64,000 bases of DNA, taken from an uncultured Roseovarius sp. Its GTDB lineage: Bacteria; Pseudomonadota; Alphaproteobacteria; Rhodobacterales; Rhodobacteraceae. The position numbers and the translations under genes are program-made. Below are positions 1 through 64,000 of the stretch, one piece after another. A model generated the notes under the pieces. That model was given only the letters and a program-made list of their open reading frames with translations, ran no database searches and was not told the origin of the DNA. How positions within the stretch are numbered: the first letter of the stretch is position 1; each line of letters opens with the position of its first letter. The stretch is taken from positions 992,001 through 1,056,000 of the forward strand of contig NZ_CANLER010000001.1 of NCBI RefSeq assembly GCF_947489715.1, read 5' to 3'.

Positions 1-669
<669 letters not shown>

Positions 670-714
670 CTATGATCTGCGGCAAGAGAACACCCTGGCT
701 GAAAGGCACCCGGC

Positions 715-2772
715 ATGAGCAACGATCCCCTTGTCGTTTTCACCCCTTCTGGCAAGCGCGGCCATTTCCCCAAAGGCACGCCGGTTCTGACCGCCGCGCG
801 GCAACTTGGGGTCGATCTGGATTCGGTCTGCGGCGGGCGGGGCATCTGCTCGAAATGCCAGATCACCCCCAGCTATGGCGAGTTCTCGAAACACGGCGTC
901 ACGGTCGCCGACGATGCGCTTTCGGAATGGAATTCGGTCGAGCAACGCTATGACGACAAGCGCGGGCTGAAAAAGGGCCGCCGCCTGGGCTGTCAGGCGC
1001 AGGTCATGGGCGATATCGTCATTGACGTGCCCGCCGAAAGCCAGGTCCATAAACAGGTCGTGCGCAAACGGGCGGAGGCGCGCGATATCGTCATGAACCC
1101 CTCCACCCGGCTCTATTATGTCGAGGTTGAACAACCCGACATGCACGAACCCTCGGGTGATCTGGAACGGCTGGTTCGCGCACTGAAGGAACAATGGCAA
1201 CTCGAAGGTGTCCGCGCCGATCTGCATATCCTGCACATGATGCAGCCCGCGCTGCGCAAGGGCGACTGGAAAGTGACCGTCGCGGTGCATCACGGCGACG
1301 ACACCCACGTGCCCAAGATCATGCATATCTGGCCGGGCTATTACGAAGGCAAGGTTTACGGTCTGGCCGTCGATCTGGGCTCCACCACCATCGCCGCGCA
1401 TCTCTGCGATCTGGCGAGTGGCGAGGTTGTGGCTTCCTCGGGCATCATGAACCCGCAGATCCGCTTTGGCGAAGACTTGATGAGCCGCGTCAGCTATTCG
1501 ATGATGAACAAGGACGGCGCGGTCGAGATGACCCGCGCGGTGCGCGACGGCATGAACGCGCTCTTTGTCCAGATCGCCGCCGAGGCCGAGATTGACCGGA
1601 CCCTGATCGTAGATGCGGTCTTCGTCTGCAACCCGGTCATGCACCACCTCTTCCTGGGCGTTGATCCGTTCGAACTGGGACAGGCGCCCTTTGCGCTGGC
1701 CACCTCCTCCTCGCTGCAACTGCGCGCGGCCGAGCTTGATCTTGAAATCCACCCCGGCGCGCGCGCCTATATCCTGCCCTGCATCGCGGGACATGTGGGC
1801 GCCGATGCCGCCGCCGTCGCACTGTCCGAAGCACCGGACAAATCCGAAGACCTGGTGCTGGTCGTCGATGTCGGCACCAATGCCGAAATCCTTCTGGGCA
1901 ACAAGGACAAGGTGCTGGCCTGCTCGTCGCCGACCGGCCCGGCTTTCGAGGGCGCGCAGATCAGCTCGGGCCAGCGCGCCGCCCCCGGCGCCATCGAGCG
2001 CGTGGAAATCGACCCCGAGACGAAAGTGGCCCGCTTCAAGGTGATCGGTTGCGACCTCTGGTCGGACGAAGACGGCTTCGAGGCCGAAACCGCCACCACC
2101 GGCATCACCGGCATCTGTGGCTCGGGCATCATCGAAATGGTCGCCGAGATGCGCATTCATGGGCTGTTGGACGGCCCCGGCCTGATCGGATCGCCTGAAC
2201 AAACCGGCACCGACCGCTGTTTCCTCGACGGCCGTACCTATTCTTATATGGTCTGGGACGGGTCAGCCGAGGGCGGCCCGGTGATCACCGTGACCAACCG
2301 CGACATCCGCGAGATTCAGATGGCGAAGGCCGCGCTGTATTCCGGCGCGCGCCTGCTGATGGACAAGTTCGGCGTCGACAAGGTGGACCGCGTGGTGCTG
2401 GCCGGCGCGTTTGGAGCCCATATCAGCCCGAAACACGCGATGGTGCTGGGCATGATCCCCGACGCCCCGCTTGACAAGGTGACCAGCGCCGGCAACGCCG
2501 CAGGCACCGGCGCGCGCATCGCCCTGCTCAACACCGAAGCCCGCAAGGAGATCGAGGCGACGGTCCACAACATTCACAAGATCGAGACCGCCATCGAACC
2601 GCGCTTTCAGGAGCATTTCGTCAACGCCTCGAACATCCCCAACTCGGTCGAGCCGTTCCCGATCCTGCACAGCATCGTCACCCTGCCGGACGTGAATTTC
2701 AACACCGGCGGGCGCGACAGCGGCGGAGAGGGCGAAGGCGGCGGCGGTCGCCGACGCAGACGCCGGGGCTAA
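715..2772 (+). CDS. 2Fe-2S ferredoxin/ASKHA-domain protein, RACo-like corrinoid activator
   Basis: A 685-residue protein. Residues 1-100 form a plant-type 2Fe-2S domain with Cys39-x5-Cys45-x2-Cys48 and Cys93. The rest is an ASKHA (actin/Hsp70-type) ATPase region with phosphate-binding motifs AVDLGSTTIAAHL (near 218) and VVDVGTNAEILLG (near 385). Known relatives (RACo, RamA-like DUF4445 proteins) reductively activate Co(II) corrinoid proteins of methyltransferase systems using ATP. Two MttB-like methyltransferases lie in this window, but about 49 and 58 kb away, and no corrinoid protein is visible, so the partner is inferred. The C-terminus is an unusual Gly/Glu then Arg tail ending in six arginines and a glycine. 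ATG 715 was chosen because the ferredoxin domain starts directly after it. Confidence 0.85.
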   Translation: MSNDPLVVFTPSGKRGHFPKGTPVLTAARQLGVDLDSVCGGRGICSKCQITPSYGEFSKHGVTVADDALSEWNSVEQRYDDKRGLKKGRRLGCQAQVMGDIVIDVPAESQVHKQVVRKRAEARDIVMNPSTRLYYVEVEQPDMHEPSGDLERLVRALKEQWQLEGVRADLHILHMMQPALRKGDWKVTVAVHHGDDTHVPKIMHIWPGYYEGKVYGLAVDLGSTTIAAHLCDLASGEVVASSGIMNPQIRFGEDLMSRVSYSMMNKDGAVEMTRAVRDGMNALFVQIAAEAEIDRTLIVDAVFVCNPVMHHLFLGVDPFELGQAPFALATSSSLQLRAAELDLEIHPGARAYILPCIAGHVGADAAAVALSEAPDKSEDLVLVVDVGTNAEILLGNKDKVLACSSPTGPAFEGAQISSGQRAAPGAIERVEIDPETKVARFKVIGCDLWSDEDGFEAETATTGITGICGSGIIEMVAEMRIHGLLDGPGLIGSPEQTGTDRCFLDGRTYSYMVWDGSAEGGPVITVTNRDIREIQMAKAALYSGARLLMDKFGVDKVDRVVLAGAFGAHISPKHAMVLGMIPDAPLDKVTSAGNAAGTGARIALLNTEARKEIEATVHNIHKIETAIEPRFQEHFVNASNIPNSVEPFPILHSIVTLPDVNFNTGGRDSGGEGEGGGGRRRRRRG

Positions 2773-3140
2773 GAACGCGACAAGCGCTTTTGCACCACAT
2801 TGGTCAATTACCTCAATGTCTTGCCAGAACCCTTTACTGACCTGATGACGAGGTCGAGCGACAGCCTGTCAGGACATTCCGGCGCACGCGGCATAAGTCC
2901 GGGCGGGGTGTCGAGATCAAGTGATTACTAAGTCGGAAAATGACCAAAGGCCGCATTGAGCCCAAAGTGCCGAATTCTGCAGCGTGCGCGAATATCGGCG
3001 ATGCGTAGGAAAGCCGACGTACCTTCGCCTACTTTGTCGCGGTCATGGTGCGACAGCCCGAATGCGGACACTAGAAAATTGCATTACATTGCCGGTTCGT
3101 TGACCTGAATTATTACCGCAAAGATTTTGCTCTTTTCAGT
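2773..3140. other. Gene-free interval between convergent genes
   Basis: This 368-bp stretch separates the ASKHA gene from the 3' end of a LysR gene. I found no open frame with a credible start and Shine-Dalgarno sequence on either strand, and no clear rho-independent terminator. It contains short stop-rich AT patches near 3070-3140. Nothing functional can be supported. Confidence 0.6.
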
Positions 3141-4058
3141 CTACAGCAAATGAGCGGGCGTCCATCGGAACAGGCTTTTCTCATATTCAGTGATCGATTT
3201 CGAAAGCCACTGCATGAACAGCTTTGCCGCTGGCCGAACCGGACCAGGTAGCGTGACAAGGTAATAGCCGATTTGCGGTATTGGATCATCGAACAGTGCC
3301 ACGAGCTGTCCTGACTTCAACTCGTCAGAGATAAAGGCCGGTACCGTCGCTCCGATACCATCACCTCGGCGGATGCCATCCAGCAGCATGTTTCCTGGCA
3401 TGCGAACCACTCTCCGATCCGCTTCGGGCGGGATTCCGACCTTTTCCAGCCACAGATCAAACTCGACCGACGCCTGTTCCTGAAGAAGAGTGAAATCAAG
3501 TAATTCTGCAGGACTCGTCAGCACCCGGTTTCCGATCAGTTCGCGGGACGCGACGACCGTCAGACAGCCGGGGAGCAGCATCTGCGAGACAAGCCCTGGC
3601 CAGTTTCCGGTTCCGTATCGGATGGCCATATCAATTCCGCCAGGAATAAGGTCGACAGCCTGGATCGTTGAATCGATCCTCAGTTCGATATTGGGGAATT
3701 CGTCAATGAACGTCGACAGGCGCGGCATCAGGAACGCGCTTGAAAACATCGGGGTCGCGCTGACCACCAGTGGTCGAACCGACTCTGCACTCGACACGCT
3801 CTCGGTCACGGAGGCCATTTCAGCGAAGGCTTCAAGCAGGCCAGCCGACAGGAATTCGCCTTGCGATGTCAGAGAAATGCCGTGCCGGGTACGAGTGATT
3901 AGCCGGGTGCCAAGATGCTGCTCGAGCCCGCGGATTTGTTGGCTGACTGCGGAATGGGTCACGTTCAGTGCCTCTGCCGCCCGGGTCAGATTTCGCAACT
4001 CGGCAGCGGCGGCGAAGGCTCTGAGAGAAGTCAACGAGGGAAGCGTGCGCCAATCCAT
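3141..4058 (-). CDS. LysR-family transcriptional regulator (GcvA-like)
   Basis: A 305-residue LysR-type regulator of normal length. Residues 5-65 form the winged helix-turn-helix (LRAFAAAAELRNLTRAAEALNVTHSAVSQQIRGLE), and residues 90-295 form the LysR substrate-binding domain (LVVSATPMFSSAFLMPRL, GGIDMAIRYGTG). The HTH wording is like GcvA/AmpR-type regulators. The gene is divergently transcribed from an NAD(P)-dependent dehydrogenase gene at 4164 across a 105-bp AT-rich gap with repeated TTGTAA words, the classical LysR arrangement, so it probably controls that gene and itself. The effector is unknown. No strong Shine-Dalgarno sequence precedes ATG 4058, but the HTH position fixes the start. 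Confidence 0.9.
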   Translation of the reverse strand: MDWRTLPSLTSLRAFAAAAELRNLTRAAEALNVTHSAVSQQIRGLEQHLGTRLITRTRHGISLTSQGEFLSAGLLEAFAEMASVTESVSSAESVRPLVVSATPMFSSAFLMPRLSTFIDEFPNIELRIDSTIQAVDLIPGGIDMAIRYGTGNWPGLVSQMLLPGCLTVVASRELIGNRVLTSPAELLDFTLLQEQASVEFDLWLEKVGIPPEADRRVVRMPGNMLLDGIRRGDGIGATVPAFISDELKSGQLVALFDDPIPQIGYYLVTLPGPVRPAAKLFMQWLSKSITEYEKSLFRWTPAHLL

Positions 4059-4163
4059 AAGTTAGAACATCTTACAATATAGAAAAATTTACAACTATGT
4101 GATCCCCCGATGCCGGCGCATGCTGGCGCAGGAATTCATTGGCGGACATAGGAGGCTAACATC

Positions 4164-5024
4164 ATGAAACTTGCTGTATTGGGACTGGGCAATATGGGTT
4201 CAGCTCTGGCGCATTGCCTGCTCAAGGCAGGCCACGATGTCAGTGTTTGGAACCGCACATCGGAAAAGGCAGAGGTTTTCGCTGAGGCTGGCGCCAGGAT
4301 TTGCTCTTCACCGGATGATGCTGTTGCGACGTCTGATTTTGTCATCATCTGTATCAAGAGCCACAAGGAAACTGTTGAACTGGTCAACGGGCTGAGTGTT
4401 TCGCTAAAGAGTAAGACCATCTGCGACATGAGCACGGGCGATACCTCGGATGCCGATAGACTGGTCGCCATCCTTGAGAGACAGGGGGCCGGCTACATGC
4501 TGGGCATGATTAATGCCTATCCGTCCAGTATCGGTGGCGACGAAACCACAATCCTCACGGTGGGCAGTGCCGGAACCTGGGACCGCTATGGCGGCATCAT
4601 CAGAGAATTGGGTGGAAAATCAACCCATGTTGGTGAGAAACCTGCAGCGCTTGCGGCGCTCTTCGCCGGGCTCTTCACGGTTCGGCAAGGGTTCATGTTC
4701 GGAATGATCTACGGTGCACTTGTCTGCCAGAAAGCGGGCATTCCGATGCAGGTTTATGCCGACCAACTCCCTGCCACGATCAAATTGGTCAAGGACTACC
4801 ATGATCTCTTTGCCAGAACCGTTCCGGTCGAGGATTACGACAGTGCCGAAGCCTCCCTGAAGGTTTACGCGATGGCGCAAGACGATGCGTTGAAGACCTA
4901 TCTCTCTCTTAATGCTCCCGCTGATTTCATTCGGTTGATGCACAACCGCACCAAGGCGGCTTGGGATGATGGCTATGGCGACAGACAGCTGACCTCACTG
5001 GTCCAACATATGACGGATGCCTGA
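4164..5024 (+). CDS. NAD(P)-dependent dehydrogenase, beta-hydroxyacid/imine reductase superfamily
   Basis: A 286-residue protein with an N-terminal Rossmann fold starting MKLAVLGLGNMGSALAHCLL (GxGxxG near residues 7-12) and NRTSEKA after the second strand, which favours NADP(H). The C-terminal helical part (AALFAGLFTVRQGFMFGMIYGA) and the segment MINAYPSSIGGDETTILTVG resemble the imine-reductase branch more than classical 3-hydroxyisobutyrate dehydrogenase. The substrate is not predictable. ATG 4164 follows a perfect AGGAGG at 8-nt spacing. It diverges from a LysR gene and is followed by the 121-bp repeat described separately. Confidence 0.8.
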   Translation: MKLAVLGLGNMGSALAHCLLKAGHDVSVWNRTSEKAEVFAEAGARICSSPDDAVATSDFVIICIKSHKETVELVNGLSVSLKSKTICDMSTGDTSDADRLVAILERQGAGYMLGMINAYPSSIGGDETTILTVGSAGTWDRYGGIIRELGGKSTHVGEKPAALAALFAGLFTVRQGFMFGMIYGALVCQKAGIPMQVYADQLPATIKLVKDYHDLFARTVPVEDYDSAEASLKVYAMAQDDALKTYLSLNAPADFIRLMHNRTKAAWDDGYGDRQLTSLVQHMTDA

Positions 5025-5110
5025 TGTCATAGGGCTCTAGCCGTCAAAAGCGGTCGTTCGGACCGATACCGTCAACGACAGCTTCGTCCGCATAGTCGAC
5101 ACCCTTTATC

Positions 5111-5231
5111 GCACGCCCCGTTAAGCCCGCCAAACACCGATCCCGGCACCGACGTAATACCGACAAAATACCGACGTTATACCGACATGGGTTTTTCAGC
5201 GTTTTCAGCGCGTTAACTTGATTCTACCGCG
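5111..5231. repeat. 121-bp intergenic repeat with 11-bp units, copy 1
   Basis: Ungapped match to 46747-46867, 105 of 121 positions identical. The 64-bp core (5147-5210) differs at one base. The core contains four tandem 11-bp units that each start ACCGAC (5148-5158 GTAAT, 5159-5169 AAAAT, 5170-5180 GTTAT, 5181-5191 ATGGG), then a 9-bp direct repeat TTTTCAGCG twice (5193-5210). This copy sits between the 3' ends of the convergent dehydrogenase and LuxR-type genes. Coding capacity is absent. The role is unknown: protein binding array, structural or terminator-like element, or a small mobile repeat. Confidence 0.9.
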
Positions 5232-5269
5232 TTGGTTCCGGGGTCGTTGTTTTTTGCAGCCTGTTGACC

Positions 5270-5896
5270 TCAGTAATTCCCGGCCACGTATTTCGCGATG
5301 GCCCCGCCGCGCGAATTCACGTCCAGTTTCTGGTAGATCGCCTTGAGGTAATATTTGACCGTATTCTCGCTCAGCCCCAGCCGGGCTGAGATCTGGAAGT
5401 TGGTCAGATCGTTGACCAGCAGGCTCAGGATCTCATGTTCCCGCCGCGTCAGCGTGTCGGTGTTTTCAGATGTCAGGCGCTTCAAAATCTCGGTCGGTAC
5501 GATCGAATGTCCGTCCACCAGCTTGCCCAAAATCTTCGGCAGGCTGACCAGGATCTGGCTCATCATGCAAACCGAATTTGCCCCGGATTTGATCGCCGTA
5601 CGGATGAACGCAAACTCGGTATCCTCGGCCACCACGACCACCATGGCGCGGGGAAATTCCTTTTGCAGCATCCCCAACGCCAGCGTCAGATCGCAATCCG
5701 TCAACCGCACCCCCAGGATCACGATCGCCTTGCCGTCCACCGCTGTCAGCGCTTTTCTCAGGCTCGCCTGATCAGTGGCAAAGCATCCCAGTTTGACCTC
5801 GGGGATGCCCGATACAAGCGACCCGATACCCTGACAAACAATCACCTGCTTGTCGGCAACAATCACTTCCGGCTCTGATCCAATTCGATCCTGCAT
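5270..5896 (-). CDS. LuxR/FixJ-type regulator with degenerate receiver domain
   Basis: A 208-residue protein. Residues 10-125 resemble a response-regulator receiver ([39 protein letters not shown]). At the position expected for the phosphoacceptor aspartate the sequence reads [11 protein letters not shown], with Gly62 in its place. Residues 145-205 are a clear LuxR-type HTH ([43 protein letters not shown], quoted in part by its key residues). It is divergent from sgaA, and similar palindromes precede sgaA and the malyl-CoA lyase gene, so I infer that it regulates the serine cycle without canonical phosphorylation. ATG 5896 has a modest GGGGAC ribosome site. Confidence 0.85.
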
Positions 5897-6033
5897 GTCC
5901 CCGTTACATCACCTTAACCACTTTTCCGAAATCCAATTTCCGACAGATAGACAGGCGAAACCGATGAAATCAAAGGAAAAATCAGTATGCATCTGCATGC
6001 CGCCCTTCCCTTGTACACACCGCGTCCCCCAAC

Positions 6034-6053
6034 CGGGTAGTCCCGCCTACCCG
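6034..6053. promoter_or_regulatory. Palindromic operator candidate upstream of sgaA
   Basis: The sequence CGGGTAG-TCCCGC-CTACCCG is a perfect 7-bp inverted repeat with a 6-bp spacer, 100 bp before the sgaA start and 138 bp before the divergent LuxR-type gene. The same arms with a 7-bp spacer recur at 10369-10389 before the malyl-CoA lyase gene, and both copies continue into TTCG. A 20-bp dyad suits a LuxR-type dimer. The binding protein is inferred. Confidence 0.6.
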
Positions 6054-6153
6054 TTCGTTGGCGACAGCGCGCTGCGGATCACCTCCCCCATCTGTCCGGG
6101 CGTACAAAACCGATCAAACCTGCCGATACTGGGCAAAAATCAGGAGTCACCCC

Positions 6154-7326
6154 ATGTACGGCAATAATCACCTTTTCATCCCCGGCCCCACCAATGTACC
6201 CGAGCCTGTGCGTCAGGCAATGAACATTCCGATGGAGGATATGCGCGCGCCCGATTTCGGTGCCTTCACCAAGCCGCTGCTGGCCGATCTGAAAAGGGTG
6301 TATCGCACGGAAACCGGCACCGTGTTCCTGTATCCCTCCTCGGGCACGGGCATGTGGGAAACCGCCATCACCAACACGCTGAATGTCGGCGACAAGGTGC
6401 TGATGTCGCGTTTTGGTCAGTTCTCCCTGCTCTGGGTCGACATGGCCACGCGCCTCGGCCTCGATGTGGATCTCAGCGAGGTTGAATGGGGCAAAGGTGT
6501 CCCGGTCGAGGAATATGCCGAAAAGCTGGCGGCCGACAAGGAACACCAGATCAAGGCGGTTTTTGCCACCCAGAACGAAACCGCGACCGGCGTGAAATCC
6601 GACATCGCCGCCGTGCGCAAGGCGCTGGATGACGCGGGCCACCCTGCGTTGCTTTTCGTGGATGGCGTCAGCTCCATCGGCTCGGTCGAATTCGAGATGG
6701 ATAAATGGGGCGTCGACTGCGCCGTGTCCGGCTCGCAAAAGGGCTTCATGCTGCCCGCTGGCCTGGGTATCCTCGGTGTCAGCGCAAAGGCGCTGGCCAT
6801 GCGCGAAAACGCCAAGATGCCGCGCTGCTATTTCGACCTGCAGGACATGCTCAACCTCAATGGCGATGGCTATTTTCCCTATACCCCCGCGACCCAGCTT
6901 TTCCGCGGCCTGCGCGTGTCGCTCGACATGCTGATTGAGGCGGGGATGGAGAATGTCTGGGCCCGCCAAAGCTGGCTTGCCGCCGGTGTGCACAAGGCCG
7001 TCGCCGCCTGGGACGGCTGCGAACTGGTGGCGCGCGGCCCGGAATGGGCATCGGACACGGTGTCGGCCATCTATGCGCCCGAGGGCGTCGATGCGCGCGA
7101 CGTGATCGCGGGCGCCTATAACAAGTACCAGACCTCGCTCGGCACCGGCCTCAACAAACTGATGGGCAAAGCCTTCCGCATCGGGCATCTTGGCTCTTTG
7201 AACCCGGTGATGCTGTGTGGCGCGATCTCGGCGGCCGAAATGGCCCTGCGCGATGCCGGTGCCAAGATCGAACCCGGCTCGGGCGTTGCCGCCGCGCAGG
7301 AACATTACCGCGAACACGCCGGTTAA
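6154..7326 (+). CDS. sgaA: Serine-glyoxylate aminotransferase
   Basis: PLP enzyme that transfers the amino group of serine to glyoxylate, giving hydroxypyruvate and glycine, the entry step of the serine cycle. The 390-residue protein begins MYGNNHLFIPGPTNVPEPVR, the typical class V aminotransferase start, and contains VDGVSSIGSVEFEMDKWGVD followed by SGSQKGFMLPAG, whose Lys196 is the expected PLP Schiff-base lysine. ATG 6154 follows CAGGAG at 7-nt spacing. An upstream in-frame ATG at 6058 would add a segment with no family match. It lies 10 bp before hprA, in one operon, and is divergent from the LuxR-type gene. Confidence 0.93.
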   Translation: MYGNNHLFIPGPTNVPEPVRQAMNIPMEDMRAPDFGAFTKPLLADLKRVYRTETGTVFLYPSSGTGMWETAITNTLNVGDKVLMSRFGQFSLLWVDMATRLGLDVDLSEVEWGKGVPVEEYAEKLAADKEHQIKAVFATQNETATGVKSDIAAVRKALDDAGHPALLFVDGVSSIGSVEFEMDKWGVDCAVSGSQKGFMLPAGLGILGVSAKALAMRENAKMPRCYFDLQDMLNLNGDGYFPYTPATQLFRGLRVSLDMLIEAGMENVWARQSWLAAGVHKAVAAWDGCELVARGPEWASDTVSAIYAPEGVDARDVIAGAYNKYQTSLGTGLNKLMGKAFRIGHLGSLNPVMLCGAISAAEMALRDAGAKIEPGSGVAAAQEHYREHAG

Positions 7327-7336
7327 GGAGGCCCCT

Positions 7337-8311
7337 ATGAGCACCCCGAAAATACTTGTCACCCGTCGCTGGCCACAGGAAACGCTGGACCGCGTGGCCG
7401 AGGTGGGCGACGTCACCTTCCGCGATCCCGACACCACGATGAGCCAAGATGAATTCATGGCCGCGGCGCGCGAATATGACGTGATCATGCCCACCGTGTC
7501 CGACAAGATCCCGGCGGAATTCTACCCCGCCGCCAAAGGCAAGGTGAAGATCCTGGCCAGCTACGGCGTCGGTTACAACCATATCGACGTCGACGCCGCC
7601 CGCGCCAACGACATCGCGGTCACCAACACGCCCGACGTGCTGACCGATTGCACCGCCGATCTGGCGATGGGGCTGCTTCTGACCGCCGCGCGCCGCATCG
7701 GCGAGGGTGAGCGCGAAACCCGCGCGGGCAAGTGGGAAGGCTGGCGACCGACGCATATGATCGGCAAGAAGGTCTCGGGCGCAACGCTGGGCATCGTGGG
7801 CTTCGGCCGCATCGGTCAGGCGATGGCGAAACGTGCGCATTTCGGCTTTGGCATGAAGATCGTGTTCCAGGACGCCTGGGAGGTGCCCGATGACATCAAG
7901 GCCGCCGCCGGCAACGCCACCCAGCTCAGCAGCATCAACGAGGTCGCCGCGCATTCGGACTTCCTGTCGCTCCACTGCCCCGGCGGCGCCGACACGTTCA
8001 AGCTGATCAATGCCGAGGTTTTCGGCGCGATGAAAAAGGGCTGCATCCTGGTCAATTCGGCGCGCGGCGACGTGGTGGACGAAGACGCGCTGTTCGACGC
8101 ACTTGACAGTGGCAAGCTGACGGCGGCGGGGCTGGATGTTTACATGGGTGAACCCGCGCTTGATCCGCGCTTCCTCAAGTACGAGAACATCGTTCTGGCC
8201 CCGCATCTGGGCAGCGCCACGGACGGCACCCGCAACGCGATGGGCCACCGCGCCATCGACAATCTCGAAGCATTCCTCGCCGGGGAAAAACCCCGCGATC
8301 TGGTGAGCTGA
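7337..8311 (+). CDS. hprA: Hydroxypyruvate reductase / D-glycerate dehydrogenase
   Basis: Reduces hydroxypyruvate to D-glycerate with NAD(P)H, the second serine-cycle step after SgaA. The 324-residue D-2-hydroxyacid dehydrogenase has the nucleotide-binding motif GFGRIG (155-160), the conserved arginine segment NSARGDVVDEDAL and the catalytic histidine segment APHLGSAT near the C-terminus. ATG 7337 is preceded by AAGGAGG at the right distance. It shares a transcript with sgaA and is followed by a strong terminator at 8345. By sequence alone it could act on other 2-hydroxyacids or glyoxylate. The neighbours make the hydroxypyruvate role likely. Confidence 0.9.
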   Translation: MSTPKILVTRRWPQETLDRVAEVGDVTFRDPDTTMSQDEFMAAAREYDVIMPTVSDKIPAEFYPAAKGKVKILASYGVGYNHIDVDAARANDIAVTNTPDVLTDCTADLAMGLLLTAARRIGEGERETRAGKWEGWRPTHMIGKKVSGATLGIVGFGRIGQAMAKRAHFGFGMKIVFQDAWEVPDDIKAAAGNATQLSSINEVAAHSDFLSLHCPGGADTFKLINAEVFGAMKKGCILVNSARGDVVDEDALFDALDSGKLTAAGLDVYMGEPALDPRFLKYENIVLAPHLGSATDGTRNAMGHRAIDNLEAFLAGEKPRDLVS

Positions 8312-8344
8312 CGAAAGCCCACTTACAACATTACCTCTGAACTT

Positions 8345-8375
8345 GGGCCGTGATCGACATCACGGCCCTTTTTTC
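8345..8375 (+). terminator. Rho-independent terminator after sgaA-hprA
   Basis: GGGCCGTGAT-CGAC-ATCACGGCCC, a perfect 10-bp stem, followed by six T residues. It ends the sgaA-hprA transcript and separates it from the gamma-glutamyltransferase gene. Confidence 0.93.
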
Positions 8376-8506
8376 GTGCTCGGATCGCCTTGCACTCAAC
8401 CACAGATAATGTCCTAATCAAAAGGTGCAGAGCTTCCCAATGTGGTCCCGCCGCCCTCCCCAAGCCGCTTTGCCCCCAAAGACATATCAACCGACGAGGT
8501 TTGACC

Positions 8507-10255
8507 ATGCGCATCGCCAAGAAATTCCTTATTTGCCTGACTGCCACTGCCCTCGCGGGTACTGCACTGGCCCAGGATCCTGCCCCCGAAATCGGCTATG
8601 GCTGGGAAGACAAGCATTCGGTCACTGCCAGCGATTTCATGGTCTCCGCCGCCAACCCGATCGCGGTACAGGCAGGCTACGATATCCTCGCCGATGGCGG
8701 CACGGCTGCGGATGCGATGATCGCGGTGCAACTGATGCTGAACCTGGTGGAGCCGCAATCATCGGGCATCGGCGGTGGCGCGTTCCTGCTCTACTGGGAT
8801 GCGTCGTCGAAAACCCTGTCCACGTTTGACGCCCGCGAAACCGCCCCCGCCGCCGCCCAACCCGAACGTTTCCTATTGCCGAACGGCGAAAAAATGCCTT
8901 TTGGCGAGGCGATATCCGGCGGGCAGTCCGTCGGCGTGCCCGGCGTGCCGAAACTGCTGGAGGTTACCCACGCGCTTTACGGTAGGAAAGACTGGTCGTC
9001 GCTCTTTCAATCCACCATCGAACAGGCGGAAAACGGCTTTGTCGTCTCGCCGCGCATGGCCAGTTCCATCCAGAGCACCATCGCCTGGGGATCACCCCTC
9101 AGTGCCTTTCCCGGCGCAAAGAAGTATTTCTTTACCGAAGACGGCAGCCCGGTCCCCGCCGGAACATTGCTCAAGAACCCCGCCTATGCCGACACCCTGC
9201 GCCTCATGGCGCGCGACGGGGTGAAACCCTTCTATCAGGGCGAGATTGCCCAAGACATCGTGGCCGCCGTCGCCGCCACATCGACAGTTGAAAACAACAT
9301 CACCCTGCAGGACATGGCCGACTATCGCGTCAAGCTGCGCCCGGCGATCTGCGCCGATTATCGCGGCTACGATATCTGCGGCATGGGGCCGCCCACATCG
9401 GGCGGGCTGACCGTCGGGCAGATATTAGGCATCCTTGGTAATTATGACGTGAAATCAATCGGCTGGGGGGCAGAGTTCGTGCACCTTTATGCCGAGGCTG
9501 CAAAGCTGGCCTATGCCGACCGCGCACTTTACATGGCTGATCCTGATTTTGTCGATGTGCCTTCCAAAGGCCTGCTGGATCAGACCTATCTGGCGGATCG
9601 TGCCGGGCTGATTGATCCCGGCGCTGCCAGCGAACCCCGCAGCGCCGGTCAGCCGCCCGAGGATCACACCCAGTTGCTGGCCCCTTCGGTAAACCCTGAT
9701 CGGCCCGGCACCAGTCACATCGTCATCCGCGACAGTTATGGCAATGCCCTGTCGATGACCACGACCATTGAAACCGCCTTCGGCAGCCGCGTCTTTGTCC
9801 GGGGCTTCCTGCTCAATAACGAACTGACCGATTTCGACCGCGCACCCAAGGATGGCGACCGGCTGGTGGCCAACCGGGTCGAAGGCGGCAAACGCCCGCG
9901 CAGCTCGATGTCGCCGACCATCGTGATGAAGGACGGATCGCCCTATCTGCTCATCGGCTCGCCGGGCGGCAGCCGGATCATCAACTACGTGGCCAAAACC
10001 ATCATCGCCATCCTCGACTGGGAGATGGATCCGCAGGATGCGATCGAAACCGGGCACTTCCTGCACCGCAACGGTGCCAGCCTCGATCTCGAAGAAAACA
10101 CCTCGGCCGCCGACCATGCCGACGCGCTGACCGCCATGGGTCACACCGTCGAAATCCGCGATCTGAACAGTGGGTTACATGCGATTCTGATCCGGGATGA
10201 CACGCTGATCGGCGCTGCCGACCCCCGGCGCGAAGGGGTCGCATTGGGGCAGTAG
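8507..10255 (+). CDS. ggt: Gamma-glutamyltransferase (periplasmic Ntn hydrolase)
   Basis: A 582-residue precursor that transfers or hydrolyses gamma-glutamyl groups, as from glutathione, in the periplasm. It has a signal peptide (MRIAKKFLICLTATALAGTALA, cleavage near residue 22), the family blocks GIGGGAFLLYWD and SGGLTVGQILG, and the self-cleavage site at Thr402 (PGTSHIVI), leaving a small subunit of about 180 residues as expected. The binding loop near SSMSPTIVMKDGSPYLLIGSPGG is intact. ATG 8507 follows GACGAGG. An upstream in-frame ATG at 8390 would put a long tail before the signal peptide. It stands between two blocks of serine-cycle genes with its own upstream terminator, so it is probably a separate transcription unit. 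Confidence 0.92.
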   Translation: MRIAKKFLICLTATALAGTALAQDPAPEIGYGWEDKHSVTASDFMVSAANPIAVQAGYDILADGGTAADAMIAVQLMLNLVEPQSSGIGGGAFLLYWDASSKTLSTFDARETAPAAAQPERFLLPNGEKMPFGEAISGGQSVGVPGVPKLLEVTHALYGRKDWSSLFQSTIEQAENGFVVSPRMASSIQSTIAWGSPLSAFPGAKKYFFTEDGSPVPAGTLLKNPAYADTLRLMARDGVKPFYQGEIAQDIVAAVAATSTVENNITLQDMADYRVKLRPAICADYRGYDICGMGPPTSGGLTVGQILGILGNYDVKSIGWGAEFVHLYAEAAKLAYADRALYMADPDFVDVPSKGLLDQTYLADRAGLIDPGAASEPRSAGQPPEDHTQLLAPSVNPDRPGTSHIVIRDSYGNALSMTTTIETAFGSRVFVRGFLLNNELTDFDRAPKDGDRLVANRVEGGKRPRSSMSPTIVMKDGSPYLLIGSPGGSRIINYVAKTIIAILDWEMDPQDAIETGHFLHRNGASLDLEENTSAADHADALTAMGHTVEIRDLNSGLHAILIRDDTLIGAADPRREGVALGQ

Positions 10256-10368
10256 AATACCCTGCATGCGGGGCGGGCAGCACTTGGGTTTCCTATCGTA
10301 AACACCTGTTATTCTTAGGATACTTCTGCGCGCTCTTGGGTGCCCCACTGCATCCCGAACGCGCCCGA

Positions 10369-10389
10369 CGGGTAGTCACCCCCTACCCG
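10369..10389. promoter_or_regulatory. Second copy of the CGGGTAG/CTACCCG palindrome
   Basis: CGGGTAG-TCACCCC-CTACCCG, 136 bp before the malyl-CoA lyase start. The arms are identical to the site before sgaA at 6034-6053 and the spacer is one base longer. The word ATCAAACC also follows both sites before the start codon. This suggests one regulator acts on both serine-cycle transcripts. Confidence 0.6.
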
Positions 10390-10525
10390 TTCGGTTCGCC
10401 AACCCAACCCCAAGCGTGCATTCTTACCCAGGGGAAAGTGTCTCCTCCGGCACATCCACGCGACACTTGGATCAAACCAGTGCGCGCAATTCCGCGTGAC
10501 CGGGTGGCAATAAGGACATGACTGA

Positions 10526-11470
10526 ATGAGCTACACGCTGCACCCCCTGAAGAAACAACGCCTGCAACGGTCTGAACTGGCCGTTCCGGGGTCGAACCCG
10601 ACGATGATCGACAAGGCCGCCGACTCGGATGTCGATTACATCTTCCTCGATCTTGAAGATGCGGTTGCCCCGCCGGAAAAGGTCCAGGCCCGTTCCAACA
10701 TCATTCAGGCGCTCAACGACATCGACTGGAAAGCCAAAGGCAAGACCATGTCGATCCGGATCAATGGCCTCGACACCCACTACATGTACCGCGACGTCGT
10801 CGAGATCGTCGAACAGGCCGGGCAGCATCTGGACACGATCCTGGTACCCAAAGTAGGCGTGCCCGCAGACCTTTACACGGTCGAAACCATGGTCAGCCAG
10901 ATCGAAGAGGCGATGGGCTTCACCCATCAGATCGGCCTTGAGGCACTGATTGAAACCGCGCTTGGCATGGCCAATGTCGAGGCCATCGCGGCGGCACCCG
11001 GTCGTCTGGAAGCGATGCATTTCGGCGTCGCTGACTATGCGGCCTCGAACCGCGCGCGCACCGTTGTGATCGGCGGCCTGAATCCCGACTACCCGGGCGA
11101 TCAGTGGCATTTTGCCCTCAGCCGCATGACCGTTGCCTGCCGCGCCTACGGATTGCGCGCCATCGACGGGCCGTTCGGCGATTTCAGCGATCCCGACAGT
11201 TTCATCCTCGCCGCCAAACGCGCCGCTGCCCTGGGTATCGAAGGCAAATGGGCCATTCACCCCAGCCAAATCGAACTGGCCAATCAGGTCTTTTCACCGC
11301 CCGAGGCCGAGGTTACCCGTGCCCGCCGCATCATCGAAGAACTGCGCAAGGCCGAGGCTGAGGGCAAAGGCGCTGCCAGCCTTGACGGCAAGATGATCGA
11401 CGCCGCCAGTGAACGCATGGCCAACAACGTCATCGCCGTCGACGACGCCATCCAAGCTCAATCCAAGTAA
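10526..11470 (+). CDS. mcl: Malyl-CoA / beta-methylmalyl-CoA lyase
   Basis: Cleaves L-malyl-CoA to acetyl-CoA and glyoxylate, the closing step of the serine cycle. It can also act in glyoxylate or methylmalyl-CoA metabolism. The 314-residue HpcH/HpaI aldolase-family protein has [15 protein letters not shown] near residue 35 (acidic Mg2+ region), [13 protein letters not shown], and [10 protein letters not shown]. The C-terminal [19 protein letters not shown] block is typical of the CitE/malyl-CoA lyase group. ATG 10526 follows AAGGACATGACTGA. mtkA follows 13 bp downstream. The palindrome at 10369 lies in the leader region. The enzyme class is sure. The exact CoA ester is taken from the adjacent malate-CoA ligase genes. 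Confidence 0.92.
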
Positions 11471-11483
11471 GGAGACCCCGAAA

Positions 11484-12674
11484 ATGGATATCCATGAATA
11501 TCAGGCCAAGGAGCTTCTGACGAAGTTCGGCGTGAACGTGCCGCGCGGGGGCATTGCCTATAGCCCCGAACAGGCGGTTTACCGCGCGCAAGAGCTTTCG
11601 GGCGACAAATGCGTGGTCAAGGCGCAGATCCACTCGGGCGCACGCGGCAAGGCGGGCGGCGTGCGTGTCTGCTCGTCGGATGACGAGATTGCCGATGCCG
11701 CAAGTTGGATGCTGGGCCGCAAGCTGGTGACACATCAGACCGGTCCTCAGGGCAAGCTGGTCAACCGGCTTTATGTCGAAGAGGCCACCGATATCGCGCA
11801 GGAGCTTTACCTGGGCTTTGTCATGGATCGCACCGAAGAGCGTGTGGTTGTCGTAGCCTCAGCCCAAGGCGGCATGGAGATCGAGGATATCTCGGCCAAT
11901 GAACCCGATTCCATCATCCGTTCGGTGGTTGATCCGGCCGTTGGCATGCAAGCCTTCCAGGCCCGCGAAATCGCCTTTTCGCTCGGCCTTGATGCAGCAC
12001 TCATTCCACAGGCGGTCAAGGCCATCACCGGCTGCTACCGCGCCATGGACGAACTTGACGCCACCATGGTCGAGGTGAACCCGATGGTCGTCACCGGCAG
12101 CGGCGAGATCGTAGCGCTGGACGCCAAGCTCAGCTTTGACGAAAACGCGCTTTTCCGCCGCCCCGAGATTTCCGAACTGCGCGACAAGAGCCAGGAAGAT
12201 CAACGCGAAACCTACGCCAATGACCGTGGCCTCAACTATATCGGCCTCGAAGGCAAGATCGGCTGCATCGTCAACGGCGCGGGCCTCGCGATGGCCACGC
12301 TCGACATGATCAAGATGGCCGGTGGCGAGCCTGCGAACTTCCTTGATGTGGGCGGCGGCGCCAGCCCCGAACGCGTTTTGATGTCCTTCAAGGCCGTCCT
12401 CAATGACCCCAATGTCGAGGCGATCCTGGTGAACATCTTCGCCGGCATCAACCGCTGCGACTGGATCGCCGAGGGTGTCGTGCGCGCCGTGCAGGAACTC
12501 AATCTGAAAATGCCGCTGGTGGTGCGCCTCAGTGGCACCAATGTCGAAGAGGGTCAGAAAATCCTCAACGAAAGCGGGCTCAGCATCACCACCGCAAACA
12601 CCCTGGCCGAAGCCGCCGAAAAGGTGGTTTCCCAGTGGAAAACAGCCGAAGCCAAAGAAATGGAGACCGCGTGA
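11484..12674 (+). CDS. mtkA: Malate-CoA ligase (malate thiokinase) beta subunit
   Basis: ATP-grasp subunit that with MtkB converts malate, CoA and ATP to malyl-CoA. The 396-residue protein starts [22 protein letters not shown] as in SucC-type subunits, continues with [38 protein letters not shown] and a CoA-ligase domain with [29 protein letters not shown]. Sequence alone would also fit succinyl-CoA synthetase beta. The position between malyl-CoA lyase and its alpha partner, in a serine-cycle cluster, points to malate. ATG 11484 follows AAGGAG. An in-frame upstream ATG at 11409 lies within mcl. It overlaps mtkB by one base (TGATG), suggesting coupled translation. Confidence 0.9.
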
Positions 12675-13555
12675 TGGCCATTCTGATCGACAAGGAAACC
12701 AAGGTTCTGGTGATGGGTATCACCGGCCGCATCGGCAGCTTCCATGCGCAGGACATGATCAACCACGGCACCAATGTCGTGGGCGGCGTGACACCCGGCA
12801 AGGGCGGCACCACCCATCACGGCCTGCCCGTGTTCAACACCGTCAAAGGCGCGGTTGCGGAAACCGGCGCAACGCTGGCGATCTGCTTTGTCCCACCGCC
12901 CTTTGCCGCTGACGCGATCATGGAAGCGGCTGATGCAGGCATCAAGACCTGCGTCTGCATCGCCGACGGCATCCCGGCGCAGGACATGATCCGCGTCAAA
13001 CGCTACATGCGCCGCTACAAGTCGGAAAACCGGATGCGCCTCATCGGCCCCAACTGCGCGGGCATCATCACGCCCGGACAGGCCTTTGCCGGCCTCATGC
13101 CGCCGCATATCTATCAGCCCGGTCGCATCGGCATCATTGGTCGCTCAGGCACGCTGGGATACGAGGCCGCCAGCCAGATGAAAGATAAGGGCATCGGCGT
13201 CAGCTCCTCCATTGGCATCGGCGGCGATCCGATCAACGGCTCGTCGTTCCGCGATATTCTGGAGCTGTTCGAGAATGACCCGGATACCGATGCCGTGGTG
13301 CTGGTCGGCGAAATCGGCGGCCCGCAAGAAGCGGAAGCGGCCGAATATATCCGCGACCACATGAAAAAGCCCGTTGCGGCCTATATCGCGGGCCTCTCGG
13401 CGCCCAAGGGCCGTCGCATGGGCCATGCCGGAGCCATCGTCTCGGCCTTCGGCGAATCTGCACAGGAAAAGGTCGAGATCCTGAAAGAGGCAGGCGTTAC
13501 CATCGTCCCCACCCCGTCCTCATTTGGTGAGGTCGTGGAAAAGATGATCGCCTGA
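12674..13555 (+). CDS. mtkB: Malate-CoA ligase (malate thiokinase) alpha subunit
   Basis: CoA-binding subunit of malate thiokinase, 293 residues. The N-terminal CoA-binding fold reads [25 protein letters not shown], followed by the GPNCAGIITPG loop and GRSGTLGYEA. The phosphohistidine segment GRRMGHAGAIVS places His251 as the transient phosphorylation site. It uses the ATG in the TGATG overlap with mtkA, so both chains should be made in equal amounts. A strong terminator follows at 13564. Succinyl-CoA synthetase alpha is the alternative by sequence, and the operon context favours malate. Confidence 0.9.
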   Translation: MAILIDKETKVLVMGITGRIGSFHAQDMINHGTNVVGGVTPGKGGTTHHGLPVFNTVKGAVAETGATLAICFVPPPFAADAIMEAADAGIKTCVCIADGIPAQDMIRVKRYMRRYKSENRMRLIGPNCAGIITPGQAFAGLMPPHIYQPGRIGIIGRSGTLGYEAASQMKDKGIGVSSSIGIGGDPINGSSFRDILELFENDPDTDAVVLVGEIGGPQEAEAAEYIRDHMKKPVAAYIAGLSAPKGRRMGHAGAIVSAFGESAQEKVEILKEAGVTIVPTPSSFGEVVEKMIA

Positions 13556-13563
13556 CCGACCCC

Positions 13564-13604
13564 GACGCGGCCCTGACCCTCCCCGGGGCCGCGTCACCTT
13601 TTTT
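13564..13604 (+). terminator. Rho-independent terminator after mcl-mtkAB
   Basis: GACGCGGCCC and GGGCCGCGTC form a perfect 10-bp stem around a 12-base C-rich loop. Two bases beyond ACC a run of six T follows. It ends the mcl-mtkA-mtkB transcript 8 bp after the mtkB stop. Confidence 0.88.
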
Positions 13605-13711
13605 CCGGTCTTTACCGGGCCCGCACCCTCCCCAAAATCGTTTGACCCGTATCAAAGCCCGGCGCCGCCGCATGCGCTAGCGTAGGGATTGATAGAATGT
13701 GGAGGACCCCA

Positions 13712-14026
13712 ATGGATTTGGAGAGACAGAAGACGGTTTTGCAAAAACGTCGCAACAAGTTGACCGCCGACCTGACCAAGGTCGAAAACAGTCTGGATGA
13801 AACCCCCAGCAAGGATTGGGAGGATCGCTCATCAGAGCGGCAGGGCGACGAGGTGCTTGAATCGCTTGGCATGGCCGAACTGGCCGAGCTCCGGCGGGTC
13901 GATGCCGCGCTGACGCGGGTCGCCGACGGCACATATGGCGATTGCCAGCAATGCGGCGAACAGATTTCGGCGGCACGGCTGGAGTTGCTGCCCGACACCC
14001 CTTTCTGCAAAAGCTGTGCCCTCTGA
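13712..14026 (+). CDS. DksA/TraR-type C4 zinc-finger protein
   Basis: A 104-residue protein with a charged N-terminal coiled-coil-like region (residues 1-70, MDLERQKTVLQKRRNKLTAD) and a C-terminal zinc finger with Cys78-x2-Cys81 and Cys99-x2-Cys102. Full-length DksA has about 150 residues. This short version resembles the stand-alone TraR/YbiI-like group that may bind the RNA polymerase secondary channel. The target is not known. ATG 13712 is preceded by GGAGGACCCCA. An in-frame codon at 13697 lacks a ribosome site. It stands alone after the serine-cycle terminator. Confidence 0.82.
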   Translation: MDLERQKTVLQKRRNKLTADLTKVENSLDETPSKDWEDRSSERQGDEVLESLGMAELAELRRVDAALTRVADGTYGDCQQCGEQISAARLELLPDTPFCKSCAL

Positions 14027-14049
14027 TCCGGTGCCCACTTCTTCAGCCG

Positions 14050-14180
14050 CTAGACCCCGATAGGCGCGTTGTCGGGCACCGCGATGACCCGGCTACCCTC
14101 CTCGAAATCCTTCAAGGTGAAATCCCACGCCACCCCGGACCAATGGACCGTCATCTCGCGTTCATGCGCGCGGTCCGTTT
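14050..14180 (-). pseudogene. 3' fragment of a duplicated C45 hydrolase gene
   Basis: Read on the minus strand, this ends REMTVHWSGVAWDFTLK... to ...APIGV followed by a TAG stop. Over the last 36 codons it matches the C-terminus of the intact C45 gene at 15052 in 32 residues. Similarity fades upstream of the REM triplet, near 14165-14180, and no start or body is present. The VPLPA-CTERM gene lies between scrap and intact gene. It is either the remains of a tandem paralogue or a target duplication created when the intervening segment entered. Confidence 0.85.
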
Positions 14181-14202
14181 GCACGACACTGCGGATGCTT
14201 GC

Positions 14203-14913
14203 TCAGCCCCGCCTAATCCTGAAAAGGGCAAACAAGCCTGCGAAAAGAAGCACCCCACTCGCCGGCAATGGAACCGCAGCGGGCGTAGGTGTCTTGTCGG
14301 AATAGTCGATGACAAGCCGGGCGGTCGTGGTGCCCAGATAACGATTTTGAGGCGCCCAGACGGGAATACCGAAACTTGTACCAAAGGCAACTTCACTACC
14401 GCCTGATCCATCGACATTTGTCTGTAAAGCGCTCAACCCCTCGGCATTGAATGCAATCGAAAGAAGATCGCCGGCTTTCGTATTGGCATCCAGCAGCCTG
14501 GATCCCAGCGAAACTGGTCCGAAATTCGGATAGATGGTGCGGTTGGTCGAAAATGTCGGACTTTTAAAGTTGTCGGTCTTCAGCACGGTCAGATCGCCGG
14601 AATATCCTTCGACACTTAGCGTTTCGTTTTGCGCACTGATAAATGAGTGAACACCCAGCTGCAATGTGACAGAATCTACCGTAACAGACCTGCCCTTGAT
14701 CTGCGCCAGATCGAATATGTAATGCGATTTAAAGACATCACCATAGGTTCGAAAGGTCCCGGTGATCGGCACCGCACGCGCCTGATTAATACCCCCGCGG
14801 CTGGTATAGCCAAGCCTTGTCGCATCCAGTGTGATCGTGGTGGCATGGGCCGTTTCCGCGACTATCAGAAAACTGGCCAATACGCCAAAAAGCGTTAACG
14901 AGCGAATAAACAA
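14203..14913 (-). CDS. Exported protein with VPLPA-type C-terminal sorting signal
   Basis: A 236-residue secreted protein. Residues 1-25 form a signal peptide (MFIRSLTLFGVLASFLIVAETAHA). The middle is beta-rich without a family I recognise (LGYTSRGGINQARAV, SHYIFDLAQIKGR, VTLQLGVHSF), vaguely like DNRLRE surface modules. The C-terminus is AAVPLPASG, then a hydrophobic helix LLFAGLFALFRI and RRG, the VPLPA variant of PEP-CTERM signals processed by an exosortase, which is not in this window. Base composition is visibly less GC-rich than its neighbours. The gene is flanked by the duplicated C45 3' end, which suggests later arrival. Function unknown, probably cell surface or extracellular. Confidence 0.78.
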   Translation of the reverse strand: MFIRSLTLFGVLASFLIVAETAHATTITLDATRLGYTSRGGINQARAVPITGTFRTYGDVFKSHYIFDLAQIKGRSVTVDSVTLQLGVHSFISAQNETLSVEGYSGDLTVLKTDNFKSPTFSTNRTIYPNFGPVSLGSRLLDANTKAGDLLSIAFNAEGLSALQTNVDGSGGSEVAFGTSFGIPVWAPQNRYLGTTTARLVIDYSDKTPTPAAVPLPASGVLLFAGLFALFRIRRG

Positions 14914-15051
14914 TTAAAAGTCCCCCAACTTGTAATTTTGAACACTATTACCAAGGCCAATCCAATAATCAAGCCGTGTCCGCGTCGGGGAAAACGTCTT
15001 TAAGTTGAAGAATGGCACCCGGAAATTTGATGGGGTTTTGACTGCTGTGCG

Positions 15052-16041
15052 TCAAACACCAATCGGTGTGTTTTCGGGCACCGCGATGACCCGGCTACCC
15101 TCCTCGAAATCCTTCAGGGTGAAATCCCACGCGGCCCCGGGCCAGTGGACTGTCATCTCGCGTTTGCGCGGTCGATAGACGGCTGTGTAGAGCGTGCCGA
15201 ACCCGACCGAGAACGCCGTTGAATAAAGCGGTGGCTTCAGGAAGGCGTTGATAAACTTCTCTTCGGTCTCGCGGTGCAAGGTCAGGCGTTGCAGCAAGTA
15301 ACGTTCACGCTCGACCGTGGCGGTGAACCGCGCGTGGCTGACCCATTCGACGTTTTCCTGATGGTTCGTGGCCACCGCCGCATGGGTGATCACCGCAGGG
15401 CGATCGGGGGCCATCATCGCTGTCAGATAACGCCGTTTGGCATCCAGCACGGTCACGTTATAGCTCATATGCGTGGGCACCCGCGCCAGCACCTCGCCGG
15501 CCTCTTCGGCGGTTTTGCAGGTCTGCAGCACATAGCGCAGGATCAGCGGTACGCCAAAGCCTTCGCCGACCACGCGCCGCCCGCCAAATGTCAATGAGAT
15601 CGCCAGCCCGGCATCATTGGTGCCATCCACCAGCCCCCAAAGACCGTCAGAGGTGCCCATCACCCCGCGCCCCTGCCATTTCGTGCGCAGGATCAGGCTG
15701 TCAAAGGCATGCGGATCATAGTCATAGTTCCGCACCATGACCGGCTGCTTGCCGGGCCAGATCGCCTGGGAACAGCCCGAAAGATACGGGGGCGGGCAGT
15801 AAAAGCTCAGAAACCGCGCCTGCTGATCGCCACCGCCGACCAGCTCGCACAGCTCATCGTATAGCGGCACGATCTCGGGCATGTGCTTTTCCAGTGCCCG
15901 GCGGCATTCCAGATATTTCGGGCGGGCATTATCGCCCTCGCGGGACCACCAGCGGTGATAATCCGGCCAATATTCAGCAAAAAGCCCGGCCCATTTAGGG
16001 CCGGGTTGATCTTCGGATATGGCACGCCAGAGAACGTCCAT
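15052..16041 (-). CDS. C45-family autoproteolytic acyltransferase/amide hydrolase
   Basis: A 329-residue Ntn-hydrolase of the C45 type (isopenicillin N acyltransferase, insect Tan). The motif SGCSQAIW puts Cys90 as the likely self-cleavage nucleophile, followed by VMVRNYDYDP and GLWGLVDGTNDAGLAISLTFGG, as in choloylglycine/C45 folds. Known members form or break amide bonds between an acyl group and an amine. It is the last gene of a minus-strand operon: nitrilase, decarboxylase, ATP-grasp and C45, with a 10-bp gap to the ATP-grasp gene, so an amine conjugate is the inferred substrate. The ribosome site before ATG 16041 is weak. A duplicate of its last codons lies at 14050. Confidence 0.8.
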   Translation of the reverse strand: MDVLWRAISEDQPGPKWAGLFAEYWPDYHRWWSREGDNARPKYLECRRALEKHMPEIVPLYDELCELVGGGDQQARFLSFYCPPPYLSGCSQAIWPGKQPVMVRNYDYDPHAFDSLILRTKWQGRGVMGTSDGLWGLVDGTNDAGLAISLTFGGRRVVGEGFGVPLILRYVLQTCKTAEEAGEVLARVPTHMSYNVTVLDAKRRYLTAMMAPDRPAVITHAAVATNHQENVEWVSHARFTATVERERYLLQRLTLHRETEEKFINAFLKPPLYSTAFSVGFGTLYTAVYRPRKREMTVHWPGAAWDFTLKDFEEGSRVIAVPENTPIGV

Positions 16042-16051
16042 ATCAGATGGC

Positions 16052-17548
16052 TCAGAGGATCTTGTGGTGGTTGTCCGACAGCTCCTGCGCCGTCGGCAGG
16101 GGCCGCGCCTCGAACGCCGACTTGATCCCGTGAATCCACCGTTTGGCGCGCTCGTTCAGCTTGAAACCTGGGGTCATCGAGCGCCCGCGCGTCACCAGAA
16201 TGCCCAGATCGGCGCCCTCATAACGGAAATCACCGGGTTTCTGGATGCGCAGGAAGAACGCCTCGTTCTCATTCTCGACCGCACGGCGGTGATAATCGAA
16301 CCGGTTGAACTCCACCCGGCCATCTTCCTTCATCGTGTAGATGCCGGTAGGCGGTGCCTTGGTGATCACATCGACGCTGTCATCGGTATGCTTGATCACC
16401 ATCTGCGACCAGTTGTCGATCATGTCCGGATCGGCCCAACGCGCGTTCAGCTCATCCACGTCCAGCTTGAATTTTTTGGAACAGAATTCCAGCAGGTGGA
16501 ACAGAAAGAGCGGCGCATCCGCATGGGCAAAGGCCGCATGGTTGGTCATCGACGAGGCCCCGGTGATGCGCGGGTTCAGCTCACCCAGCCAGAGATCGCC
16601 GGTCTTCTTGTCGATCAGGAAATCCAGCTCGAAATAGCCACGATAGCCTTCCTTGCGCAGCTGTTCACCGAACTTGAAGGTCAGATCGCGGGCCTTTTCA
16701 CGCACCTTGGGCGAAAACGCGGTCGCAAAGATTTCATTGCCGCACCAACCGCCGCGATAGGGCGTCAGCTCCTTGAAACCCACCAGTTCGGTCATCAGCG
16801 GACCCACGATGGTGCCCTGCTCGGTGGCGCAGGCCTCGATCGCCGAGCCCCGGCAATCAATCCGCTTCATGATCTTGATCTCGCCCTCGCCAACGATCTC
16901 GTGCTCGTGGCGGCGGAAATCGGCCTCGGACTTGATGAAAAACGTGGTGTGGCCGCTGTCACCAAAGGCCGATTGCAACACTAGGTCGTGACCGATGCCC
17001 GCCTTGTCGCAGGTCTTGCGCAGATCCGCGTAATCCTTGACCACACTCAGCGTATTGGGAACCGAGGGCACACCCGCCTTGTTGCCGATCCGCACGGTTT
17101 CGATCTTGTTGTCCATCCGCGTGCGCAGCTTCGCCTTGGGGAACCAGACCTTGCCGCCCAGTTCCTTGACCAGCCGCTCGGTCTCCTCGTCGAACATCAG
17201 GAAGACGAAATTGGGCTTGCCGCCACGGCGTTTGATCAGGTCAATCACCTCTTTGTGCTGCAAGAGGTAATTGTTGATATCCTCAATCGACTGGAACTCC
17301 GCATGCGGTGCCTCGGACGGGCAGAACACGTTGGGGTGCTGACCGTCATAACAATCTATATAACTGATAAACTTGAAATTCTTGGCCCATTCATCCAACC
17401 CCAACAGGTTGAAATTGGTCGCCGACACGAAATAGATCGGATCTTCGCTGCGGTGAAAATACCGCCGGATTTCCGAGATGTTCTGCAACACCTTGCGCGG
17501 TTTCGGTTTTGCTTTTGCTTTGGGTTTGGTCGAGGTTTTCTTGGCCAT
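16052..17548 (-). CDS. ATP-grasp ligase of unknown substrate (biotin-carboxylase-like)
   Basis: A 498-residue protein. A Lys/Pro-rich N-terminus (MAKKTSTKPKAKAKPKPRK) is followed by a Rossmann-like region (IYFVSATNFNLLGLDEWAKN), the ATP-binding subdomain (VLQSAFGDSGHTTFFIKSEAD) and the Mg2+-binding catalytic end GELNPRITGASSMTNHAAFA, where Glu and Asn of ELNPR are the expected metal ligands. No biotinyl or swivelling carboxylase module is present, so carboxylase activity is not supported. ATP-grasp enzymes of this shape ligate a carboxylate to an amine or thiol. It lies 27 bp after the PLP decarboxylase gene and 10 bp before the C45 gene. GGGAGGG precedes ATG 17548. Confidence 0.75.
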   Translation of the reverse strand: MAKKTSTKPKAKAKPKPRKVLQNISEIRRYFHRSEDPIYFVSATNFNLLGLDEWAKNFKFISYIDCYDGQHPNVFCPSEAPHAEFQSIEDINNYLLQHKEVIDLIKRRGGKPNFVFLMFDEETERLVKELGGKVWFPKAKLRTRMDNKIETVRIGNKAGVPSVPNTLSVVKDYADLRKTCDKAGIGHDLVLQSAFGDSGHTTFFIKSEADFRRHEHEIVGEGEIKIMKRIDCRGSAIEACATEQGTIVGPLMTELVGFKELTPYRGGWCGNEIFATAFSPKVREKARDLTFKFGEQLRKEGYRGYFELDFLIDKKTGDLWLGELNPRITGASSMTNHAAFAHADAPLFLFHLLEFCSKKFKLDVDELNARWADPDMIDNWSQMVIKHTDDSVDVITKAPPTGIYTMKEDGRVEFNRFDYHRRAVENENEAFFLRIQKPGDFRYEGADLGILVTRGRSMTPGFKLNERAKRWIHGIKSAFEARPLPTAQELSDNHHKIL

Positions 17549-17575
17549 GTTTTCTGGTCCCTCCCTGTTTATCGT

Positions 17576-20308
17576 TTATTCTGCGGCCCGGCTGGCAGCA
17601 CCCTGTCCCATCTGACGCGCAAGCGCCTCGGACGAGAAGATGCGCAAGCCCAGATCAGGCCGGTAGCCATGAATTTCGTTCACATCCAGCGCCCGCATGA
17701 AATCCAGGATTTCATCCGAGATCACCTGCCCCGGCACCAGGATTGGAAAGCCCGGCGGATAGGGGATGATGAACGAGGCCGAGACCATCTCGGCCCCTTC
17801 CTTGGTCTTGGCGGTCTGTAAATCGACGTAATCGCAATTGCTTTCGTCATAACTCATGAAAAACGCGGTACGGATATCGCCCTCGGGCGTCTGCTGATCG
17901 GTGCGGAACGCATCATGAAAGCGGCTGAAATCCGGCAGCGGCGGCAGGTCTTCCATCAGGCTTTTCACCCGCGTGTCAAATGCCCGCTGTTCCATCTGCG
18001 AGGCATCGTCCTGCAGATCATCCAGTTCCTGCGCGATCTGCACCAGCACCTCGATCAGATAAGCGACCGAACTTCGCGTGGTGCCGATATTGGTCATGAA
18101 CAAGACCGTATTGCGCGAGGTCTTGTTGATCTGAATGCCGAATTTCTCCATCAGGATCTTGGTCTTGAACGTATCGCCATCCCAACCGGTGCCGCCCACC
18201 GACAATGTCACCCGGCTGGCGTCCAGCACGAATTCGTCTCGTGCCCAGCTGTCCCAGATGTCATCCCAGCCCTGTTCCGGCTCGTGATAGGATTTGATCC
18301 CGCTCTCGCGGTGCTGCTCGGGGATCATGTCCGACGCTGTCAGCACCTTGAAATACTTCTTTAGCAGCGGATGCGTGGCAATCGCCCGCCGCATCGAAAT
18401 CGCCGCCTCGATCTGGCGCTGGACAAACTCGTACCCCTCCAGTTCAACCTGACGCCGCCCGACATCAAGCGAGGCGATGATCTGGTAATTGGGCGAGGTC
18501 GACGTGTGGGTCATATAGGCTTCGTGGAAGCTCTGTTCGACCTCTCCCTTGAAGTCCTGGTCATGCACATGGATCATCGACCCCTGCCGAAGCGAAGTCA
18601 GTGTCTTGTGCGTCGACTGCGTGGCATAGGCCCGGACCCGCGCGTCGGGTGGCGGCAACAACCGCGTCGCCAGAAGCGCCTCCATATCCGCGTCCTTAAG
18701 CGCCTCCTGCTGCGCTTCATAGGCCGTGGCTGCCTGTGTGGTCCGCAGGCATTCGCGCAGATATTCCGCCGTCGCCATCGCCGTCCGCTGGCGATAGATC
18801 GGGTTGAACCGGGCAAAGGCAAACCACGCCTCGTCCCAGAGGAACACCAGATCTTTCTTGATCGCCAGACACTCCTCCATGACCCGGCGCACGTCATAGA
18901 CCATCCCGTCAAAGGTGCAGTTGGTCAGCAGCAGCATCCGCACCCGGTCCAGTTTCCCGGCGGCTTTCAGCTCCAGCAACTGTTTCTTGATCTCATGCAC
19001 CGGCACCGCGCCATACATCGAATACTGGTTCAGCGGGTAGCTATCCAGATAGACCACGTTGGCCCCTGCCAGCACCATGCCGTAATGGTGCGACTTATGG
19101 CAGTCACGGTCGACCAGCACGATGTCGCCGGGCTTGATCAGCGCCTGCACCACGATCTTGTTGCAGGTCGAGGTGCCGTTGGTGGCAAAAAACGTCTGTT
19201 TCGATCCGAACGCCCGCGACGCGTTTTCCTGCGCTTTCTTGATCGGCCCGACCGGTTCCAGCAGGCTGTCCAGCCCGCCACTGGTGGCCGAGGTTTCGGC
19301 AAGGAAGATGTTGGGCCCGTAAAATGCGCCCATATCCTGAATCCAGTGGCTACGGCTGATGGATTTGCCCCGGCTGATCGGCATCGCATGGAACACGCCG
19401 GTGGGCTGTTTTGAATAATCCTTGAGCGCGGTAAAGAACGGCGTCTTGAACCGGGTCAGCACGCCACGCAGGATATTCAGGTGCAGTTCCTGGAAATCTT
19501 CCTGATTATAGAACACCCGTCGGCAGCGGCCCAGATCAAGCCCCGCGATGGATTCGACCGACCGGTCGGTGATCAGGTAGCTGTCCAGCTCGGGGCGAAC
19601 CTTGGCAATCAGACGAGTCAGCTTGGGCCCGTAATCCTCGGGGCGCATCTCGTCGATGTCTTCCTCGATATCCATCAGCGTCAGATAGCGTTGCAGAACC
19701 GAGATTTCGTTGCGCGACCGCAGCGTCAGACCGGGGCGGATGACCACCGCCTGAATGTTGTGATTAAAGAGGATGCCAATCAGCGCATCCTCGAAACTGG
19801 ACACGATCACCGGTTCATAATGGAACTGGTCCTCGGTCCTGTGCATGCTCTGCAATGAATTGCGCAGCCAGCGCTCCTGATGCTCGCTCAGGTCGTCGAC
19901 GACCAGCACCTCGAAATAGGGCTTGGTCATCGCCCGCGCCTCGGGCGATAGCAGCGCCTCGTCTTCCAACTCTTCGGTGTCGGCCTCGTCACGACCCAGC
20001 GGAATCGACCGGCGCCGATATGCGCCCGAAATCAGCGCCCGCGTGATCCGGCGCACGTTATAGGCCAGATCCTCGTAATTGCGGTGTTCAAAATTGCGGC
20101 GCAGATGGTCGAATGCGCTGATGCCCGGAAAAGCCCAGTAGCACTCGATCGTGGCAAGCTGCTGAAACAGGGCTTCGATCCGGGGCGATACTTTGTTGAC
20201 GGTTTTTTCATCCGGCGACCGCGCCAATGCGCCTGCCGCTTCATTCAATGCGCTCCAGCTATCGGATCTAAGTTGAATAGCACTAAAATAATTGCTCATC
20301 GTCTTCAT
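17576..20308 (-). CDS. Orn/Lys/Arg-type PLP decarboxylase, large form
   Basis: A 910-residue member of the fold-I basic amino-acid decarboxylases (inducible lysine/ornithine/arginine type). The N-terminal 200 residues are receiver-like (VLVVDDLSEHQERW). The PLP core has FATNGTSTCNKIVVQALIKPGD, DRDCHKSHHYGMVLAG, LWDEAWFAFARF with the PLP-binding Asp, and ATQSTHKTLTSLRQG with Lys568 as Schiff-base lysine. The C-terminal domain ends in FIIPYPPGFPILVPGQ. It is longer than the enterobacterial enzymes of about 710-755 residues. The start at 20308 is preferred because GGGAGG stands 10 bases upstream. An in-frame ATG at 20338 lies too far out. Whether the amino acid is arginine, ornithine or lysine cannot be read. 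The operon partners suggest the amine is further conjugated. Confidence 0.87.
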   Translation of the reverse strand: MKTMSNYFSAIQLRSDSWSALNEAAGALARSPDEKTVNKVSPRIEALFQQLATIECYWAFPGISAFDHLRRNFEHRNYEDLAYNVRRITRALISGAYRRRSIPLGRDEADTEELEDEALLSPEARAMTKPYFEVLVVDDLSEHQERWLRNSLQSMHRTEDQFHYEPVIVSSFEDALIGILFNHNIQAVVIRPGLTLRSRNEISVLQRYLTLMDIEEDIDEMRPEDYGPKLTRLIAKVRPELDSYLITDRSVESIAGLDLGRCRRVFYNQEDFQELHLNILRGVLTRFKTPFFTALKDYSKQPTGVFHAMPISRGKSISRSHWIQDMGAFYGPNIFLAETSATSGGLDSLLEPVGPIKKAQENASRAFGSKQTFFATNGTSTCNKIVVQALIKPGDIVLVDRDCHKSHHYGMVLAGANVVYLDSYPLNQYSMYGAVPVHEIKKQLLELKAAGKLDRVRMLLLTNCTFDGMVYDVRRVMEECLAIKKDLVFLWDEAWFAFARFNPIYRQRTAMATAEYLRECLRTTQAATAYEAQQEALKDADMEALLATRLLPPPDARVRAYATQSTHKTLTSLRQGSMIHVHDQDFKGEVEQSFHEAYMTHTSTSPNYQIIASLDVGRRQVELEGYEFVQRQIEAAISMRRAIATHPLLKKYFKVLTASDMIPEQHRESGIKSYHEPEQGWDDIWDSWARDEFVLDASRVTLSVGGTGWDGDTFKTKILMEKFGIQINKTSRNTVLFMTNIGTTRSSVAYLIEVLVQIAQELDDLQDDASQMEQRAFDTRVKSLMEDLPPLPDFSRFHDAFRTDQQTPEGDIRTAFFMSYDESNCDYVDLQTAKTKEGAEMVSASFIIPYPPGFPILVPGQVISDEILDFMRALDVNEIHGYRPDLGLRIFSSEALARQMGQGAASRAAE

Positions 20309-20411
20309 GAAACATGGTCCTCCCGTTCGCTTTTCCAATCGCGATCAACGGGCACCCTCCCCGGTGCCCAATCGTCACAATCGTCGCAAGGGGAGCATGT
20401 TTCATGCACCC

Positions 20412-21395
20412 CTACCCGTTGGCGAATTTATCCGCCGTCGGGATTTGCTGGGCTTGTCCGGCATCGTCATTGGCCGGGGGTTGCGGCGCCGCGGGCGTTT
20501 CAATCCGCGGATCCGTCAACAGCAGCGGGGCACCCCTGTCCCACTGCTTGGGCATCTCCAGCGGCCCCAGCGTCTGCAAGAATGCATCCGCCCCGCTGGC
20601 ACGGTCATAGACCGGAAACTCGACCTCGCGGTCGCGGAAGCTTTTGAGAACCTGACCCAGGCCCTTCATGCCGGTATTGCGCTGGCGGCGCACCTGATCC
20701 AGGTCGATCTCGATGGGAAAGATATCCTCCTGCCCCGCCGCCTGGTGCAGAACCTGCGCCGACGGATCGACAACGCAGGATTTGCCCACGCCGCCCGATC
20801 CCAGCCCGTTCACGTCAAAGACGTAGCACTGGAACTGCGCCGCCGTCGCGCGCGCAATCGCCAGCTCGGCGTCGCGGTCGGTGGTGCCGGTCAGCACCGG
20901 ATGCAACAGAACCTCGACCCCCTGCGCCGTCAGGTGGCGCGTGGTTTCTGGGAACCAGATATCATAGCAGATCGACAGGCCGAACCGGCCCACCTGCGGC
21001 ACGTCGAAGATGCAGAAATCCGACCCCGCCGATATGCCCGCCTCATAGGGCCGGAACGGGAACATCTTGCGGTAAGTGCTCACGATTTCACCTTCGGGGT
21101 TGATCACCACCGAGGTGTTGAAAATCCGCCCATCAGGTGTTTTTTCGAACATCGAGCCGGGGATCAGCCAGATCTTGTGCCGCTTGGCGTCTTCCTGGAA
21201 CAACCGAATGGTATCGTTCTCCAACGGCTGGGCGAATTTCGATAGCGGCCCATAAGCCGCCAACTCGCTGAACAGCACCATCTGTGTCCAGGGAAACCGG
21301 GCCATCGCCAGGTCAATCTTGTGTCGTAACGCATCCACATTCGGGTGGGCGGCGGCAACATGCATCTGGATGCCTGCAATCGCAAAAGGTGTCAC
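20412..21395 (-). CDS. Carbon-nitrogen hydrolase (nitrilase superfamily amidase)
   Basis: A 327-residue enzyme with an intact nitrilase-superfamily triad: Glu44 in LFSELAAYG, Lys110 in YRKMFPFRP and Cys143 in SICYDIWFPE. Relatives include N-carbamoylputrescine amidohydrolase and aliphatic or omega-amidases. The C-terminal 60 residues (after DRASGADAFLQ) extend beyond the usual core of about 270 residues and are Pro/Ala-rich. It is the first gene of the decarboxylase/ATP-grasp/C45 operon, 103 bp before the decarboxylase start, so hydrolysis of an amide or carbamoyl derivative of an amine is plausible. It begins with GTG at 21395 after AAGGACATGAGAC. It is divergent from the BenE gene. Confidence 0.83.
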   Translation of the reverse strand: MTPFAIAGIQMHVAAAHPNVDALRHKIDLAMARFPWTQMVLFSELAAYGPLSKFAQPLENDTIRLFQEDAKRHKIWLIPGSMFEKTPDGRIFNTSVVINPEGEIVSTYRKMFPFRPYEAGISAGSDFCIFDVPQVGRFGLSICYDIWFPETTRHLTAQGVEVLLHPVLTGTTDRDAELAIARATAAQFQCYVFDVNGLGSGGVGKSCVVDPSAQVLHQAAGQEDIFPIEIDLDQVRRQRNTGMKGLGQVLKSFRDREVEFPVYDRASGADAFLQTLGPLEMPKQWDRGAPLLLTDPRIETPAAPQPPANDDAGQAQQIPTADKFANG

Positions 21396-21607
21396 GTCTC
21401 ATGTCCTTCAAATGCCGCTCGCGGCGTTCAGTGGACCCCGAGTGTTACATACCCGTCAAGGACAGTCCACAGCCGCCGCGAAATCATTTTCGAGAGTTTT
21501 GCAGCCCTTTACGCCACGTCATCGCGCACGCAGTATTCACGAACTTCACCATTGACATAAAGGCCGCCGCGGTTTTCACCTGCACCCCACAGGCAAGGAC
21601 AGCAATA

Positions 21608-22783
21608 ATGACCGATACGGCATCCGGGCTACCGCCCGCGCAGACAGTTTCAACCGGCTTTGTCGTGGCCATCGTCGGCTTTTTCAGTTCTTTCCCGATC
21701 GTGCTACACGGGCTTGATGCGATGGGTGCCGACCATATGCAGGCGGCCTCGGGGCTGATGGCGGCCTCGCTGTCGATGGGGATCGCGGGCATTCTGCTCA
21801 GCCTCTGGACGAAACAGCCGGTCAGCGTGGCCTGGTCCACACCGGGCGCGGCCCTTCTGGCCATCAGCGCGGCCCCGCCCGGCGGGTTCGACGGGGCCGT
21901 GGGCGCGTTTCTGATTGCCGGGCTGCTGACACTGGTGGCCGGGCTTTTCCGCCCGCTGGGGCGGCTTGCGGCGTCTATTCCCGCACCTTTGGCACAGGCG
22001 ATGCTGTCGGGCGTGCTTTTTTCGATCTGTATCGTGCCGTTTCAGGCGGTCGCGGCCACGCCGTGGACCACCCTGCCCATTGTCCTGACATGGTTCATCA
22101 TGGGCCGGATCAACCGGCTTGTCGCCGTCCCCGCCGCCGTGCTGATGGCGGCCTTCGTGGTACTCTATGTTTCGGATTTTTCCGTGCCACTGCCCAATAC
22201 CCCCTTCACCCAACTGCACATCACCTGGCCCACTTTCTCGGTCGAGGCCACCCTGGGCATCGCCCTGCCGCTTTTCATCGTCACCATGGCCACGCAGAAC
22301 ATCCCCGGCATCGCGGTGATGAAAAGCTATGGCTACACGCCCAGTGCCGGCCCGCTGCTGTCGACCGTGGGCGCCGCCAGCATGATGTCATCCCTGATCG
22401 GCGCGCCTGCCACCTGCCTGGCCGCAATCACCGCCGCCATGTGCTCGAATGACGAAAGCCATCCCAACCCGGCGCAACGCTACTGGTCCGCTGCCATGGC
22501 GGGCCTGTTTTACTGCCTGCTGGGCATCTTTGCCGCGATCATCACCGCCTTTGCCGCCGCCGCCCCGCCGCTGGTGCTGGGCACACTGGCGGGCATCGCG
22601 CTGCTGGGGGTCTTTGCCAACAGCGCACAAGCCGCCCTTGATGATGCCGGTTATCGCGAAGCTGCGGCGATCACCTTTCTGATCACCGCCTCGGGCATCA
22701 CCGTCTTCGGGCTGGGTGGCGCGGTCTGGGGGCTGATCGCAGGTGGGATCGTGCAGCTGGTCAAGGATCGCCAGACCACCTGA
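21608..22783 (+). CDS. BenE-family benzoate/proton symporter homologue
   Basis: A 391-residue inner-membrane protein of BenE length, hydrophobic almost throughout, with about 11-12 predicted helices. Diagnostic stretches are WSTPGAALLA (the BenE-type half-helix region), PAPLAQAMLSGVLFSICIVPFQA, ATQNIPGIAVMKSYGYTP and IGAPATCLAAITAAMCSNDESHPNP. Characterised members import benzoate with protons. No benzoate-degrading genes lie nearby, so another aromatic or carboxylate is possible. ATG 21608 follows AAGGACAGCAATA. It is divergent from the nitrilase operon and convergent with the ankyrin gene 27 bp away. Confidence 0.85.
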   Translation: MTDTASGLPPAQTVSTGFVVAIVGFFSSFPIVLHGLDAMGADHMQAASGLMAASLSMGIAGILLSLWTKQPVSVAWSTPGAALLAISAAPPGGFDGAVGAFLIAGLLTLVAGLFRPLGRLAASIPAPLAQAMLSGVLFSICIVPFQAVAATPWTTLPIVLTWFIMGRINRLVAVPAAVLMAAFVVLYVSDFSVPLPNTPFTQLHITWPTFSVEATLGIALPLFIVTMATQNIPGIAVMKSYGYTPSAGPLLSTVGAASMMSSLIGAPATCLAAITAAMCSNDESHPNPAQRYWSAAMAGLFYCLLGIFAAIITAFAAAAPPLVLGTLAGIALLGVFANSAQAALDDAGYREAAAITFLITASGITVFGLGGAVWGLIAGGIVQLVKDRQTT

Positions 22784-22810
22784 CCACCTGAGCCGGAAGC
22801 GCTGGCAAAT

Positions 22811-24550
22811 TCACACCTCCCGGCTCTGAAATTCTGCCAGCACCGCCCGCACCCCGTCCCCCGCCTGCGCCTCGGCAACCGACCAGACCGTGCCGCCCTT
22901 GCCATCCGTCACCGTCATATCGGCACCCGCCTCCAGCAACAGCCGCACCGCCTCGGGATGGTCACTGGCCACGGCAAAGACCAGCGGCGTGGTCCAGCCA
23001 TTTTCCGGCACCACATCGCCCGGACAGATATCGGCAAAGCGCTGATCAAGGCGCGTGGGGTCCTCGACCAGCCGCGCCCGGATCTGATCAAGGTTGCCCC
23101 GCGCCGCAGCGGTAAAGATATCCATCCGGCAGCGGTCCAAGAGCGCGATCATCGCCGCGTCCTCCATATGCAGCGCATAGCCCATTGGCGTCGCATAGTA
23201 GTTCAGGTCGCGCAGCGTCGGATCCGCACCCGCCTCCAGCAACAGCTCCGCAATACCGACATCTTCGCTCATCACTGCCTCGTGCAGCGCCGAATTGCCG
23301 CTAAGACCGTTCAGATCAAAGCCAAGCGCGATCATCACTTCCAGCGCCTCGCGATTGCCACGTCGCGCCGCATCGCGCAGCATATCCGTCCGGCGCAGAC
23401 CGGGCAGATCATCACCAGACCGTTTCAATATCGCCTGCGCCTCGGTCAGATCACCGGCCATGCAGGCCACCTGAAACGCTTCCTCGGGCGACAAATCGCG
23501 TTGCTCTGCCCCCGCCTCGGCCAACATCGAAGCTATCGCGCCCTCACCCATCAGCAACGCTGCCTGATAGGGCGTCTTGCCCTTGGTGCGCGTATCATAG
23601 GTCTCGTCCGGTTTGTTCAGATCGACGCCATGTGCCACCAACAGGCTGACCCGGTCGGCAAAGCCACGTTTGATCGCGCTGATCAGTTGAAAATGCAGGG
23701 TATCGCTGGGATGAGGCAACAGCTTGTCATCCTCAACCAACAGCCAGTTGTTCTTGTCGCTGGCACTCAACCCATATTCCAGCAACAGCTCCAGACAGGT
23801 GTCATCCGGCTCAAAAGACCGATTATAGGCCGCCTGACTGTCATTCGGATTGGCACCCCGTTCCAGCATCGCCCGGGCAAACGCCACGTAATCGGGATGT
23901 TCCGGCTGATTGACCGGCCCGCCCTCACCCTGGCCGAACACGCCGGTCAGAGCAGTGAACTTGTACTGCCCGCCCCACATGTAATAGGCATCGGGATCGG
24001 CTCCGCGCTCCAGCAACCGCAGCCCGGCGGCATAGGTTGATGTGCCGGGCAGTCGCCCATAGGCCGCGTACATCAGCGGCTCCCAACCGAAAAATCCGCC
24101 TTTCTTGTTGATCAGGTCGGGTTGCTGATCCAGCCAGTGGTCGATGCCGGCCACATCGCCAATAGCCGCAGCGGTATAGATGCTGTCCTGCGCGATCTCC
24201 GGATGCTCGGTCAAAAGCTCCCGCGCCTGCTCAAATCGTGCCGGCCCGAAATCTGGCACCGACCCATAGGCAACCGTGACCAGATCCAGAAACCGGTTGG
24301 CCAGTTGATCCGCGCCTTCGTCGCGCGCGCCCTCAACGTGCCGCTTCAGCCGGGTCCAGCTGGAAAACCCGTGGCTTCGGGCAATCACAAGCTGCGCCTG
24401 TTGCAGGCTGATCGCGCGTGGATCGCCAAAATACGGGCCGACTTGTTGCGCAGCCTGCGCATCGCCCGCCTGCACGGATTTCAGCAGCGTCTTCGCGCGC
24501 TTTTTGAGGTTCTCAAGATTTGGATTCGCGGGAAGTGGGGTGATCGCCAT
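22811..24550 (-). CDS. Ankyrin-repeat protein
   Basis: A 579-residue cytoplasmic protein without signal peptide or membrane helices. The N-terminal 75 residues (NLENLKKRAKTLLKSVQAGD ... LVIARSHGFSSWTRLKRHVEG) match the lead-in seen in many bacterial ankyrin proteins. About ten degenerate ankyrin units follow, for example EPLMYAAYGRLPGTSTYAAGLRLLERGADPDA read in part, ALHEAVMSEDVGIAELLLEAGADP, and TPLVFAVASDHPEAVRLLLEAGADMT at the end. Ankyrin arrays mediate protein binding. No partner is indicated. ATG 24550 is preceded by a perfect AGGAGG. The upstream gap contains the dyad at 24770. Confidence 0.87.
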   Translation of the reverse strand: MAITPLPANPNLENLKKRAKTLLKSVQAGDAQAAQQVGPYFGDPRAISLQQAQLVIARSHGFSSWTRLKRHVEGARDEGADQLANRFLDLVTVAYGSVPDFGPARFEQARELLTEHPEIAQDSIYTAAAIGDVAGIDHWLDQQPDLINKKGGFFGWEPLMYAAYGRLPGTSTYAAGLRLLERGADPDAYYMWGGQYKFTALTGVFGQGEGGPVNQPEHPDYVAFARAMLERGANPNDSQAAYNRSFEPDDTCLELLLEYGLSASDKNNWLLVEDDKLLPHPSDTLHFQLISAIKRGFADRVSLLVAHGVDLNKPDETYDTRTKGKTPYQAALLMGEGAIASMLAEAGAEQRDLSPEEAFQVACMAGDLTEAQAILKRSGDDLPGLRRTDMLRDAARRGNREALEVMIALGFDLNGLSGNSALHEAVMSEDVGIAELLLEAGADPTLRDLNYYATPMGYALHMEDAAMIALLDRCRMDIFTAAARGNLDQIRARLVEDPTRLDQRFADICPGDVVPENGWTTPLVFAVASDHPEAVRLLLEAGADMTVTDGKGGTVWSVAEAQAGDGVRAVLAEFQSREV

Positions 24551-24769
24551 GATCGACCTCCTTTCAATTCGTCCGGTATCCGCGCCCTCGGACCTGAAAA
24601 GAGGTGTATGAGGTTTTCTGCTATCGTTTCAGACAGGCTTGGCCCTTCCCGCGGATCGGATGCCTTCTGACAGGCACCTTGATCCTGCCATGCCAAAACC
24701 GTCCACAGCAAGGAAAAACCGGGGTTTTGTTGCCAATTCCTTACCCCCACCGCACGCCTGCGGGCGATT

Positions 24770-24808
24770 GTTTACACAATCCGCGTACACAATTGTAACT
24801 GTGTAAAC
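24770..24808. promoter_or_regulatory. Long dyad GTTTACACA ... TGTGTAAAC
   Basis: Perfect 9-bp arms separated by 21 bp. The interior holds a second nested symmetry, TACA-CAAT-TGTA, and the words ACACAAT and ATTGTGTA recur. It lies 12 bp beyond the olsA stop and about 220 bp upstream of the ankyrin gene start. No T-run follows on either strand, so a multi-site operator is more likely than a terminator, but neither is shown. Confidence 0.45.
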
Positions 24809-24820
24809 TCTCCGAGTGTT

Positions 24821-25657
24821 TTAACCGCTGATCTGACGACCCGCCGGCATGCCGCCGCGAACGATCGTTTCCAAATGCGCCGCCAGCGCCTTGCGGTCTG
24901 AAAATTCATCAACCTTTACAGGGGGATGGTAGATCACCGTCACTGATCCCTGCCAGCGTGCGGCCATGACATGCAACAGATGCGGTCCAAACTCCATATC
25001 GCCCCACCAGCCATAAAATCTTTCATCCTGATCCTGTGGTGCCTGATAAACCACTGTAACGGGTTGAATGTGCATTTTATGGCGCAGATCCAGTCCAAAA
25101 AAAGACTGAAAAAGCGTTGTTTTAAAAGGTAAAACTCGCAACCCGTCGGTCGAGGTTCCCTCGGGAAAAAACAGCAGCTTATGCCCGGCCAACAGGCGTT
25201 TTTCAAACAGCACGGTCTGGGTTTTCGCCTGCCGCGGGTCACGGGCAATGAACACCGTCCCGGTGATTTTCGCCAAAAGCCCGATCCCCGGCCAGCTCGC
25301 CACCTCAGCCTTGGACACGAAATAGATGCGCTTACGGGCGTTGAGCGCGAAAATATCCAACCATGACGCATGGTTAGCGACAATCGCGCCCGGTCTGTTC
25401 ATTCGCTCTCCGCGGGTTTGATGGCGTATTCCCAACACCAGAAACGCCGCCCGGCACACCCATTGAGTGACATAAGGGGTTATCGGTCTTTTCTCTTTGA
25501 AAACAGGTGCTTCTACCAATCTCAACAAAGCCGTGGCAAGAACTCCGCACAGCAGGATCACGATCAGGATCAACCCCCTGGCAATCACGCGTAGCCATCC
25601 CGTCGGGCTGATCTTGGGCAAGCGCGGTTTATCTGTTGGATTCCACGTTAGGTTCAC
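24821..25657 (-). CDS. olsA: Lyso-ornithine lipid acyltransferase (PlsC-type)
   Basis: Adds the second, ester-linked acyl chain to lyso-ornithine lipid in the inner membrane. The 278-residue protein has one N-terminal membrane helix (residues 24-46, VIARGLILIVILLCGVLATAL) and the PlsC motifs NHASWLD (His96-x4-Asp101) and FPEGTSTDG. It starts with GTG at 25657, overlapping the olsB stop by four bases (GTGA), with AGAGG upstream. Alone it could be a phosphatidic-acid-forming PlsC. The coupling to an OlsB-type N-acyltransferase supports ornithine-lipid synthesis. Confidence 0.83.
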   Translation of the reverse strand: MNLTWNPTDKPRLPKISPTGWLRVIARGLILIVILLCGVLATALLRLVEAPVFKEKRPITPYVTQWVCRAAFLVLGIRHQTRGERMNRPGAIVANHASWLDIFALNARKRIYFVSKAEVASWPGIGLLAKITGTVFIARDPRQAKTQTVLFEKRLLAGHKLLFFPEGTSTDGLRVLPFKTTLFQSFFGLDLRHKMHIQPVTVVYQAPQDQDERFYGWWGDMEFGPHLLHVMAARWQGSVTVIYHPPVKVDEFSDRKALAAHLETIVRGGMPAGRQISG

Positions 25658-26421
25658 GTGGTAACCTCTTTGGTATAAATGCTTTTTTGTTTATCATTCA
25701 GACGCACGGTGTCCATGATCAGACAGACATCCGTCGTGTTGAACGCATGGTCCACATAGGCCCCGTCGCCAACATATCCGCCTAACCGCAGATAGGCTTT
25801 GATCAGTGCGGGCACCTGCAACATTGCAGCACGCCGGTCCAATTCTTCCTCAGCCAGAAGGTCAAGCTTTTGATAATGCGCGGGTTTTGCCCTCACGCGT
25901 AGATCTTCCGGGGCAAGGTGACGGTGATAAAGCAGTGACAATGGTTGCGCCAATGCCGCAGGATCAACACCGTGGAAACTGGCGACTCCAAACAGGATTT
26001 CTATATCGTGATCAGCAACATAGCGCGCCAATCCGTTCCACAGATGATACATCGCCGCCCCGCCCCGATAATCGGCATCCAGACAGGAGCGCCCCAACTC
26101 CATCAACCGTCGCCCGGAAGATCTGAGCCGACTAAGATCGTATTCATCCTCAGAATAAAACTGCCCGGCGCGGCGCGCCTGATCATCCCGCAATAGCCGG
26201 TAAACACCCACGACTGCGTCATTTTTTTTGCCATCGAGCAGCAAAAGATGATCAAAGAACGGATCAAATCTGTCGGTCTCAAGCCGCGCCTGATGATCCA
26301 CCATCGGCCCGTCCCCGCCCAGTTCTTCGACAAAGACCTTGTAGCGCAGCGCCTGCGCCGCTCTTAGCTCCGCTTGAGAACTGGCAAGTTTTACATGAAA
26401 TTCAGGGGCTTGATCGTGCAT
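25654..26421 (-). CDS. olsB: L-ornithine N-alpha-acyltransferase (OlsB, hemolysin-like GNAT)
   Basis: Transfers a 3-hydroxyacyl chain from acyl-ACP to the alpha amino group of ornithine, giving lyso-ornithine lipid. The 255-residue protein shows the family signature: KLASSQAELRAAQALRYKVFVEELGGDG at the start, FDPFFDHLLLLD, and GRRLMELGRSCLDADYRGGAAMYHLWNGLARYV read in part. These phosphate-free lipids matter for membrane adaptation to phosphate limitation in marine bacteria. I see no clear Pho box. The ribosome site before ATG 26421 is weak. olsA follows with a four-base overlap. Confidence 0.85.
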   Translation of the reverse strand: MHDQAPEFHVKLASSQAELRAAQALRYKVFVEELGGDGPMVDHQARLETDRFDPFFDHLLLLDGKKNDAVVGVYRLLRDDQARRAGQFYSEDEYDLSRLRSSGRRLMELGRSCLDADYRGGAAMYHLWNGLARYVADHDIEILFGVASFHGVDPAALAQPLSLLYHRHLAPEDLRVRAKPAHYQKLDLLAEEELDRRAAMLQVPALIKAYLRLGGYVGDGAYVDHAFNTTDVCLIMDTVRLNDKQKSIYTKEVTT

Positions 26422-26521
26422 TTGGATTTCAGAGCAACCGTTTCGTCAGGGTTTTAGAAAAGCTGGGACACAAAGGCAAACATTCGACCATGGCGATACT
26501 AGAACTCTCCCTAAGCGTGTG

Positions 26522-26725
26522 TTAATCTTCTGGTAACCCTGTTGAGGGATGAAGGACAGGCAACAGAGCAACGCACCTCCCGTCGATCACGACTTTCCCG
26601 GCATTGGGAAAGTTCACCGTGATTTTACCCGCGATGTTCGATTGCACCTGTCCGATTCCCCAATCGGGCATGCCCGGGTGCTCTACCAACATGCCGGGTT
26701 CCAGTAACGCGTTAAGATCTGACAT
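26522..26725 (-). CDS. DUF3553 small protein
   Basis: A 67-residue protein, MSDLNALLEPGMLVEHPGMPDWGIGQVQS... , matching the small DUF3553 family (SH3-like fold, similar to the CarD/TRCF interaction domain and UvrD C-terminal module) by VEHP...WGIGQVQ and VTVNFPNAGKVVI-type strands. Function is not established. The ATG at 26725 is preferred over the in-frame one at 26764 because homologues begin here and CAGGCGACAG precedes it. It is divergent from the ChpT-like gene, and its upstream ATG would run into that gene's leader. Confidence 0.75.
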   Translation of the reverse strand: MSDLNALLEPGMLVEHPGMPDWGIGQVQSNIAGKITVNFPNAGKVVIDGRCVALLPVLHPSTGLPED

Positions 26726-26752
26726 CTGTCGCCTGCCTTGTGGAGAAACTCT

Positions 26753-27352
26753 GTGACCAACCATACCGCGAATGTTGCTGCTCTGATAGGCTCACGTATC
26801 TGTCATGATCTGATCAGCCCCGTGGGGGCGGTCACTAACGGTTTGGAATTGCTGGCAATGTCGGGTGTCAGCGACAGCCCTGAGTTATCGCTTGTCAACA
26901 GCTCTGCCGCGGATGCCAGCGCCCGGATCAAACTGTTCCGGCTGGCCTTTGGCACGGCGTCGGACGGTCAGAAAACCGGCAGCGATGAGTTGCGCCGCAT
27001 CCTTTCAGATCACTATTCGGACGGGCGGATCAATGTTCAATGGCAGCCTCAGGGTGATATTCCTCGCAAGGTCGCCAAAGCTGCTGTCCTCGGAGTTTTA
27101 TGTGTTGAACAATCTCTTCCGTTTGGGGGAGAGCTACAGATCACCACGGATGGCGAAAGATGGTCGGTTACCGGCACCTCCGATCGGATCAAGGAACGCC
27201 CCGAACTATGGGACGGCCTGATGGGCAAGGCCTCATTGGATGACCTTGCGCCCGCAGATGTACAATATCTGCTTCTGAACGTGTTGCTGGACGCAATGGG
27301 CCGAGACTGTAGCGTTTCGGCCAGCGATAACGCGGTCAGTCTGCGCTTTTAG
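26753..27352 (+). CDS. chpT: ChpT-like histidine phosphotransferase
   Basis: A 199-residue protein with the dimerisation and phosphotransfer helix [21 protein letters not shown], where His18 is the phosphorylated residue, followed by helices [22 protein letters not shown] and a degenerate ATPase-like C-terminal domain. In Caulobacter, ChpT passes phosphate from CckA to CtrA and CpdR, and roseobacters use the same route for motility and gene-transfer agents. I place the start at the GTG at 26753 because GGAG stands 7 bases upstream. Earlier in-frame codons have no ribosome site. It ends overlapping the convergent proA stop by three bases. Confidence 0.82.
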
Positions 27353-28614
27353 ACGCGCACCGTCCCATCCCCATCCACAAGATATTTGAAACTGGTCAGC
27401 TGAGCGGCACCAACAGGGCCGCGCGCATGCATCTTGCCGGTTGCAATGCCGATCTCGGCCCCCATGCCGAATTCCCCACCATCGGCAAACTGGGTCGATG
27501 CATTGCGCATCAGTATGGCGCTATCCAGCCCGGCAAAGAAACGTTCAGCGGTCGCGTCGTCTTCGGTCACGATACAATCTGTGTGGTTGGAGCCATAGGC
27601 ACGGATGTGATCAATCGCCTCATCGACCGATGAAACCACCTTTGCCGCGATGATCATGTCCAGAAACTCGCATCCCCAATCATCCGAAGACGCAGGCGTA
27701 ACGCCTTTAATTGATTGCAGAACCTCGTCACCCCGCACTTCAACCCCAGCCTCAAGAAGCGCACGAACTACCCCTTGTCCGATCGTGTCAGCAATATCTT
27801 GGTGGATCAACAAACACTCAGCCGCGCCGCAAATCCCCGTGCGACGGGTCTTGGCGTTCATGACGACCTTCAACGCTTTTTCCGGGTCGGCGCCCGCATC
27901 CAGATAGATATGCACGATACCTTCAAGATGGGCAAAGACCGGCACCCGCGCCTCGCGCTGGACAAGACCGACCAGACCTTTGCCACCACGCGGCACGATC
28001 ACGTCCACGGTATCGGTCATGGTCAATAGCTCCTGCACCGCCGCGCGATCCCGGGTGGGGACCAATTGAACCGCATCCCCCGGCAACCCCGCCTTTTCAA
28101 GACCCGCAACCAGACAGGCATGGATCGCGCCAGACGAATGGAAACTTTCCGACCCCCCGCGCAGAATGACCGCATTTCCCGATTTCAAGCAGAGCGCACC
28201 TGCATCGGCGGTCACGTTCGGGCGGCTTTCATAGATCACACCGATTACCCCCAAAGGCGTACGCACCCTGCGGATATGCAACCCGGATTCCATGTCCCAT
28301 TCGGCCAGAACTTCGCCCACCGGATCATCCTGCCCGGCGACCGCCCGCAATCCGTCAACGATGCCCTGAATACGCGCTTCATCCAGCATGAGGCGGTCCA
28401 TCATCGCGTCGGACAGTCCCTTTTCGCGCCCATAATCGAGGTCTTTTGCGTTGGCCGCGATAATAGCGCTACGCTGCGCCAAGACCGCGTCCGCCGCGGC
28501 CTGGAGCGCCGCGCGTTTGGCATCGGCGCTGGCAGTGGCAAGTTGCGCAGACGCTGCTTTGGCACGGGCACCAATATCGGCCATCAGGGCGGGTATGTTA
28601 TCAAGGTCTTTCAT
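27349..28614 (-). CDS. proA: Gamma-glutamyl phosphate reductase
   Basis: NADPH-dependent reduction of gamma-glutamyl phosphate to glutamate semialdehyde, the second step of proline synthesis. The 421-residue aldehyde-dehydrogenase-fold protein has [35 protein letters not shown] and the active-site cysteine in [24 protein letters not shown] at 28614 is preferred to the in-frame ATG at 28623 because AAGGA is 8 bases upstream. It lies 46 bp after proB in the obgE-proB-proA operon. The 3' end overlaps the convergent chpT stop. Confidence 0.96.
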
Positions 28615-28660
28615 TCGCAGCATCCTTGGTGTTCAGACGTCAAATTAGCATCAAGTGGCA

Positions 28661-31354
<2,694 letters not shown>

Positions 31355-31358
<4 letters not shown>

Positions 31359-31897
31359 TGTGACAACCGGTACGAATAGGTCCAGGTGGGGACCTTGGCG
31401 CCCCGCGCAACCGAAAAGCTTTCGGCGTCACCCAGATACTGGAATCCGCAATTGGTCAGCACGCGCGCGGAAACCGCGTTGTCCTGAAACACACTGGCAA
31501 AGAAAGTGTTGCATTTCTGCGGGTTAGCCTCAATCAAGGCGGATACGGCTGCCGAGGCCACGCCGGTATTCCAATAGGCTGGGGCAACCCAATAGTCGAA
31601 CTCGGATTGATTGCGATCCATGCGTGTCAGGCTGATCACCCCCATCACCTCGTCGCGATCGCTTTTTCGACCGTCCATTGCCCAAAAATCTTCGACCCGG
31701 TCATCGGCCGTTGCACGGGCGATCAATGCCTCGGTTGTGCCGGGCGGTAACGGGTGCGGGATCGAACTGGTATACATCGCCACGCGCGCATCGCTGACAT
31801 TCAGTTCGATCAGGCCCGCATCCGACGCAAGCAAAGGGCGCAGATCAAACCGTTCGGATGCGATCACCGGCTGAGTAACGATAGTGTCAAGCTTCAT
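31355..31897 (-). CDS. GNAT acetyltransferase (RimJ/RimL type)
   Basis: A 180-residue second N-acetyltransferase, beginning MKLDTIVTQPVIASERFDLRPLL, with SEFDYWVAPAYWNTGVASAAVSALIE as the acetyl-CoA binding region and VFQDNAVSARVLTNCGFQYLG. Start at 31897 is supported by GGAGGAGAG directly upstream. An in-frame ATG at 31960 lies within lysE. It overlaps lysE and the next GNAT gene by four bases on each side, so the three are translationally coupled. The role may be acetylation of a small amine or amino acid exported by the LysE protein, which is inference from neighbours. Confidence 0.85.
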
Positions 31898-32499
31898 TTG
31901 TTCTCTCCTCCGAAAAGCACGAACAGCACCGAGGCAACGGTCAACGCCGCCAGCGCCCACATCAAATAACGCTCGGCTGGTGTTCCAGCCACCGTGCGCG
32001 CGATCCGGTCCCCGCTATAGGTCCAGATCGGGTGCAGAATGGTTTGCAGGGCCAGAAATGACATGGCCACGATCAAAGTCGCCTGCAAGGCCGGGGTGCC
32101 GGGTGTCACGAAATTGGTAAATCCCGTGACGATCATTGCCCAGGCCTTGGGATTGAGCGGATGCACGATCAGCCCGGCGGCAAATCCCGGCGCTTTTTCC
32201 ACGCTGCGCGTCGAATCCAGCCGCATGTTGGCAACCTTCCAGGCCAGCCAGCATATGTAGGCCGCCGAGATCCACTTCAGCGCCAGAAAGACGCCCGGCG
32301 CCTGACGTGCAAGTTCCATCAGGCCAAAGCCGATGGGCCAGATGATCAGCTGCTTGCCAAGCGCCACGCCCGCCACGAACGGCAACGCCGCCCGAAAGCC
32401 GAACCGCGCACCGGTCGCGAGCAATGCCATATTGGCAGGCCCCGGTGTACCCACCTGGCTTGCCCCGAAGGCCAGTAAGCTGATCACGGCAACGCTCAT
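31894..32499 (-). CDS. LysE/RhtB-family amino-acid exporter
   Basis: A 201-residue inner-membrane protein with about five or six hydrophobic helices. The N-terminal block VAVISLLAFGASQVGTPGPANMALLATGARFGFR is read here only by its key GTPGPN-like segment (TPGPANMAL), the LysE/RhtB signature, and NPKAWAMIVTGFTNFV is the second conserved block. Members export lysine, homoserine, threonine or other small molecules. The start at 32499 is preferred because GGGAGG stands upstream and an in-frame ATG at 32565 lies beyond the rpmA terminator. First gene of the lysE-GNAT-GNAT unit. Confidence 0.85.
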   Translation of the reverse strand: MSVAVISLLAFGASQVGTPGPANMALLATGARFGFRAALPFVAGVALGKQLIIWPIGFGLMELARQAPGVFLALKWISAAYICWLAWKVANMRLDSTRSVEKAPGFAAGLIVHPLNPKAWAMIVTGFTNFVTPGTPALQATLIVAMSFLALQTILHPIWTYSGDRIARTVAGTPAERYLMWALAALTVASVLFVLFGGENK

Positions 32500-32523
32500 C
32501 GCAATTGCCTCCCTCACGCAAAT

Positions 32524-32553
32524 AAAAAAGGGACCGGCGGTATCGCCGATCCC
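32524..32553 (-). terminator. Rho-independent terminator after rplU-rpmA
   Basis: On the minus strand GGGATCGGCG-ATAC-CGCCGGTCCC (10-bp stem with one G-U pair) is followed by six T residues. It lies 28 bp after the rpmA stop and just before lysE, so the ribosomal-protein transcript ends here and lysE-GNAT-GNAT needs its own promoter or readthrough. Confidence 0.9.
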
Positions 32554-32581
32554 CAAATGTGTCACTACCTTTCAGGTCGGC

Positions 32582-32851
32582 TTATTCAGCGGCCTCCGCC
32601 ACTGGCAGGACCGAAATAAAGGTGCGGCCCTTGAGGCCCTTGTGGAATTTGACGGCGCCTTCCACGGTTGCAAAGATCGTGTGATCCTTGCCTTGGCCCA
32701 CGCCTTCACCCGGCCAGAACTTGTTACCGCGCTGACGCACGATGATGTTTCCGGGGATAACGGCCTGACCGCCATAAAGCTTCACGCCAAGGCGGCGACC
32801 GGCTGAGTCGCGGCCGTTACGGGATGAACCGCCTGCTTTCTTATGTGCCAT
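32582..32851 (-). CDS. rpmA: 50S ribosomal protein L27
   Basis: Large-subunit protein whose N-terminus reaches the peptidyl-transferase centre. The 89-residue sequence [20 protein letters not shown] through GVKLYGGQ and NIIVRQRG is a canonical L27, with no cleavable N-terminal extension as found in Firmicutes. It follows rplU by 11 bp. Confidence 0.98.
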
Positions 32852-32862
32852 CTCGTCTCTCC

Positions 32863-33561
32863 TTAGCCTTTAGCCAGTTCTTTGGCCTGTTCGATCCAGC
32901 CTTCACGCTCGATCCGGCCCTTGAACGACAGTTTCTCGTCCATAGCAGCAACATCCGCTTCCGTCCATGCCGCGATCTGGGCAAAGGTGGTCACGCCGGC
33001 TTCCAGCAACTTCTTCTCAAGTGCCGGACCAACACCGCTGAGTTGCTTCAGATCGTCCGCACCCTTGTCGGCCTTGGCCGCTTTCTTTGGGGCTTCTTTC
33101 TTGGGCTCAGCCTTGGCTTCAGCTTTCTTAGGTGCAGCCTTGGCTTCGGCTTTCTTGGGCTCTGCCTTTTTGGCTGGCTTGGCCGACACGGCGGCAGCCG
33201 AGACCGATCCCGCACCCATTGCGGCTTTGACGCCCGACTTGTCGCCACCTTTTTCAAGGATATCGGTTACCCGCAACAGCGTCAGTTGCTGGCGATGGCC
33301 CTTGGTGCGCTGGCTGCCGTGCTTCCGGCGGCGCTTGACGAAATGGATGACCTTGTCACCCTTGATCTGGTCGACCACTTCGGCCTGAACAGCAGCACCG
33401 TCTACCAGAGGCGCGCCGACAACCGGCTTGTCGCCGCCCAGCATCAGAATCTCGTTGAATTGAACTTTTTCACCGGCATCCGCTGCAAGTTTCTCAACAC
33501 GAAGCATGTCACCCGAGGACACCTTGTATTGCTTGCCACCGGTCTTGAGGACCGCAAACAT
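32863..33561 (-). CDS. rplU: 50S ribosomal protein L21 with long C-terminal extension
   Basis: Residues 1-103 are standard L21 ([37 protein letters not shown]). The protein continues to 232 residues, more than twice the usual length: an Ala/Lys/Pro-rich linker (residues about 120-165, repeated KKAEAK and PKKEAPKK words) and a C-terminal helix-hairpin-helix-like module ([21 protein letters not shown], then a tryptophan-containing tail). The frame is uninterrupted. HhH domains usually bind nucleic acid. Start MFAVL at 33561 follows GAAGGAAAAGCAT. The longer in-frame start at 33681 has no homology. Confidence 0.95.
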
Positions 33562-33751
33562 ATGCTTTTCCTTCGTTTTTCGCGTCCGCCGGTCCCCCGC
33601 ATCCGGGGCGTTTCGGCCTATTGGCCACCTTGAACAGCGCGCCCGTTCGGGCGATATTTCAAACCCTCGCACAGGGACCACCCCTGCCGAGATGCGCGCT
33701 TATCAAGGCAAACCGGAAACAAGTCAAGCCCAGAGTTGGCCGCGCCGAAAC

Positions 33752-34579
33752 CTATAAAGGTTCGCTGCTCATATGCTCTGCGACAGCCAGACCCATCAGA
33801 TAGGAAAGCTCTTCGTACATCTGGTCGAATGCCGCGAAAATCGCCCGGTTCAACTCGCGTCCGGCGGGCGTTCTGTAAAACGATGCGTAAACCTCGAGCT
33901 TTTCCGGCTCCAGCGGTTGATAGGCTTTTGTCAGGAAGGCGCCAAGCCATTCGCGCGAACTGCGTCGGGTTTCTTCTTCTTGTGACCAGACATCTGCCAG
34001 GATTTCACTCTCCGGCACGTCATAAACCCCGCCCTCGCTCAGCCCGCGATAGAACATCAGGCTCGCGTTCAGCGTGCCCATGACGTTGAATTCAACCAGA
34101 TCGCTGTCGGATATCAACGCTTCCACCTGATCGATCAGCGCCGAATTTTCACCCTTCATCGCCTCGAATTGATCAACCGCCTCAGCTTCTATCCCGGGGT
34201 TCAGAAAGGCGCGCCGGGCGTCCAGTTCAAGCGCGACCACTTCACGACCGTCAGCGCCTGAAAAATAGTCCAGCATCGGTGTCAGATCTGCATCCGAAAG
34301 TTCATTTCGGAAATCACGACTGATCAAGATCAGCATCTTTTCTTCATCATAGATGCGCGTCACCGTCGATTTCCAGCTCTCTGCATCCGCATCAGGCAGC
34401 ATATCCTGCGCAAGCTGCCCACCATAGCGCAATCCCTCTTCATGCATGATTGCGATGGTTTCATCGAATGCCAGAAGGTCCATCAGACGATCAAGATCGC
34501 TTTCACGATCCGCCAAGGCGACACTGCCAATCGGAACCAGCAGGAAAACCAATCCGATCAGCCGAAAGAAACGAGCCAT
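33752..34579 (-). CDS. Exported DUF2059 protein, second of a tandem pair
   Basis: A 275-residue protein with a signal peptide (MARFFRLIGLVFLLVPIGSVALA) and two DUF2059-like halves: DRLMDLLAFDETIAIMHEEG early and GAFLTKAYQPLEPEKLEVYASFYRTPAGRELNRAIFAAFD read in part late. DUF2059 proteins are periplasmic and of unknown function. I use the ATG at 34579, with GGAG five bases upstream. It overlaps the stop of its paralogue by one base (TGATG). A GTG three bases earlier is possible. Confidence 0.75.
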   Translation of the reverse strand: MARFFRLIGLVFLLVPIGSVALADRESDLDRLMDLLAFDETIAIMHEEGLRYGGQLAQDMLPDADAESWKSTVTRIYDEEKMLILISRDFRNELSDADLTPMLDYFSGADGREVVALELDARRAFLNPGIEAEAVDQFEAMKGENSALIDQVEALISDSDLVEFNVMGTLNASLMFYRGLSEGGVYDVPESEILADVWSQEEETRRSSREWLGAFLTKAYQPLEPEKLEVYASFYRTPAGRELNRAIFAAFDQMYEELSYLMGLAVAEHMSSEPL

Positions 34580-35415
34580 CACAGCTCCTGCCCCGGTGTC
34601 AGACCCGCCATGCGACCGGCAAGCGTTTCGAACCGATTGGCCATGATCTCGTACTGAACGGCATTCATCAGGACATAGACCTGCATCATATCCGGGTGTT
34701 CCAGTGCTTCGGCATAGGCTTCCAGGTCAGCATCACTCAGATCGCGATAGGTATAGGCGGCCGAAACCAGACCCGATTCCTTCAGGGTCTGACGCAGCTG
34801 ATCTTCGGATTGCTTCAAAAGCGCGCGCAGCGCGGCCTCGTCGATTTCCCGTTCCAGTACTCCGGCGTTCGACGCGGCCATCAGAAACCGAATTTGGATT
34901 TCATGCACGCCCTTCACCGCCGTGCCCGCACTGTCAATGGCATCATTCATCCGGCGCAGGTTGGCGACGCGTTCACCGCCTGCCTCCACGACGGCGCCAC
35001 CAATGCTTTCGCGCGCGTCATCGTCCTGATCCATATGCGCGGCATTCTCAACTTCGACCAAACGCTGACCCAGGGGTGATGCATAGAATCCGGCTGCGTG
35101 GGTCAGCAGATCATCGCTAAGGGTCTGCGATAAAATATCCAGCGCTGTCTCTCGCATCTTCGTGGTATCGAATACTTCTTCAGACATTCGCGACCAGTCC
35201 GCCCCGAACGCACTCGCATCCATGCCAAGCATCGCGGGCGCATCCGCTGCGGAAAGCGCGATACTATCCAGCGCCACGTCAAATCCTGTAACCTCAAGAA
35301 AGGCTTGCAACCGTTCCCGATCGGCGGCGCGCGCCGAGGTCATGAAAAACGCGAAGAGCGCCACCAGGAACGGCAGCAGAATTCGTTTGGGCATCGGGGA
35401 AATCGAGGCTGACAT
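34579..35415 (-). CDS. Exported DUF2059 protein, first of a tandem pair
   Basis: A 278-residue protein with an N-terminal signal sequence after a short polar stretch (MPKRILLPFLVALFAFFMTSARA; the in-frame MPKR at residue 8 is an alternative start) and DUF2059-type repeats (LSQTLSDDLLTHAAGFYASPLGQRLVEVE, DLEAYAEALEHPDMMQVYVLMNAV). Paralogous with the following gene and translationally coupled to it. Periplasmic, function unknown. It is divergent from tRNA-Ser. Confidence 0.75.
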   Translation of the reverse strand: MSASISPMPKRILLPFLVALFAFFMTSARAADRERLQAFLEVTGFDVALDSIALSAADAPAMLGMDASAFGADWSRMSEEVFDTTKMRETALDILSQTLSDDLLTHAAGFYASPLGQRLVEVENAAHMDQDDDARESIGGAVVEAGGERVANLRRMNDAIDSAGTAVKGVHEIQIRFLMAASNAGVLEREIDEAALRALLKQSEDQLRQTLKESGLVSAAYTYRDLSDADLEAYAEALEHPDMMQVYVLMNAVQYEIMANRFETLAGRMAGLTPGQEL

Positions 35416-35537
35416 CTGAAAGAGAACCTTATGCTTGTGTTCTTCGTCTTAAACCTAGGTAATTTCTGCCGTCAAACAATGCAAAACCCCTTGTCTCGAC
35501 CCGCAAAGGCAATTACACGCCCCTCCGTGACCCCCGC

Positions 35538-35627
35538 GGAGAGGTGCCGGAGTGGTCGAACGGGGCGGTCTCGAAAACCGTTGTGGGTGCAAGCCTACCC
35601 AGGGTTCGAATCCCTGTCTCTCCGCCA
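35538..35627 (+). tRNA. tRNA-Ser(CGA)
   Basis: A 90-nt tRNA including an encoded CCA end. The acceptor stem pairs GGAGAGG with TCTCTCC (one G-U pair), the D arm is GCCGGAGTGGTCGAACGGGGC, and the anticodon loop CTCGAAA carries CGA between CGGT and ACCG. A long variable arm (TTGTGGGTGCAAGCCTACCC) marks serine type II, and the T loop is GGTTCGAATCC. It decodes UCG. No integrase or attachment duplication is seen beside it. Confidence 0.96.
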
Positions 35628-35722
35628 GCAAAAAATCCTGAGTAGTTCAATATGGCGCCCAGTTGGGCTTTGCCCGAAAAACGCTAGCCTTCTTTGCTGC
35701 CAAAACCGGTATTTTTCAGAGA

Positions 35723-36346
35723 TCACTCTGATGATTTCTCGCGCGAAGGCTCTGTGGTTTCTTTCGCTATGCCCACAGATTCCCCAAGGCGCGTCCCCAA
35801 GCCGTTGATCATCCGGGACCAATAGGCAAAGGACGCAACAAGCTGGACCAGATAGGAAATGCCCTTGTCGCAATACCCGGCCGACCGCAGCGCCTCTATG
35901 TCCGCCTCATTGACCTGCGAAGGCTCCAGCGACAATTTTTGCGCGTAGCGAAGGGCGGCGATCAGCGCGCGGTCTTTCAAAGACGTCTCCCAGGTATTGT
36001 CCCGCAATGCCGTGAGAATTTCATCGGCCTGTACCTTGTTTCCAAGATACATGGCAAAGTTGGCACCGTGATTGCGGACTGCATAGTCGCATCCGCAAAG
36101 GATCGCCACATAGGTCGCGACCAGCTCGGCCAGCCAGGGCGCCAGTGGGCTATCCTTGTTGTGCAGCAGGGCACGATAATGGTCATCTGCGGGTCTTATG
36201 GCCTGCGGTGTCTGTGACATGGCCAGATAAAGGTTTTCGACCTCGCCATCGGTATCCTTCACCGCATCATAGGCGGCGGCCAGATCGCCGCTGGCCTGAT
36301 CCTGAGGTATCAGGTCGACCCAGGCGATGGCCTTCTTCTCGGCCAT
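35723..36346 (-). CDS. Carboxymuconolactone-decarboxylase/AhpD-family protein
   Basis: A 207-residue all-helical protein of the AhpD/CMD peroxidase-related group. The active-site-like helix is ELVATYVAILCGCDYAVRNHGANF, where Cys-Gly-Cys and the following His resemble the CxxC-x3-H redox motif but with one residue between the cysteines. It is followed by DNTWETSLKDRALIAALRYAQKLS. Peroxidase activity is uncertain because of this spacing. It lies 11 bp after the NicX-like gene in one operon that starts behind two CTGTGATCACAG palindromes. Confidence 0.75.
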   Translation of the reverse strand: MAEKKAIAWVDLIPQDQASGDLAAAYDAVKDTDGEVENLYLAMSQTPQAIRPADDHYRALLHNKDSPLAPWLAELVATYVAILCGCDYAVRNHGANFAMYLGNKVQADEILTALRDNTWETSLKDRALIAALRYAQKLSLEPSQVNEADIEALRSAGYCDKGISYLVQLVASFAYWSRMINGLGTRLGESVGIAKETTEPSREKSSE

Positions 36347-36357
36347 GGCGACCCCCT

Positions 36358-37434
36358 CTAGATACCAATACTATGCAGCACGGACGCGTTCAGAAGCGCG
36401 CGCTGCGACGCATCCATCATGCCCTGAATTTCCGGCTTGTCCAGAAATACGAACCTGCCTTTTTCCCACACGATCTCATCATCGAATGAGATCGTCATGT
36501 CCATCAGATGAAGCGCCGCATCACCCGGATCGTTGCCGGCCACATGCATATGCGTATAGCGCGGTGACCCATAGGCCACGGTGCCCCAACGTTCGAGATC
36601 TGCATAGGGATCGCCTTTGAAATAGGTGTTTGGATTGATCCCGGTATGCCAGGAATTGATGCGAAACGGGTCACCGCCGGTTAATGCTGCCGCGCGCTCC
36701 AACTGCGCCTTCAATCGCGCCACCAGATCGGCGGGCCCTTCAAAATCCACCATTCGGGAATTCTCGACGCGCACATGTACGGGATGGTCGATCACCAATG
36801 TACTGTCCTCATACGCGCGGGTGGACGAAGAGGTGACGAAATGCTGGATCGCCAGGGTTCCGTTCATGTTGTGACAAATGACCGGCGGAAAGATCATTAC
36901 CGGGAAAAGTTCCAGCGCGAATTCGGCCACGGCCTGATCTCGCCCCGTGGCCATTTCGCTTGTCAGGTCGGTGCCGCACGCGCCAGTCAGCCGATAAGTG
37001 CGGGCCTTCAGGATCAGCCCCAGCAGTGCATCATGCACCCGCTTCATCACCCCGAAATCAGCCGATGCAAAAGGCGCGGCCAGATACCCCAGGTCCAGTG
37101 TATATGTCATCACCGCCTTGGCCTGATCTCCCGGCAGGTTGAAGCGGACCTGATCCCCCAGACGCGAGAAAAAGATCGTCCGATCCGCGCGGAGCATTGC
37201 ATCGTGGACCACGCGTGGAAAATGCGAGGCATCCGCGACCGGCGCGGCCATGACCACTTCGGGCACCATGTCATGGCGTTCGGCAATTTGGGCGACAGCC
37301 TCACAAATCGCCGGATCGAAATAGACGCGGTCTCCCTCTTCGCCAACAAGAAGGATACGATCCCCGGCTTGCGCCTTGGCGCAGTTCAGCAACAGATTTC
37401 GGACACCTTGTTCGATTTCGTCCGGCACTGCCAT
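36358..37434 (-). CDS. M29/NicX-like metalloenzyme
   Basis: A 358-residue protein I place, with moderate certainty, in the M29 aminopeptidase/NicX (2,5-dihydroxypyridine dioxygenase) fold. Supporting features are an N-terminal half with AKAQAGDRILLVGEEGD, the segment TGACGTDLTSEMATGR, and a C-terminal metal-binding-like half with INSWHTGINPNT and YTHMHVAGND followed by HLMDMTISFDDEIV. Aminopeptidase-type and ring-cleaving dioxygenase activities both exist in this fold, and the context does not decide. It is divergent from soxB, with two GntR-type palindromes in between. ATG 37434 follows GGGGTAGG. Confidence 0.55.
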   Translation of the reverse strand: MAVPDEIEQGVRNLLLNCAKAQAGDRILLVGEEGDRVYFDPAICEAVAQIAERHDMVPEVVMAAPVADASHFPRVVHDAMLRADRTIFFSRLGDQVRFNLPGDQAKAVMTYTLDLGYLAAPFASADFGVMKRVHDALLGLILKARTYRLTGACGTDLTSEMATGRDQAVAEFALELFPVMIFPPVICHNMNGTLAIQHFVTSSSTRAYEDSTLVIDHPVHVRVENSRMVDFEGPADLVARLKAQLERAAALTGGDPFRINSWHTGINPNTYFKGDPYADLERWGTVAYGSPRYTHMHVAGNDPGDAALHLMDMTISFDDEIVWEKGRFVFLDKPEIQGMMDASQRALLNASVLHSIGI

Positions 37435-37483
37435 TGCGATTGCCTACCCCCGCAGTTCTTTCTGGTCATTCCAGCTATGACTC

Positions 37484-37499
37484 AACTGTGATCACAGAT
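37484..37499. promoter_or_regulatory. GntR-type operator candidate 1 (CTGTGATCACAG)
   Basis: AACTGTGATCACAGAT with a perfect 12-bp palindromic core at 37486-37497, 50 bp before the NicX-like gene. The identical 16-mer occurs at 37542 and 57822, and the same core at 58671. The last two flank the gntR gene, the likely binder. Confidence 0.72.
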
Positions 37500-37541
37500 C
37501 AATTCAAAATCTCATCCTTGCCAAGATAGCCCTCAGCCGCT

Positions 37542-37557
37542 AACTGTGATCACAGAT
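37542..37557. promoter_or_regulatory. GntR-type operator candidate 2, next to soxB
   Basis: AACTGTGATCACAGAT, identical to the site at 37484, centre to centre 58 bp away. Its last bases form part of an in-frame ATG at 37556, which argues that the true soxB start is the ATG at 37580 and that a bound repressor would block elongation or initiation. Confidence 0.72.
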
Positions 37558-37579
37558 GGGCACGTGGACGTATTCGAAA

Positions 37580-38833
37580 ATGGGCTATTCAGGATTTTCT
37601 CTGCTGAAGCACGCCGTTACCGGCAACAGGCGCTGGCCCGATGTACTGGCCGAGCCCGAGATGCGCGCATCTTATGACATTGTCATCATCGGGGGTGGTG
37701 GGCATGGCCTTGCCACAGCGCATTACCTAACCTCCAATCACGGCATCACCAACGTGGCAGTTGTTGAAGCGGGGTGGATTGGCGGTGGAAATACCGCGCG
37801 CAATACCACGATCGTGCGGTCGGATTACCTGTTGAACGCCAGCTTTCAGCTTAAACATTTTGCCCTGAAACTCTGGTCGGATCTGACCCAGGACCTGAAC
37901 TTCAACGTGATGTACGAACCGCGCGGTTATGTCGATCTGGCGCATTCCGATGGTGAGCTGGAGCATTTCACCCTGCGCGCCAATGCCATGCAGCTGCGCG
38001 GCGCAGATGCCGCGATCCTGACCGGCGACAGCTTGCAACAGCGGGTTCCCGAACTTGATCTGTCCGGCGCGAAACGCTTTCCCGTCGCGGGTGCGCTGGT
38101 GCAGGAGGCGGGCGGTGTTGTCCGGCACGATGCCGTGGCCTGGGGCTTTGCCCAAAACGCTGCGGCCGCGGGCATCCATATCTTCCAGAACTGCCCGGCC
38201 ATCAGTTTTGATATCGACGCGGGCCGGATCATTGCCGTGACAACGCCAAAAGGCCGGATCGCCTGCAAGCAGGTGCTGATCTCGGTGGCCGGATCCAGCA
38301 GCGAAGTGGCGCAGATGGCCGGTGTCGATCTGCCGCTGACGACAATCAACGTACAGGCGCTGGTAACGGAACCGGTGAAGCCCGCGCTGGATACGGTGGT
38401 CAATTACAATGCGGGACTCAGCTATGTCAGCCAGACTTCGAAAGGCGAATTTGTTCTGGGGGGCGCAACGGATGGATATGCGTCATTCGCGCGGCGCGGC
38501 AGCTTTGAGCGGATCGAGGACGTGTTGGCCCGCGCGGTACAGATGTTTCCGTTTCTGTCCCGCCTGCGCCTGATGCGGCACTGGTCCGGCTCGGCGGATA
38601 TTCCGATGGATGGCAATGCCATAATGGGGCGCACACCGATTGACGGCCTGATGATCAACGCGGGCTGGGGCTATGCCGGGTTCAAGGCGACGCCAGCGGT
38701 CGGCTGGTGCATGGCCAACTTACTGGCCACGGGGGATATGCCTGATCTGGTGGCGCCTTTTGCGCTTGAACGCTTCGCCAATGGCGCGGAACAGGATGAT
38801 GCGGGCATTGGCCCCTATCCCTGGCTGCATTGA
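37580..38833 (+). CDS. soxB: Sarcosine oxidase beta subunit
   Basis: FAD subunit of the heterotetrameric sarcosine oxidase, which oxidises sarcosine to glycine and passes the methyl group to tetrahydrofolate. The 417-residue protein has the dinucleotide motif IVIIGGGGHGLATAHYLTSN, then VVEAGWIGGGNTARNTTIVRSDYL (flavin region) and a C-terminal HWSGSADIPMDGNAIMG block. I chose ATG 37580 because homologues begin just before YSGFSLLKHA and because the ATG at 37556 lies in an operator. The ribosome site is weak. First gene of soxB-D-A-G-Rieske. Confidence 0.93.
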   Translation: MGYSGFSLLKHAVTGNRRWPDVLAEPEMRASYDIVIIGGGGHGLATAHYLTSNHGITNVAVVEAGWIGGGNTARNTTIVRSDYLLNASFQLKHFALKLWSDLTQDLNFNVMYEPRGYVDLAHSDGELEHFTLRANAMQLRGADAAILTGDSLQQRVPELDLSGAKRFPVAGALVQEAGGVVRHDAVAWGFAQNAAAAGIHIFQNCPAISFDIDAGRIIAVTTPKGRIACKQVLISVAGSSSEVAQMAGVDLPLTTINVQALVTEPVKPALDTVVNYNAGLSYVSQTSKGEFVLGGATDGYASFARRGSFERIEDVLARAVQMFPFLSRLRLMRHWSGSADIPMDGNAIMGRTPIDGLMINAGWGYAGFKATPAVGWCMANLLATGDMPDLVAPFALERFANGAEQDDAGIGPYPWLH

Positions 38834-38846
38834 TGGGGATGTTGCG

Positions 38847-39119
38847 ATGATCCTGCTCCCCTGCCCCAATTGCGGCCCTCGCGACGAAGGTGAATTCACC
38901 TATGGCGGGCCCCAGCGACAGCTTCCATCTCTGGACGGGCAATCCGGCACGGATGACTGGCTCAAGGCGTTGTTTCACCCGCAGAACCCGCGCGGCCCCA
39001 TGGTTGAGCTCTGGTATCACGCCAGTGGATGCGAGGCCTGGATTGAAGTGACGCGCGACACCGGCACGCATGAAATCATCGACGTTGCCACGAACCGCTT
39101 GCGGGACGACAAACAATGA
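38847..39119 (+). CDS. soxD: Sarcosine oxidase delta subunit
   Basis: A 90-residue small subunit, starting MILLPCPNCGPRDEGEFTYGG with the paired cysteines of the zinc-binding end, followed by GPMVELWYHASGCEAWIEVTRD. In the known tetramer this chain binds zinc structurally. It begins 13 bp after soxB and overlaps soxA by four bases (ATGA). Confidence 0.93.
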   Translation: MILLPCPNCGPRDEGEFTYGGPQRQLPSLDGQSGTDDWLKALFHPQNPRGPMVELWYHASGCEAWIEVTRDTGTHEIIDVATNRLRDDKQ

Positions 39120-41992
39120 CCCGCCTGCCCAAAGGCGGTTTGATAAATCGCGATACCAGACTGGATTTCACCTTTAATGGCCGACCCATGACAGGCCATC
39201 CGGGCGACACTCTGGCGTCGGCGCTTCTGGCGAACGGTCAGCATCTGGTTGCGCGCTCGATCAAGTACCACCGCCCGCGCGGCATCCTGTCGAACGGGCT
39301 GGAAGAACCTTGCGCGATGGTCACGGTCACCGATCAAACCGGCAACACTCCGAACCTCAAAGCCACCGAAGTGATGTTGCGGGGCGGCTTACATGTCACC
39401 AGTCAGAACAACTGGCCCAGCGTGACCCATGATGCGGGATCTGCGCTGCAATTGGGCGGCAGGATGCTTGCTGCCGGATTCTATTACAAAACCTTCAAAT
39501 GGCCCCGCGACGGCTGGCACAAGCGGTATGCCGGGATCATCCGCCGTTTAGCAGGGCACGGGCAAATTGATCCAAGCGCTGACAATGCGCTGTATGACAA
39601 ACGTCACAGGCACTGCGATATCCTTGTCATTGGCAGCGGTGCGGCAGGCCTCTCTGCCGCGCAGACAGCCGCCCACGCTGGCGCCACGACAATCCTGATC
39701 GAGCAGGATCACGTCTTGGGTGGAAGTCTTCTGTTCAGCCGAAACCAAATCGCCGGAGAGCTTGCGGCAGACTGGGCCAATGATGCCGTTGAGGCCCTGC
39801 AGGATTTGTCGAATGTCACTGTCATGTCACGCACACTTGCGTTTGGACAATATGACCACGGGCAGATTTTGGCGGTTGAGTCGATGCCCGCGGACAGCAA
39901 CGCCCGGGCCATCCTGTGGAAAATCCGCGCGCGCCGCATCCTTCTGGCCTCGGGCGCAACCGAGCGACCGATCGTCTTTCCCGGCAACGATCGTCCGGGC
40001 ATCATGCTGGGCGGGGCCGTGCGCAGCTATATCCGCCGTTTCTCGGTTGCACCGGGCACGCGCGCGGTTGTGGCCGTCGCCGACCCCGACGAAGGTGAGG
40101 ATACCTTTGCCGCCCTGAAAGAAGCGGGCATTGATGTGCGGGCGGTGCTGCCACCAGGTGCCGCGATCACCGGCACATCCGGGCGGCTGCACCTCAGGTC
40201 TGTTGGGTGGCGCGACCCGGGTGGCAAACGGCACCGGACCGCCTGCGACCTGCTCTGCGTTTCGGCGGGCTGGATGCCCAATGCGCATCTCTTTGCCCAG
40301 ATGGAAACAGGGTTGCAGTTTGACGGGACCACGCAAAGCCTGCTGCCACCCGACACCAGCGGCCCATTGCGTCCGATCGGTGGCGCGCGGGGCATCCTGA
40401 ATACCGCTGACTGCCTCACCGATGGCAAGGCCGCAGCGCATCAGGCACTGGCTGAACTGGAGATGCACAAACATCTCAACCTGCCGCGACCCGCCGCGAC
40501 ACCAGCCGCCCCGGGCTTTGACAGCGGTACCGGCAAGGCCTTTGTCGATCTGCAAAACGACGTGACACGGGACGATGTAGCACTGGCCATGCGCGAAGGG
40601 TATAAGGACATCGAACTGGTGAAACGCTACACCACCCTCGGCATGGGGACCGATCAGGGCAAGACCAGCTGGACCAACGGTGTTCTTGAAATCGCTACCC
40701 AATCAGGCCGCGATCCGGCTGAAATCGGCCACACGACCTATCGCCCGCCCTATTCGCCAGTCACCATCGGCGCCCTGATCGGAACCGAAACAGGCGACGA
40801 AATGGTGCCGATCCGCCACACACCATTCCACCGGGCGTTCGAGCGCATGGGATGTGTGTTCCAGACCTCTGGGGATTGGCTCTATGCGCGCTATTTCCCT
40901 CGTGATGATGAGACCATGCAGGATGCCGTGATCCGGGAATGCAATGCCGTAAGGAACGGGCTGGGCTGTGTGGACATGTCTACCCTGGGCAAGATCGACG
41001 TGCAGGGTCCGGACGCGCTGGAATTCCTCTCGCGCCTTTATTGCAACAACATCAGCACCCTCAAACCGGGCCACGTGCGCTATGCGTTGATGCTGCGCGA
41101 GGATGGGTATGTCTTTGACGATGGTACCGTCGCACAGCTCGGTGACGACCATTTCAGTGTCACGGCAACCACGGCCAATTCCGCATTCGTCTGGCGGCAT
41201 ATGACAAAATTCGCGCAGGTCGACTGGCCGGAACTGGACGTGACGCTGACAGACATAAGCGATCATTGGGCGTCGCTTGCCATTGCCGGGCCTCATGCCC
41301 GCGATCTGCTATTGGCACTTGCCCCTGATTTCGACTGTTCCCGCGATGGTTTTCCCTTTGCCCGCCTGCGTGAGGGGTTTCTTGGCAATGACCTTCCGGT
41401 CCGCGTCGTGTCGGTCAGTTTTTCAGGAGAGCCGTGTTTCGAGATCAACACCCCGGCGGGTTTCGCCGAAACGCTGCTCGAACGGGTCACGAAGCACGGT
41501 GCCGGATGGGACATCACCGCATACGGGCTGGAAGCATTGGATATGCTTCGGATCGAAAAAGGCCACCTGTCGATCGGCACGGAAATCGACGGCCGGAGAA
41601 CCGCAGACGATCTGGGTCTGGGCGCAATGGTGTCACAAAAGAAAGACTTTATCGGTCGCACCTTGCTTCAGCGCCCTGCCCTGCAAGCCTCGGAGCGGGA
41701 GCAACTGGTAGGTCTGACGCCCGAGGATGGCAGCAGCCCGATCCCCCACGGTGCCGTTCTGAGCGACCATCCCATCTCTGGGGATGGCCGGGCCTGTGGC
41801 TGCGGTCATCTGACGGCGGCCATTCACAGCCCTGCACTGGGCCACCCCATCGCATTGGGTTTTCTCACCAATGGTCGGGTCCGAACCGGTGATGTGCTCT
41901 GGGCCCAGTCACCGGTTTCGGGCCAATCAGTACGGGTCCGCGTCGGCCCGGTCTGCGCCTATGATCCGAAAGGGGAACGTCTGCATGGCTGA
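39116..41992 (+). CDS. soxA: Sarcosine oxidase alpha subunit
   Basis: The 958-residue NAD- and folate-binding subunit. Residues 15-100 are a ferredoxin-like/Fer2_4 domain (RPMTGHPGDTLASALLANG, SIKYHRPRGI). Residues 160-460 form an NAD/FAD-type domain (ILVIGSGAAGLSAAQTAAHAGA, LLASGATERPIVFPGNDRPG). The C-terminal 380 residues form a GcvT-like folate domain (IEKGHLSIGTEIDGRRTADDLGLG). Length matches the family. Methylene-tetrahydrofolate made here can feed serine synthesis and hence the serine cycle encoded at 6-13 kb. Overlaps soxD and soxG. Confidence 0.94.
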   Translation: MTRLPKGGLINRDTRLDFTFNGRPMTGHPGDTLASALLANGQHLVARSIKYHRPRGILSNGLEEPCAMVTVTDQTGNTPNLKATEVMLRGGLHVTSQNNWPSVTHDAGSALQLGGRMLAAGFYYKTFKWPRDGWHKRYAGIIRRLAGHGQIDPSADNALYDKRHRHCDILVIGSGAAGLSAAQTAAHAGATTILIEQDHVLGGSLLFSRNQIAGELAADWANDAVEALQDLSNVTVMSRTLAFGQYDHGQILAVESMPADSNARAILWKIRARRILLASGATERPIVFPGNDRPGIMLGGAVRSYIRRFSVAPGTRAVVAVADPDEGEDTFAALKEAGIDVRAVLPPGAAITGTSGRLHLRSVGWRDPGGKRHRTACDLLCVSAGWMPNAHLFAQMETGLQFDGTTQSLLPPDTSGPLRPIGGARGILNTADCLTDGKAAAHQALAELEMHKHLNLPRPAATPAAPGFDSGTGKAFVDLQNDVTRDDVALAMREGYKDIELVKRYTTLGMGTDQGKTSWTNGVLEIATQSGRDPAEIGHTTYRPPYSPVTIGALIGTETGDEMVPIRHTPFHRAFERMGCVFQTSGDWLYARYFPRDDETMQDAVIRECNAVRNGLGCVDMSTLGKIDVQGPDALEFLSRLYCNNISTLKPGHVRYALMLREDGYVFDDGTVAQLGDDHFSVTATTANSAFVWRHMTKFAQVDWPELDVTLTDISDHWASLAIAGPHARDLLLALAPDFDCSRDGFPFARLREGFLGNDLPVRVVSVSFSGEPCFEINTPAGFAETLLERVTKHGAGWDITAYGLEALDMLRIEKGHLSIGTEIDGRRTADDLGLGAMVSQKKDFIGRTLLQRPALQASEREQLVGLTPEDGSSPIPHGAVLSDHPISGDGRACGCGHLTAAIHSPALGHPIALGFLTNGRVRTGDVLWAQSPVSGQSVRVRVGPVCAYDPKGERLHG

Positions 41993-42536
41993 GCGTCTCA
42001 CCCCGGTTCCCGCCACAGATGCCAAGGGATTTCTGCCCGGTCCGCTGGGTCTTCGGCTGGATGAAACTGCCCTGTCGGTTTTTGCGCTTCAGGCACCGCC
42101 TGACACACTGGACAGCCTTGTTGCCTTCGGACAGACGAAGCCATGGCCGGATGCGGTTCTGCTGCGGCTCTGGCCGGACAGGATCTGGGCTTGCGGCACA
42201 CCGCCAGAGGGAGCATTTCGGGTGACCGACATCTCGCACGGCCATACCCACCTGCAACTGCGCGGTGTCGAGGCATTGCATTTCCTTGATCTCTACACCC
42301 GCGCGGATTTATTTGCCGCGCCGGTGCGCGCCGCCAAAACCATCCGCACCCGGTTAAACCACTATGACGCCCTTTTGTGGTGGACAAACACGCGCGATGT
42401 GCATGTGCTGGTGGCGCGTTCGCTGGCGCAATCCTTCTGCGATCATCTGGGCGCGCTTGCACAACGCCACAATCCCGCCGATCCTTCCCTAACCCCGCGC
42501 CCGGTGGCCCCGGACGCCCCTGACAGAAGAGGTTGA
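41985..42536 (+). CDS. soxG: Sarcosine oxidase gamma subunit
   Basis: A 183-residue subunit beginning MAERLTPVPATDAKGFLPG. It contains ILSH-like TDISHGHTHLQLRGVEALHFLDLYTRADL and the segment RTRLNHYDALLWWTNTRDVHVLVARSLAQSF, read in part, typical of the poorly conserved SoxG. The C-terminal 20 residues are Pro/Arg-rich. ATG 41985 lies in the last codons of soxA (8-bp overlap), after GGGGAACG. One base separates its stop from the Rieske gene. Confidence 0.9.
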   Translation: MAERLTPVPATDAKGFLPGPLGLRLDETALSVFALQAPPDTLDSLVAFGQTKPWPDAVLLRLWPDRIWACGTPPEGAFRVTDISHGHTHLQLRGVEALHFLDLYTRADLFAAPVRAAKTIRTRLNHYDALLWWTNTRDVHVLVARSLAQSFCDHLGALAQRHNPADPSLTPRPVAPDAPDRRG

Positions 42537-42537
42537 T

Positions 42538-43581
42538 ATGTATCTCCGCAACACATGGTATGTCGCTGCATGGGACAGCGAAGTCACCCGCGAACCGCGT
42601 CAGATCAAGGTTCTGGGCGAAAAGATCGTCACCTTCCGGACCGAGGCCGGTGACCCGGTCGCGCTGATGGATGCCTGCCCGCACCGCAAGCTGCCCCTGT
42701 CGAAGGGTCGGATCAAAGGCGACAATATCGAATGCGGCTATCACGGCCTGACCTTCGATTGCGCCGGAAGCTGCGTGCGCGTCCCCGGCCAGGACCGAAT
42801 TCCGCCCTCGGCCAATGTCCATTCTTACCCGGTGATCAGCCGCTATGGTCTGGTCTGGATCTGGATGGGCGACCCGGCACTGGCCGACGCCGACACGATC
42901 TTCAAGGTCGACCATTTCGACGATCCCGCCTGGGGCATGAACCGTGGCGATGCGATGCCCTTCCCCTGCAACTACCTGCTGATCACCGACAATCTGCTGG
43001 ACCCCAGCCATGTGGCCTGGGTCCATCAAAGCTCCTTCGGCACCACCGCCTGCGAAGAGGAACCGCTGACCGTCACCGGCACCGATACCGGCGTGATCGT
43101 CTCGCGCTGGATGTACGACACCGAGGTCGCGCCCTTTTACAAGAAACTCGTGCCCTTCGACGGCAATTGCGACCGAGAGCAACATTACGAGGTGCGCTAT
43201 CCCTCGCTCGCCTATATCAAGGCGATCTTCACCCCGGCGGGCACGGGCGGCGACGCCTCGAACCTGCCCGAGGGGGAATACTTCCAGATGGACAGCTACA
43301 ATTTCATGACACCGGTCGATGAAAAGACGACGCGATACTACTGGTTCCAGATGCGCAACGTGTGTCCCGACGATGACGAGATTTCGCAATACATGAGCGA
43401 CTCGGTTCAGGTGGCCTTCAACGAAGACCGCGATATTCTGATCGAGGTGCAGAAGGGGATGGACGAAAAAGTAACCCGCAACATCGACATTGCCATCGAC
43501 GCAGGCCCCCTGCTCTATCGCCGCCGTCTGCAAAAACTCATCGACGCCGAAGCCAGACAGCCAGACCTGGAGGACGCATAG
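42538..43581 (+). CDS. Rieske non-heme iron oxygenase, VanA-like
   Basis: A 347-residue oxygenase. The Rieske cluster ligands are Cys47-x-His49 (ACPHRKLPL) and Cys66-x2-His69 (CGYHGLTF). The mononuclear iron site is D-x2-H-x4-H in LLDPSHVAWVHQ (His158, His163). Size and motifs match vanillate O-demethylase and related demethylating oxygenases rather than the larger glycine-betaine GbcA type. It needs an external reductase, not visible here. Because it is the last gene of the soxBDAG operon, one base after soxG, an N- or O-demethylation that yields a sarcosine-like product is inferred. AGAGGTTGAT precedes ATG 42538. Confidence 0.85.
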   Translation: MYLRNTWYVAAWDSEVTREPRQIKVLGEKIVTFRTEAGDPVALMDACPHRKLPLSKGRIKGDNIECGYHGLTFDCAGSCVRVPGQDRIPPSANVHSYPVISRYGLVWIWMGDPALADADTIFKVDHFDDPAWGMNRGDAMPFPCNYLLITDNLLDPSHVAWVHQSSFGTTACEEEPLTVTGTDTGVIVSRWMYDTEVAPFYKKLVPFDGNCDREQHYEVRYPSLAYIKAIFTPAGTGGDASNLPEGEYFQMDSYNFMTPVDEKTTRYYWFQMRNVCPDDDEISQYMSDSVQVAFNEDRDILIEVQKGMDEKVTRNIDIAIDAGPLLYRRRLQKLIDAEARQPDLEDA

Positions 43582-43694
43582 CAATTGTCTAACGGGTCAC
43601 CAGCCAGAAACCCCGCCGGTGGGTTCAAGCCCAAATCACCCAACGCGGCAACGCGTGGCCAATGACTGCGCTGTCAGCACGGCACGCCCCGGCT

Positions 43695-44606
43695 TCAGTT
43701 TTCCCACGGCGGGTTATTTCCGATTTCTCCGATCAGGAAATCCATGAACACGCGAACCTTTGGCGAAAGCACGTTGGACTTGGGATAGATGAGCCACAGC
43801 ACATTGCCCTCGTCGCCTTCGTACTCCGGCAAAACGCGAATGAGCTGCCCCGAGGCGATTTCTTTATGAACGCTCCATAGCCCATTCAGGGAAATGCCCG
43901 CACCGGCCAGAGTTGTGTGTTTCTGGCTGAGCCCGTCATCCATGATCAACTGGCTTTTCGCCGCGCCGGGGTTGAACTGGCCGGTATCGCCCTGTGCAGT
44001 CCTGAGCGGGCGGGGACGCAGATGCCGGAAGGCGATAAGCTTGTGACCGGCCAGATCCGACAGGGCCTTCGGCGTGCCGTGCGCCGCAAGATAGGATGGG
44101 GCAGCACAAAGGATGCGCTTGTCATCGGCCAGCTTGCGGCCTTTCAGGCTGGTATCAGGCAAGGGCGCGTTGCGCAGCGCCAAATCATAACTGCCTTCGA
44201 TCAGGTCAAACTGTACATCGGACAGGTGCAGATCCAGTGTGAGGTCAGGATACTGGTCAAGAAACTTTGGCAGGATGGGCGCGATGTAAAGCTGTGCGAA
44301 TGTGCTCGGGGCAGCAAATCGCAGAGTGCCGCTGACCTGGGCTGTGCCTTTGCCGAGCGCTGCCAATGCGGCCTCCTCCTGGGCGATCATTTCACGCGCA
44401 AATGGCAGGAATTCTGCGCCCTCGATAGAAAGGGACACTTTGCGCGTCGTACGATGAAGAAGTTCGGCCCCGAGGGATTGTTCCAGTTTTGCCAGTTTCG
44501 TGCTGGACACGGCCGGGGCCATGCCAATGCGGCGCCCTGCGGCGCTGATGTTCAGCATGTCGGCGGCAAGAACGAACAACCGCAACCCGTCTGTATCCAG
44601 CCCCAT
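43695..44606 (-). CDS. LysR-family transcriptional regulator
   Basis: A 303-residue LysR-type protein starting MGLDTDGLRLFVLAADMLN. It has an HTH region (NISAAGRRIGMAPAVSSTKLAKLEQSLGAELL) and a substrate-binding domain with LRFAAPSTFAQLYIAPILPKFLDQYPDL. In-frame sequence upstream of 44606 is not homologous and runs through the divergent small ORF's promoter region, so the start at 44606 is preferred. It probably controls the divergent small ORF/SDR/enoyl-CoA hydratase group. The intergenic region is AT-rich with the repeated words ATATTCAATTC. Confidence 0.9.
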   Translation of the reverse strand: MGLDTDGLRLFVLAADMLNISAAGRRIGMAPAVSSTKLAKLEQSLGAELLHRTTRKVSLSIEGAEFLPFAREMIAQEEAALAALGKGTAQVSGTLRFAAPSTFAQLYIAPILPKFLDQYPDLTLDLHLSDVQFDLIEGSYDLALRNAPLPDTSLKGRKLADDKRILCAAPSYLAAHGTPKALSDLAGHKLIAFRHLRPRPLRTAQGDTGQFNPGAAKSQLIMDDGLSQKHTTLAGAGISLNGLWSVHKEIASGQLIRVLPEYEGDEGNVLWLIYPKSNVLSPKVRVFMDFLIGEIGNNPPWEN

Positions 44607-44714
44607 TATATTCAATTCCCGAATTATCAATACTAATTTACGCTGTTTATTTATCAGATGGTAGCAATCATATTCAATTCCATCGCAAGGCAGCAGGCAC
44701 AGGAGGTGACAAAG

Positions 44715-44831
44715 ATGACAGGCACGGCAACAGTCAATTACCACGTCGCGCTCAACCTGCGTTTCAATCAGGCCCCGATCGACACCACCTTGAAGCAGCG
44801 TGCGAAAGACCTGCGGCCCGACTTTCACTAA
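44715..44831 (+). CDS. Small ORF upstream of the SDR gene
   Basis: A 38-codon frame (MTGTATVNYHVALNLRFNQA ... DFH) with an excellent ribosome site AGGAGGTGACAAAG immediately before its ATG and a stop 12 bp before the SDR start. I recognise no family. Possible readings are a small protein, a leader peptide coupling translation to the SDR, or the head of a decayed gene. It is the first frame after the divergent LysR promoter region. Confidence 0.45.
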   Translation: MTGTATVNYHVALNLRFNQAPIDTTLKQRAKDLRPDFH

Positions 44832-44843
44832 AGGACCAGAAGC

Positions 44844-45632
44844 ATGACCAAGACCATCCTCATCACAGGTTCGACCGACGGCATTGGCCTGCTGACGGCC
44901 CGGAAACTGGCCGCTGACGGGCATCGCGTTTTGTTGCACGGGCGCAGTGCCACGAAACTAGACGCTGCCGCTGACAGTATCGACGGTGGGACCGAAAGCT
45001 TCGTCGCGGATTTGTCGGATATGTCCGCGGTGAAAGCATTGGCCGCCGAGATCCGCGCCAAACACGAAAGGCTGGATGTGCTGATCAACAATGCAGGTGT
45101 TTTGCGGGCCCCGAACCCAACGCTGGAAAACGGGTTAGATATTCGCTTTGTGGTCAACTCCTACGCGCCCTACCTGCTGACCAAGCTTTTGCTGCCAATC
45201 ATCCCACAGGATGGTCGCGTGGTGAACCTGTCCTCGGCGGCACAAGCCCCGGTGGACCGATATGCGATGCTGGGCCACCGGCAACTGGATGAAATGGCTG
45301 CCTACGCGCAAAGCAAACTGGCGATCACGATCTGGACCCGCGAATGGTCCAGGGCACTACCGAACGGGCCTGCAATGATCGCGGTGAACCCCGGCTCCCT
45401 GCTGGCCTCGAAGATGGTGAAAGAGGGCTTTGGCGTGGCTGGAAAGGACATGAATATCGGTGCCGATATCCTGATCGATGCCGCACTCGGGCCCCGCTTC
45501 GCCGATGCGTCGGGCACGTATTTTGACAATGACAGTGGCGCCTTTGCAGACCCGCATCCCGCTGCACTTGACGCGGCGCATTCGGCGGAAGTGATGGCAA
45601 CCATCCAGTCTGTCCTCAGCCAGCAGCGTTAA
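44844..45632 (+). CDS. Short-chain dehydrogenase/reductase
   Basis: A 262-residue SDR with the cofactor motif TGSTDGIGLLTARKL (TGxxxGIG, residues 8-14), LINNAGVLRAPNP, and the catalytic order Ser (LSSAAQAPVD) followed by a Tyr/Lys region YAQSKLAITIW (YxxxK). It is of the atypical WWOX/retinol-dehydrogenase-like kind by spacing. The substrate is unknown. ATG 44844 follows AAAGGACCAGAAGC. Upstream are a small ORF and a divergent LysR gene. An enoyl-CoA hydratase-like gene follows 89 bp later. Confidence 0.87.
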   Translation: MTKTILITGSTDGIGLLTARKLAADGHRVLLHGRSATKLDAAADSIDGGTESFVADLSDMSAVKALAAEIRAKHERLDVLINNAGVLRAPNPTLENGLDIRFVVNSYAPYLLTKLLLPIIPQDGRVVNLSSAAQAPVDRYAMLGHRQLDEMAAYAQSKLAITIWTREWSRALPNGPAMIAVNPGSLLASKMVKEGFGVAGKDMNIGADILIDAALGPRFADASGTYFDNDSGAFADPHPAALDAAHSAEVMATIQSVLSQQR

Positions 45633-45721
45633 GTCTGGCGGCCCAGGCACCGCCGCAAATCCCAACCAGTTTACCCCACCCCTCGCGTCCCTGATGCCGA
45701 GGTCCAAGAAAGGACTGCCTC

Positions 45722-46567
45722 ATGAAATATGAAAACTTTCAAACCCTCGACGTGAAAATTGAAAACGCCATCGCCACGGTCACCTTCAATTTCGGCTCCG
45801 TGAACGTACAGGGCCAGGAAATGCTGGCCGATCTCAACAGCCTGGCGATGCGGCTGGAACGGGACCGCGGCACCAGGGTCGTCGTCTTTCAATCCGCCAA
45901 CCCCGAGATTTGGGTCTGTCACTATGACACCGAACTGCTGAAAGACATGTCGACCGAGGCCGTATCGCGCGATGACGCGCAGCTTTTGGATTTACAAGCC
46001 GTGTGCGAGCGCATCAGCAAGGTTCCACAAGCCACCATTGCCAAGCTTGAAGGATTTGCGCGCGGTGGCGGGCACGAATTGGCGCTGGCTCTCGACATGC
46101 GTTTTGCCGCGCGCGGCAAGTTCAAGTTCATGCAGATGGAGGTAGGCATGGGCATTCTGCCTTGCGGTGGCGGCGCATCACGCATGGCGCGTCAAACCGG
46201 CCTTGGCCGCGCGCTTGAGATCATTCTGAGCGCGCAGGATTACGATGCCGATGATGCCGAGCGTTTGGGCACCATCAACAAGGCGTTGGACCCGGATGAG
46301 ATCGGGCCCTATGTCGATGCGCTGGCCCATCGCATCGCGCAGTTTCCGGCAGAATCGATTAATGCCTGCAAACAGATGGTGTACGAATCCATCGACAAAC
46401 CCATTGGTGACGCCCTGAAGGCCGAGGCCTATTGGCTCTATCAAGCGACCAGCAAAACCCCTGCCATCAAACGTTTCGCCATGGCGGACGCGCAAGGCTT
46501 GCAGCACGATATCGAAAACCAGCGCAACTGGAATGAACTGGTCATGAAGGTTCAGGACATCAACTGA
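45722..46567 (+). CDS. Enoyl-CoA hydratase/isomerase-family protein
   Basis: A 281-residue crotonase-fold protein. The oxyanion-hole segments are FQSANPEIWVCHYDTELL (first) and KLEGFARGGGHELALALDMRFAA (second). At the usual Glu-containing hydratase position it reads MQMEVGMGILPCGGGASRM, so one catalytic acid is plausible. The usual second site is less clear, and hydratase, isomerase or hydrolase cannot be distinguished. It begins after AAGGACTGCCTC. A hairpin lies after the stop and the second copy of the intergenic repeat follows. Confidence 0.85.
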   Translation: MKYENFQTLDVKIENAIATVTFNFGSVNVQGQEMLADLNSLAMRLERDRGTRVVVFQSANPEIWVCHYDTELLKDMSTEAVSRDDAQLLDLQAVCERISKVPQATIAKLEGFARGGGHELALALDMRFAARGKFKFMQMEVGMGILPCGGGASRMARQTGLGRALEIILSAQDYDADDAERLGTINKALDPDEIGPYVDALAHRIAQFPAESINACKQMVYESIDKPIGDALKAEAYWLYQATSKTPAIKRFAMADAQGLQHDIENQRNWNELVMKVQDIN

Positions 46568-46588
46568 CAGGTTTTCATAAGCCCAAAA

Positions 46589-46619
46589 ACCGATCGCCTT
46601 GCGTTTCAGGGCGGTCGGT
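46589..46619 (+). terminator. Possible terminator hairpin after the enoyl-CoA hydratase gene
   Basis: ACCGATCGCC and GGCGGTCGGT pair over 10 bp (one G-U pair) around an 11-base loop, 21 bp after the stop. No T-run follows directly (CATCCATTTCA), so efficiency is doubtful. Confidence 0.4.
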
Positions 46620-46746
46620 CATCCATTTCACTCTTACCATTCGGCCCGCAGACGGCCGAGGCACGGCACCTTCTCTGCGCTGTTTTCGGGCATTGATACA
46701 GGTGCCGCGAAATGGTGCCTTGGCCGTACGGCAGTCGCCCGTTACC

Positions 46747-46867
46747 GCGCGCCCTGTTAACCCGGCCAAAAACCGATTTCGACACCGACGTAATACCGAC
46801 AAAATACCGACGTTATACCAACATGGGTTTTTCAGCGTTTTCAGCGAATTAACCCGATTCTCTCGCA
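46747..46867. repeat. 121-bp intergenic repeat with 11-bp units, copy 2
   Basis: Same orientation as copy 1 at 5111-5231, with 105 of 121 positions identical and no gaps. The core 46783-46846 differs from copy 1 at one base (the fourth unit reads ACCAAC). It again lies between convergent genes, here the enoyl-CoA hydratase and deacylase genes, inside a 401-bp gene-free gap. Nothing else recognisable fills that gap apart from the hairpin at 46589. Confidence 0.9.
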
Positions 46868-46968
46868 CCAAGCGCCACAGCGGGAAATTTTGGTGTTCCG
46901 GACCGCCCCGCATGGTCGACGATAGCGCTCCGTGTGCCCGGTTAGCCAGGACGAAAAGCGCACCGGCT

Positions 46969-47985
46969 CTACGAGCCCAATACATCACCAGCGGGGATTT
47001 CAGGGGCCACGAGACAAAGGTGATCGCCGGGGTCAACGACCGGATTGCGCCGTTTGATCGCGACAATGCCATCACGGTCTGAATAAAGCTCATCCTGTAT
47101 GATGCCGAAGTTATGCAGGTCGTAAACTGTTGCCAGATGCACGCCCTTAGTGACCACGTCCCCGAGGCGCACATGGAACTGTGCCAGACCGTGATGGCGC
47201 GCTGTAACATGAACGCTGCGATCACCAATATCAATGAAACGCGTCGGTTGCGCATCCGTTTGATCAGCAATCAACCCCAGATACGCCAACAACCGTAAAG
47301 TCGCCTGCAAACCGATCTCGAAAGAGCGTTTGGAAAATCGGCCCAGCCCGCCCAATTCGCATGCCAGGAAGCGTGTCTGTTGATGATATGCCGCTGTGTC
47401 AAAATCACCGCCCGTCCCGTTAATCGGGCAGACCATGGTGAAAGGTGCGCCAAAAACCTTTGCCATTTCCAGATTGGCCTGATTCAACACCGCATCAGAC
47501 CCGAGGCACAGAAAACAGCAATCGACATATTGCGTCGCCGTACCACCAGAGTGGAAATCAACAACGACATCCGCCCGCGGTATCAGGTGGGCGTCAACGA
47601 ACCCAGCGATGGTTCCGGTTGGTCCCGCCCCCGCAGAACCCGGAAAACTGCGGTTCATATTGCCTTGATCCAGCGGAGAGACGCGTGAACGGTCCCGTAC
47701 GGCCGGCGCATTCAGCGCGGGCAACAAAATAAGGCGGCCTGACAGGTTTTCGGGCTCAAACATCTGCATCAGGTGATGCAAAATGACCTGCCCTTCGTAT
47801 TCGTCGCCGTGACTTCCAGCGGTCAGCAGAACCGTTGGCCCCGGCCCACCGCAAATGACGCCGACCGGCACACAGACCGAACTGAAGGCAAACTGGTTGT
47901 CCGAATGCTCCAACGTAATCATCCCAGTGCGTTTGCCTGGGCTGTCAAAATCGACAGAGGATCTTGCGGAGCCAAAAATCAGCAT
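46969..47985 (-). CDS. Succinylglutamate desuccinylase/aspartoacylase-family deacylase
   Basis: A 338-residue zinc carboxypeptidase-like enzyme of the AstE/AspA group. Zinc ligands are His59 and Glu62 in AGSHGDEYEG and His145 in VVDFHSGG. A further conserved block is FLACELGGLGRFSKR with the expected catalytic glutamate. Members remove acyl groups from N-acyl amino acids. DoeB of ectoine breakdown is a relative. It is the last gene of the eight-gene minus-strand operon, overlapping the lyase-like gene by seven bases, so it probably acts on a late intermediate of that pathway. Confidence 0.83.
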   Translation of the reverse strand: MLIFGSARSSVDFDSPGKRTGMITLEHSDNQFAFSSVCVPVGVICGGPGPTVLLTAGSHGDEYEGQVILHHLMQMFEPENLSGRLILLPALNAPAVRDRSRVSPLDQGNMNRSFPGSAGAGPTGTIAGFVDAHLIPRADVVVDFHSGGTATQYVDCCFLCLGSDAVLNQANLEMAKVFGAPFTMVCPINGTGGDFDTAAYHQQTRFLACELGGLGRFSKRSFEIGLQATLRLLAYLGLIADQTDAQPTRFIDIGDRSVHVTARHHGLAQFHVRLGDVVTKGVHLATVYDLHNFGIIQDELYSDRDGIVAIKRRNPVVDPGDHLCLVAPEIPAGDVLGS

Positions 47986-49466
47986 GGGTCACCTAAATTC
48001 GTCACCAATGCTTTCACAACATCAATGACAGGACAGAAATTAAAAACCTCTTGCCCTTCACGCCCCAACGGCAGCATCGGGCCAACCTGATCGTAGGCGT
48101 TTCGGACCTCGGCACCAAGACCTTCTCTTGGAAGGTCACGTATTTTTATCGCCCAGATGGCAATCAGTATTTCGTTCGCTAAAATCTGCCAGCCAAGGTC
48201 CAGTACCTCTTCGGTCCGCTGCACCGAAAGCGGCGCCATTCCGGACACGTCAATGGCCCCATCAACGATACCGTAAGAACACTCAAGCAATACCGGGACG
48301 GACAGCGTGCGCAGTTCGGCAAGGCGGGCTGCCGTCAGGTGGGGCAAGATGATGTTCTGAAAGCCACTTTCCGCCCGCGCCGGATCGGCAAACGCGGCAG
48401 GCAGGCCCGAAAATGCAGGGTTCTGCACTTTCATCGTGCGCTCGAAACTGACTGAAACCGCCACGGCCAACACCTGTCTCAGCATATCCATCGCACAGGT
48501 CAGTGGCGTGCTATCCATGTTGATCCCTGTCACGACCTCCCCCAATTCCAGAGAAACAACAGGATTGTCGCAGACACAGTTCAGATCATCTTCAAAAGCC
48601 TTCACTGCTGAATCATGTGCCTTACGCACGGCTCCATTGACGCGCATGGCAAAACGAAAGCTCAGCGGATCATGCAATTGCCGCCAATTTTCTGGTTTCC
48701 ACAAGGCCGAGCCTGATAGGGCGGCCCGGATGGCTTCAAGGGATTGTTTCTGATGTTGATTTCTGTAGCAGGCCGCCATTTCAACGCGCAGGTAGGACAG
48801 ATTTCCACGATGGGCCTCAAGCGAAACAGCGGCGGCCAGATCGAGCGCCCGAAGAAGATGCTTCGCTTGGCTCAGAACGATCGCCCCGTGCGCGATTGCA
48901 AAACTGTTATTGTTAACAAGCGAAACGGCCTCTTTGGCCGAAAGCGTGAAGGACACGCTATCCTCTGGATCCGGCGGCAGGTTTAAGACAGCGCTGGATA
49001 GTTGTGCCAACGGACCCAAGTCAGAAGAGCCGGTCGAGATATTGCGCCGGATCTCGGGCATCTGACCGGTTTGAAAAAATTCCAGCAGGTGTCGGATCAA
49101 GACTGGGCGAATTCCCAGCCGACCTGTTGCCGCGTTGTTTAACAGTACCAGCAAGGCCGCACGAACCACCGCTTCGTCAAAGGCCGGGCCGGGAAAACTG
49201 GTTTGCTCCGAAATGATCACTGCGCGGTTGAACGCCTCGACCTCATCGTCGTGCAAGCGCCGATCCTTTTGCGAACCCACGCCCGTGTTGATGCCATAGA
49301 GTGGTTTGCCACTTTGCATCATTGCTTCGACTATGGCACGGGCCTCTCCAACCCGGTTCCACGCTTCCTCTGACAGATCGACAGCGCATTTCCCGCGCAC
49401 AAGGGCAACCAGGGTATCAACAGTAAGGCTTTCGCCATCCAACAGGGTGGTTTCTGCATCTTTCAT
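47979..49466 (-). CDS. Histidine-ammonia-lyase-fold protein with altered MIO triad
   Basis: A 495-residue member of the HAL/PAL superfamily. It has the N-terminal YGINTGVGS with Tyr57 at the catalytic-base position, and VQNPAFSGLPAAFADP. Where HAL carries Ala-Ser-Gly (forming the MIO electrophile) followed by DLAPLA, this protein has STGSSDLGPLAQL, that is Gly146-Ser147-Ser148. Other HAL active-site words (NGTQ, NFHG, QDPYSLR) are also changed (NNSF, GINMD, HDPLSFR). Ordinary histidine deamination is therefore doubtful. HAL-fold ergothionase, which eliminates trimethylamine, is a precedent for a different elimination. It overlaps mttB-like and deacylase genes by 4 and 7 bases. Confidence 0.82.
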   Translation of the reverse strand: MKDAETTLLDGESLTVDTLVALVRGKCAVDLSEEAWNRVGEARAIVEAMMQSGKPLYGINTGVGSQKDRRLHDDEVEAFNRAVIISEQTSFPGPAFDEAVVRAALLVLLNNAATGRLGIRPVLIRHLLEFFQTGQMPEIRRNISTGSSDLGPLAQLSSAVLNLPPDPEDSVSFTLSAKEAVSLVNNNSFAIAHGAIVLSQAKHLLRALDLAAAVSLEAHRGNLSYLRVEMAACYRNQHQKQSLEAIRAALSGSALWKPENWRQLHDPLSFRFAMRVNGAVRKAHDSAVKAFEDDLNCVCDNPVVSLELGEVVTGINMDSTPLTCAMDMLRQVLAVAVSVSFERTMKVQNPAFSGLPAAFADPARAESGFQNIILPHLTAARLAELRTLSVPVLLECSYGIVDGAIDVSGMAPLSVQRTEEVLDLGWQILANEILIAIWAIKIRDLPREGLGAEVRNAYDQVGPMLPLGREGQEVFNFCPVIDVVKALVTNLGDPC

Positions 49467-50974
49467 GGCCCAAGAATCTCCGCTTTCCGCCGCACCACAT
49501 ATGCTTCAAGCTCCTCTTCTATCGCCGGATCAATCGGGGGCTTTTCATAGTCACGCAGCAGCTGTTTCCAGATCATGTTAGCGCGCTCCGTTGCTGTCTT
49601 GGCACCATCCTCTTGCCAGGCCTCGAAATTCCGCCAATCAGAGAGCAAGGGGCTGTAAAAAGCTGTTTCATACCGGGCCAGCGTATGTGCCGTGCCAAAG
49701 AAGTGGCCGCCCGGCCCTGCTTCGGCCATGGCATCCAGTCCAAGCGCGTCTTCGCTCAAGTCGATTGGGTCAAGGAACGCCGCCTGCATTTGCAGCAACT
49801 CGGCATCGAGGATCAGTTTTTCAAACGAACAGGTCAATCCGCCTTCCAGCCATCCGCCCGCATGCATCATCACGTTGATGTGGCCTTGGATACAGGCATT
49901 GATCGACATGTCGGATTCGTAGGTTGCCTGAGCATCCATGCAGGCCGCTGCCGTCGTGTTGGAAGATCGGATCGGAATGCCATAGCGCCGTGCCATCTGG
50001 CCCGAAATGATCACGGATTGGGCATATTCGGGCGTGCCGAAAGCGGGTGAGCCGGTCCTCATATCCACGTTTGAGGTGAAATGCCCGTAGAACACGGGCG
50101 ATCCGCGACAGGCCGCTTGGCCCAGCACAATTCCCGCCAGCGCCTCGGCATTCTGCTGCACCAGGGAGCCACCGATCGTGGCGGGACTCATCGCGCCTGC
50201 CAGCGTGAAAGGGGTGATATGTACCGGCTGACCGGCACGGGCAAATTCGATCACAGCTTCGGCCTGTCCATCGTCGAAAAGCAGTGGTGAATTGGTGTTG
50301 ACGCCGCCCAGAATGCCCGGTTTTGCGCGCAGACCTTCGTCATCGGTGCCGAGCGCAATTCTAGCCATCTCGATGCAATCTCGCGCACGGGCGGCGGTGT
50401 TCATCCAGCAGGGTTGCCAACCCTTGTCGCAGAGTGTGGTTTGCGCCAGCATCATGTCCAGATGCCGGGTTTCGGGTGGCAGTTCCAGTGGCTCACACCC
50501 CGCCCCACCTTCATGGTGGAAGATGTTCAGCGATGCTGAAAGCCTGACGAAATTGCGCATATCCTCGAGCGTTCCGGCCCGTCGGCCCCGGTCAAGGTCA
50601 GAGACAAAGGACGGCCCGCAAACGGTGGCAAAAGTCAGGGAATTGCCGCCCACCGTCACGCTCTTCTCCGGATTTCGGGCATGGATCATGAATTCCGCCG
50701 GAAGCTCGGTTAGCGTCTCCTCGACCATGTCCGGTTCAAACCGAACGCGATCACCATCCACATCCGCGCCAGCCTTGACCAGAAGCCGGCGTGCCACCGC
50801 ACTGTCGACCTTGAGACCGATATCGCGCAGCACTTGCAAACTGGCCTGATGGATGGTTTCAACTTGATCGACCGAGATCAACTCAGTCGGGCGTAACGGG
50901 TTCCGTACCTCGCCAAACGGTCTTTGGCCAAGACCTGTTTCACGAGTTCTGCGGGTGTTGCGGCGACGGGACAT
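49463..50974 (-). CDS. MttB-family (non-pyrrolysine) methylamine:corrinoid methyltransferase 1
   Basis: A 503-residue TIM-barrel methyltransferase of the trimethylamine methyltransferase superfamily. Family blocks are ETIHQASLQVLRDIGLKVDS at the N-terminus, LTFATVCGPSFVSDL, TPFTLAGAMSPATIGGSLVQQNAEALAG read in part, GSPAFGTPEYAQSVI and HTLARYETAFYSPLLSDWRN. There is no in-frame amber codon, so it belongs to the non-pyrrolysine branch whose characterised members demethylate quaternary amines (glycine betaine, proline betaine, carnitine) onto a corrinoid protein. The start at 50974 follows AGGAGAAAAGAA. It overlaps the lyase-like gene (ATGA). The basic N-terminus (MSRRRNTRRTRE) is shared in style with the second copy at 60437. 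Confidence 0.9.
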   Translation of the reverse strand: MSRRRNTRRTRETGLGQRPFGEVRNPLRPTELISVDQVETIHQASLQVLRDIGLKVDSAVARRLLVKAGADVDGDRVRFEPDMVEETLTELPAEFMIHARNPEKSVTVGGNSLTFATVCGPSFVSDLDRGRRAGTLEDMRNFVRLSASLNIFHHEGGAGCEPLELPPETRHLDMMLAQTTLCDKGWQPCWMNTAARARDCIEMARIALGTDDEGLRAKPGILGGVNTNSPLLFDDGQAEAVIEFARAGQPVHITPFTLAGAMSPATIGGSLVQQNAEALAGIVLGQAACRGSPVFYGHFTSNVDMRTGSPAFGTPEYAQSVIISGQMARRYGIPIRSSNTTAAACMDAQATYESDMSINACIQGHINVMMHAGGWLEGGLTCSFEKLILDAELLQMQAAFLDPIDLSEDALGLDAMAEAGPGGHFFGTAHTLARYETAFYSPLLSDWRNFEAWQEDGAKTATERANMIWKQLLRDYEKPPIDPAIEEELEAYVVRRKAEILGP

Positions 50975-51068
50975 TTCTTTTCTCCTGAATTGACGTGGCA
51001 TTTGGCGGTATGGCCGCCATCCCGCCCGCCCAGGTTTCTTCACCCATCACCGCAAAGAACTTACACAT
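50940..51068 (-). CDS. Small ORF overlapping the start of mttB-like 1
   Basis: A 42-codon frame beginning MCKFFAVMGEETWAGGMAAI with GGGGGAG seven bases before its ATG. It fills the 110-bp gap after the racemase gene and runs 35 bp into the methyltransferase gene in another frame. The arrangement fits a small protein or a coupling leader. No family is recognised and chance is possible. Confidence 0.38.
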   Translation of the reverse strand: MCKFFAVMGEETWAGGMAAIPPNATSIQEKRNVPSPQHPQNS

Positions 51069-51084
51069 CAAAATCTCCCCCAAC

Positions 51085-51834
51085 TCAGATATAACCACTG
51101 TAGCGCTTTGGCACGACAGCGCGATGCAACCACTCCACGCAAGCGATGAAGTCAAATACCGGTAGCCCGGTTGCGCTCCTCACCTCATTTGCAAAGGGTG
51201 GCAGACTGGTGCATTCCAGCAGGACTGCCCCAATATCGGGGTCTTGCTCCCGGCTCCCGGCGATTGCATTCAGAACATCTTTGCACAGGTCATCATATTC
51301 AAAACTGATAGCCGTACCCCCCATACAAACGGCGTTGAAAACCTTTGAGTCGTCCAGACCGGCAAGCGCGATCCTGTGACCCAAGTCAGCACCAACAGCA
51401 GAAAAAAACTCACTCGTCAGCAATTTTGCTGCGGCGGTTACAACCAACACTTTCTGATCCGGGTGGATCATCTGCTGGATAACGGGGAGCATCATCAGCG
51501 GCGACGTCATAACAGGGATGCTGACATGCTTCGCCAGAACCGGCTGGATCAACGAAAAAAATCCACAACACATTGCGATAGCGCGCACCCCGTCGCGTTC
51601 CAACTGAACAGCCGCGTCGATGCAACTCTGAACCTCGGCAGTATAGCTGCCATCTGCCTTGGTCAGCGGTGGGTATGGATTGTCCTCAAGCCCCTTGATC
51701 TGACGCAGCAGAACCGGAAACGGATAGCTTGTCGCATTTCCCACATCACCCGGCGGCATGGGAAATAGCTTGTTGTCGAACATCAGGATACCAACACTGT
51801 AGCCCTGATAAGAATGCCCGCCTTTGATGATCAT
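51085..51834 (-). CDS. Asp/Glu/hydantoin racemase-family protein
   Basis: A 249-residue protein with the two-cysteine arrangement of PLP-independent racemases: AIAMCCGFFSL (first) and AVLLECTSLPPFANEV (second). It also has IPVMTSPLMMLPVI and KVLVVTAAAKLL. The family includes aspartate/glutamate racemase, hydantoin racemase and maleate isomerase, and the sequence does not choose. ATG 51834 follows a perfect AGGAGG. Its place between a dimethylglycine-dehydrogenase-like gene and a methyltransferase gene implies racemisation or isomerisation of a catabolic intermediate. Confidence 0.78.
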   Translation of the reverse strand: MIIKGGHSYQGYSVGILMFDNKLFPMPPGDVGNATSYPFPVLLRQIKGLEDNPYPPLTKADGSYTAEVQSCIDAAVQLERDGVRAIAMCCGFFSLIQPVLAKHVSIPVMTSPLMMLPVIQQMIHPDQKVLVVTAAAKLLTSEFFSAVGADLGHRIALAGLDDSKVFNAVCMGGTAISFEYDDLCKDVLNAIAGSREQDPDIGAVLLECTSLPPFANEVRSATGLPVFDFIACVEWLHRAVVPKRYSGYI

Positions 51835-51849
51835 GACCGCCTCCTCGCT

Positions 51850-54258
51850 TCAGGCTCGCATCCGAAGACCTTGGGGATCGTATAACGGCGCAGGGCACAG
51901 CGTTGCGGGGCGTAGCTGTCCTAGGATTTCCACCGCATAATCGCCATTCTCTCGAAAAGCATCCGGCGTCACATACCCAAGCGCGATGTGTTGTTCGACC
52001 TGCGGCCCCCAGCCACCGGATGAGATATATCCCACGGGCTCACCATCCAGAAAAACCGCCTCATCCCCCCAGATGGCGCAGTCACCTGCCTCCACTGTGA
52101 AGGTGACCGGGCGTTCTCGTGGGACGGCATAGGCCATCACCGCGTCGCGTCCGACGAAATCCCCCTTATCGGGCTTCACATGGTGCATCATCCCGCATTC
52201 ATGGGCCAGGTAATCCGGGCTTAGTTCAGCACCCCAGGCCGGAAAGCTCTTTTCAAGCCGCAGCATCATCAGGCTACGCAATCCGGCCAATGTCAGACCC
52301 AGCGTTTCGCCCTCACGGCGCAGCGTGTCAAAAAGGGCAAGTTGGCGGTCACGCGGCATATAGATTTCATATCCCGTCTCCCCGGTATACGAGACCCGGA
52401 TGGTCGTGACACCCGCGATCCCGGCGACGGTCATGTCGGCCGCATCGAGAAACCGGAAATGCGCGCTGTCCATCTGGTGATCAGCAAGCTTGCTGATCAG
52501 GGCCTGTGCGTTCGGTCCGGCAATATGCAGGCCGGCCAGCGTGTCGGACACATTCCGCAGACTGACCCCGTCAGCGGGCAGGTATTTCGCGAAATACCGC
52601 ATGAAAGCCAGTTGCATCGCGTAGGAGCCGATGACCAGAAACCGGTCCCCCAGATTGGAAATGGTGAAATCGCCCAGCAATCGGCCCTTATCCGACAACA
52701 TGGCGCTCAGGCACATGCGCCCCGGATTCGGGAGCCGGTTGGTCATTACGCGGTTCAGCCAACGTTCGGCACCCGCACCTGTGACTTCGAATTTCGCCAT
52801 GTCGGAAAAATCGAACAGCCCTACAGCATCACGCACGCGCTTGCCCTCGTCCGCCACCGGCTGCCACCAGTTGGGCTGGCGATAGGTCAGGCTGTCTTGC
52901 GCCTTTGTTCCCGTGGGTGCGAACCACGTAGCGTGTTCGCCGCCAAACGCCGTGCCGAACACCGCACCGGCCTCTGCCTGCCGGTCATAAACCGGGTTCT
53001 TGCGCTGCGGGCGGGCGGCATCGAAGCTCTGGTAGGGAAATATCTTCTCGGACCGGTTTTCATAGAAATACCGGGTCATCTCTTCGGTGTATTTCCTGTC
53101 CGCCCAATCCCCGAACCGCGCCACATCCCAATTGAAAATATCGATCTCTGGCTCGCCACCGATGATCCATTCCGATATCACCCGGCCGATCCCCGCGCCC
53201 TGATTGAACCCCGCCATCACGCCATTGGCGCAGAAATAGTTGCGCAGGGCCGGGTGCGGGCCGATCAACGGGCTCAGATCCGGCGAAAAGATCATCGGTC
53301 CGTTGATCACTCGTTTTACCCCTGCCTCGGCAAGACAGGGCATGATTTCCACGGATTTCTCGAAGTTCCATTCCATGCAGGATAGATCGTCGGGCAACAG
53401 CTCGTGCCCGAAATCAGCGGGCGTACCATCCTTGGCCCAATGTGTGCAGGTATCCTCGTAAGCACCCAGCAGCATCCCCATGCCTTCCTGCCGCGCGTAA
53501 CAACCGGTTTCATTGTCGTTGATCTGGGGCAGCTCAAAACCGAGGTTTTCGACTATCGGGATCGGTTCCGTCACCAGATAGTGATGTTCGACCGGCATCA
53601 ACGGCAGCTCGATCCCGGCCAGCCTGCCCACTTCGCGCCCCCAGAGGCCGGCGGCATTGACCACATATTCGGCGTGAACGGTACCAGCCTTTGTCACCAC
53701 GTCCCAGGTTCCGTCGACCCGCTGGCGGGTCGCGGTCACCGGCCTGTGGCGATGGATGGTTGCCCCCAATTGGCGCGCGGCGGCGGCAAATGCCTGCGTC
53801 GCCGAGGCCGGATCGACATGGCCGCCTTCATCCTCCCAGAAGGCGCCGATCATGTGAGTTGTGTCCAGCACCGGCGCCTTTTCCTTTGCTTCGTCAAGTG
53901 AGATGAAATGACCCTCAATCCCCAATCGTCGGCATGCACTTTGCATCATGGCGTTGCTGTCGATCTCCTCCTGTGTGCGGCAGATGTTGATGCCGCCGGT
54001 AAAATGGAATCCACAGGGTTGGCCGCTTTCTTCTTCCAGCATGCGATAGATCTGGAAAGTATAGCGGTGCATTTCCGCGGCTGAGTTGGGCCGCACGACG
54101 GTAAACAATCCACCCGCCGCGTGCCAGCTGGAGCCCGAGGTTAGTTCCTGCCGCTCAAGCAGCATCACATCGGTCCAGCCGTTTTTGGTCAGATGATAGA
54201 GGATCGAGCAGCCAACCACGCCGCCCCCGATTACAACAACACGGGCTGTCGCATTCAT
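51850..54258 (-). CDS. Dimethylglycine/sarcosine dehydrogenase-like FAD/folate protein
   Basis: An 802-residue two-part enzyme. Residues 1-400 form a DAO-type FAD domain (VVVIGGGVVGCSILYHLTKNG, GSSWHAAGGL with the His that often carries covalent FAD, YVVNAAGLWGREVG). Residues 430-800 form a GcvT/aminomethyltransferase-type folate domain (YTGETGYEIYMPRDRQ, RLEKSFPAWGAELSPDYLAHECGM). Relatives oxidatively demethylate dimethylglycine or sarcosine and form methylene-tetrahydrofolate. The exact N-methyl substrate is open. It lies 49 bp after the ABC ATPase gene and 15 bp before the racemase gene. Confidence 0.88.
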   Translation of the reverse strand: MNATARVVVIGGGVVGCSILYHLTKNGWTDVMLLERQELTSGSSWHAAGGLFTVVRPNSAAEMHRYTFQIYRMLEEESGQPCGFHFTGGINICRTQEEIDSNAMMQSACRRLGIEGHFISLDEAKEKAPVLDTTHMIGAFWEDEGGHVDPASATQAFAAAARQLGATIHRHRPVTATRQRVDGTWDVVTKAGTVHAEYVVNAAGLWGREVGRLAGIELPLMPVEHHYLVTEPIPIVENLGFELPQINDNETGCYARQEGMGMLLGAYEDTCTHWAKDGTPADFGHELLPDDLSCMEWNFEKSVEIMPCLAEAGVKRVINGPMIFSPDLSPLIGPHPALRNYFCANGVMAGFNQGAGIGRVISEWIIGGEPEIDIFNWDVARFGDWADRKYTEEMTRYFYENRSEKIFPYQSFDAARPQRKNPVYDRQAEAGAVFGTAFGGEHATWFAPTGTKAQDSLTYRQPNWWQPVADEGKRVRDAVGLFDFSDMAKFEVTGAGAERWLNRVMTNRLPNPGRMCLSAMLSDKGRLLGDFTISNLGDRFLVIGSYAMQLAFMRYFAKYLPADGVSLRNVSDTLAGLHIAGPNAQALISKLADHQMDSAHFRFLDAADMTVAGIAGVTTIRVSYTGETGYEIYMPRDRQLALFDTLRREGETLGLTLAGLRSLMMLRLEKSFPAWGAELSPDYLAHECGMMHHVKPDKGDFVGRDAVMAYAVPRERPVTFTVEAGDCAIWGDEAVFLDGEPVGYISSGGWGPQVEQHIALGYVTPDAFRENGDYAVEILGQLRPATLCPAPLYDPQGLRMRA

Positions 54259-54307
54259 GCAGAGATACCTTCGGTTTTCGTTTCACTTCGGGCTCGTTGC
54301 CCGTCTT

Positions 54308-55960
54308 CTAATCTCCCAAGGCTGCCACCAGCTTGCGACGCTCGACGACGGCCTCATCCAGCCAGTCGGTGCGCATTTCCGGCACCGAGTTCAGCAATAA
54401 TTGCGTGTATTCATGACAGGGCGGCGTCAGCACCTGATCCACGGTGCCTTGCGCCACGATACGTCCCAGCCGCATTACCGCGATGCGCTCTGATATCTTG
54501 GCGACCGTGGCGATATCATGAGTGATGAACATGTAGCTCAGGTTCAACTCGTCCTGCAGGTCTTCGAGCAGGTCAAGGATTTGCTGCGCCACGATTGTAT
54601 CAAGCGCCGAGGTGATCTCATCACAAATGATCAGCCGGGGTTCTGCCGCCAGTGCGCGGGCCAGGTTGACCCGTTGCCGCTGTCCGCCCGAAAGTTCAGG
54701 TGGGAAGCGCCAGGCGAAATCGGTTGGCAGATCGACCCGTTCCAGCAGACGCGCGACCTCTTTATCGGCCTCACGTCGCGACAGGCCGCGATAGAACTGC
54801 ATGGGTCGGCTGAGTATCTTGTTCAGGCGCTGACGTGGATTCAGCGCGACATCGGCCATCTGAAAGGCAAACTGTATCTGCCGCAGGTCTTCTTTTGAAC
54901 GCTGCCCGACGCTCTGCGCAAGTTGTTGACCGTCCAGATATATCCCGCCCTTTTTGGCGCCCATCAAGCCCGAGATTAGGCGCCCAAGCGTAGTTTTGCC
55001 CGACCCGCTTTCGCCAATCACACCCACTGTTTCGCCCGCGTGGATGGTAAGGTCGATATCCTGCAGGGCGATTATGTCCTGGTTTGGTCCATAGCCTGCG
55101 GTTGCATTCCTGACCTGCAGCAGTGGCGCGTCCTCGTTGGTTACAACCGGCGGGGCGTGAATTTCGTCGGGCATCAGATGCGCCGCCGCCATCAGGGCCT
55201 TGGTGTAATCATGCTGCGGATCGCTGATGATCTGCTCGGTTGCACCATATTCGACCATCTGGCCGTCTTTCAGCACGAGAATATGGTCGGCCACCTGTGC
55301 CACCAGCGATAGATCGTGGGTCACGTAGATGGCGGCGGTATTGTGATCCTTAATCAGTTTCTTGAAGGAATAGAGAACCTCGATCTGGGTGGTCACGTCC
55401 AGCGCCGTGGTGGGTTCATCCAGGATCAGCAGGCGCGGGTCGCTGATCATCGCCATCGCCGCCATCAGCCTTTGCAACTGTCCACCCGACACCTGATGCG
55501 GGTAGCGTTTTCCGATATTGTCCGGATCGGGCAGTTCGAGATCACGATAGAGCTGTGCCGCCTTGGCCAACGCGTCGCTGCGGCTCATCGCGCCGGTGAT
55601 GATCGGGATTTCCGTGACCTGCGCGTCGATTGTCATCGCCCCGTTGAAGGAGGCCGCAGCGGATTGTGCAACATAGGTGATGTCCTTGCCGCGCAACTCC
55701 TGCAAAGCTGCCAGGGATTGATCCAGCACATTGACACCGCCCAGCTCCACCGAGCCGCCGGTTATGTGGCAACCAGGCCGCGTATATCCCATGCACCCCA
55801 GCGAGATCGTCGTCTTGCCCGACCCGCTTTCACCGATCAGCGCGATCACCTCACCCGGCTGCACATCGAACGAGATATCATCCACGATCTTGAACTCGTG
55901 ACCTTTCTTGTCACGGACCGAGACATCAAGATTGCGAACTTTCAACAGTGGCGCTGGCAT
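54308..55960 (-). CDS. Peptide/nickel-type ABC transporter, fused double ATPase
   Basis: About 550 residues holding two ABC domains in one chain (DppD-DppF fusion). Each has Walker A GESGSGKTT (near residues 43 and 325), a signature (SGGQLQRLMAAMAM and LSGGQRQRVNLARALA) and Walker B (LLILDEPTTALD and LIICDEITSALD). Fused DppDF/GsiA-like ATPases are common in alphaproteobacteria. They power import by the two permeases encoded just upstream. The start could be 55972 or 55960. The latter gives MPAPLLKVRNLDV, the common beginning. The permease stop lies between the two candidates. Confidence 0.9.
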   Translation of the reverse strand: MPAPLLKVRNLDVSVRDKKGHEFKIVDDISFDVQPGEVIALIGESGSGKTTISLGCMGYTRPGCHITGGSVELGGVNVLDQSLAALQELRGKDITYVAQSAAASFNGAMTIDAQVTEIPIITGAMSRSDALAKAAQLYRDLELPDPDNIGKRYPHQVSGGQLQRLMAAMAMISDPRLLILDEPTTALDVTTQIEVLYSFKKLIKDHNTAAIYVTHDLSLVAQVADHILVLKDGQMVEYGATEQIISDPQHDYTKALMAAAHLMPDEIHAPPVVTNEDAPLLQVRNATAGYGPNQDIIALQDIDLTIHAGETVGVIGESGSGKTTLGRLISGLMGAKKGGIYLDGQQLAQSVGQRSKEDLRQIQFAFQMADVALNPRQRLNKILSRPMQFYRGLSRREADKEVARLLERVDLPTDFAWRFPPELSGGQRQRVNLARALAAEPRLIICDEITSALDTIVAQQILDLLEDLQDELNLSYMFITHDIATVAKISERIAVMRLGRIVAQGTVDQVLTPPCHEYTQLLLNSVPEMRTDWLDEAVVERRKLVAALGD

Positions 55961-55961
55961 A

Positions 55962-56825
55962 TCAGATCTCATCCGGCAATTTCGCGCTGGACCGCTGCAA
56001 CAGCCAGTCGACGAAGACGTTCATGGAAATGGCGATCAGAGCGATACCGAAAGCCGGATAGAGCGTGGTGTATTCGCCATAGAGGATCGCCTGCATGTTC
56101 TCCTTGACCATGACGCCAAGATCGGATTGCGGCGGCTGCACCCCCAGCCCCAGAAAACTGAGCGCCGAGATGAAGAGGATGGCATAGGTAAAGCGAATGC
56201 CGAATTCGGCGGCCAGCGGTGTCAGCGCGTTTGGCAGGACCTCGTGCCAGACGATCCATCCCTTGCCTTCGCCGCGCACAATGGCGGCCTCGACATAATC
56301 CATCACCATGATGTTGACCGCCAGCGCCCGGGAGACGCGGAAAACCCGGGTCATGTCGATAAACGCGATGGTAAAGACAAGCACCACGAAAGATGATCCA
56401 AGCGAGTTGATCACGATCAGCGCCAGCATCAGCGCCGGAAAGCTGAGCATCGCGTCGTTAACGCGGCTCATCCACATATCCACCCGGCCACCAAAGGCCG
56501 CCGCCAGAAACCCCAGGCCAACCCCTGCAAAAAACGACAGGAAGGTGATGACCAGAGCCAGAAACAGGGTAATCCGAACGCCGTAGATGAGGCGCGAAAG
56601 CACGTCTCTGCCAAGGTAATCACTGCCCAGCCACATGATGTCACTGGGCGGCTCAAAGCTTTCGTTGGTCAGGATTTCACCTTCTCCGTAGGGTGCGAAC
56701 CACGGCGCAAATGCACCCACCAGAAAGACGAAGATCAGAAACAGCACCGCTAGGGTGACACCGGGTGTCAGATCTGAAACGGCCTCGCGCAGTTCTCCCT
56801 GCCATGTTCGCGCCTGTGCGGTCAT
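55962..56825 (-). CDS. Peptide-type ABC transporter permease (DppC-like)
   Basis: A 287-residue inner-membrane permease with a cytoplasmic N-terminus (MTAQARTWQGELREAVSD), a first helix VTLAVLFLIFVFLVGAFAPW, and the EAA loop region ALTPLAAEFGIRFTYAILFISALSFLGLG, read in part. The ATG at 56825 overlaps the stop of the DppB-like gene by four bases. An in-frame ATG at 56918 lies inside that gene. It forms the channel with its partner at 56822. Confidence 0.92.
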   Translation of the reverse strand: MTAQARTWQGELREAVSDLTPGVTLAVLFLIFVFLVGAFAPWFAPYGEGEILTNESFEPPSDIMWLGSDYLGRDVLSRLIYGVRITLFLALVITFLSFFAGVGLGFLAAAFGGRVDMWMSRVNDAMLSFPALMLALIVINSLGSSFVVLVFTIAFIDMTRVFRVSRALAVNIMVMDYVEAAIVRGEGKGWIVWHEVLPNALTPLAAEFGIRFTYAILFISALSFLGLGVQPPQSDLGVMVKENMQAILYGEYTTLYPAFGIALIAISMNVFVDWLLQRSSAKLPDEI

Positions 56826-57775
56826 TTCTTGTACCTCACACGCGGGTTGGCCATGATCGACAGGATATCCGCCGTCATGTTGAGGATAATGTAGACCGAG
56901 CAGAAGATCATGGCACAAGTCTGCACGATCGGCACATCCCGGTTGGTTACCGCCTCGACCATGTAGCGGCCCAGACCGGGGAAATTGAACAGCGTCTCAA
57001 TCACAACGACCCCACTGATCAGGTAGGCAAGGTTCAGGGCAATCACGTTGATGATGGGACCAAATGCGTTGGGCAAGGCATGCCGCAGCAGAAGCCGTCG
57101 ACGCGGGACACCTTTAAGGATCGCCATTTCAATCGCCGGGCTGGACAGGACATTCAGCACCGCAGACCGCGTCATCCGAACCATGTGTGCCAGGATCGTG
57201 AAGGTCAGCCCCATCACCGGTAGGATCAATATTCTTATCCAGTCCACAAGCTCGTAACTTGGCCGGATCGAGGCGATGGCCGGAAGCCACCTTAACTTGA
57301 CGGCAAAGATCGTCACCAAGACCACGGCAACCAGAAAGTCGGGAAAGGAAATCAGCGCGAGCGAACTTGAGGTAATCGCCCGATCGACGATGCCGCCAGG
57401 TTTCACGGCCGCTGCAAGCCCCAGAATGATCGACAGCGGAACGGCAATCACTGTCGTGCAAAGTGCAAGAATGATCGTGTTGCTGGCACGCCGGCCGATC
57501 TCGGTTCCGATATCTGCGCCATTTGCCAGAGAAGTCCCGAAATCACCGGTGACGAAATTTCCGAGCCAGACAAAATAACGAATATGAAGCGGCTGATCGA
57601 GCCCCAAACGCTCTTTGATTTGCGCGACAAGTTCGGGTGTGGCCCCCTGCCCCAGAATGGCATGTGCAACGTCTCCGGGCAGGATTTCCGTCCCGATAAA
57701 AACAAGTACCGATACAAACAATAGCGTCCCGACGCCAAAAACCAGCCGCTTGCCGAGAATTTCCAGAATGCTCAT
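56822..57775 (-). CDS. Peptide-type ABC transporter permease (DppB-like)
   Basis: A 317-residue permease with the DppB-type N-terminus (ILGKRLVFGVGTLLFVSVLVF), ATPELVAQIKERLGLDQPLHIRYFVWLGNF, a signature of the family's periplasmic loop read in part, and the EAA motif region RHALPNAFGPIINVIALNLAYLISG. First gene of the eight-gene operon running to 46969. A CTGTGATCACAG operator candidate is 47 bp upstream of ATG 57775, and GGGGAT stands before the ATG. The binding protein is encoded divergently at 58772. Confidence 0.93.
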   Translation of the reverse strand: MSILEILGKRLVFGVGTLLFVSVLVFIGTEILPGDVAHAILGQGATPELVAQIKERLGLDQPLHIRYFVWLGNFVTGDFGTSLANGADIGTEIGRRASNTIILALCTTVIAVPLSIILGLAAAVKPGGIVDRAITSSSLALISFPDFLVAVVLVTIFAVKLRWLPAIASIRPSYELVDWIRILILPVMGLTFTILAHMVRMTRSAVLNVLSSPAIEMAILKGVPRRRLLLRHALPNAFGPIINVIALNLAYLISGVVVIETLFNFPGLGRYMVEAVTNRDVPIVQTCAMIFCSVYIILNMTADILSIMANPRVRYKK

Positions 57776-57821
57776 CGCAAATCCCCCTCGCGCAGAGCCG
57801 TTATGGCTGGAGAATTGGATT

Positions 57822-57837
57822 AACTGTGATCACAGAT
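57822..57837. promoter_or_regulatory. GntR-type operator candidate 3, before the ABC/methyltransferase operon
   Basis: AACTGTGATCACAGAT, identical to both sites near soxB, placed 47 bp before dppB and about 50 bp after the gntR stop. It suggests that the GntR protein controls the eight-gene operon. Confidence 0.72.
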
Positions 57838-57889
57838 TGCGAATAATGCAAGAAATACTTTGTTGCGCTGACATCTAATTCGACAAACG

Positions 57890-58552
57890 CTAGCCAAGTT
57901 CGCGAAAAAGTTCGACACCCCAGCGAGCATCTTCTTCCATGAGGCGGCGCGTTTCTGCCTTATCCCGCTGACCCAATGCAGTGATTATATGGTCGTGTTC
58001 GCCCATCCATTTGTCCGGTTTTACAAGATTGGTGATACCATAGGCCAGCCACGGGCCCGTTCGCACATAAAGCGCGTCGATCATGGATTGCAGCGCGCTG
58101 TTGCCAGTCAGCGAGTAAACATGCCGGTGAAACTGGTAATTCGCGAACAGGAAGTCCGAGGCATGCTGTTTTCCCCATGCCGCTTCCAGATCTATATTGT
58201 GTTTCCGCAGTATCTTTATATCTGCTTCGCTCACACGTTCCGCAGCGATCTCTGCAGCAGCCCCCTCCAGCACGGCGCGGACGAAAAACAAATCTGCTGC
58301 CTGTTCAGATGTCAGGTTGGGGACCCGGTAGGCTTTCTTAGCTGCGCCGATCAACGCATCTTCAGAGGCGAGTTGGCGCAATGCCTCACGGACCGGCATT
58401 GCCGAGACTTTGTATTCTTCAGCCAAGGTGCGAATGGACAAGTTTTCCGCAGGCCTTAGATCACCCACGATGAGTTTCCGCTGCAAGTCCGAATAGATGC
58501 CTGCGCTAAGATTTGCAGGCGCGCTGATATCCGGTTTGAGGGCCTGATTCAT
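57890..58552 (-). CDS. GntR-family regulator, FCD subgroup
   Basis: A 220-residue regulator. Residues 15-80 form the GntR winged HTH (AGIYSDLQRKLIVGDLRPAENLSIRTLAEEYKVSAMPVREALRQL, quoted for its MPVREALRQLASE key part). Residues 85-215 form the all-helical FCD ligand domain, with acidic and histidine residues typical of metal-assisted carboxylate binding (NYQFHRHVYSLTGN, GEHDHIITAL). The gene is bracketed by CTGTGATCACAG sites at 57822 and 58671, the second being its own upstream region. It probably represses the soxBDAG, NicX-like, dpp-mttB and binding-protein operons until a pathway acid binds. Confidence 0.9.
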   Translation of the reverse strand: MNQALKPDISAPANLSAGIYSDLQRKLIVGDLRPAENLSIRTLAEEYKVSAMPVREALRQLASEDALIGAAKKAYRVPNLTSEQAADLFFVRAVLEGAAAEIAAERVSEADIKILRKHNIDLEAAWGKQHASDFLFANYQFHRHVYSLTGNSALQSMIDALYVRTGPWLAYGITNLVKPDKWMGEHDHIITALGQRDKAETRRLMEEDARWGVELFRELG

Positions 58553-58670
58553 CTAACAGTTCTCTCTCATGATCTCTTTCGCGTTTAGCCCAGTAGAGGC
58601 CAAATTGCCAGATTTTACGTGCCACCACTTGTTGGTCGAAACACTTCAAAGTAGCTTGCTTTTGCATTCA

Positions 58671-58686
58671 TTCTGTGATCACAGTT
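58671..58686. promoter_or_regulatory. GntR-type operator candidate 4, between gntR and the binding-protein gene
   Basis: TTCTGTGATCACAGTT, whose complement is AACTGTGATCACAGAA. The core 58673-58684 is identical to the other three sites. It lies 118 bp before gntR and 85 bp before the binding-protein gene, so it can serve both divergent promoters. Confidence 0.72.
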
Positions 58687-58771
58687 TATGATAACCTAAA
58701 AACAGGGCTGCCAAAGCCCGCATAAGGGTGGTGGCATCTGATCACCCCTTTCCAACAGCGGAGACACGCGA

Positions 58772-60370
58772 ATGTCTGACAAAAAATTCAACGATTATCT
58801 CTTTCAGCAATACGTGGCGAATAAAATTTCTCGCCGCAGGTTCATGGGAACGCTCGCGGCGGCAGGGGCCTCTGCCACGGTCATCAGTGGTCTGACGGCG
58901 CAGCGCGCGCAGGCAGCGACACCCAAAACCGGTGGACGTCTCGTGGTTGGTGTCGAGGCGGCACAGGCGCAGGACAGTCTGGACCCGACCAAGTATTTCA
59001 GCACCTCGAATATCCAGATGGGATATGCAGTGCACGACAATCTGGTTAACCGCGACGCGGACCTGCAACCAATGCCTTGGCTGGCGACATCCTGGGAATC
59101 CAATGACGACGCATCAGCCTGGGTTTTCAATCTGCGCGAAGGCGTGACATTCCACGACGGATCGGATTTCGGCGCCGAAGATGTAATCTATTCGATGCAT
59201 CGCCATTACCGCGAAGGATCCGAAGCCCCTTCGAAATCCTTCATGAGCCAGATTGCAAGCATCGACAAGCTTGGCGATTATCAGGTGCGGTTCAATCTGA
59301 CCGCGCCGAATGCCGATTTCCCCATGATCCTATCGGACACTCGCGTACAGGTCACCAAACGTGATCTTGAGGATTTTACCGGAACACCGCCGGGCACCGG
59401 CCCGTTCAAAGTGGTTGAATTCACTCCAGGCAGCAACTACCGCTTTGCCCGCAACGAAAACTATTGGGGCGACGATGGCCCCTATGTGGACGAACTGGAA
59501 TTCGTTGGCATTGCGGACAACACCGCACGGATCAATGCGCTGATTGCGGGCGATATCAATGTGCTGCTCCAGCTTGATCAGAAAGCCACACGGCTGATCG
59601 ACAACAGCGGCGCGGCCTATGTGATCAACGCACCCTCGGGCGCCTTCCTGAATCTGGCCATGATGCTGGACCGCGAGCCGACCAACAATCCCGATTTCCG
59701 CCTTGCCGTGAAATACGCCATCGATCGCGAGGGGATACGCGACAACATCCTCAAGGGGCTTGGCTCGGTCGGGAACGACCACCCGATTGCACCAATTGAT
59801 CCCTATTACAACGGCGATATCCCGCAGCGCGAATACGATCCTGAAAAGGTGCGGTTCCACATCAAGAAGGCCGGGTTGGAGAACACCCCGATCGACATTT
59901 ACGGCTCGGATGTTGCCGGGACCGGTGCACTGGCCTCGGCCCAACATCTGCAACAAAGCGCTGCTGCCGGCGGTCTAAACTTCAATGTCATCAATCCACC
60001 GGCTGACAGTTTTTGGTCGGCGGTCTGGATTCAAAAACCGATCATCACCTCGGGCTGGGATCCGCGCCCCGTACCCGATCTAATATTCTCGATCGCGTTT
60101 TCCAAAGAATCCGGATGGAATGAAACGCTGTGGAAAGACGATGCATTCGAAAAACTCCTCATCGAGGCGCGTTCTGTCACGGATTTTGCCAAGCGCAAGG
60201 AAATGTATGGCGAAATGCAGCGCATGCTGCACGAGGATGGCGGTCACGCGACACTGGGCTTCCGCAACTTCGTAGATGCCGCCCGCAACGAGGTGCAGGG
60301 CATCTCCCCGCACGGTTCCGGTCCGCTGGGCTTTTACCAGATGCAGCGCACGGCCTGGCTGGACGAATAA
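58772..60370 (+). CDS. ABC transporter substrate-binding protein (SBP_bac_5, Tat-exported)
   Basis: A 532-residue periplasmic binding protein of the peptide/opine cluster. The twin-arginine signal SRRRFMGTLAAAGASATVISG lies at residues 21-41, with AQAA near the cleavage site. The mature part has GGRLVVGVEAAQAQDSLDPTKYF, WVFNLREGVTFHDGSDFGAEDV and PNADFPMILSD, the usual family-5 blocks. It is the likely partner of the permeases and ATPase at 54-58 kb, which lack a binding protein of their own. ATG 58772 follows GCGGAG. The ligand is unknown. mttB-like 2 and a GST gene follow in the same direction. Confidence 0.93.
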   Translation: MSDKKFNDYLFQQYVANKISRRRFMGTLAAAGASATVISGLTAQRAQAATPKTGGRLVVGVEAAQAQDSLDPTKYFSTSNIQMGYAVHDNLVNRDADLQPMPWLATSWESNDDASAWVFNLREGVTFHDGSDFGAEDVIYSMHRHYREGSEAPSKSFMSQIASIDKLGDYQVRFNLTAPNADFPMILSDTRVQVTKRDLEDFTGTPPGTGPFKVVEFTPGSNYRFARNENYWGDDGPYVDELEFVGIADNTARINALIAGDINVLLQLDQKATRLIDNSGAAYVINAPSGAFLNLAMMLDREPTNNPDFRLAVKYAIDREGIRDNILKGLGSVGNDHPIAPIDPYYNGDIPQREYDPEKVRFHIKKAGLENTPIDIYGSDVAGTGALASAQHLQQSAAAGGLNFNVINPPADSFWSAVWIQKPIITSGWDPRPVPDLIFSIAFSKESGWNETLWKDDAFEKLLIEARSVTDFAKRKEMYGEMQRMLHEDGGHATLGFRNFVDAARNEVQGISPHGSGPLGFYQMQRTAWLDE

Positions 60371-60436
60371 TCAGCGCGACAAACGATCAGGCCAGTGGCA
60401 AATTGCTGGCCTGAACCCCGGCATAGCGAGGGTGAC

Positions 60437-61849
60437 ATGGCGACCCGTGCAAAAAGTAGGCGGCGCAGAGCCGAGCGCCCACCTGTCGAAATACCATCCC
60501 GACGGATGCGATTACAGACAATTGATGCACTCGGTGCCGAAGAGATCTTCGAGGGAGTTCTCGAAATTCTTCACAGCGTCGGAATGCTGGTTGAGGATGA
60601 CGAAGCGCGAACAATCCTCACCTCAGCGGGCTGCCGTGAAGAGGATGGGCGAATTTTCTATCCCCCCGACCTGGTCCGTCGGATACTTGAAACAGTCCCA
60701 CCCAGGATCACGTTCTTCAACCAGAATGGTGAACAGGCGTTTGCCACGGACGACGAAACCGCGCGCTTCGGCACAGCTGTCAATTGCGTTCAGGTGCTGG
60801 ACCCAAGAACGGATGAGTATCGCCCCTGCCTTTTGTCCGACATCTCGGATCACGGCTGTTTGCAAGACCAGCTTCCTAACATAGATTTCGCCGCCGCACT
60901 TGGCTATCCCAGTGATTTAGATGCCCAGATCGAGGCGTTGGCGAGCGCCCGCGCCCTGCTGGACAGCACGCGGAAACCGATATTCTTCACCGGTCACGAC
61001 GACATTGGCGTACGCGCGATCTGGGATGAAATGGCGGCGCGGGTCGGCGGCATGGGCAATCTGGCCGACAAACCCGTCGGACTGGATCTGATCGGGCCGA
61101 TATCCCCCCTAAAACTGGGTGGTGAAACCTGCCAGCGGCTTCTGATGGCGGCGCGGCTGCACCTGCCTGTTGTATGCTACCCTGCCATCTTTCCAGGCAT
61201 GGCCTGCCCATTGACGCTGGCCGGTGCCATTACTCAGGCCACCGCGGAATCGCTGGCCGGTATTGTCATCAGCCAATTGGTGGCACCCGGTGCGCCAGTA
61301 ATGTCAGGATCGTCTGTCATGCCGATGGACATGCGCCGCGCCGATATGGCGATTGGTTCACCGGAATATACGCTGGCGGGGTTGGGTGCTGCAGATGTGT
61401 TTGATCATCTCGGCATCCCCTGCTGGACTGGGTCCGGCTGCACCGACGCGCATGATATCGGCCCACAGGCCCTAGCCGAAGCAAGCGCCAGCCTGCAGGC
61501 CAGCACCCTTGGCGCGACGGCCCTGACGCATAACCTTGGGGTGCTTTCCAGTGGTCGCACCGGATCAATGGAGATGCTTGTGGCCTGCGACGAACTGGCC
61601 GCCATGGCCCGCAAATTCGGCGCTGGAATTGACGTAAGCAGTACCTCGATTGCGACCGAAGTCATTGCCCGCGCGGCAATCAATAACAGCTTCTTGACCG
61701 ACCCACACACGCTCGCCCGCTACGAAACCGAAATGTGGATACCAAGCCTTTTCCAACGTGAAGGTATCGAGAATTGGCAAGAAACCGGCCAGCCTGATCT
61801 AAAAATGCGTCTAAAGGAAAAAACCATGTCTTTGTTGGAGGGCACCTAA
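60437..61849 (+). CDS. MttB-family (non-pyrrolysine) methylamine:corrinoid methyltransferase 2
   Basis: A 470-residue paralogue of the methyltransferase at 49463, with the same basic N-terminus (MATRAKSRRRRAERPP) and family blocks EEIFEGVLEILHSVGMLVED, LTLAGAITQATAESLAGIVISQL, IGSPEYTLAGLGAADVFDHL and HTLARYETEMWIPSLF. No amber codon interrupts the frame. The start at 60437 is preferred over the in-frame 60395 because GAGGGTGAC precedes it. It is expressed behind the binding-protein gene (66-bp gap) and one base before the GST gene. The methyl donor is unknown and presumably related to the imported compound. Confidence 0.9.
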   Translation: MATRAKSRRRRAERPPVEIPSRRMRLQTIDALGAEEIFEGVLEILHSVGMLVEDDEARTILTSAGCREEDGRIFYPPDLVRRILETVPPRITFFNQNGEQAFATDDETARFGTAVNCVQVLDPRTDEYRPCLLSDISDHGCLQDQLPNIDFAAALGYPSDLDAQIEALASARALLDSTRKPIFFTGHDDIGVRAIWDEMAARVGGMGNLADKPVGLDLIGPISPLKLGGETCQRLLMAARLHLPVVCYPAIFPGMACPLTLAGAITQATAESLAGIVISQLVAPGAPVMSGSSVMPMDMRRADMAIGSPEYTLAGLGAADVFDHLGIPCWTGSGCTDAHDIGPQALAEASASLQASTLGATALTHNLGVLSSGRTGSMEMLVACDELAAMARKFGAGIDVSSTSIATEVIARAAINNSFLTDPHTLARYETEMWIPSLFQREGIENWQETGQPDLKMRLKEKTMSLLEGT

Positions 61850-61850
61850 A

Positions 61851-62498
61851 TTGACCAAATATACCCTGTATTGCGCACCCAATACCTATGCCATGTGCGC
61901 CCATGCCGTGCTGGAAGAGGTCGGTGCAGATTATTCGGTACATTGGGTTGAGCTTTTTAACGATACTCCAGACCCAGCTTTTCTCACCGCCAGTCCGCAC
62001 TGCCGCACACCGGCGCTTTTGGGCCCGGACGGCACAATTTTCGAGACCGGTGCTGTGGCTCTGTACATGGCTGAGCAATATCCCGAAGCTGGGCTGGTCA
62101 TACCGCCCGGTGACGCGCGACGCGGCGCATTTCTGCAGTGGATTCATTATCTGGCCTCGACCCTTCAACCAGATGTCATCATCCAATACCATCCAGAGTT
62201 TTATCACGCGCAACCGGAGCTTCAGGATGCTCTCAAACAAACATCAATGATCCGGCTTTCGAAGGTGTTTGAAACGCTGGACGCCGCCCTCTCGGTCGGT
62301 CCATATTTTTTTGGTACGGCACCGACTGTGCCCGATTTCATCCTGGGAACACAGGCACTGTGGGACGTTATCTTTCCAGATAGCGACATTTCCCGCTATC
62401 CCAATATTGCGCGCCACCGCAACACTCTCTGCAACCGATCATCTGTACAGAGTATGCTGGCACAACATCAGGCCGAAGCTTCTTGTCGGCACAACTAA
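61851..62498 (+). CDS. Glutathione S-transferase-family protein
   Basis: A 215-residue protein with an N-terminal thioredoxin-like domain (TKYTLYCAPNTYAMCAHAVLEEVG, then SPHCRTPALLGPDGTIFETGAVALYMAEQ with the conserved cis-Pro and ES/ET dyad) and a helical C-terminal domain (ALSVGPYFFGTAPTVPDFILGTQALW). It appears to begin with TTG at 61851, since GGAGG stands 10 bases before and no ATG or GTG fits the domain start. The previous gene ends one base before. Role in the pathway unknown: glutathione conjugation, isomerisation or thiol handling. Confidence 0.83.
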   Translation: MTKYTLYCAPNTYAMCAHAVLEEVGADYSVHWVELFNDTPDPAFLTASPHCRTPALLGPDGTIFETGAVALYMAEQYPEAGLVIPPGDARRGAFLQWIHYLASTLQPDVIIQYHPEFYHAQPELQDALKQTSMIRLSKVFETLDAALSVGPYFFGTAPTVPDFILGTQALWDVIFPDSDISRYPNIARHRNTLCNRSSVQSMLAQHQAEASCRHN

Positions 62499-62939
62499 AC
62501 TACCTAAAAGCCGGTAGTGGGTCACTTTTGTTATACTTTATTCTGTCAAATTGAGCCTATGCGTGAGGCTTGCAAATCAAAGCTGAGAAACTTCATTTTC
62601 AAAGTGTCCCGCTATCAGTGCTTAGTCGCGCAAAGCGCGCGTTTCGAGCAATGTTCAGGGATTTCGAATATAAATTTCCTTTCCTCAGGAATTCTTGAGC
62701 CGAGACCGGTTCGCTGCGGATTGCCTGAACCGCCATTTCAGGCAATTTCAAGAGATTTGTGACTGGAAGATCAAGACTCCATGAGGAAAATCGTAATTTA
62801 AAATTTAGCGTTCCTTTGCTGCAATGACACTAATCGCTTAGCTTCGGTGAAGAAGTGTCTAAGCACGGGAAACATGGTTGATTTCCAGTTTTTTCCCGCC
62901 GATACCTGCATCGAGGGAGGACTTGGTTCTGAGGACGTT
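62499..62939. other. AT-rich gap with two inverted repeats
   Basis: A 441-bp gene-free interval, visibly more AT-rich than its surroundings. At 62499-62518 ACTACC-TAAAAGCC-GGTAGT is followed by a loose T-rich stretch, a weak terminator candidate for the GST operon. At 62721-62745 TTGCCTGAA-CCGCCAT-TTCAGGCAA is a perfect 9-bp inverted repeat of unknown role. A 81-codon open frame at 62517-62762 lacks a ribosome site and family features, and I do not call it. Confidence 0.55.
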
Positions 62940-64000
62940 GTGTTGAAGTATCGTGCAGAGATTGACGGATTGCGTGCTGTTGCCGTGCTGCCTGTCATTT
63001 TTTTCCATGCGGGGTTTGCGCCCTTCAGTGGCGGGTTCGTGGGGGTTGATGTCTTCTTTGTCATCAGCGGGTATCTGATCACCAGCCTGATCCTCGAAGA
63101 GCTCAAGACCGGCCGTTTCAGCATCGCCGGGTTCTATGACCGGCGCGCCCGGCGTATCCTGCCGGCGCTCTTCTTCGTGGTCGCCTGTACGATCCCGATC
63201 GCCTGGTTCACGCTCTTGCCCAAGGACCTGACCGATTTCTTCCACAGCGTCATGGCGGTCAGCCTGTTTTCGTCGAATTTCCTCTTCTGGTTCCAGAGTG
63301 GCTATTTCGACACCGGGGCCGAGCTGAAGCCCCTCCTCCACACCTGGAGCCTTGCCGTCGAGGAGCAGTTCTACATCATCTTCCCGCTCTTGCTGATGGC
63401 GCTTTGGCGGTTCGGCCGCAAAGTCCTGATTTGGGTGTTGGTTGTGCTTTTCGTGATCAGCGCGTCATTGGCGGAATGGGGCGCGCATAATTATCCGTCT
63501 GCAACGTTTTTCCTGCTACATGCGCGCGGCTGGGAGCTTCTGATCGGGGCATTTGCCGCATTTTACCTGCAGGGCGGCGGGCAGATACGGCCCGGGGTGA
63601 TCAGCAACATTCTGTCGGCGCTTGGCCTGTTGCTAATTTTCTATGCGGTCGTTGACTATAACGAGCGTACCCCCTTTCCCAGCGTCTATGCGCTGGTGCC
63701 GACGGTGGGCACGGTCCTCGTGATCCTCTTTGCGGTGCCCGGCACGGTGGCGCACCGGCTTCTCAGCCTGAAGGCTTGTGTCGGGATCGGGTTGCTGTCC
63801 TACAGCATGTATCTGTGGCACCAGCCGATTTTCGTCTTCGCGCGTTACCTGTTCGGCCTGCCGGTGGGGTCGTATGTGTTCCTGGCGCTGACCGTTCTGG
63901 CCACGCTGCTGGCGCTCTTCTCCTGGCGATTTGTCGAACGGCCCTTCCGGCGCAAGGGCTTCGCTGTGAGCCGCGTCCTCACCGCCGCCGCCGCCGCCAG
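62940..64000 (+). CDS. OafA/YrhL-type membrane acyltransferase (runs off the window)
   Basis: The visible 353 codons begin KYRAEIDGLRAVAVLPVIFFHAGF, the hallmark of acyltransferase family 3, and continue with GGFVGVDVFFVISGYLIT, FYDRRARRILPAL and LLHTWSLAVEEQFY, where the His/Glu residues are the expected catalytic or binding groups. About ten membrane helices follow. Members O-acetylate lipopolysaccharide or other surface glycans, and many carry a C-terminal SGNH domain, which would lie beyond base 64000. I place the start at GTG 62940 (GAGGAC upstream). An in-frame ATG at 62874 would add 22 residues. Confidence 0.88.
   Translation, partial: MLKYRAEIDGLRAVAVLPVIFFHAGFAPFSGGFVGVDVFFVISGYLITSLILEELKTGRFSIAGFYDRRARRILPALFFVVACTIPIAWFTLLPKDLTDFFHSVMAVSLFSSNFLFWFQSGYFDTGAELKPLLHTWSLAVEEQFYIIFPLLLMALWRFGRKVLIWVLVVLFVISASLAEWGAHNYPSATFFLLHARGWELLIGAFAAFYLQGGGQIRPGVISNILSALGLLLIFYAVVDYNERTPFPSVYALVPTVGTVLVILFAVPGTVAHRLLSLKACVGIGLLSYSMYLWHQPIFVFARYLFGLPVGSYVFLALTVLATLLALFSWRFVERPFRRKGFAVSRVLTAAAAA

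Follow-up and report, generated by a model that had tools for sequence, protein, structure and literature searches.

Ammonia-lyases and aminomutases that depend on the MIO cofactor (HAL, PAL, and TAL) carry an Ala-Ser-Gly triad described as strictly conserved, and the replacement of its serine by alanine causes a more than thousandfold loss of activity in both P. putida HAL and parsley PAL (PMC3903478, available part). Ergothionase releases trimethylamine without MIO (PMC13405746, available part). Two other groups of described systems are relevant to the locus presented in this work, i.e., the non-pyrrolysine MttB systems for glycine betaine, carnitine, and gamma-butyrobetaine, concerning which the available part of PMC8604678 mentions no HAL-fold partner, and the group V Rieske enzymes, which are tied to quaternary amines (PMC7948474 and PMC10952381, available parts) and include CntA with its bridging glutamate (PMC7948474, available part). 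Among the matches listed in literature searches concerning MIO-less members, the conversion of hercynine to urocanate and trimethylamine, and ergothioneine degradation, no title or abstract start described the clade analyzed here; as most subscription papers lay outside the coverage, novelty is not proved by this result. Searches for hypaphorine and indoleacrylate gave no useful lead, and ergothionase does not appear in the main text of PMC9002059, which deals with how MIO enzymes originated.

The window, i.e., the whole 64,000-nucleotide stretch of DNA of a marine Roseovarius analyzed in this work, contains the following gene and loop:

47979..49466, minus strand: predicted MIO-less HAL-fold lyase, the subject of this study (495 aa, frame uninterrupted)
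49020..49037, minus strand: MIO loop (residues 144-149, STGSSD), shorter by one deleted residue than SVGASGD

The computational analysis of this locus revealed the loop deletion, a predicted fold and a clade shared with ergothionase, residue changes at active-site places, overlapping gene ends, and a context of amine-related genes. The explanation that we prefer, and regard as fairly probable, is that the protein is a HAL-fold lyase lacking MIO, a member of the ergothionase-containing deletion clade, which would expel trimethylamine from an alpha-trimethylammonio acid. We infer the lack of MIO in the protein, the elimination, the identity of the released amine, the substrate class, and the roles of the neighboring genes from these features.

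Both motifs reported in an earlier note on this DNA, STGSSDLGPLAQL and YGINTGVG, are present in the 495-aa frame. The protein matches the Pfam Lyase_aromatic model (2.6e-83; 280.7 bits vs. a cut-off of 27.3), which represents a wider family where MIO is no requirement, and it fails the curated NCBIfam cut-offs (the best of the eight models listed gave 217.6 vs. 524 bits). The dN/dS calculated against Roseovarius aestuarii equals 0.124 (a rough ratio, as dS is 1.43), which indicates purifying selection on the gene; the respective values for the neighboring MttB and DMGDH-like (dimethylglycine-dehydrogenase-like) genes are 0.045 and 0.071. The lyase evolves faster than these neighbors (73% identity to R. 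aestuarii vs. 92% for MttB and 91% for the DMGDH-like protein), as might be expected of a decaying or non-catalytic paralogue carried in the operon; however, the low dN/dS, the open frame, the overlapping gene ends, and the retention of Tyr57, Arg271, and Lys346 make such a paralogue highly improbable. We consider the 495-aa HAL-fold protein real, and its role as a MIO ammonia-lyase very unlikely.

The earlier note proposed that Gly-Ser-Ser stands in place of the MIO-forming Ala-Ser-Gly and that MIO may therefore be lost. The triad is indeed gone, but the straight substitution was rejected, since the alignment of relatives (MAFFT; GSVGASGDL in HutH, NISTGS-SDL in the window protein, and RSSIGE-GDI in ergothionase) indicates a one-residue deletion, the S-x-G and D-L anchors on either side being retained. 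Thus, the window protein lacks the Ala-Ser-Gly of the MIO ammonia-lyases and aminomutases and has the shortened loop that is a feature of ergothionase. The same deletion was found in all of the 80 best relatives retained from the 145 found in a scan of named genomes, which, given that deletion proteins served as seeds of the scan, reflects consistency and not frequency. Being common to these relatives and combined with the dN/dS given above, the deletion is not a matter of chance. The two remaining loop residues vary (A-S and A-A are the commonest, and A-G, E-G, E-A, T-A, M-S, G-S, and others also occur), and serine is found at the first of these places in only two of 77 deletion rows (the window protein and L116), so that no MIO-forming pattern is conserved across the deletion rows. 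Both the missing triad and the shortened loop speak for the suspected loss, and the protein most likely lacks MIO. An ordinary aromatic ammonia-lyase, forming MIO or a MIO-like group from Gly-Ser-Ser, could rely on Ser147 of the window loop, but it is scarcely conceivable, given the missing residue, the rarity of serine at this place, the presence of Gly in the nearest relative and of Met in the next one, and the more than thousandfold cost of losing the triad serine (PMC3903478, available part).

The AlphaFold model of the window protein, built from 48 rows (pLDDT 93.1, pTM 0.93), has the predicted HAL fold. In the structural comparison with ergothionase and HAL, suggested previously as a check, ergothionase turned out to be the best match of the model, both with Foldseek (TM 0.89, followed by HAL 1b8f with TM 0.86) and with VIA-align (Z 42.2, rmsd 2.1, 479 aligned residues, 27% identity), where tyrosine aminomutase (Z 40.4) and HAL 1b8f (39.1) were ranked lower. 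The best PDB match of the sequence was also ergothionase (6s7j, 1e-41), and so sequence, Foldseek, and VIA-align all point to it as the nearest solved structure. Fumarases were ranked much lower among the structural matches (Z 13-14.4), where a Z of about 13 between helical folds may mean little; a family missing from such lists is not thereby excluded.

The protein searches covered 292 genomes of the order, 385 of the class, and 398 of the phylum, and yielded a mixture of HutH and deletion-type proteins; the loci examined were those fetched among the best 30, 20, and 20 places of the order, class, and phylum searches, respectively. In the 79-row tree (loop columns excluded, root not inferred), 55 deletion rows, including ergothionase and the window protein with its one-residue deletion, constitute one side of a single branch (100/99). 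Proteins with a three-residue deletion constitute a group of their own (100/100), and the branch separating the MIO rows from the rest is weak (43/6). A quick 87-row tree, preceded by the removal of 20 of 107 rows (near-copies and partial rows), agrees on the deletion group (77 rows, SH-aLRT 99); for the 79-row tree, 24 of these 87 rows were left out, including the very long row L021, and 16 were added. In neither tree, both biased to relatives of the window protein and covering no functionally characterized PAL, TAL, or aminomutase and no Burkholderia ergothionase, was the window protein placed among the true HutH rows. Inside the deletion clade, Treponema ergothionase together with L127 and L165 is split from the other 52 rows (91/70), and the window protein lies on a different branch. 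It pairs with the R. aestuarii protein L087 (73% identity; 100/100), next to which is L088 of a Rhodobacteraceae MAG (52%; 100/99), and these are joined by L089, L090, L091, and L093 (100/99), giving a subclade of seven rows. A Deinococcus record belonging to the deletion clade is labeled as an ammonia-lyase.

For the active site, we used what we take to be the P. putida HAL numbering (Tyr280, Arg283, Gln277, Phe329, and Tyr53). The places were assigned by alignment to HAL, and not from coordinates, in 97 deletion rows and 7 MIO rows; the roles of the HAL residues, including the Ser-His substrate-switch dyad, are described in the available part of PMC11432326. The characteristic places of the window protein are:

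49206..49208, minus strand: Glu87 at the HAL His83 position, by which the substrate-switch dyad Ser-His becomes Ser-Glu
48672..48674, minus strand: His265 at the HAL Gln277 position (His in three rows, including the window protein and L087)
48429..48431, minus strand: Lys346 (Lys in 90/97 deletion rows and 0/7 MIO rows)
48252..48254, minus strand: Ile405 at the HAL Glu414 position (Ile only in the window protein and L087)

Tyr53 and Arg283 of HAL correspond to Tyr57 and Arg271, kept in 95 and 97 of the 97 deletion rows, respectively, and the Tyr280 place is occupied by Leu in 96/97 deletion rows and also in 1/7 MIO rows. Position 346 is Arg in R. aestuarii. Glu at the His83 position was found in all seven subclade rows and in none of 89 others (61 His and 28 Arg; one gap besides). 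The Glu414 equivalent is kept in 94/97 deletion rows, with one gap, and is replaced exclusively in the window protein and L087. As L088-L093 have Glu87 and keep Glu at 405, Glu87 arose with the latter residue still in place, and the second change is confined to the window/L087 pair.

In comparison with HutH (P. putida, 1b8f), the window protein shares the fold, the Tyr53 loop, and the Arg283 position, but it has no Ala-Ser-Gly, carries Leu, Ile, His, and Glu for Tyr280, Glu414, Gln277, and His83, respectively, and stands outside the HutH rows; moreover, the same genome encodes an intact-triad HutH at another locus (G000:C2:475013-476392). With the Treponema denticola ergothionase (6s7j, 6s7q), it shares the HAL fold, the one-residue loop deletion, the clade, and the Tyr/Arg/Lys positions, but it differs in sequence (27% identity), in Glu and Ile at the His83 and Glu414 equivalents, and in its separate branch. 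This comparison covered the proteins; the window lyase is encoded in an MttB/DMGDH-type operon. The kinship with ergothionase suggested in the earlier note is therefore real at the level of the nearest solved relative and of the common deletion clade, but it does not extend to identity. Because the protein belongs to another branch and the His and Glu common to ergothionase and HAL are missing, ergothioneine is not the favored substrate, and both the residues and the tree exclude the protein from the ergothionases proper.

A true ergothionase or hercynine lyase, converting ergothioneine or hercynine into thiourocanate or urocanate, would agree with the clade and with the best structural match, as well as with the relatives from another subclade that adjoin urocanase. 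In that subclade, urocanase was found within 6 kb in 7/32 loci and UbiD in 6/32, and in six of the seven loci with urocanase a HutH frame with an intact triad is present as well, which would be fitting for a urocanate-forming lyase encoded beside an ordinary HutH. The urocanase-linked relatives include those of Nisaea and Taklimakanibacter. For the window protein we nevertheless consider this function improbable: the residues kept in ergothionase at His83 and Glu414 are changed to Glu and Ile, urocanase was absent within 6 kb of the lyase in all six fetched relatives of the Glu87 subclade, and the only urocanase match in the genome (protein query) is localized on contig C2 beside the ordinary HutH. 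Both ergothioneine and hercynine are held to be unlikely substrates, as the new pocket residues argue against them.

The genes surrounding the lyase are as follows:

39116..41992, plus strand: sarcosine-oxidase alpha-family protein, syntenic in R. aestuarii; outer neighborhood, with a presumed link to the lyase
42538..43581, plus strand: VanA-type Rieske oxygenase
46969..47985, minus strand: AstE/AspA-type deacylase (nearest NCBIfam model DoeB, below cut-off)
49463..51043, minus strand: MttB-superfamily methyltransferase, non-pyrrolysine (Pfam MTTB 7.1e-189; no in-frame stop)
51085..51834, minus strand: Asp/Glu/hydantoin racemase-family protein (85% identical copy in R. aestuarii)
51850..54258, minus strand: DMGDH-like flavoprotein with a folate (GCV_T) domain, two genes upstream of MttB
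54308..55972, minus strand: Opp-type ABC transporter ATPase (named from sequence; 97% identical in R. aestuarii)
55962..56918, minus strand: Opp-type permease (named from sequence; 97% identical in R. aestuarii)
56822..57775, minus strand: Opp-type permease (named from sequence; 97% identical in R. aestuarii)
57890..58552, minus strand: GntR-family regulator
58772..60370, plus strand: family-5 solute-binding protein, divergent from the operon, presumably linked to the transporter
60395..61849, plus strand: second MttB-superfamily protein, divergent

The operon order is transporter genes, DMGDH-like gene, racemase-family gene, MttB, lyase, and AstE-type gene. The overlaps pointed out in the earlier note were found at both ends of the lyase, which starts within the stop of the upstream MttB gene (4 nt, ATGA) and shares 7 nt with the downstream AstE-type gene. 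As in the non-pyrrolysine systems mentioned above, the MttB-family gene has an uninterrupted frame; it scores 297.6 bits with the pyrrolysine-family model (cut-off 525), and its PDB matches are the putative trimethylamine methyltransferase 4yyc (3.2e-113, the best one) and the glycine betaine methyltransferase 9yce (1.3e-97). The context is that of quaternary- and methylated-amine catabolism, as previously supposed. Arguments from proximity are weakened by the many paralogues of the neighbors in this genome (13 MttB matches, as well as 31 matches to the TMAO-demethylase model, mostly to its GCV_T part). A TMAO demethylase above the curated cut-off (1195 vs. 1100 bits) is encoded, which might allow trimethylamine to be used via TMAO. 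The genome has a single B12-binding_2 match, located about 170 kb from the lyase operon.

Ergothionase is said, in the abstract of its structure paper, to act by an acid/base mechanism. Without the electrophile, ammonia would not be expelled, and the window lyase would act on substrates that already carry a good leaving group: the beta proton would be taken by acid/base catalysis, and trimethylamine would leave the betaine to give an unsaturated acid. That a quaternary nitrogen can leave without MIO would explain why the loss of the loop is tolerable, and we extend this reasoning from ergothionase to the window protein. The ergothionase mechanism is not simply transferable, since the window protein and L087 are devoid of the Glu kept in 94 of 97 rows. 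The side-chain pocket is rebuilt in the subclade: Glu87 replaces His83, and in the window protein and its R. aestuarii counterpart Ile405 and His265 additionally stand for Glu414 and Gln277. For this reason, the substrate is probably a betaine other than ergothioneine. Perhaps Glu87 meets an N-H or a positive charge of its side chain; tryptophan betaine and the betaines of basic amino acids are our guesses for such partners. The betaine could be taken up via the Opp/SBP5 transporter, and the MttB and DMGDH-like enzymes could use related methylated amines.

R. aestuarii keeps all operon genes (81-97% identity; 73% for the lyase), with a Rieske gene next to them. In L088, the lyase is accompanied by MttB and the DMGDH-like gene, whereas the frame of the Rieske gene, 4 kb away, is interrupted by an internal stop. 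L089, L090, L091, and L093 combine the lyase with two Rieske genes, without an MttB match in the stretch screened, and synteny with the window is not conserved in relatives of 35-40% identity. Genes of the relatives were called with a simple script that missed some of them (L109 has no called lyase, and the Rieske gene of L088 was found via tblastn).

A CntA-like Rieske gene was localized within 6 kb of the lyase in 6/6 fetched relatives of the Glu87 subclade vs. 0/76 other loci, and in 0/112 of all other loci screened, including the window (118 loci in total); the query came from a single subclade member (L087), so that the association was noticed before counting, the six relatives are mutually related, and the p value is descriptive only. 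Carnitine monooxygenase is the nearest to this protein among solved structures, and the motif NFMEGYH is found in each of the six copies, where Glu occupies the position of the CntA bridging glutamate. Unlike these relatives, the window has no such gene: a search for it or its relic (E up to 1) gave three matches, one of them weak and overlying the VanA-type Rieske gene, the other two at chance level, and the nearest copy in the genome (54% identical) is on another contig. VanA-type homologues occur within 8 kb in 5/6 fetched Glu87-subclade relatives and are not specific, since they are also found near 6/20 ordinary HutH loci. In the neighborhood counts, which drew on 62 of the 80 named loci after the removal of near-copies and partial rows, any of four amine markers was present within 6 kb in 12/62 deletion loci vs. 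0/20 HutH loci (p 0.033), and without the Glu87 subclade in 6/56 vs. 0/20 (p 0.33). A clade-wide enrichment in amine genes was therefore rejected, the relatives being also non-independent, and MttB and DMGDH-like neighbors are not general to the deletion clade.

The presence of several genes of the N-demethylation type in the neighborhood also allows a different order of events, in which the MttB, DMGDH-like, and Rieske enzymes demethylate first and the HAL-fold protein adds to or eliminates from a less methylated or another product, without a tertiary-amine leaving group, as in the distantly similar aspartase/fumarase fold. The loss of the Glu414 position and the fumarases in the structural list would be in line with it. 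We find it unlikely, as the loss of an unactivated amine should be hard without MIO, ergothionase, the sole clade member of known function named here, expels trimethylamine, and the fumarase Z values may mean little. A betaine lyase thus remains the best reading of the window protein.

It is also possible, and proposed here tentatively, that the deletion clade as a whole is a large, often mislabeled family whose members are betaine lyases acting on several substrates, in which the window branch would be new, with catalytic and substrate-binding groups exchanged (His83 to Glu, Glu414 to Ile, and Gln277 to His), and would take trimethylamine off a betaine of undescribed breakdown. At least some clade proteins are labeled as ammonia-lyases, yet they lack the cofactor-making triad. 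If the clade did consist of betaine lyases, it would represent an overlooked source of trimethylamine in the sea and soil, and several substrate guesses would follow readily from its urocanase, UbiD, Rieske, and MttB neighbors; the window branch would exemplify the HAL fold working without both the cofactor and the usual Glu. In further subclades, a 2OG-oxygenase-like gene and an M24 gene are located nearby.

Among the fetched loci, deletion-type lyases, i.e., HAL-fold relatives with a MIO loop one residue short, occur with several kinds of genes. A urocanase gene lies beside the lyase in seven loci (L100, L104, L105, and L116-L119), six of which also contain a frame for HutH with the intact Ala-Ser-Gly triad. 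The lyases of these seven loci are candidate hercynine lyases. In six other loci (L108, L113, L114, L121, L124, and L153) the lyase is followed by a UbiD homologue, accompanied in some of them by a UbiX-like flavoprotein, as though decarboxylation of an acrylate product took place. In L073, L074, L096-L098, L101, L103, and L122, the lyase is found with two genes, one HalD/2OG-oxygenase-like and the other of the M24 peptidase family.

The deletion-type protein of Deinococcus sp. KNUC1210 (L206, 199-1734) has the one-residue loop deletion, yet is annotated as an aromatic amino acid ammonia-lyase. Other changes at the MIO loop were also observed. A three-residue deletion (GSVGY---L) marks a second HAL-fold group (L061, L063 (+1455), and L065), which forms a branch of its own in the tree; in L063, an intact HutH frame directly adjoins this protein. 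In Fusobacterium vincentii (L208, 2001-3413), the HAL-type loop reads SSG in place of ASG, without a deletion.

In the genome containing the window, 13 MttB-family matches were found (eight of them at 628 bits or more), versus a single B12-binding_2 match.

As regards the Rieske genes, a VanA-type homologue (52-64%) is located within 8 kb of an ordinary HutH in six of the 20 control loci (L188, L190, L193, L194, L199, and L200). The CntA-like Rieske frame of the Rhodobacteraceae MAG locus L088 (8367-9527) contains an internal stop, owing either to an error in sequencing or to disruption of the gene.
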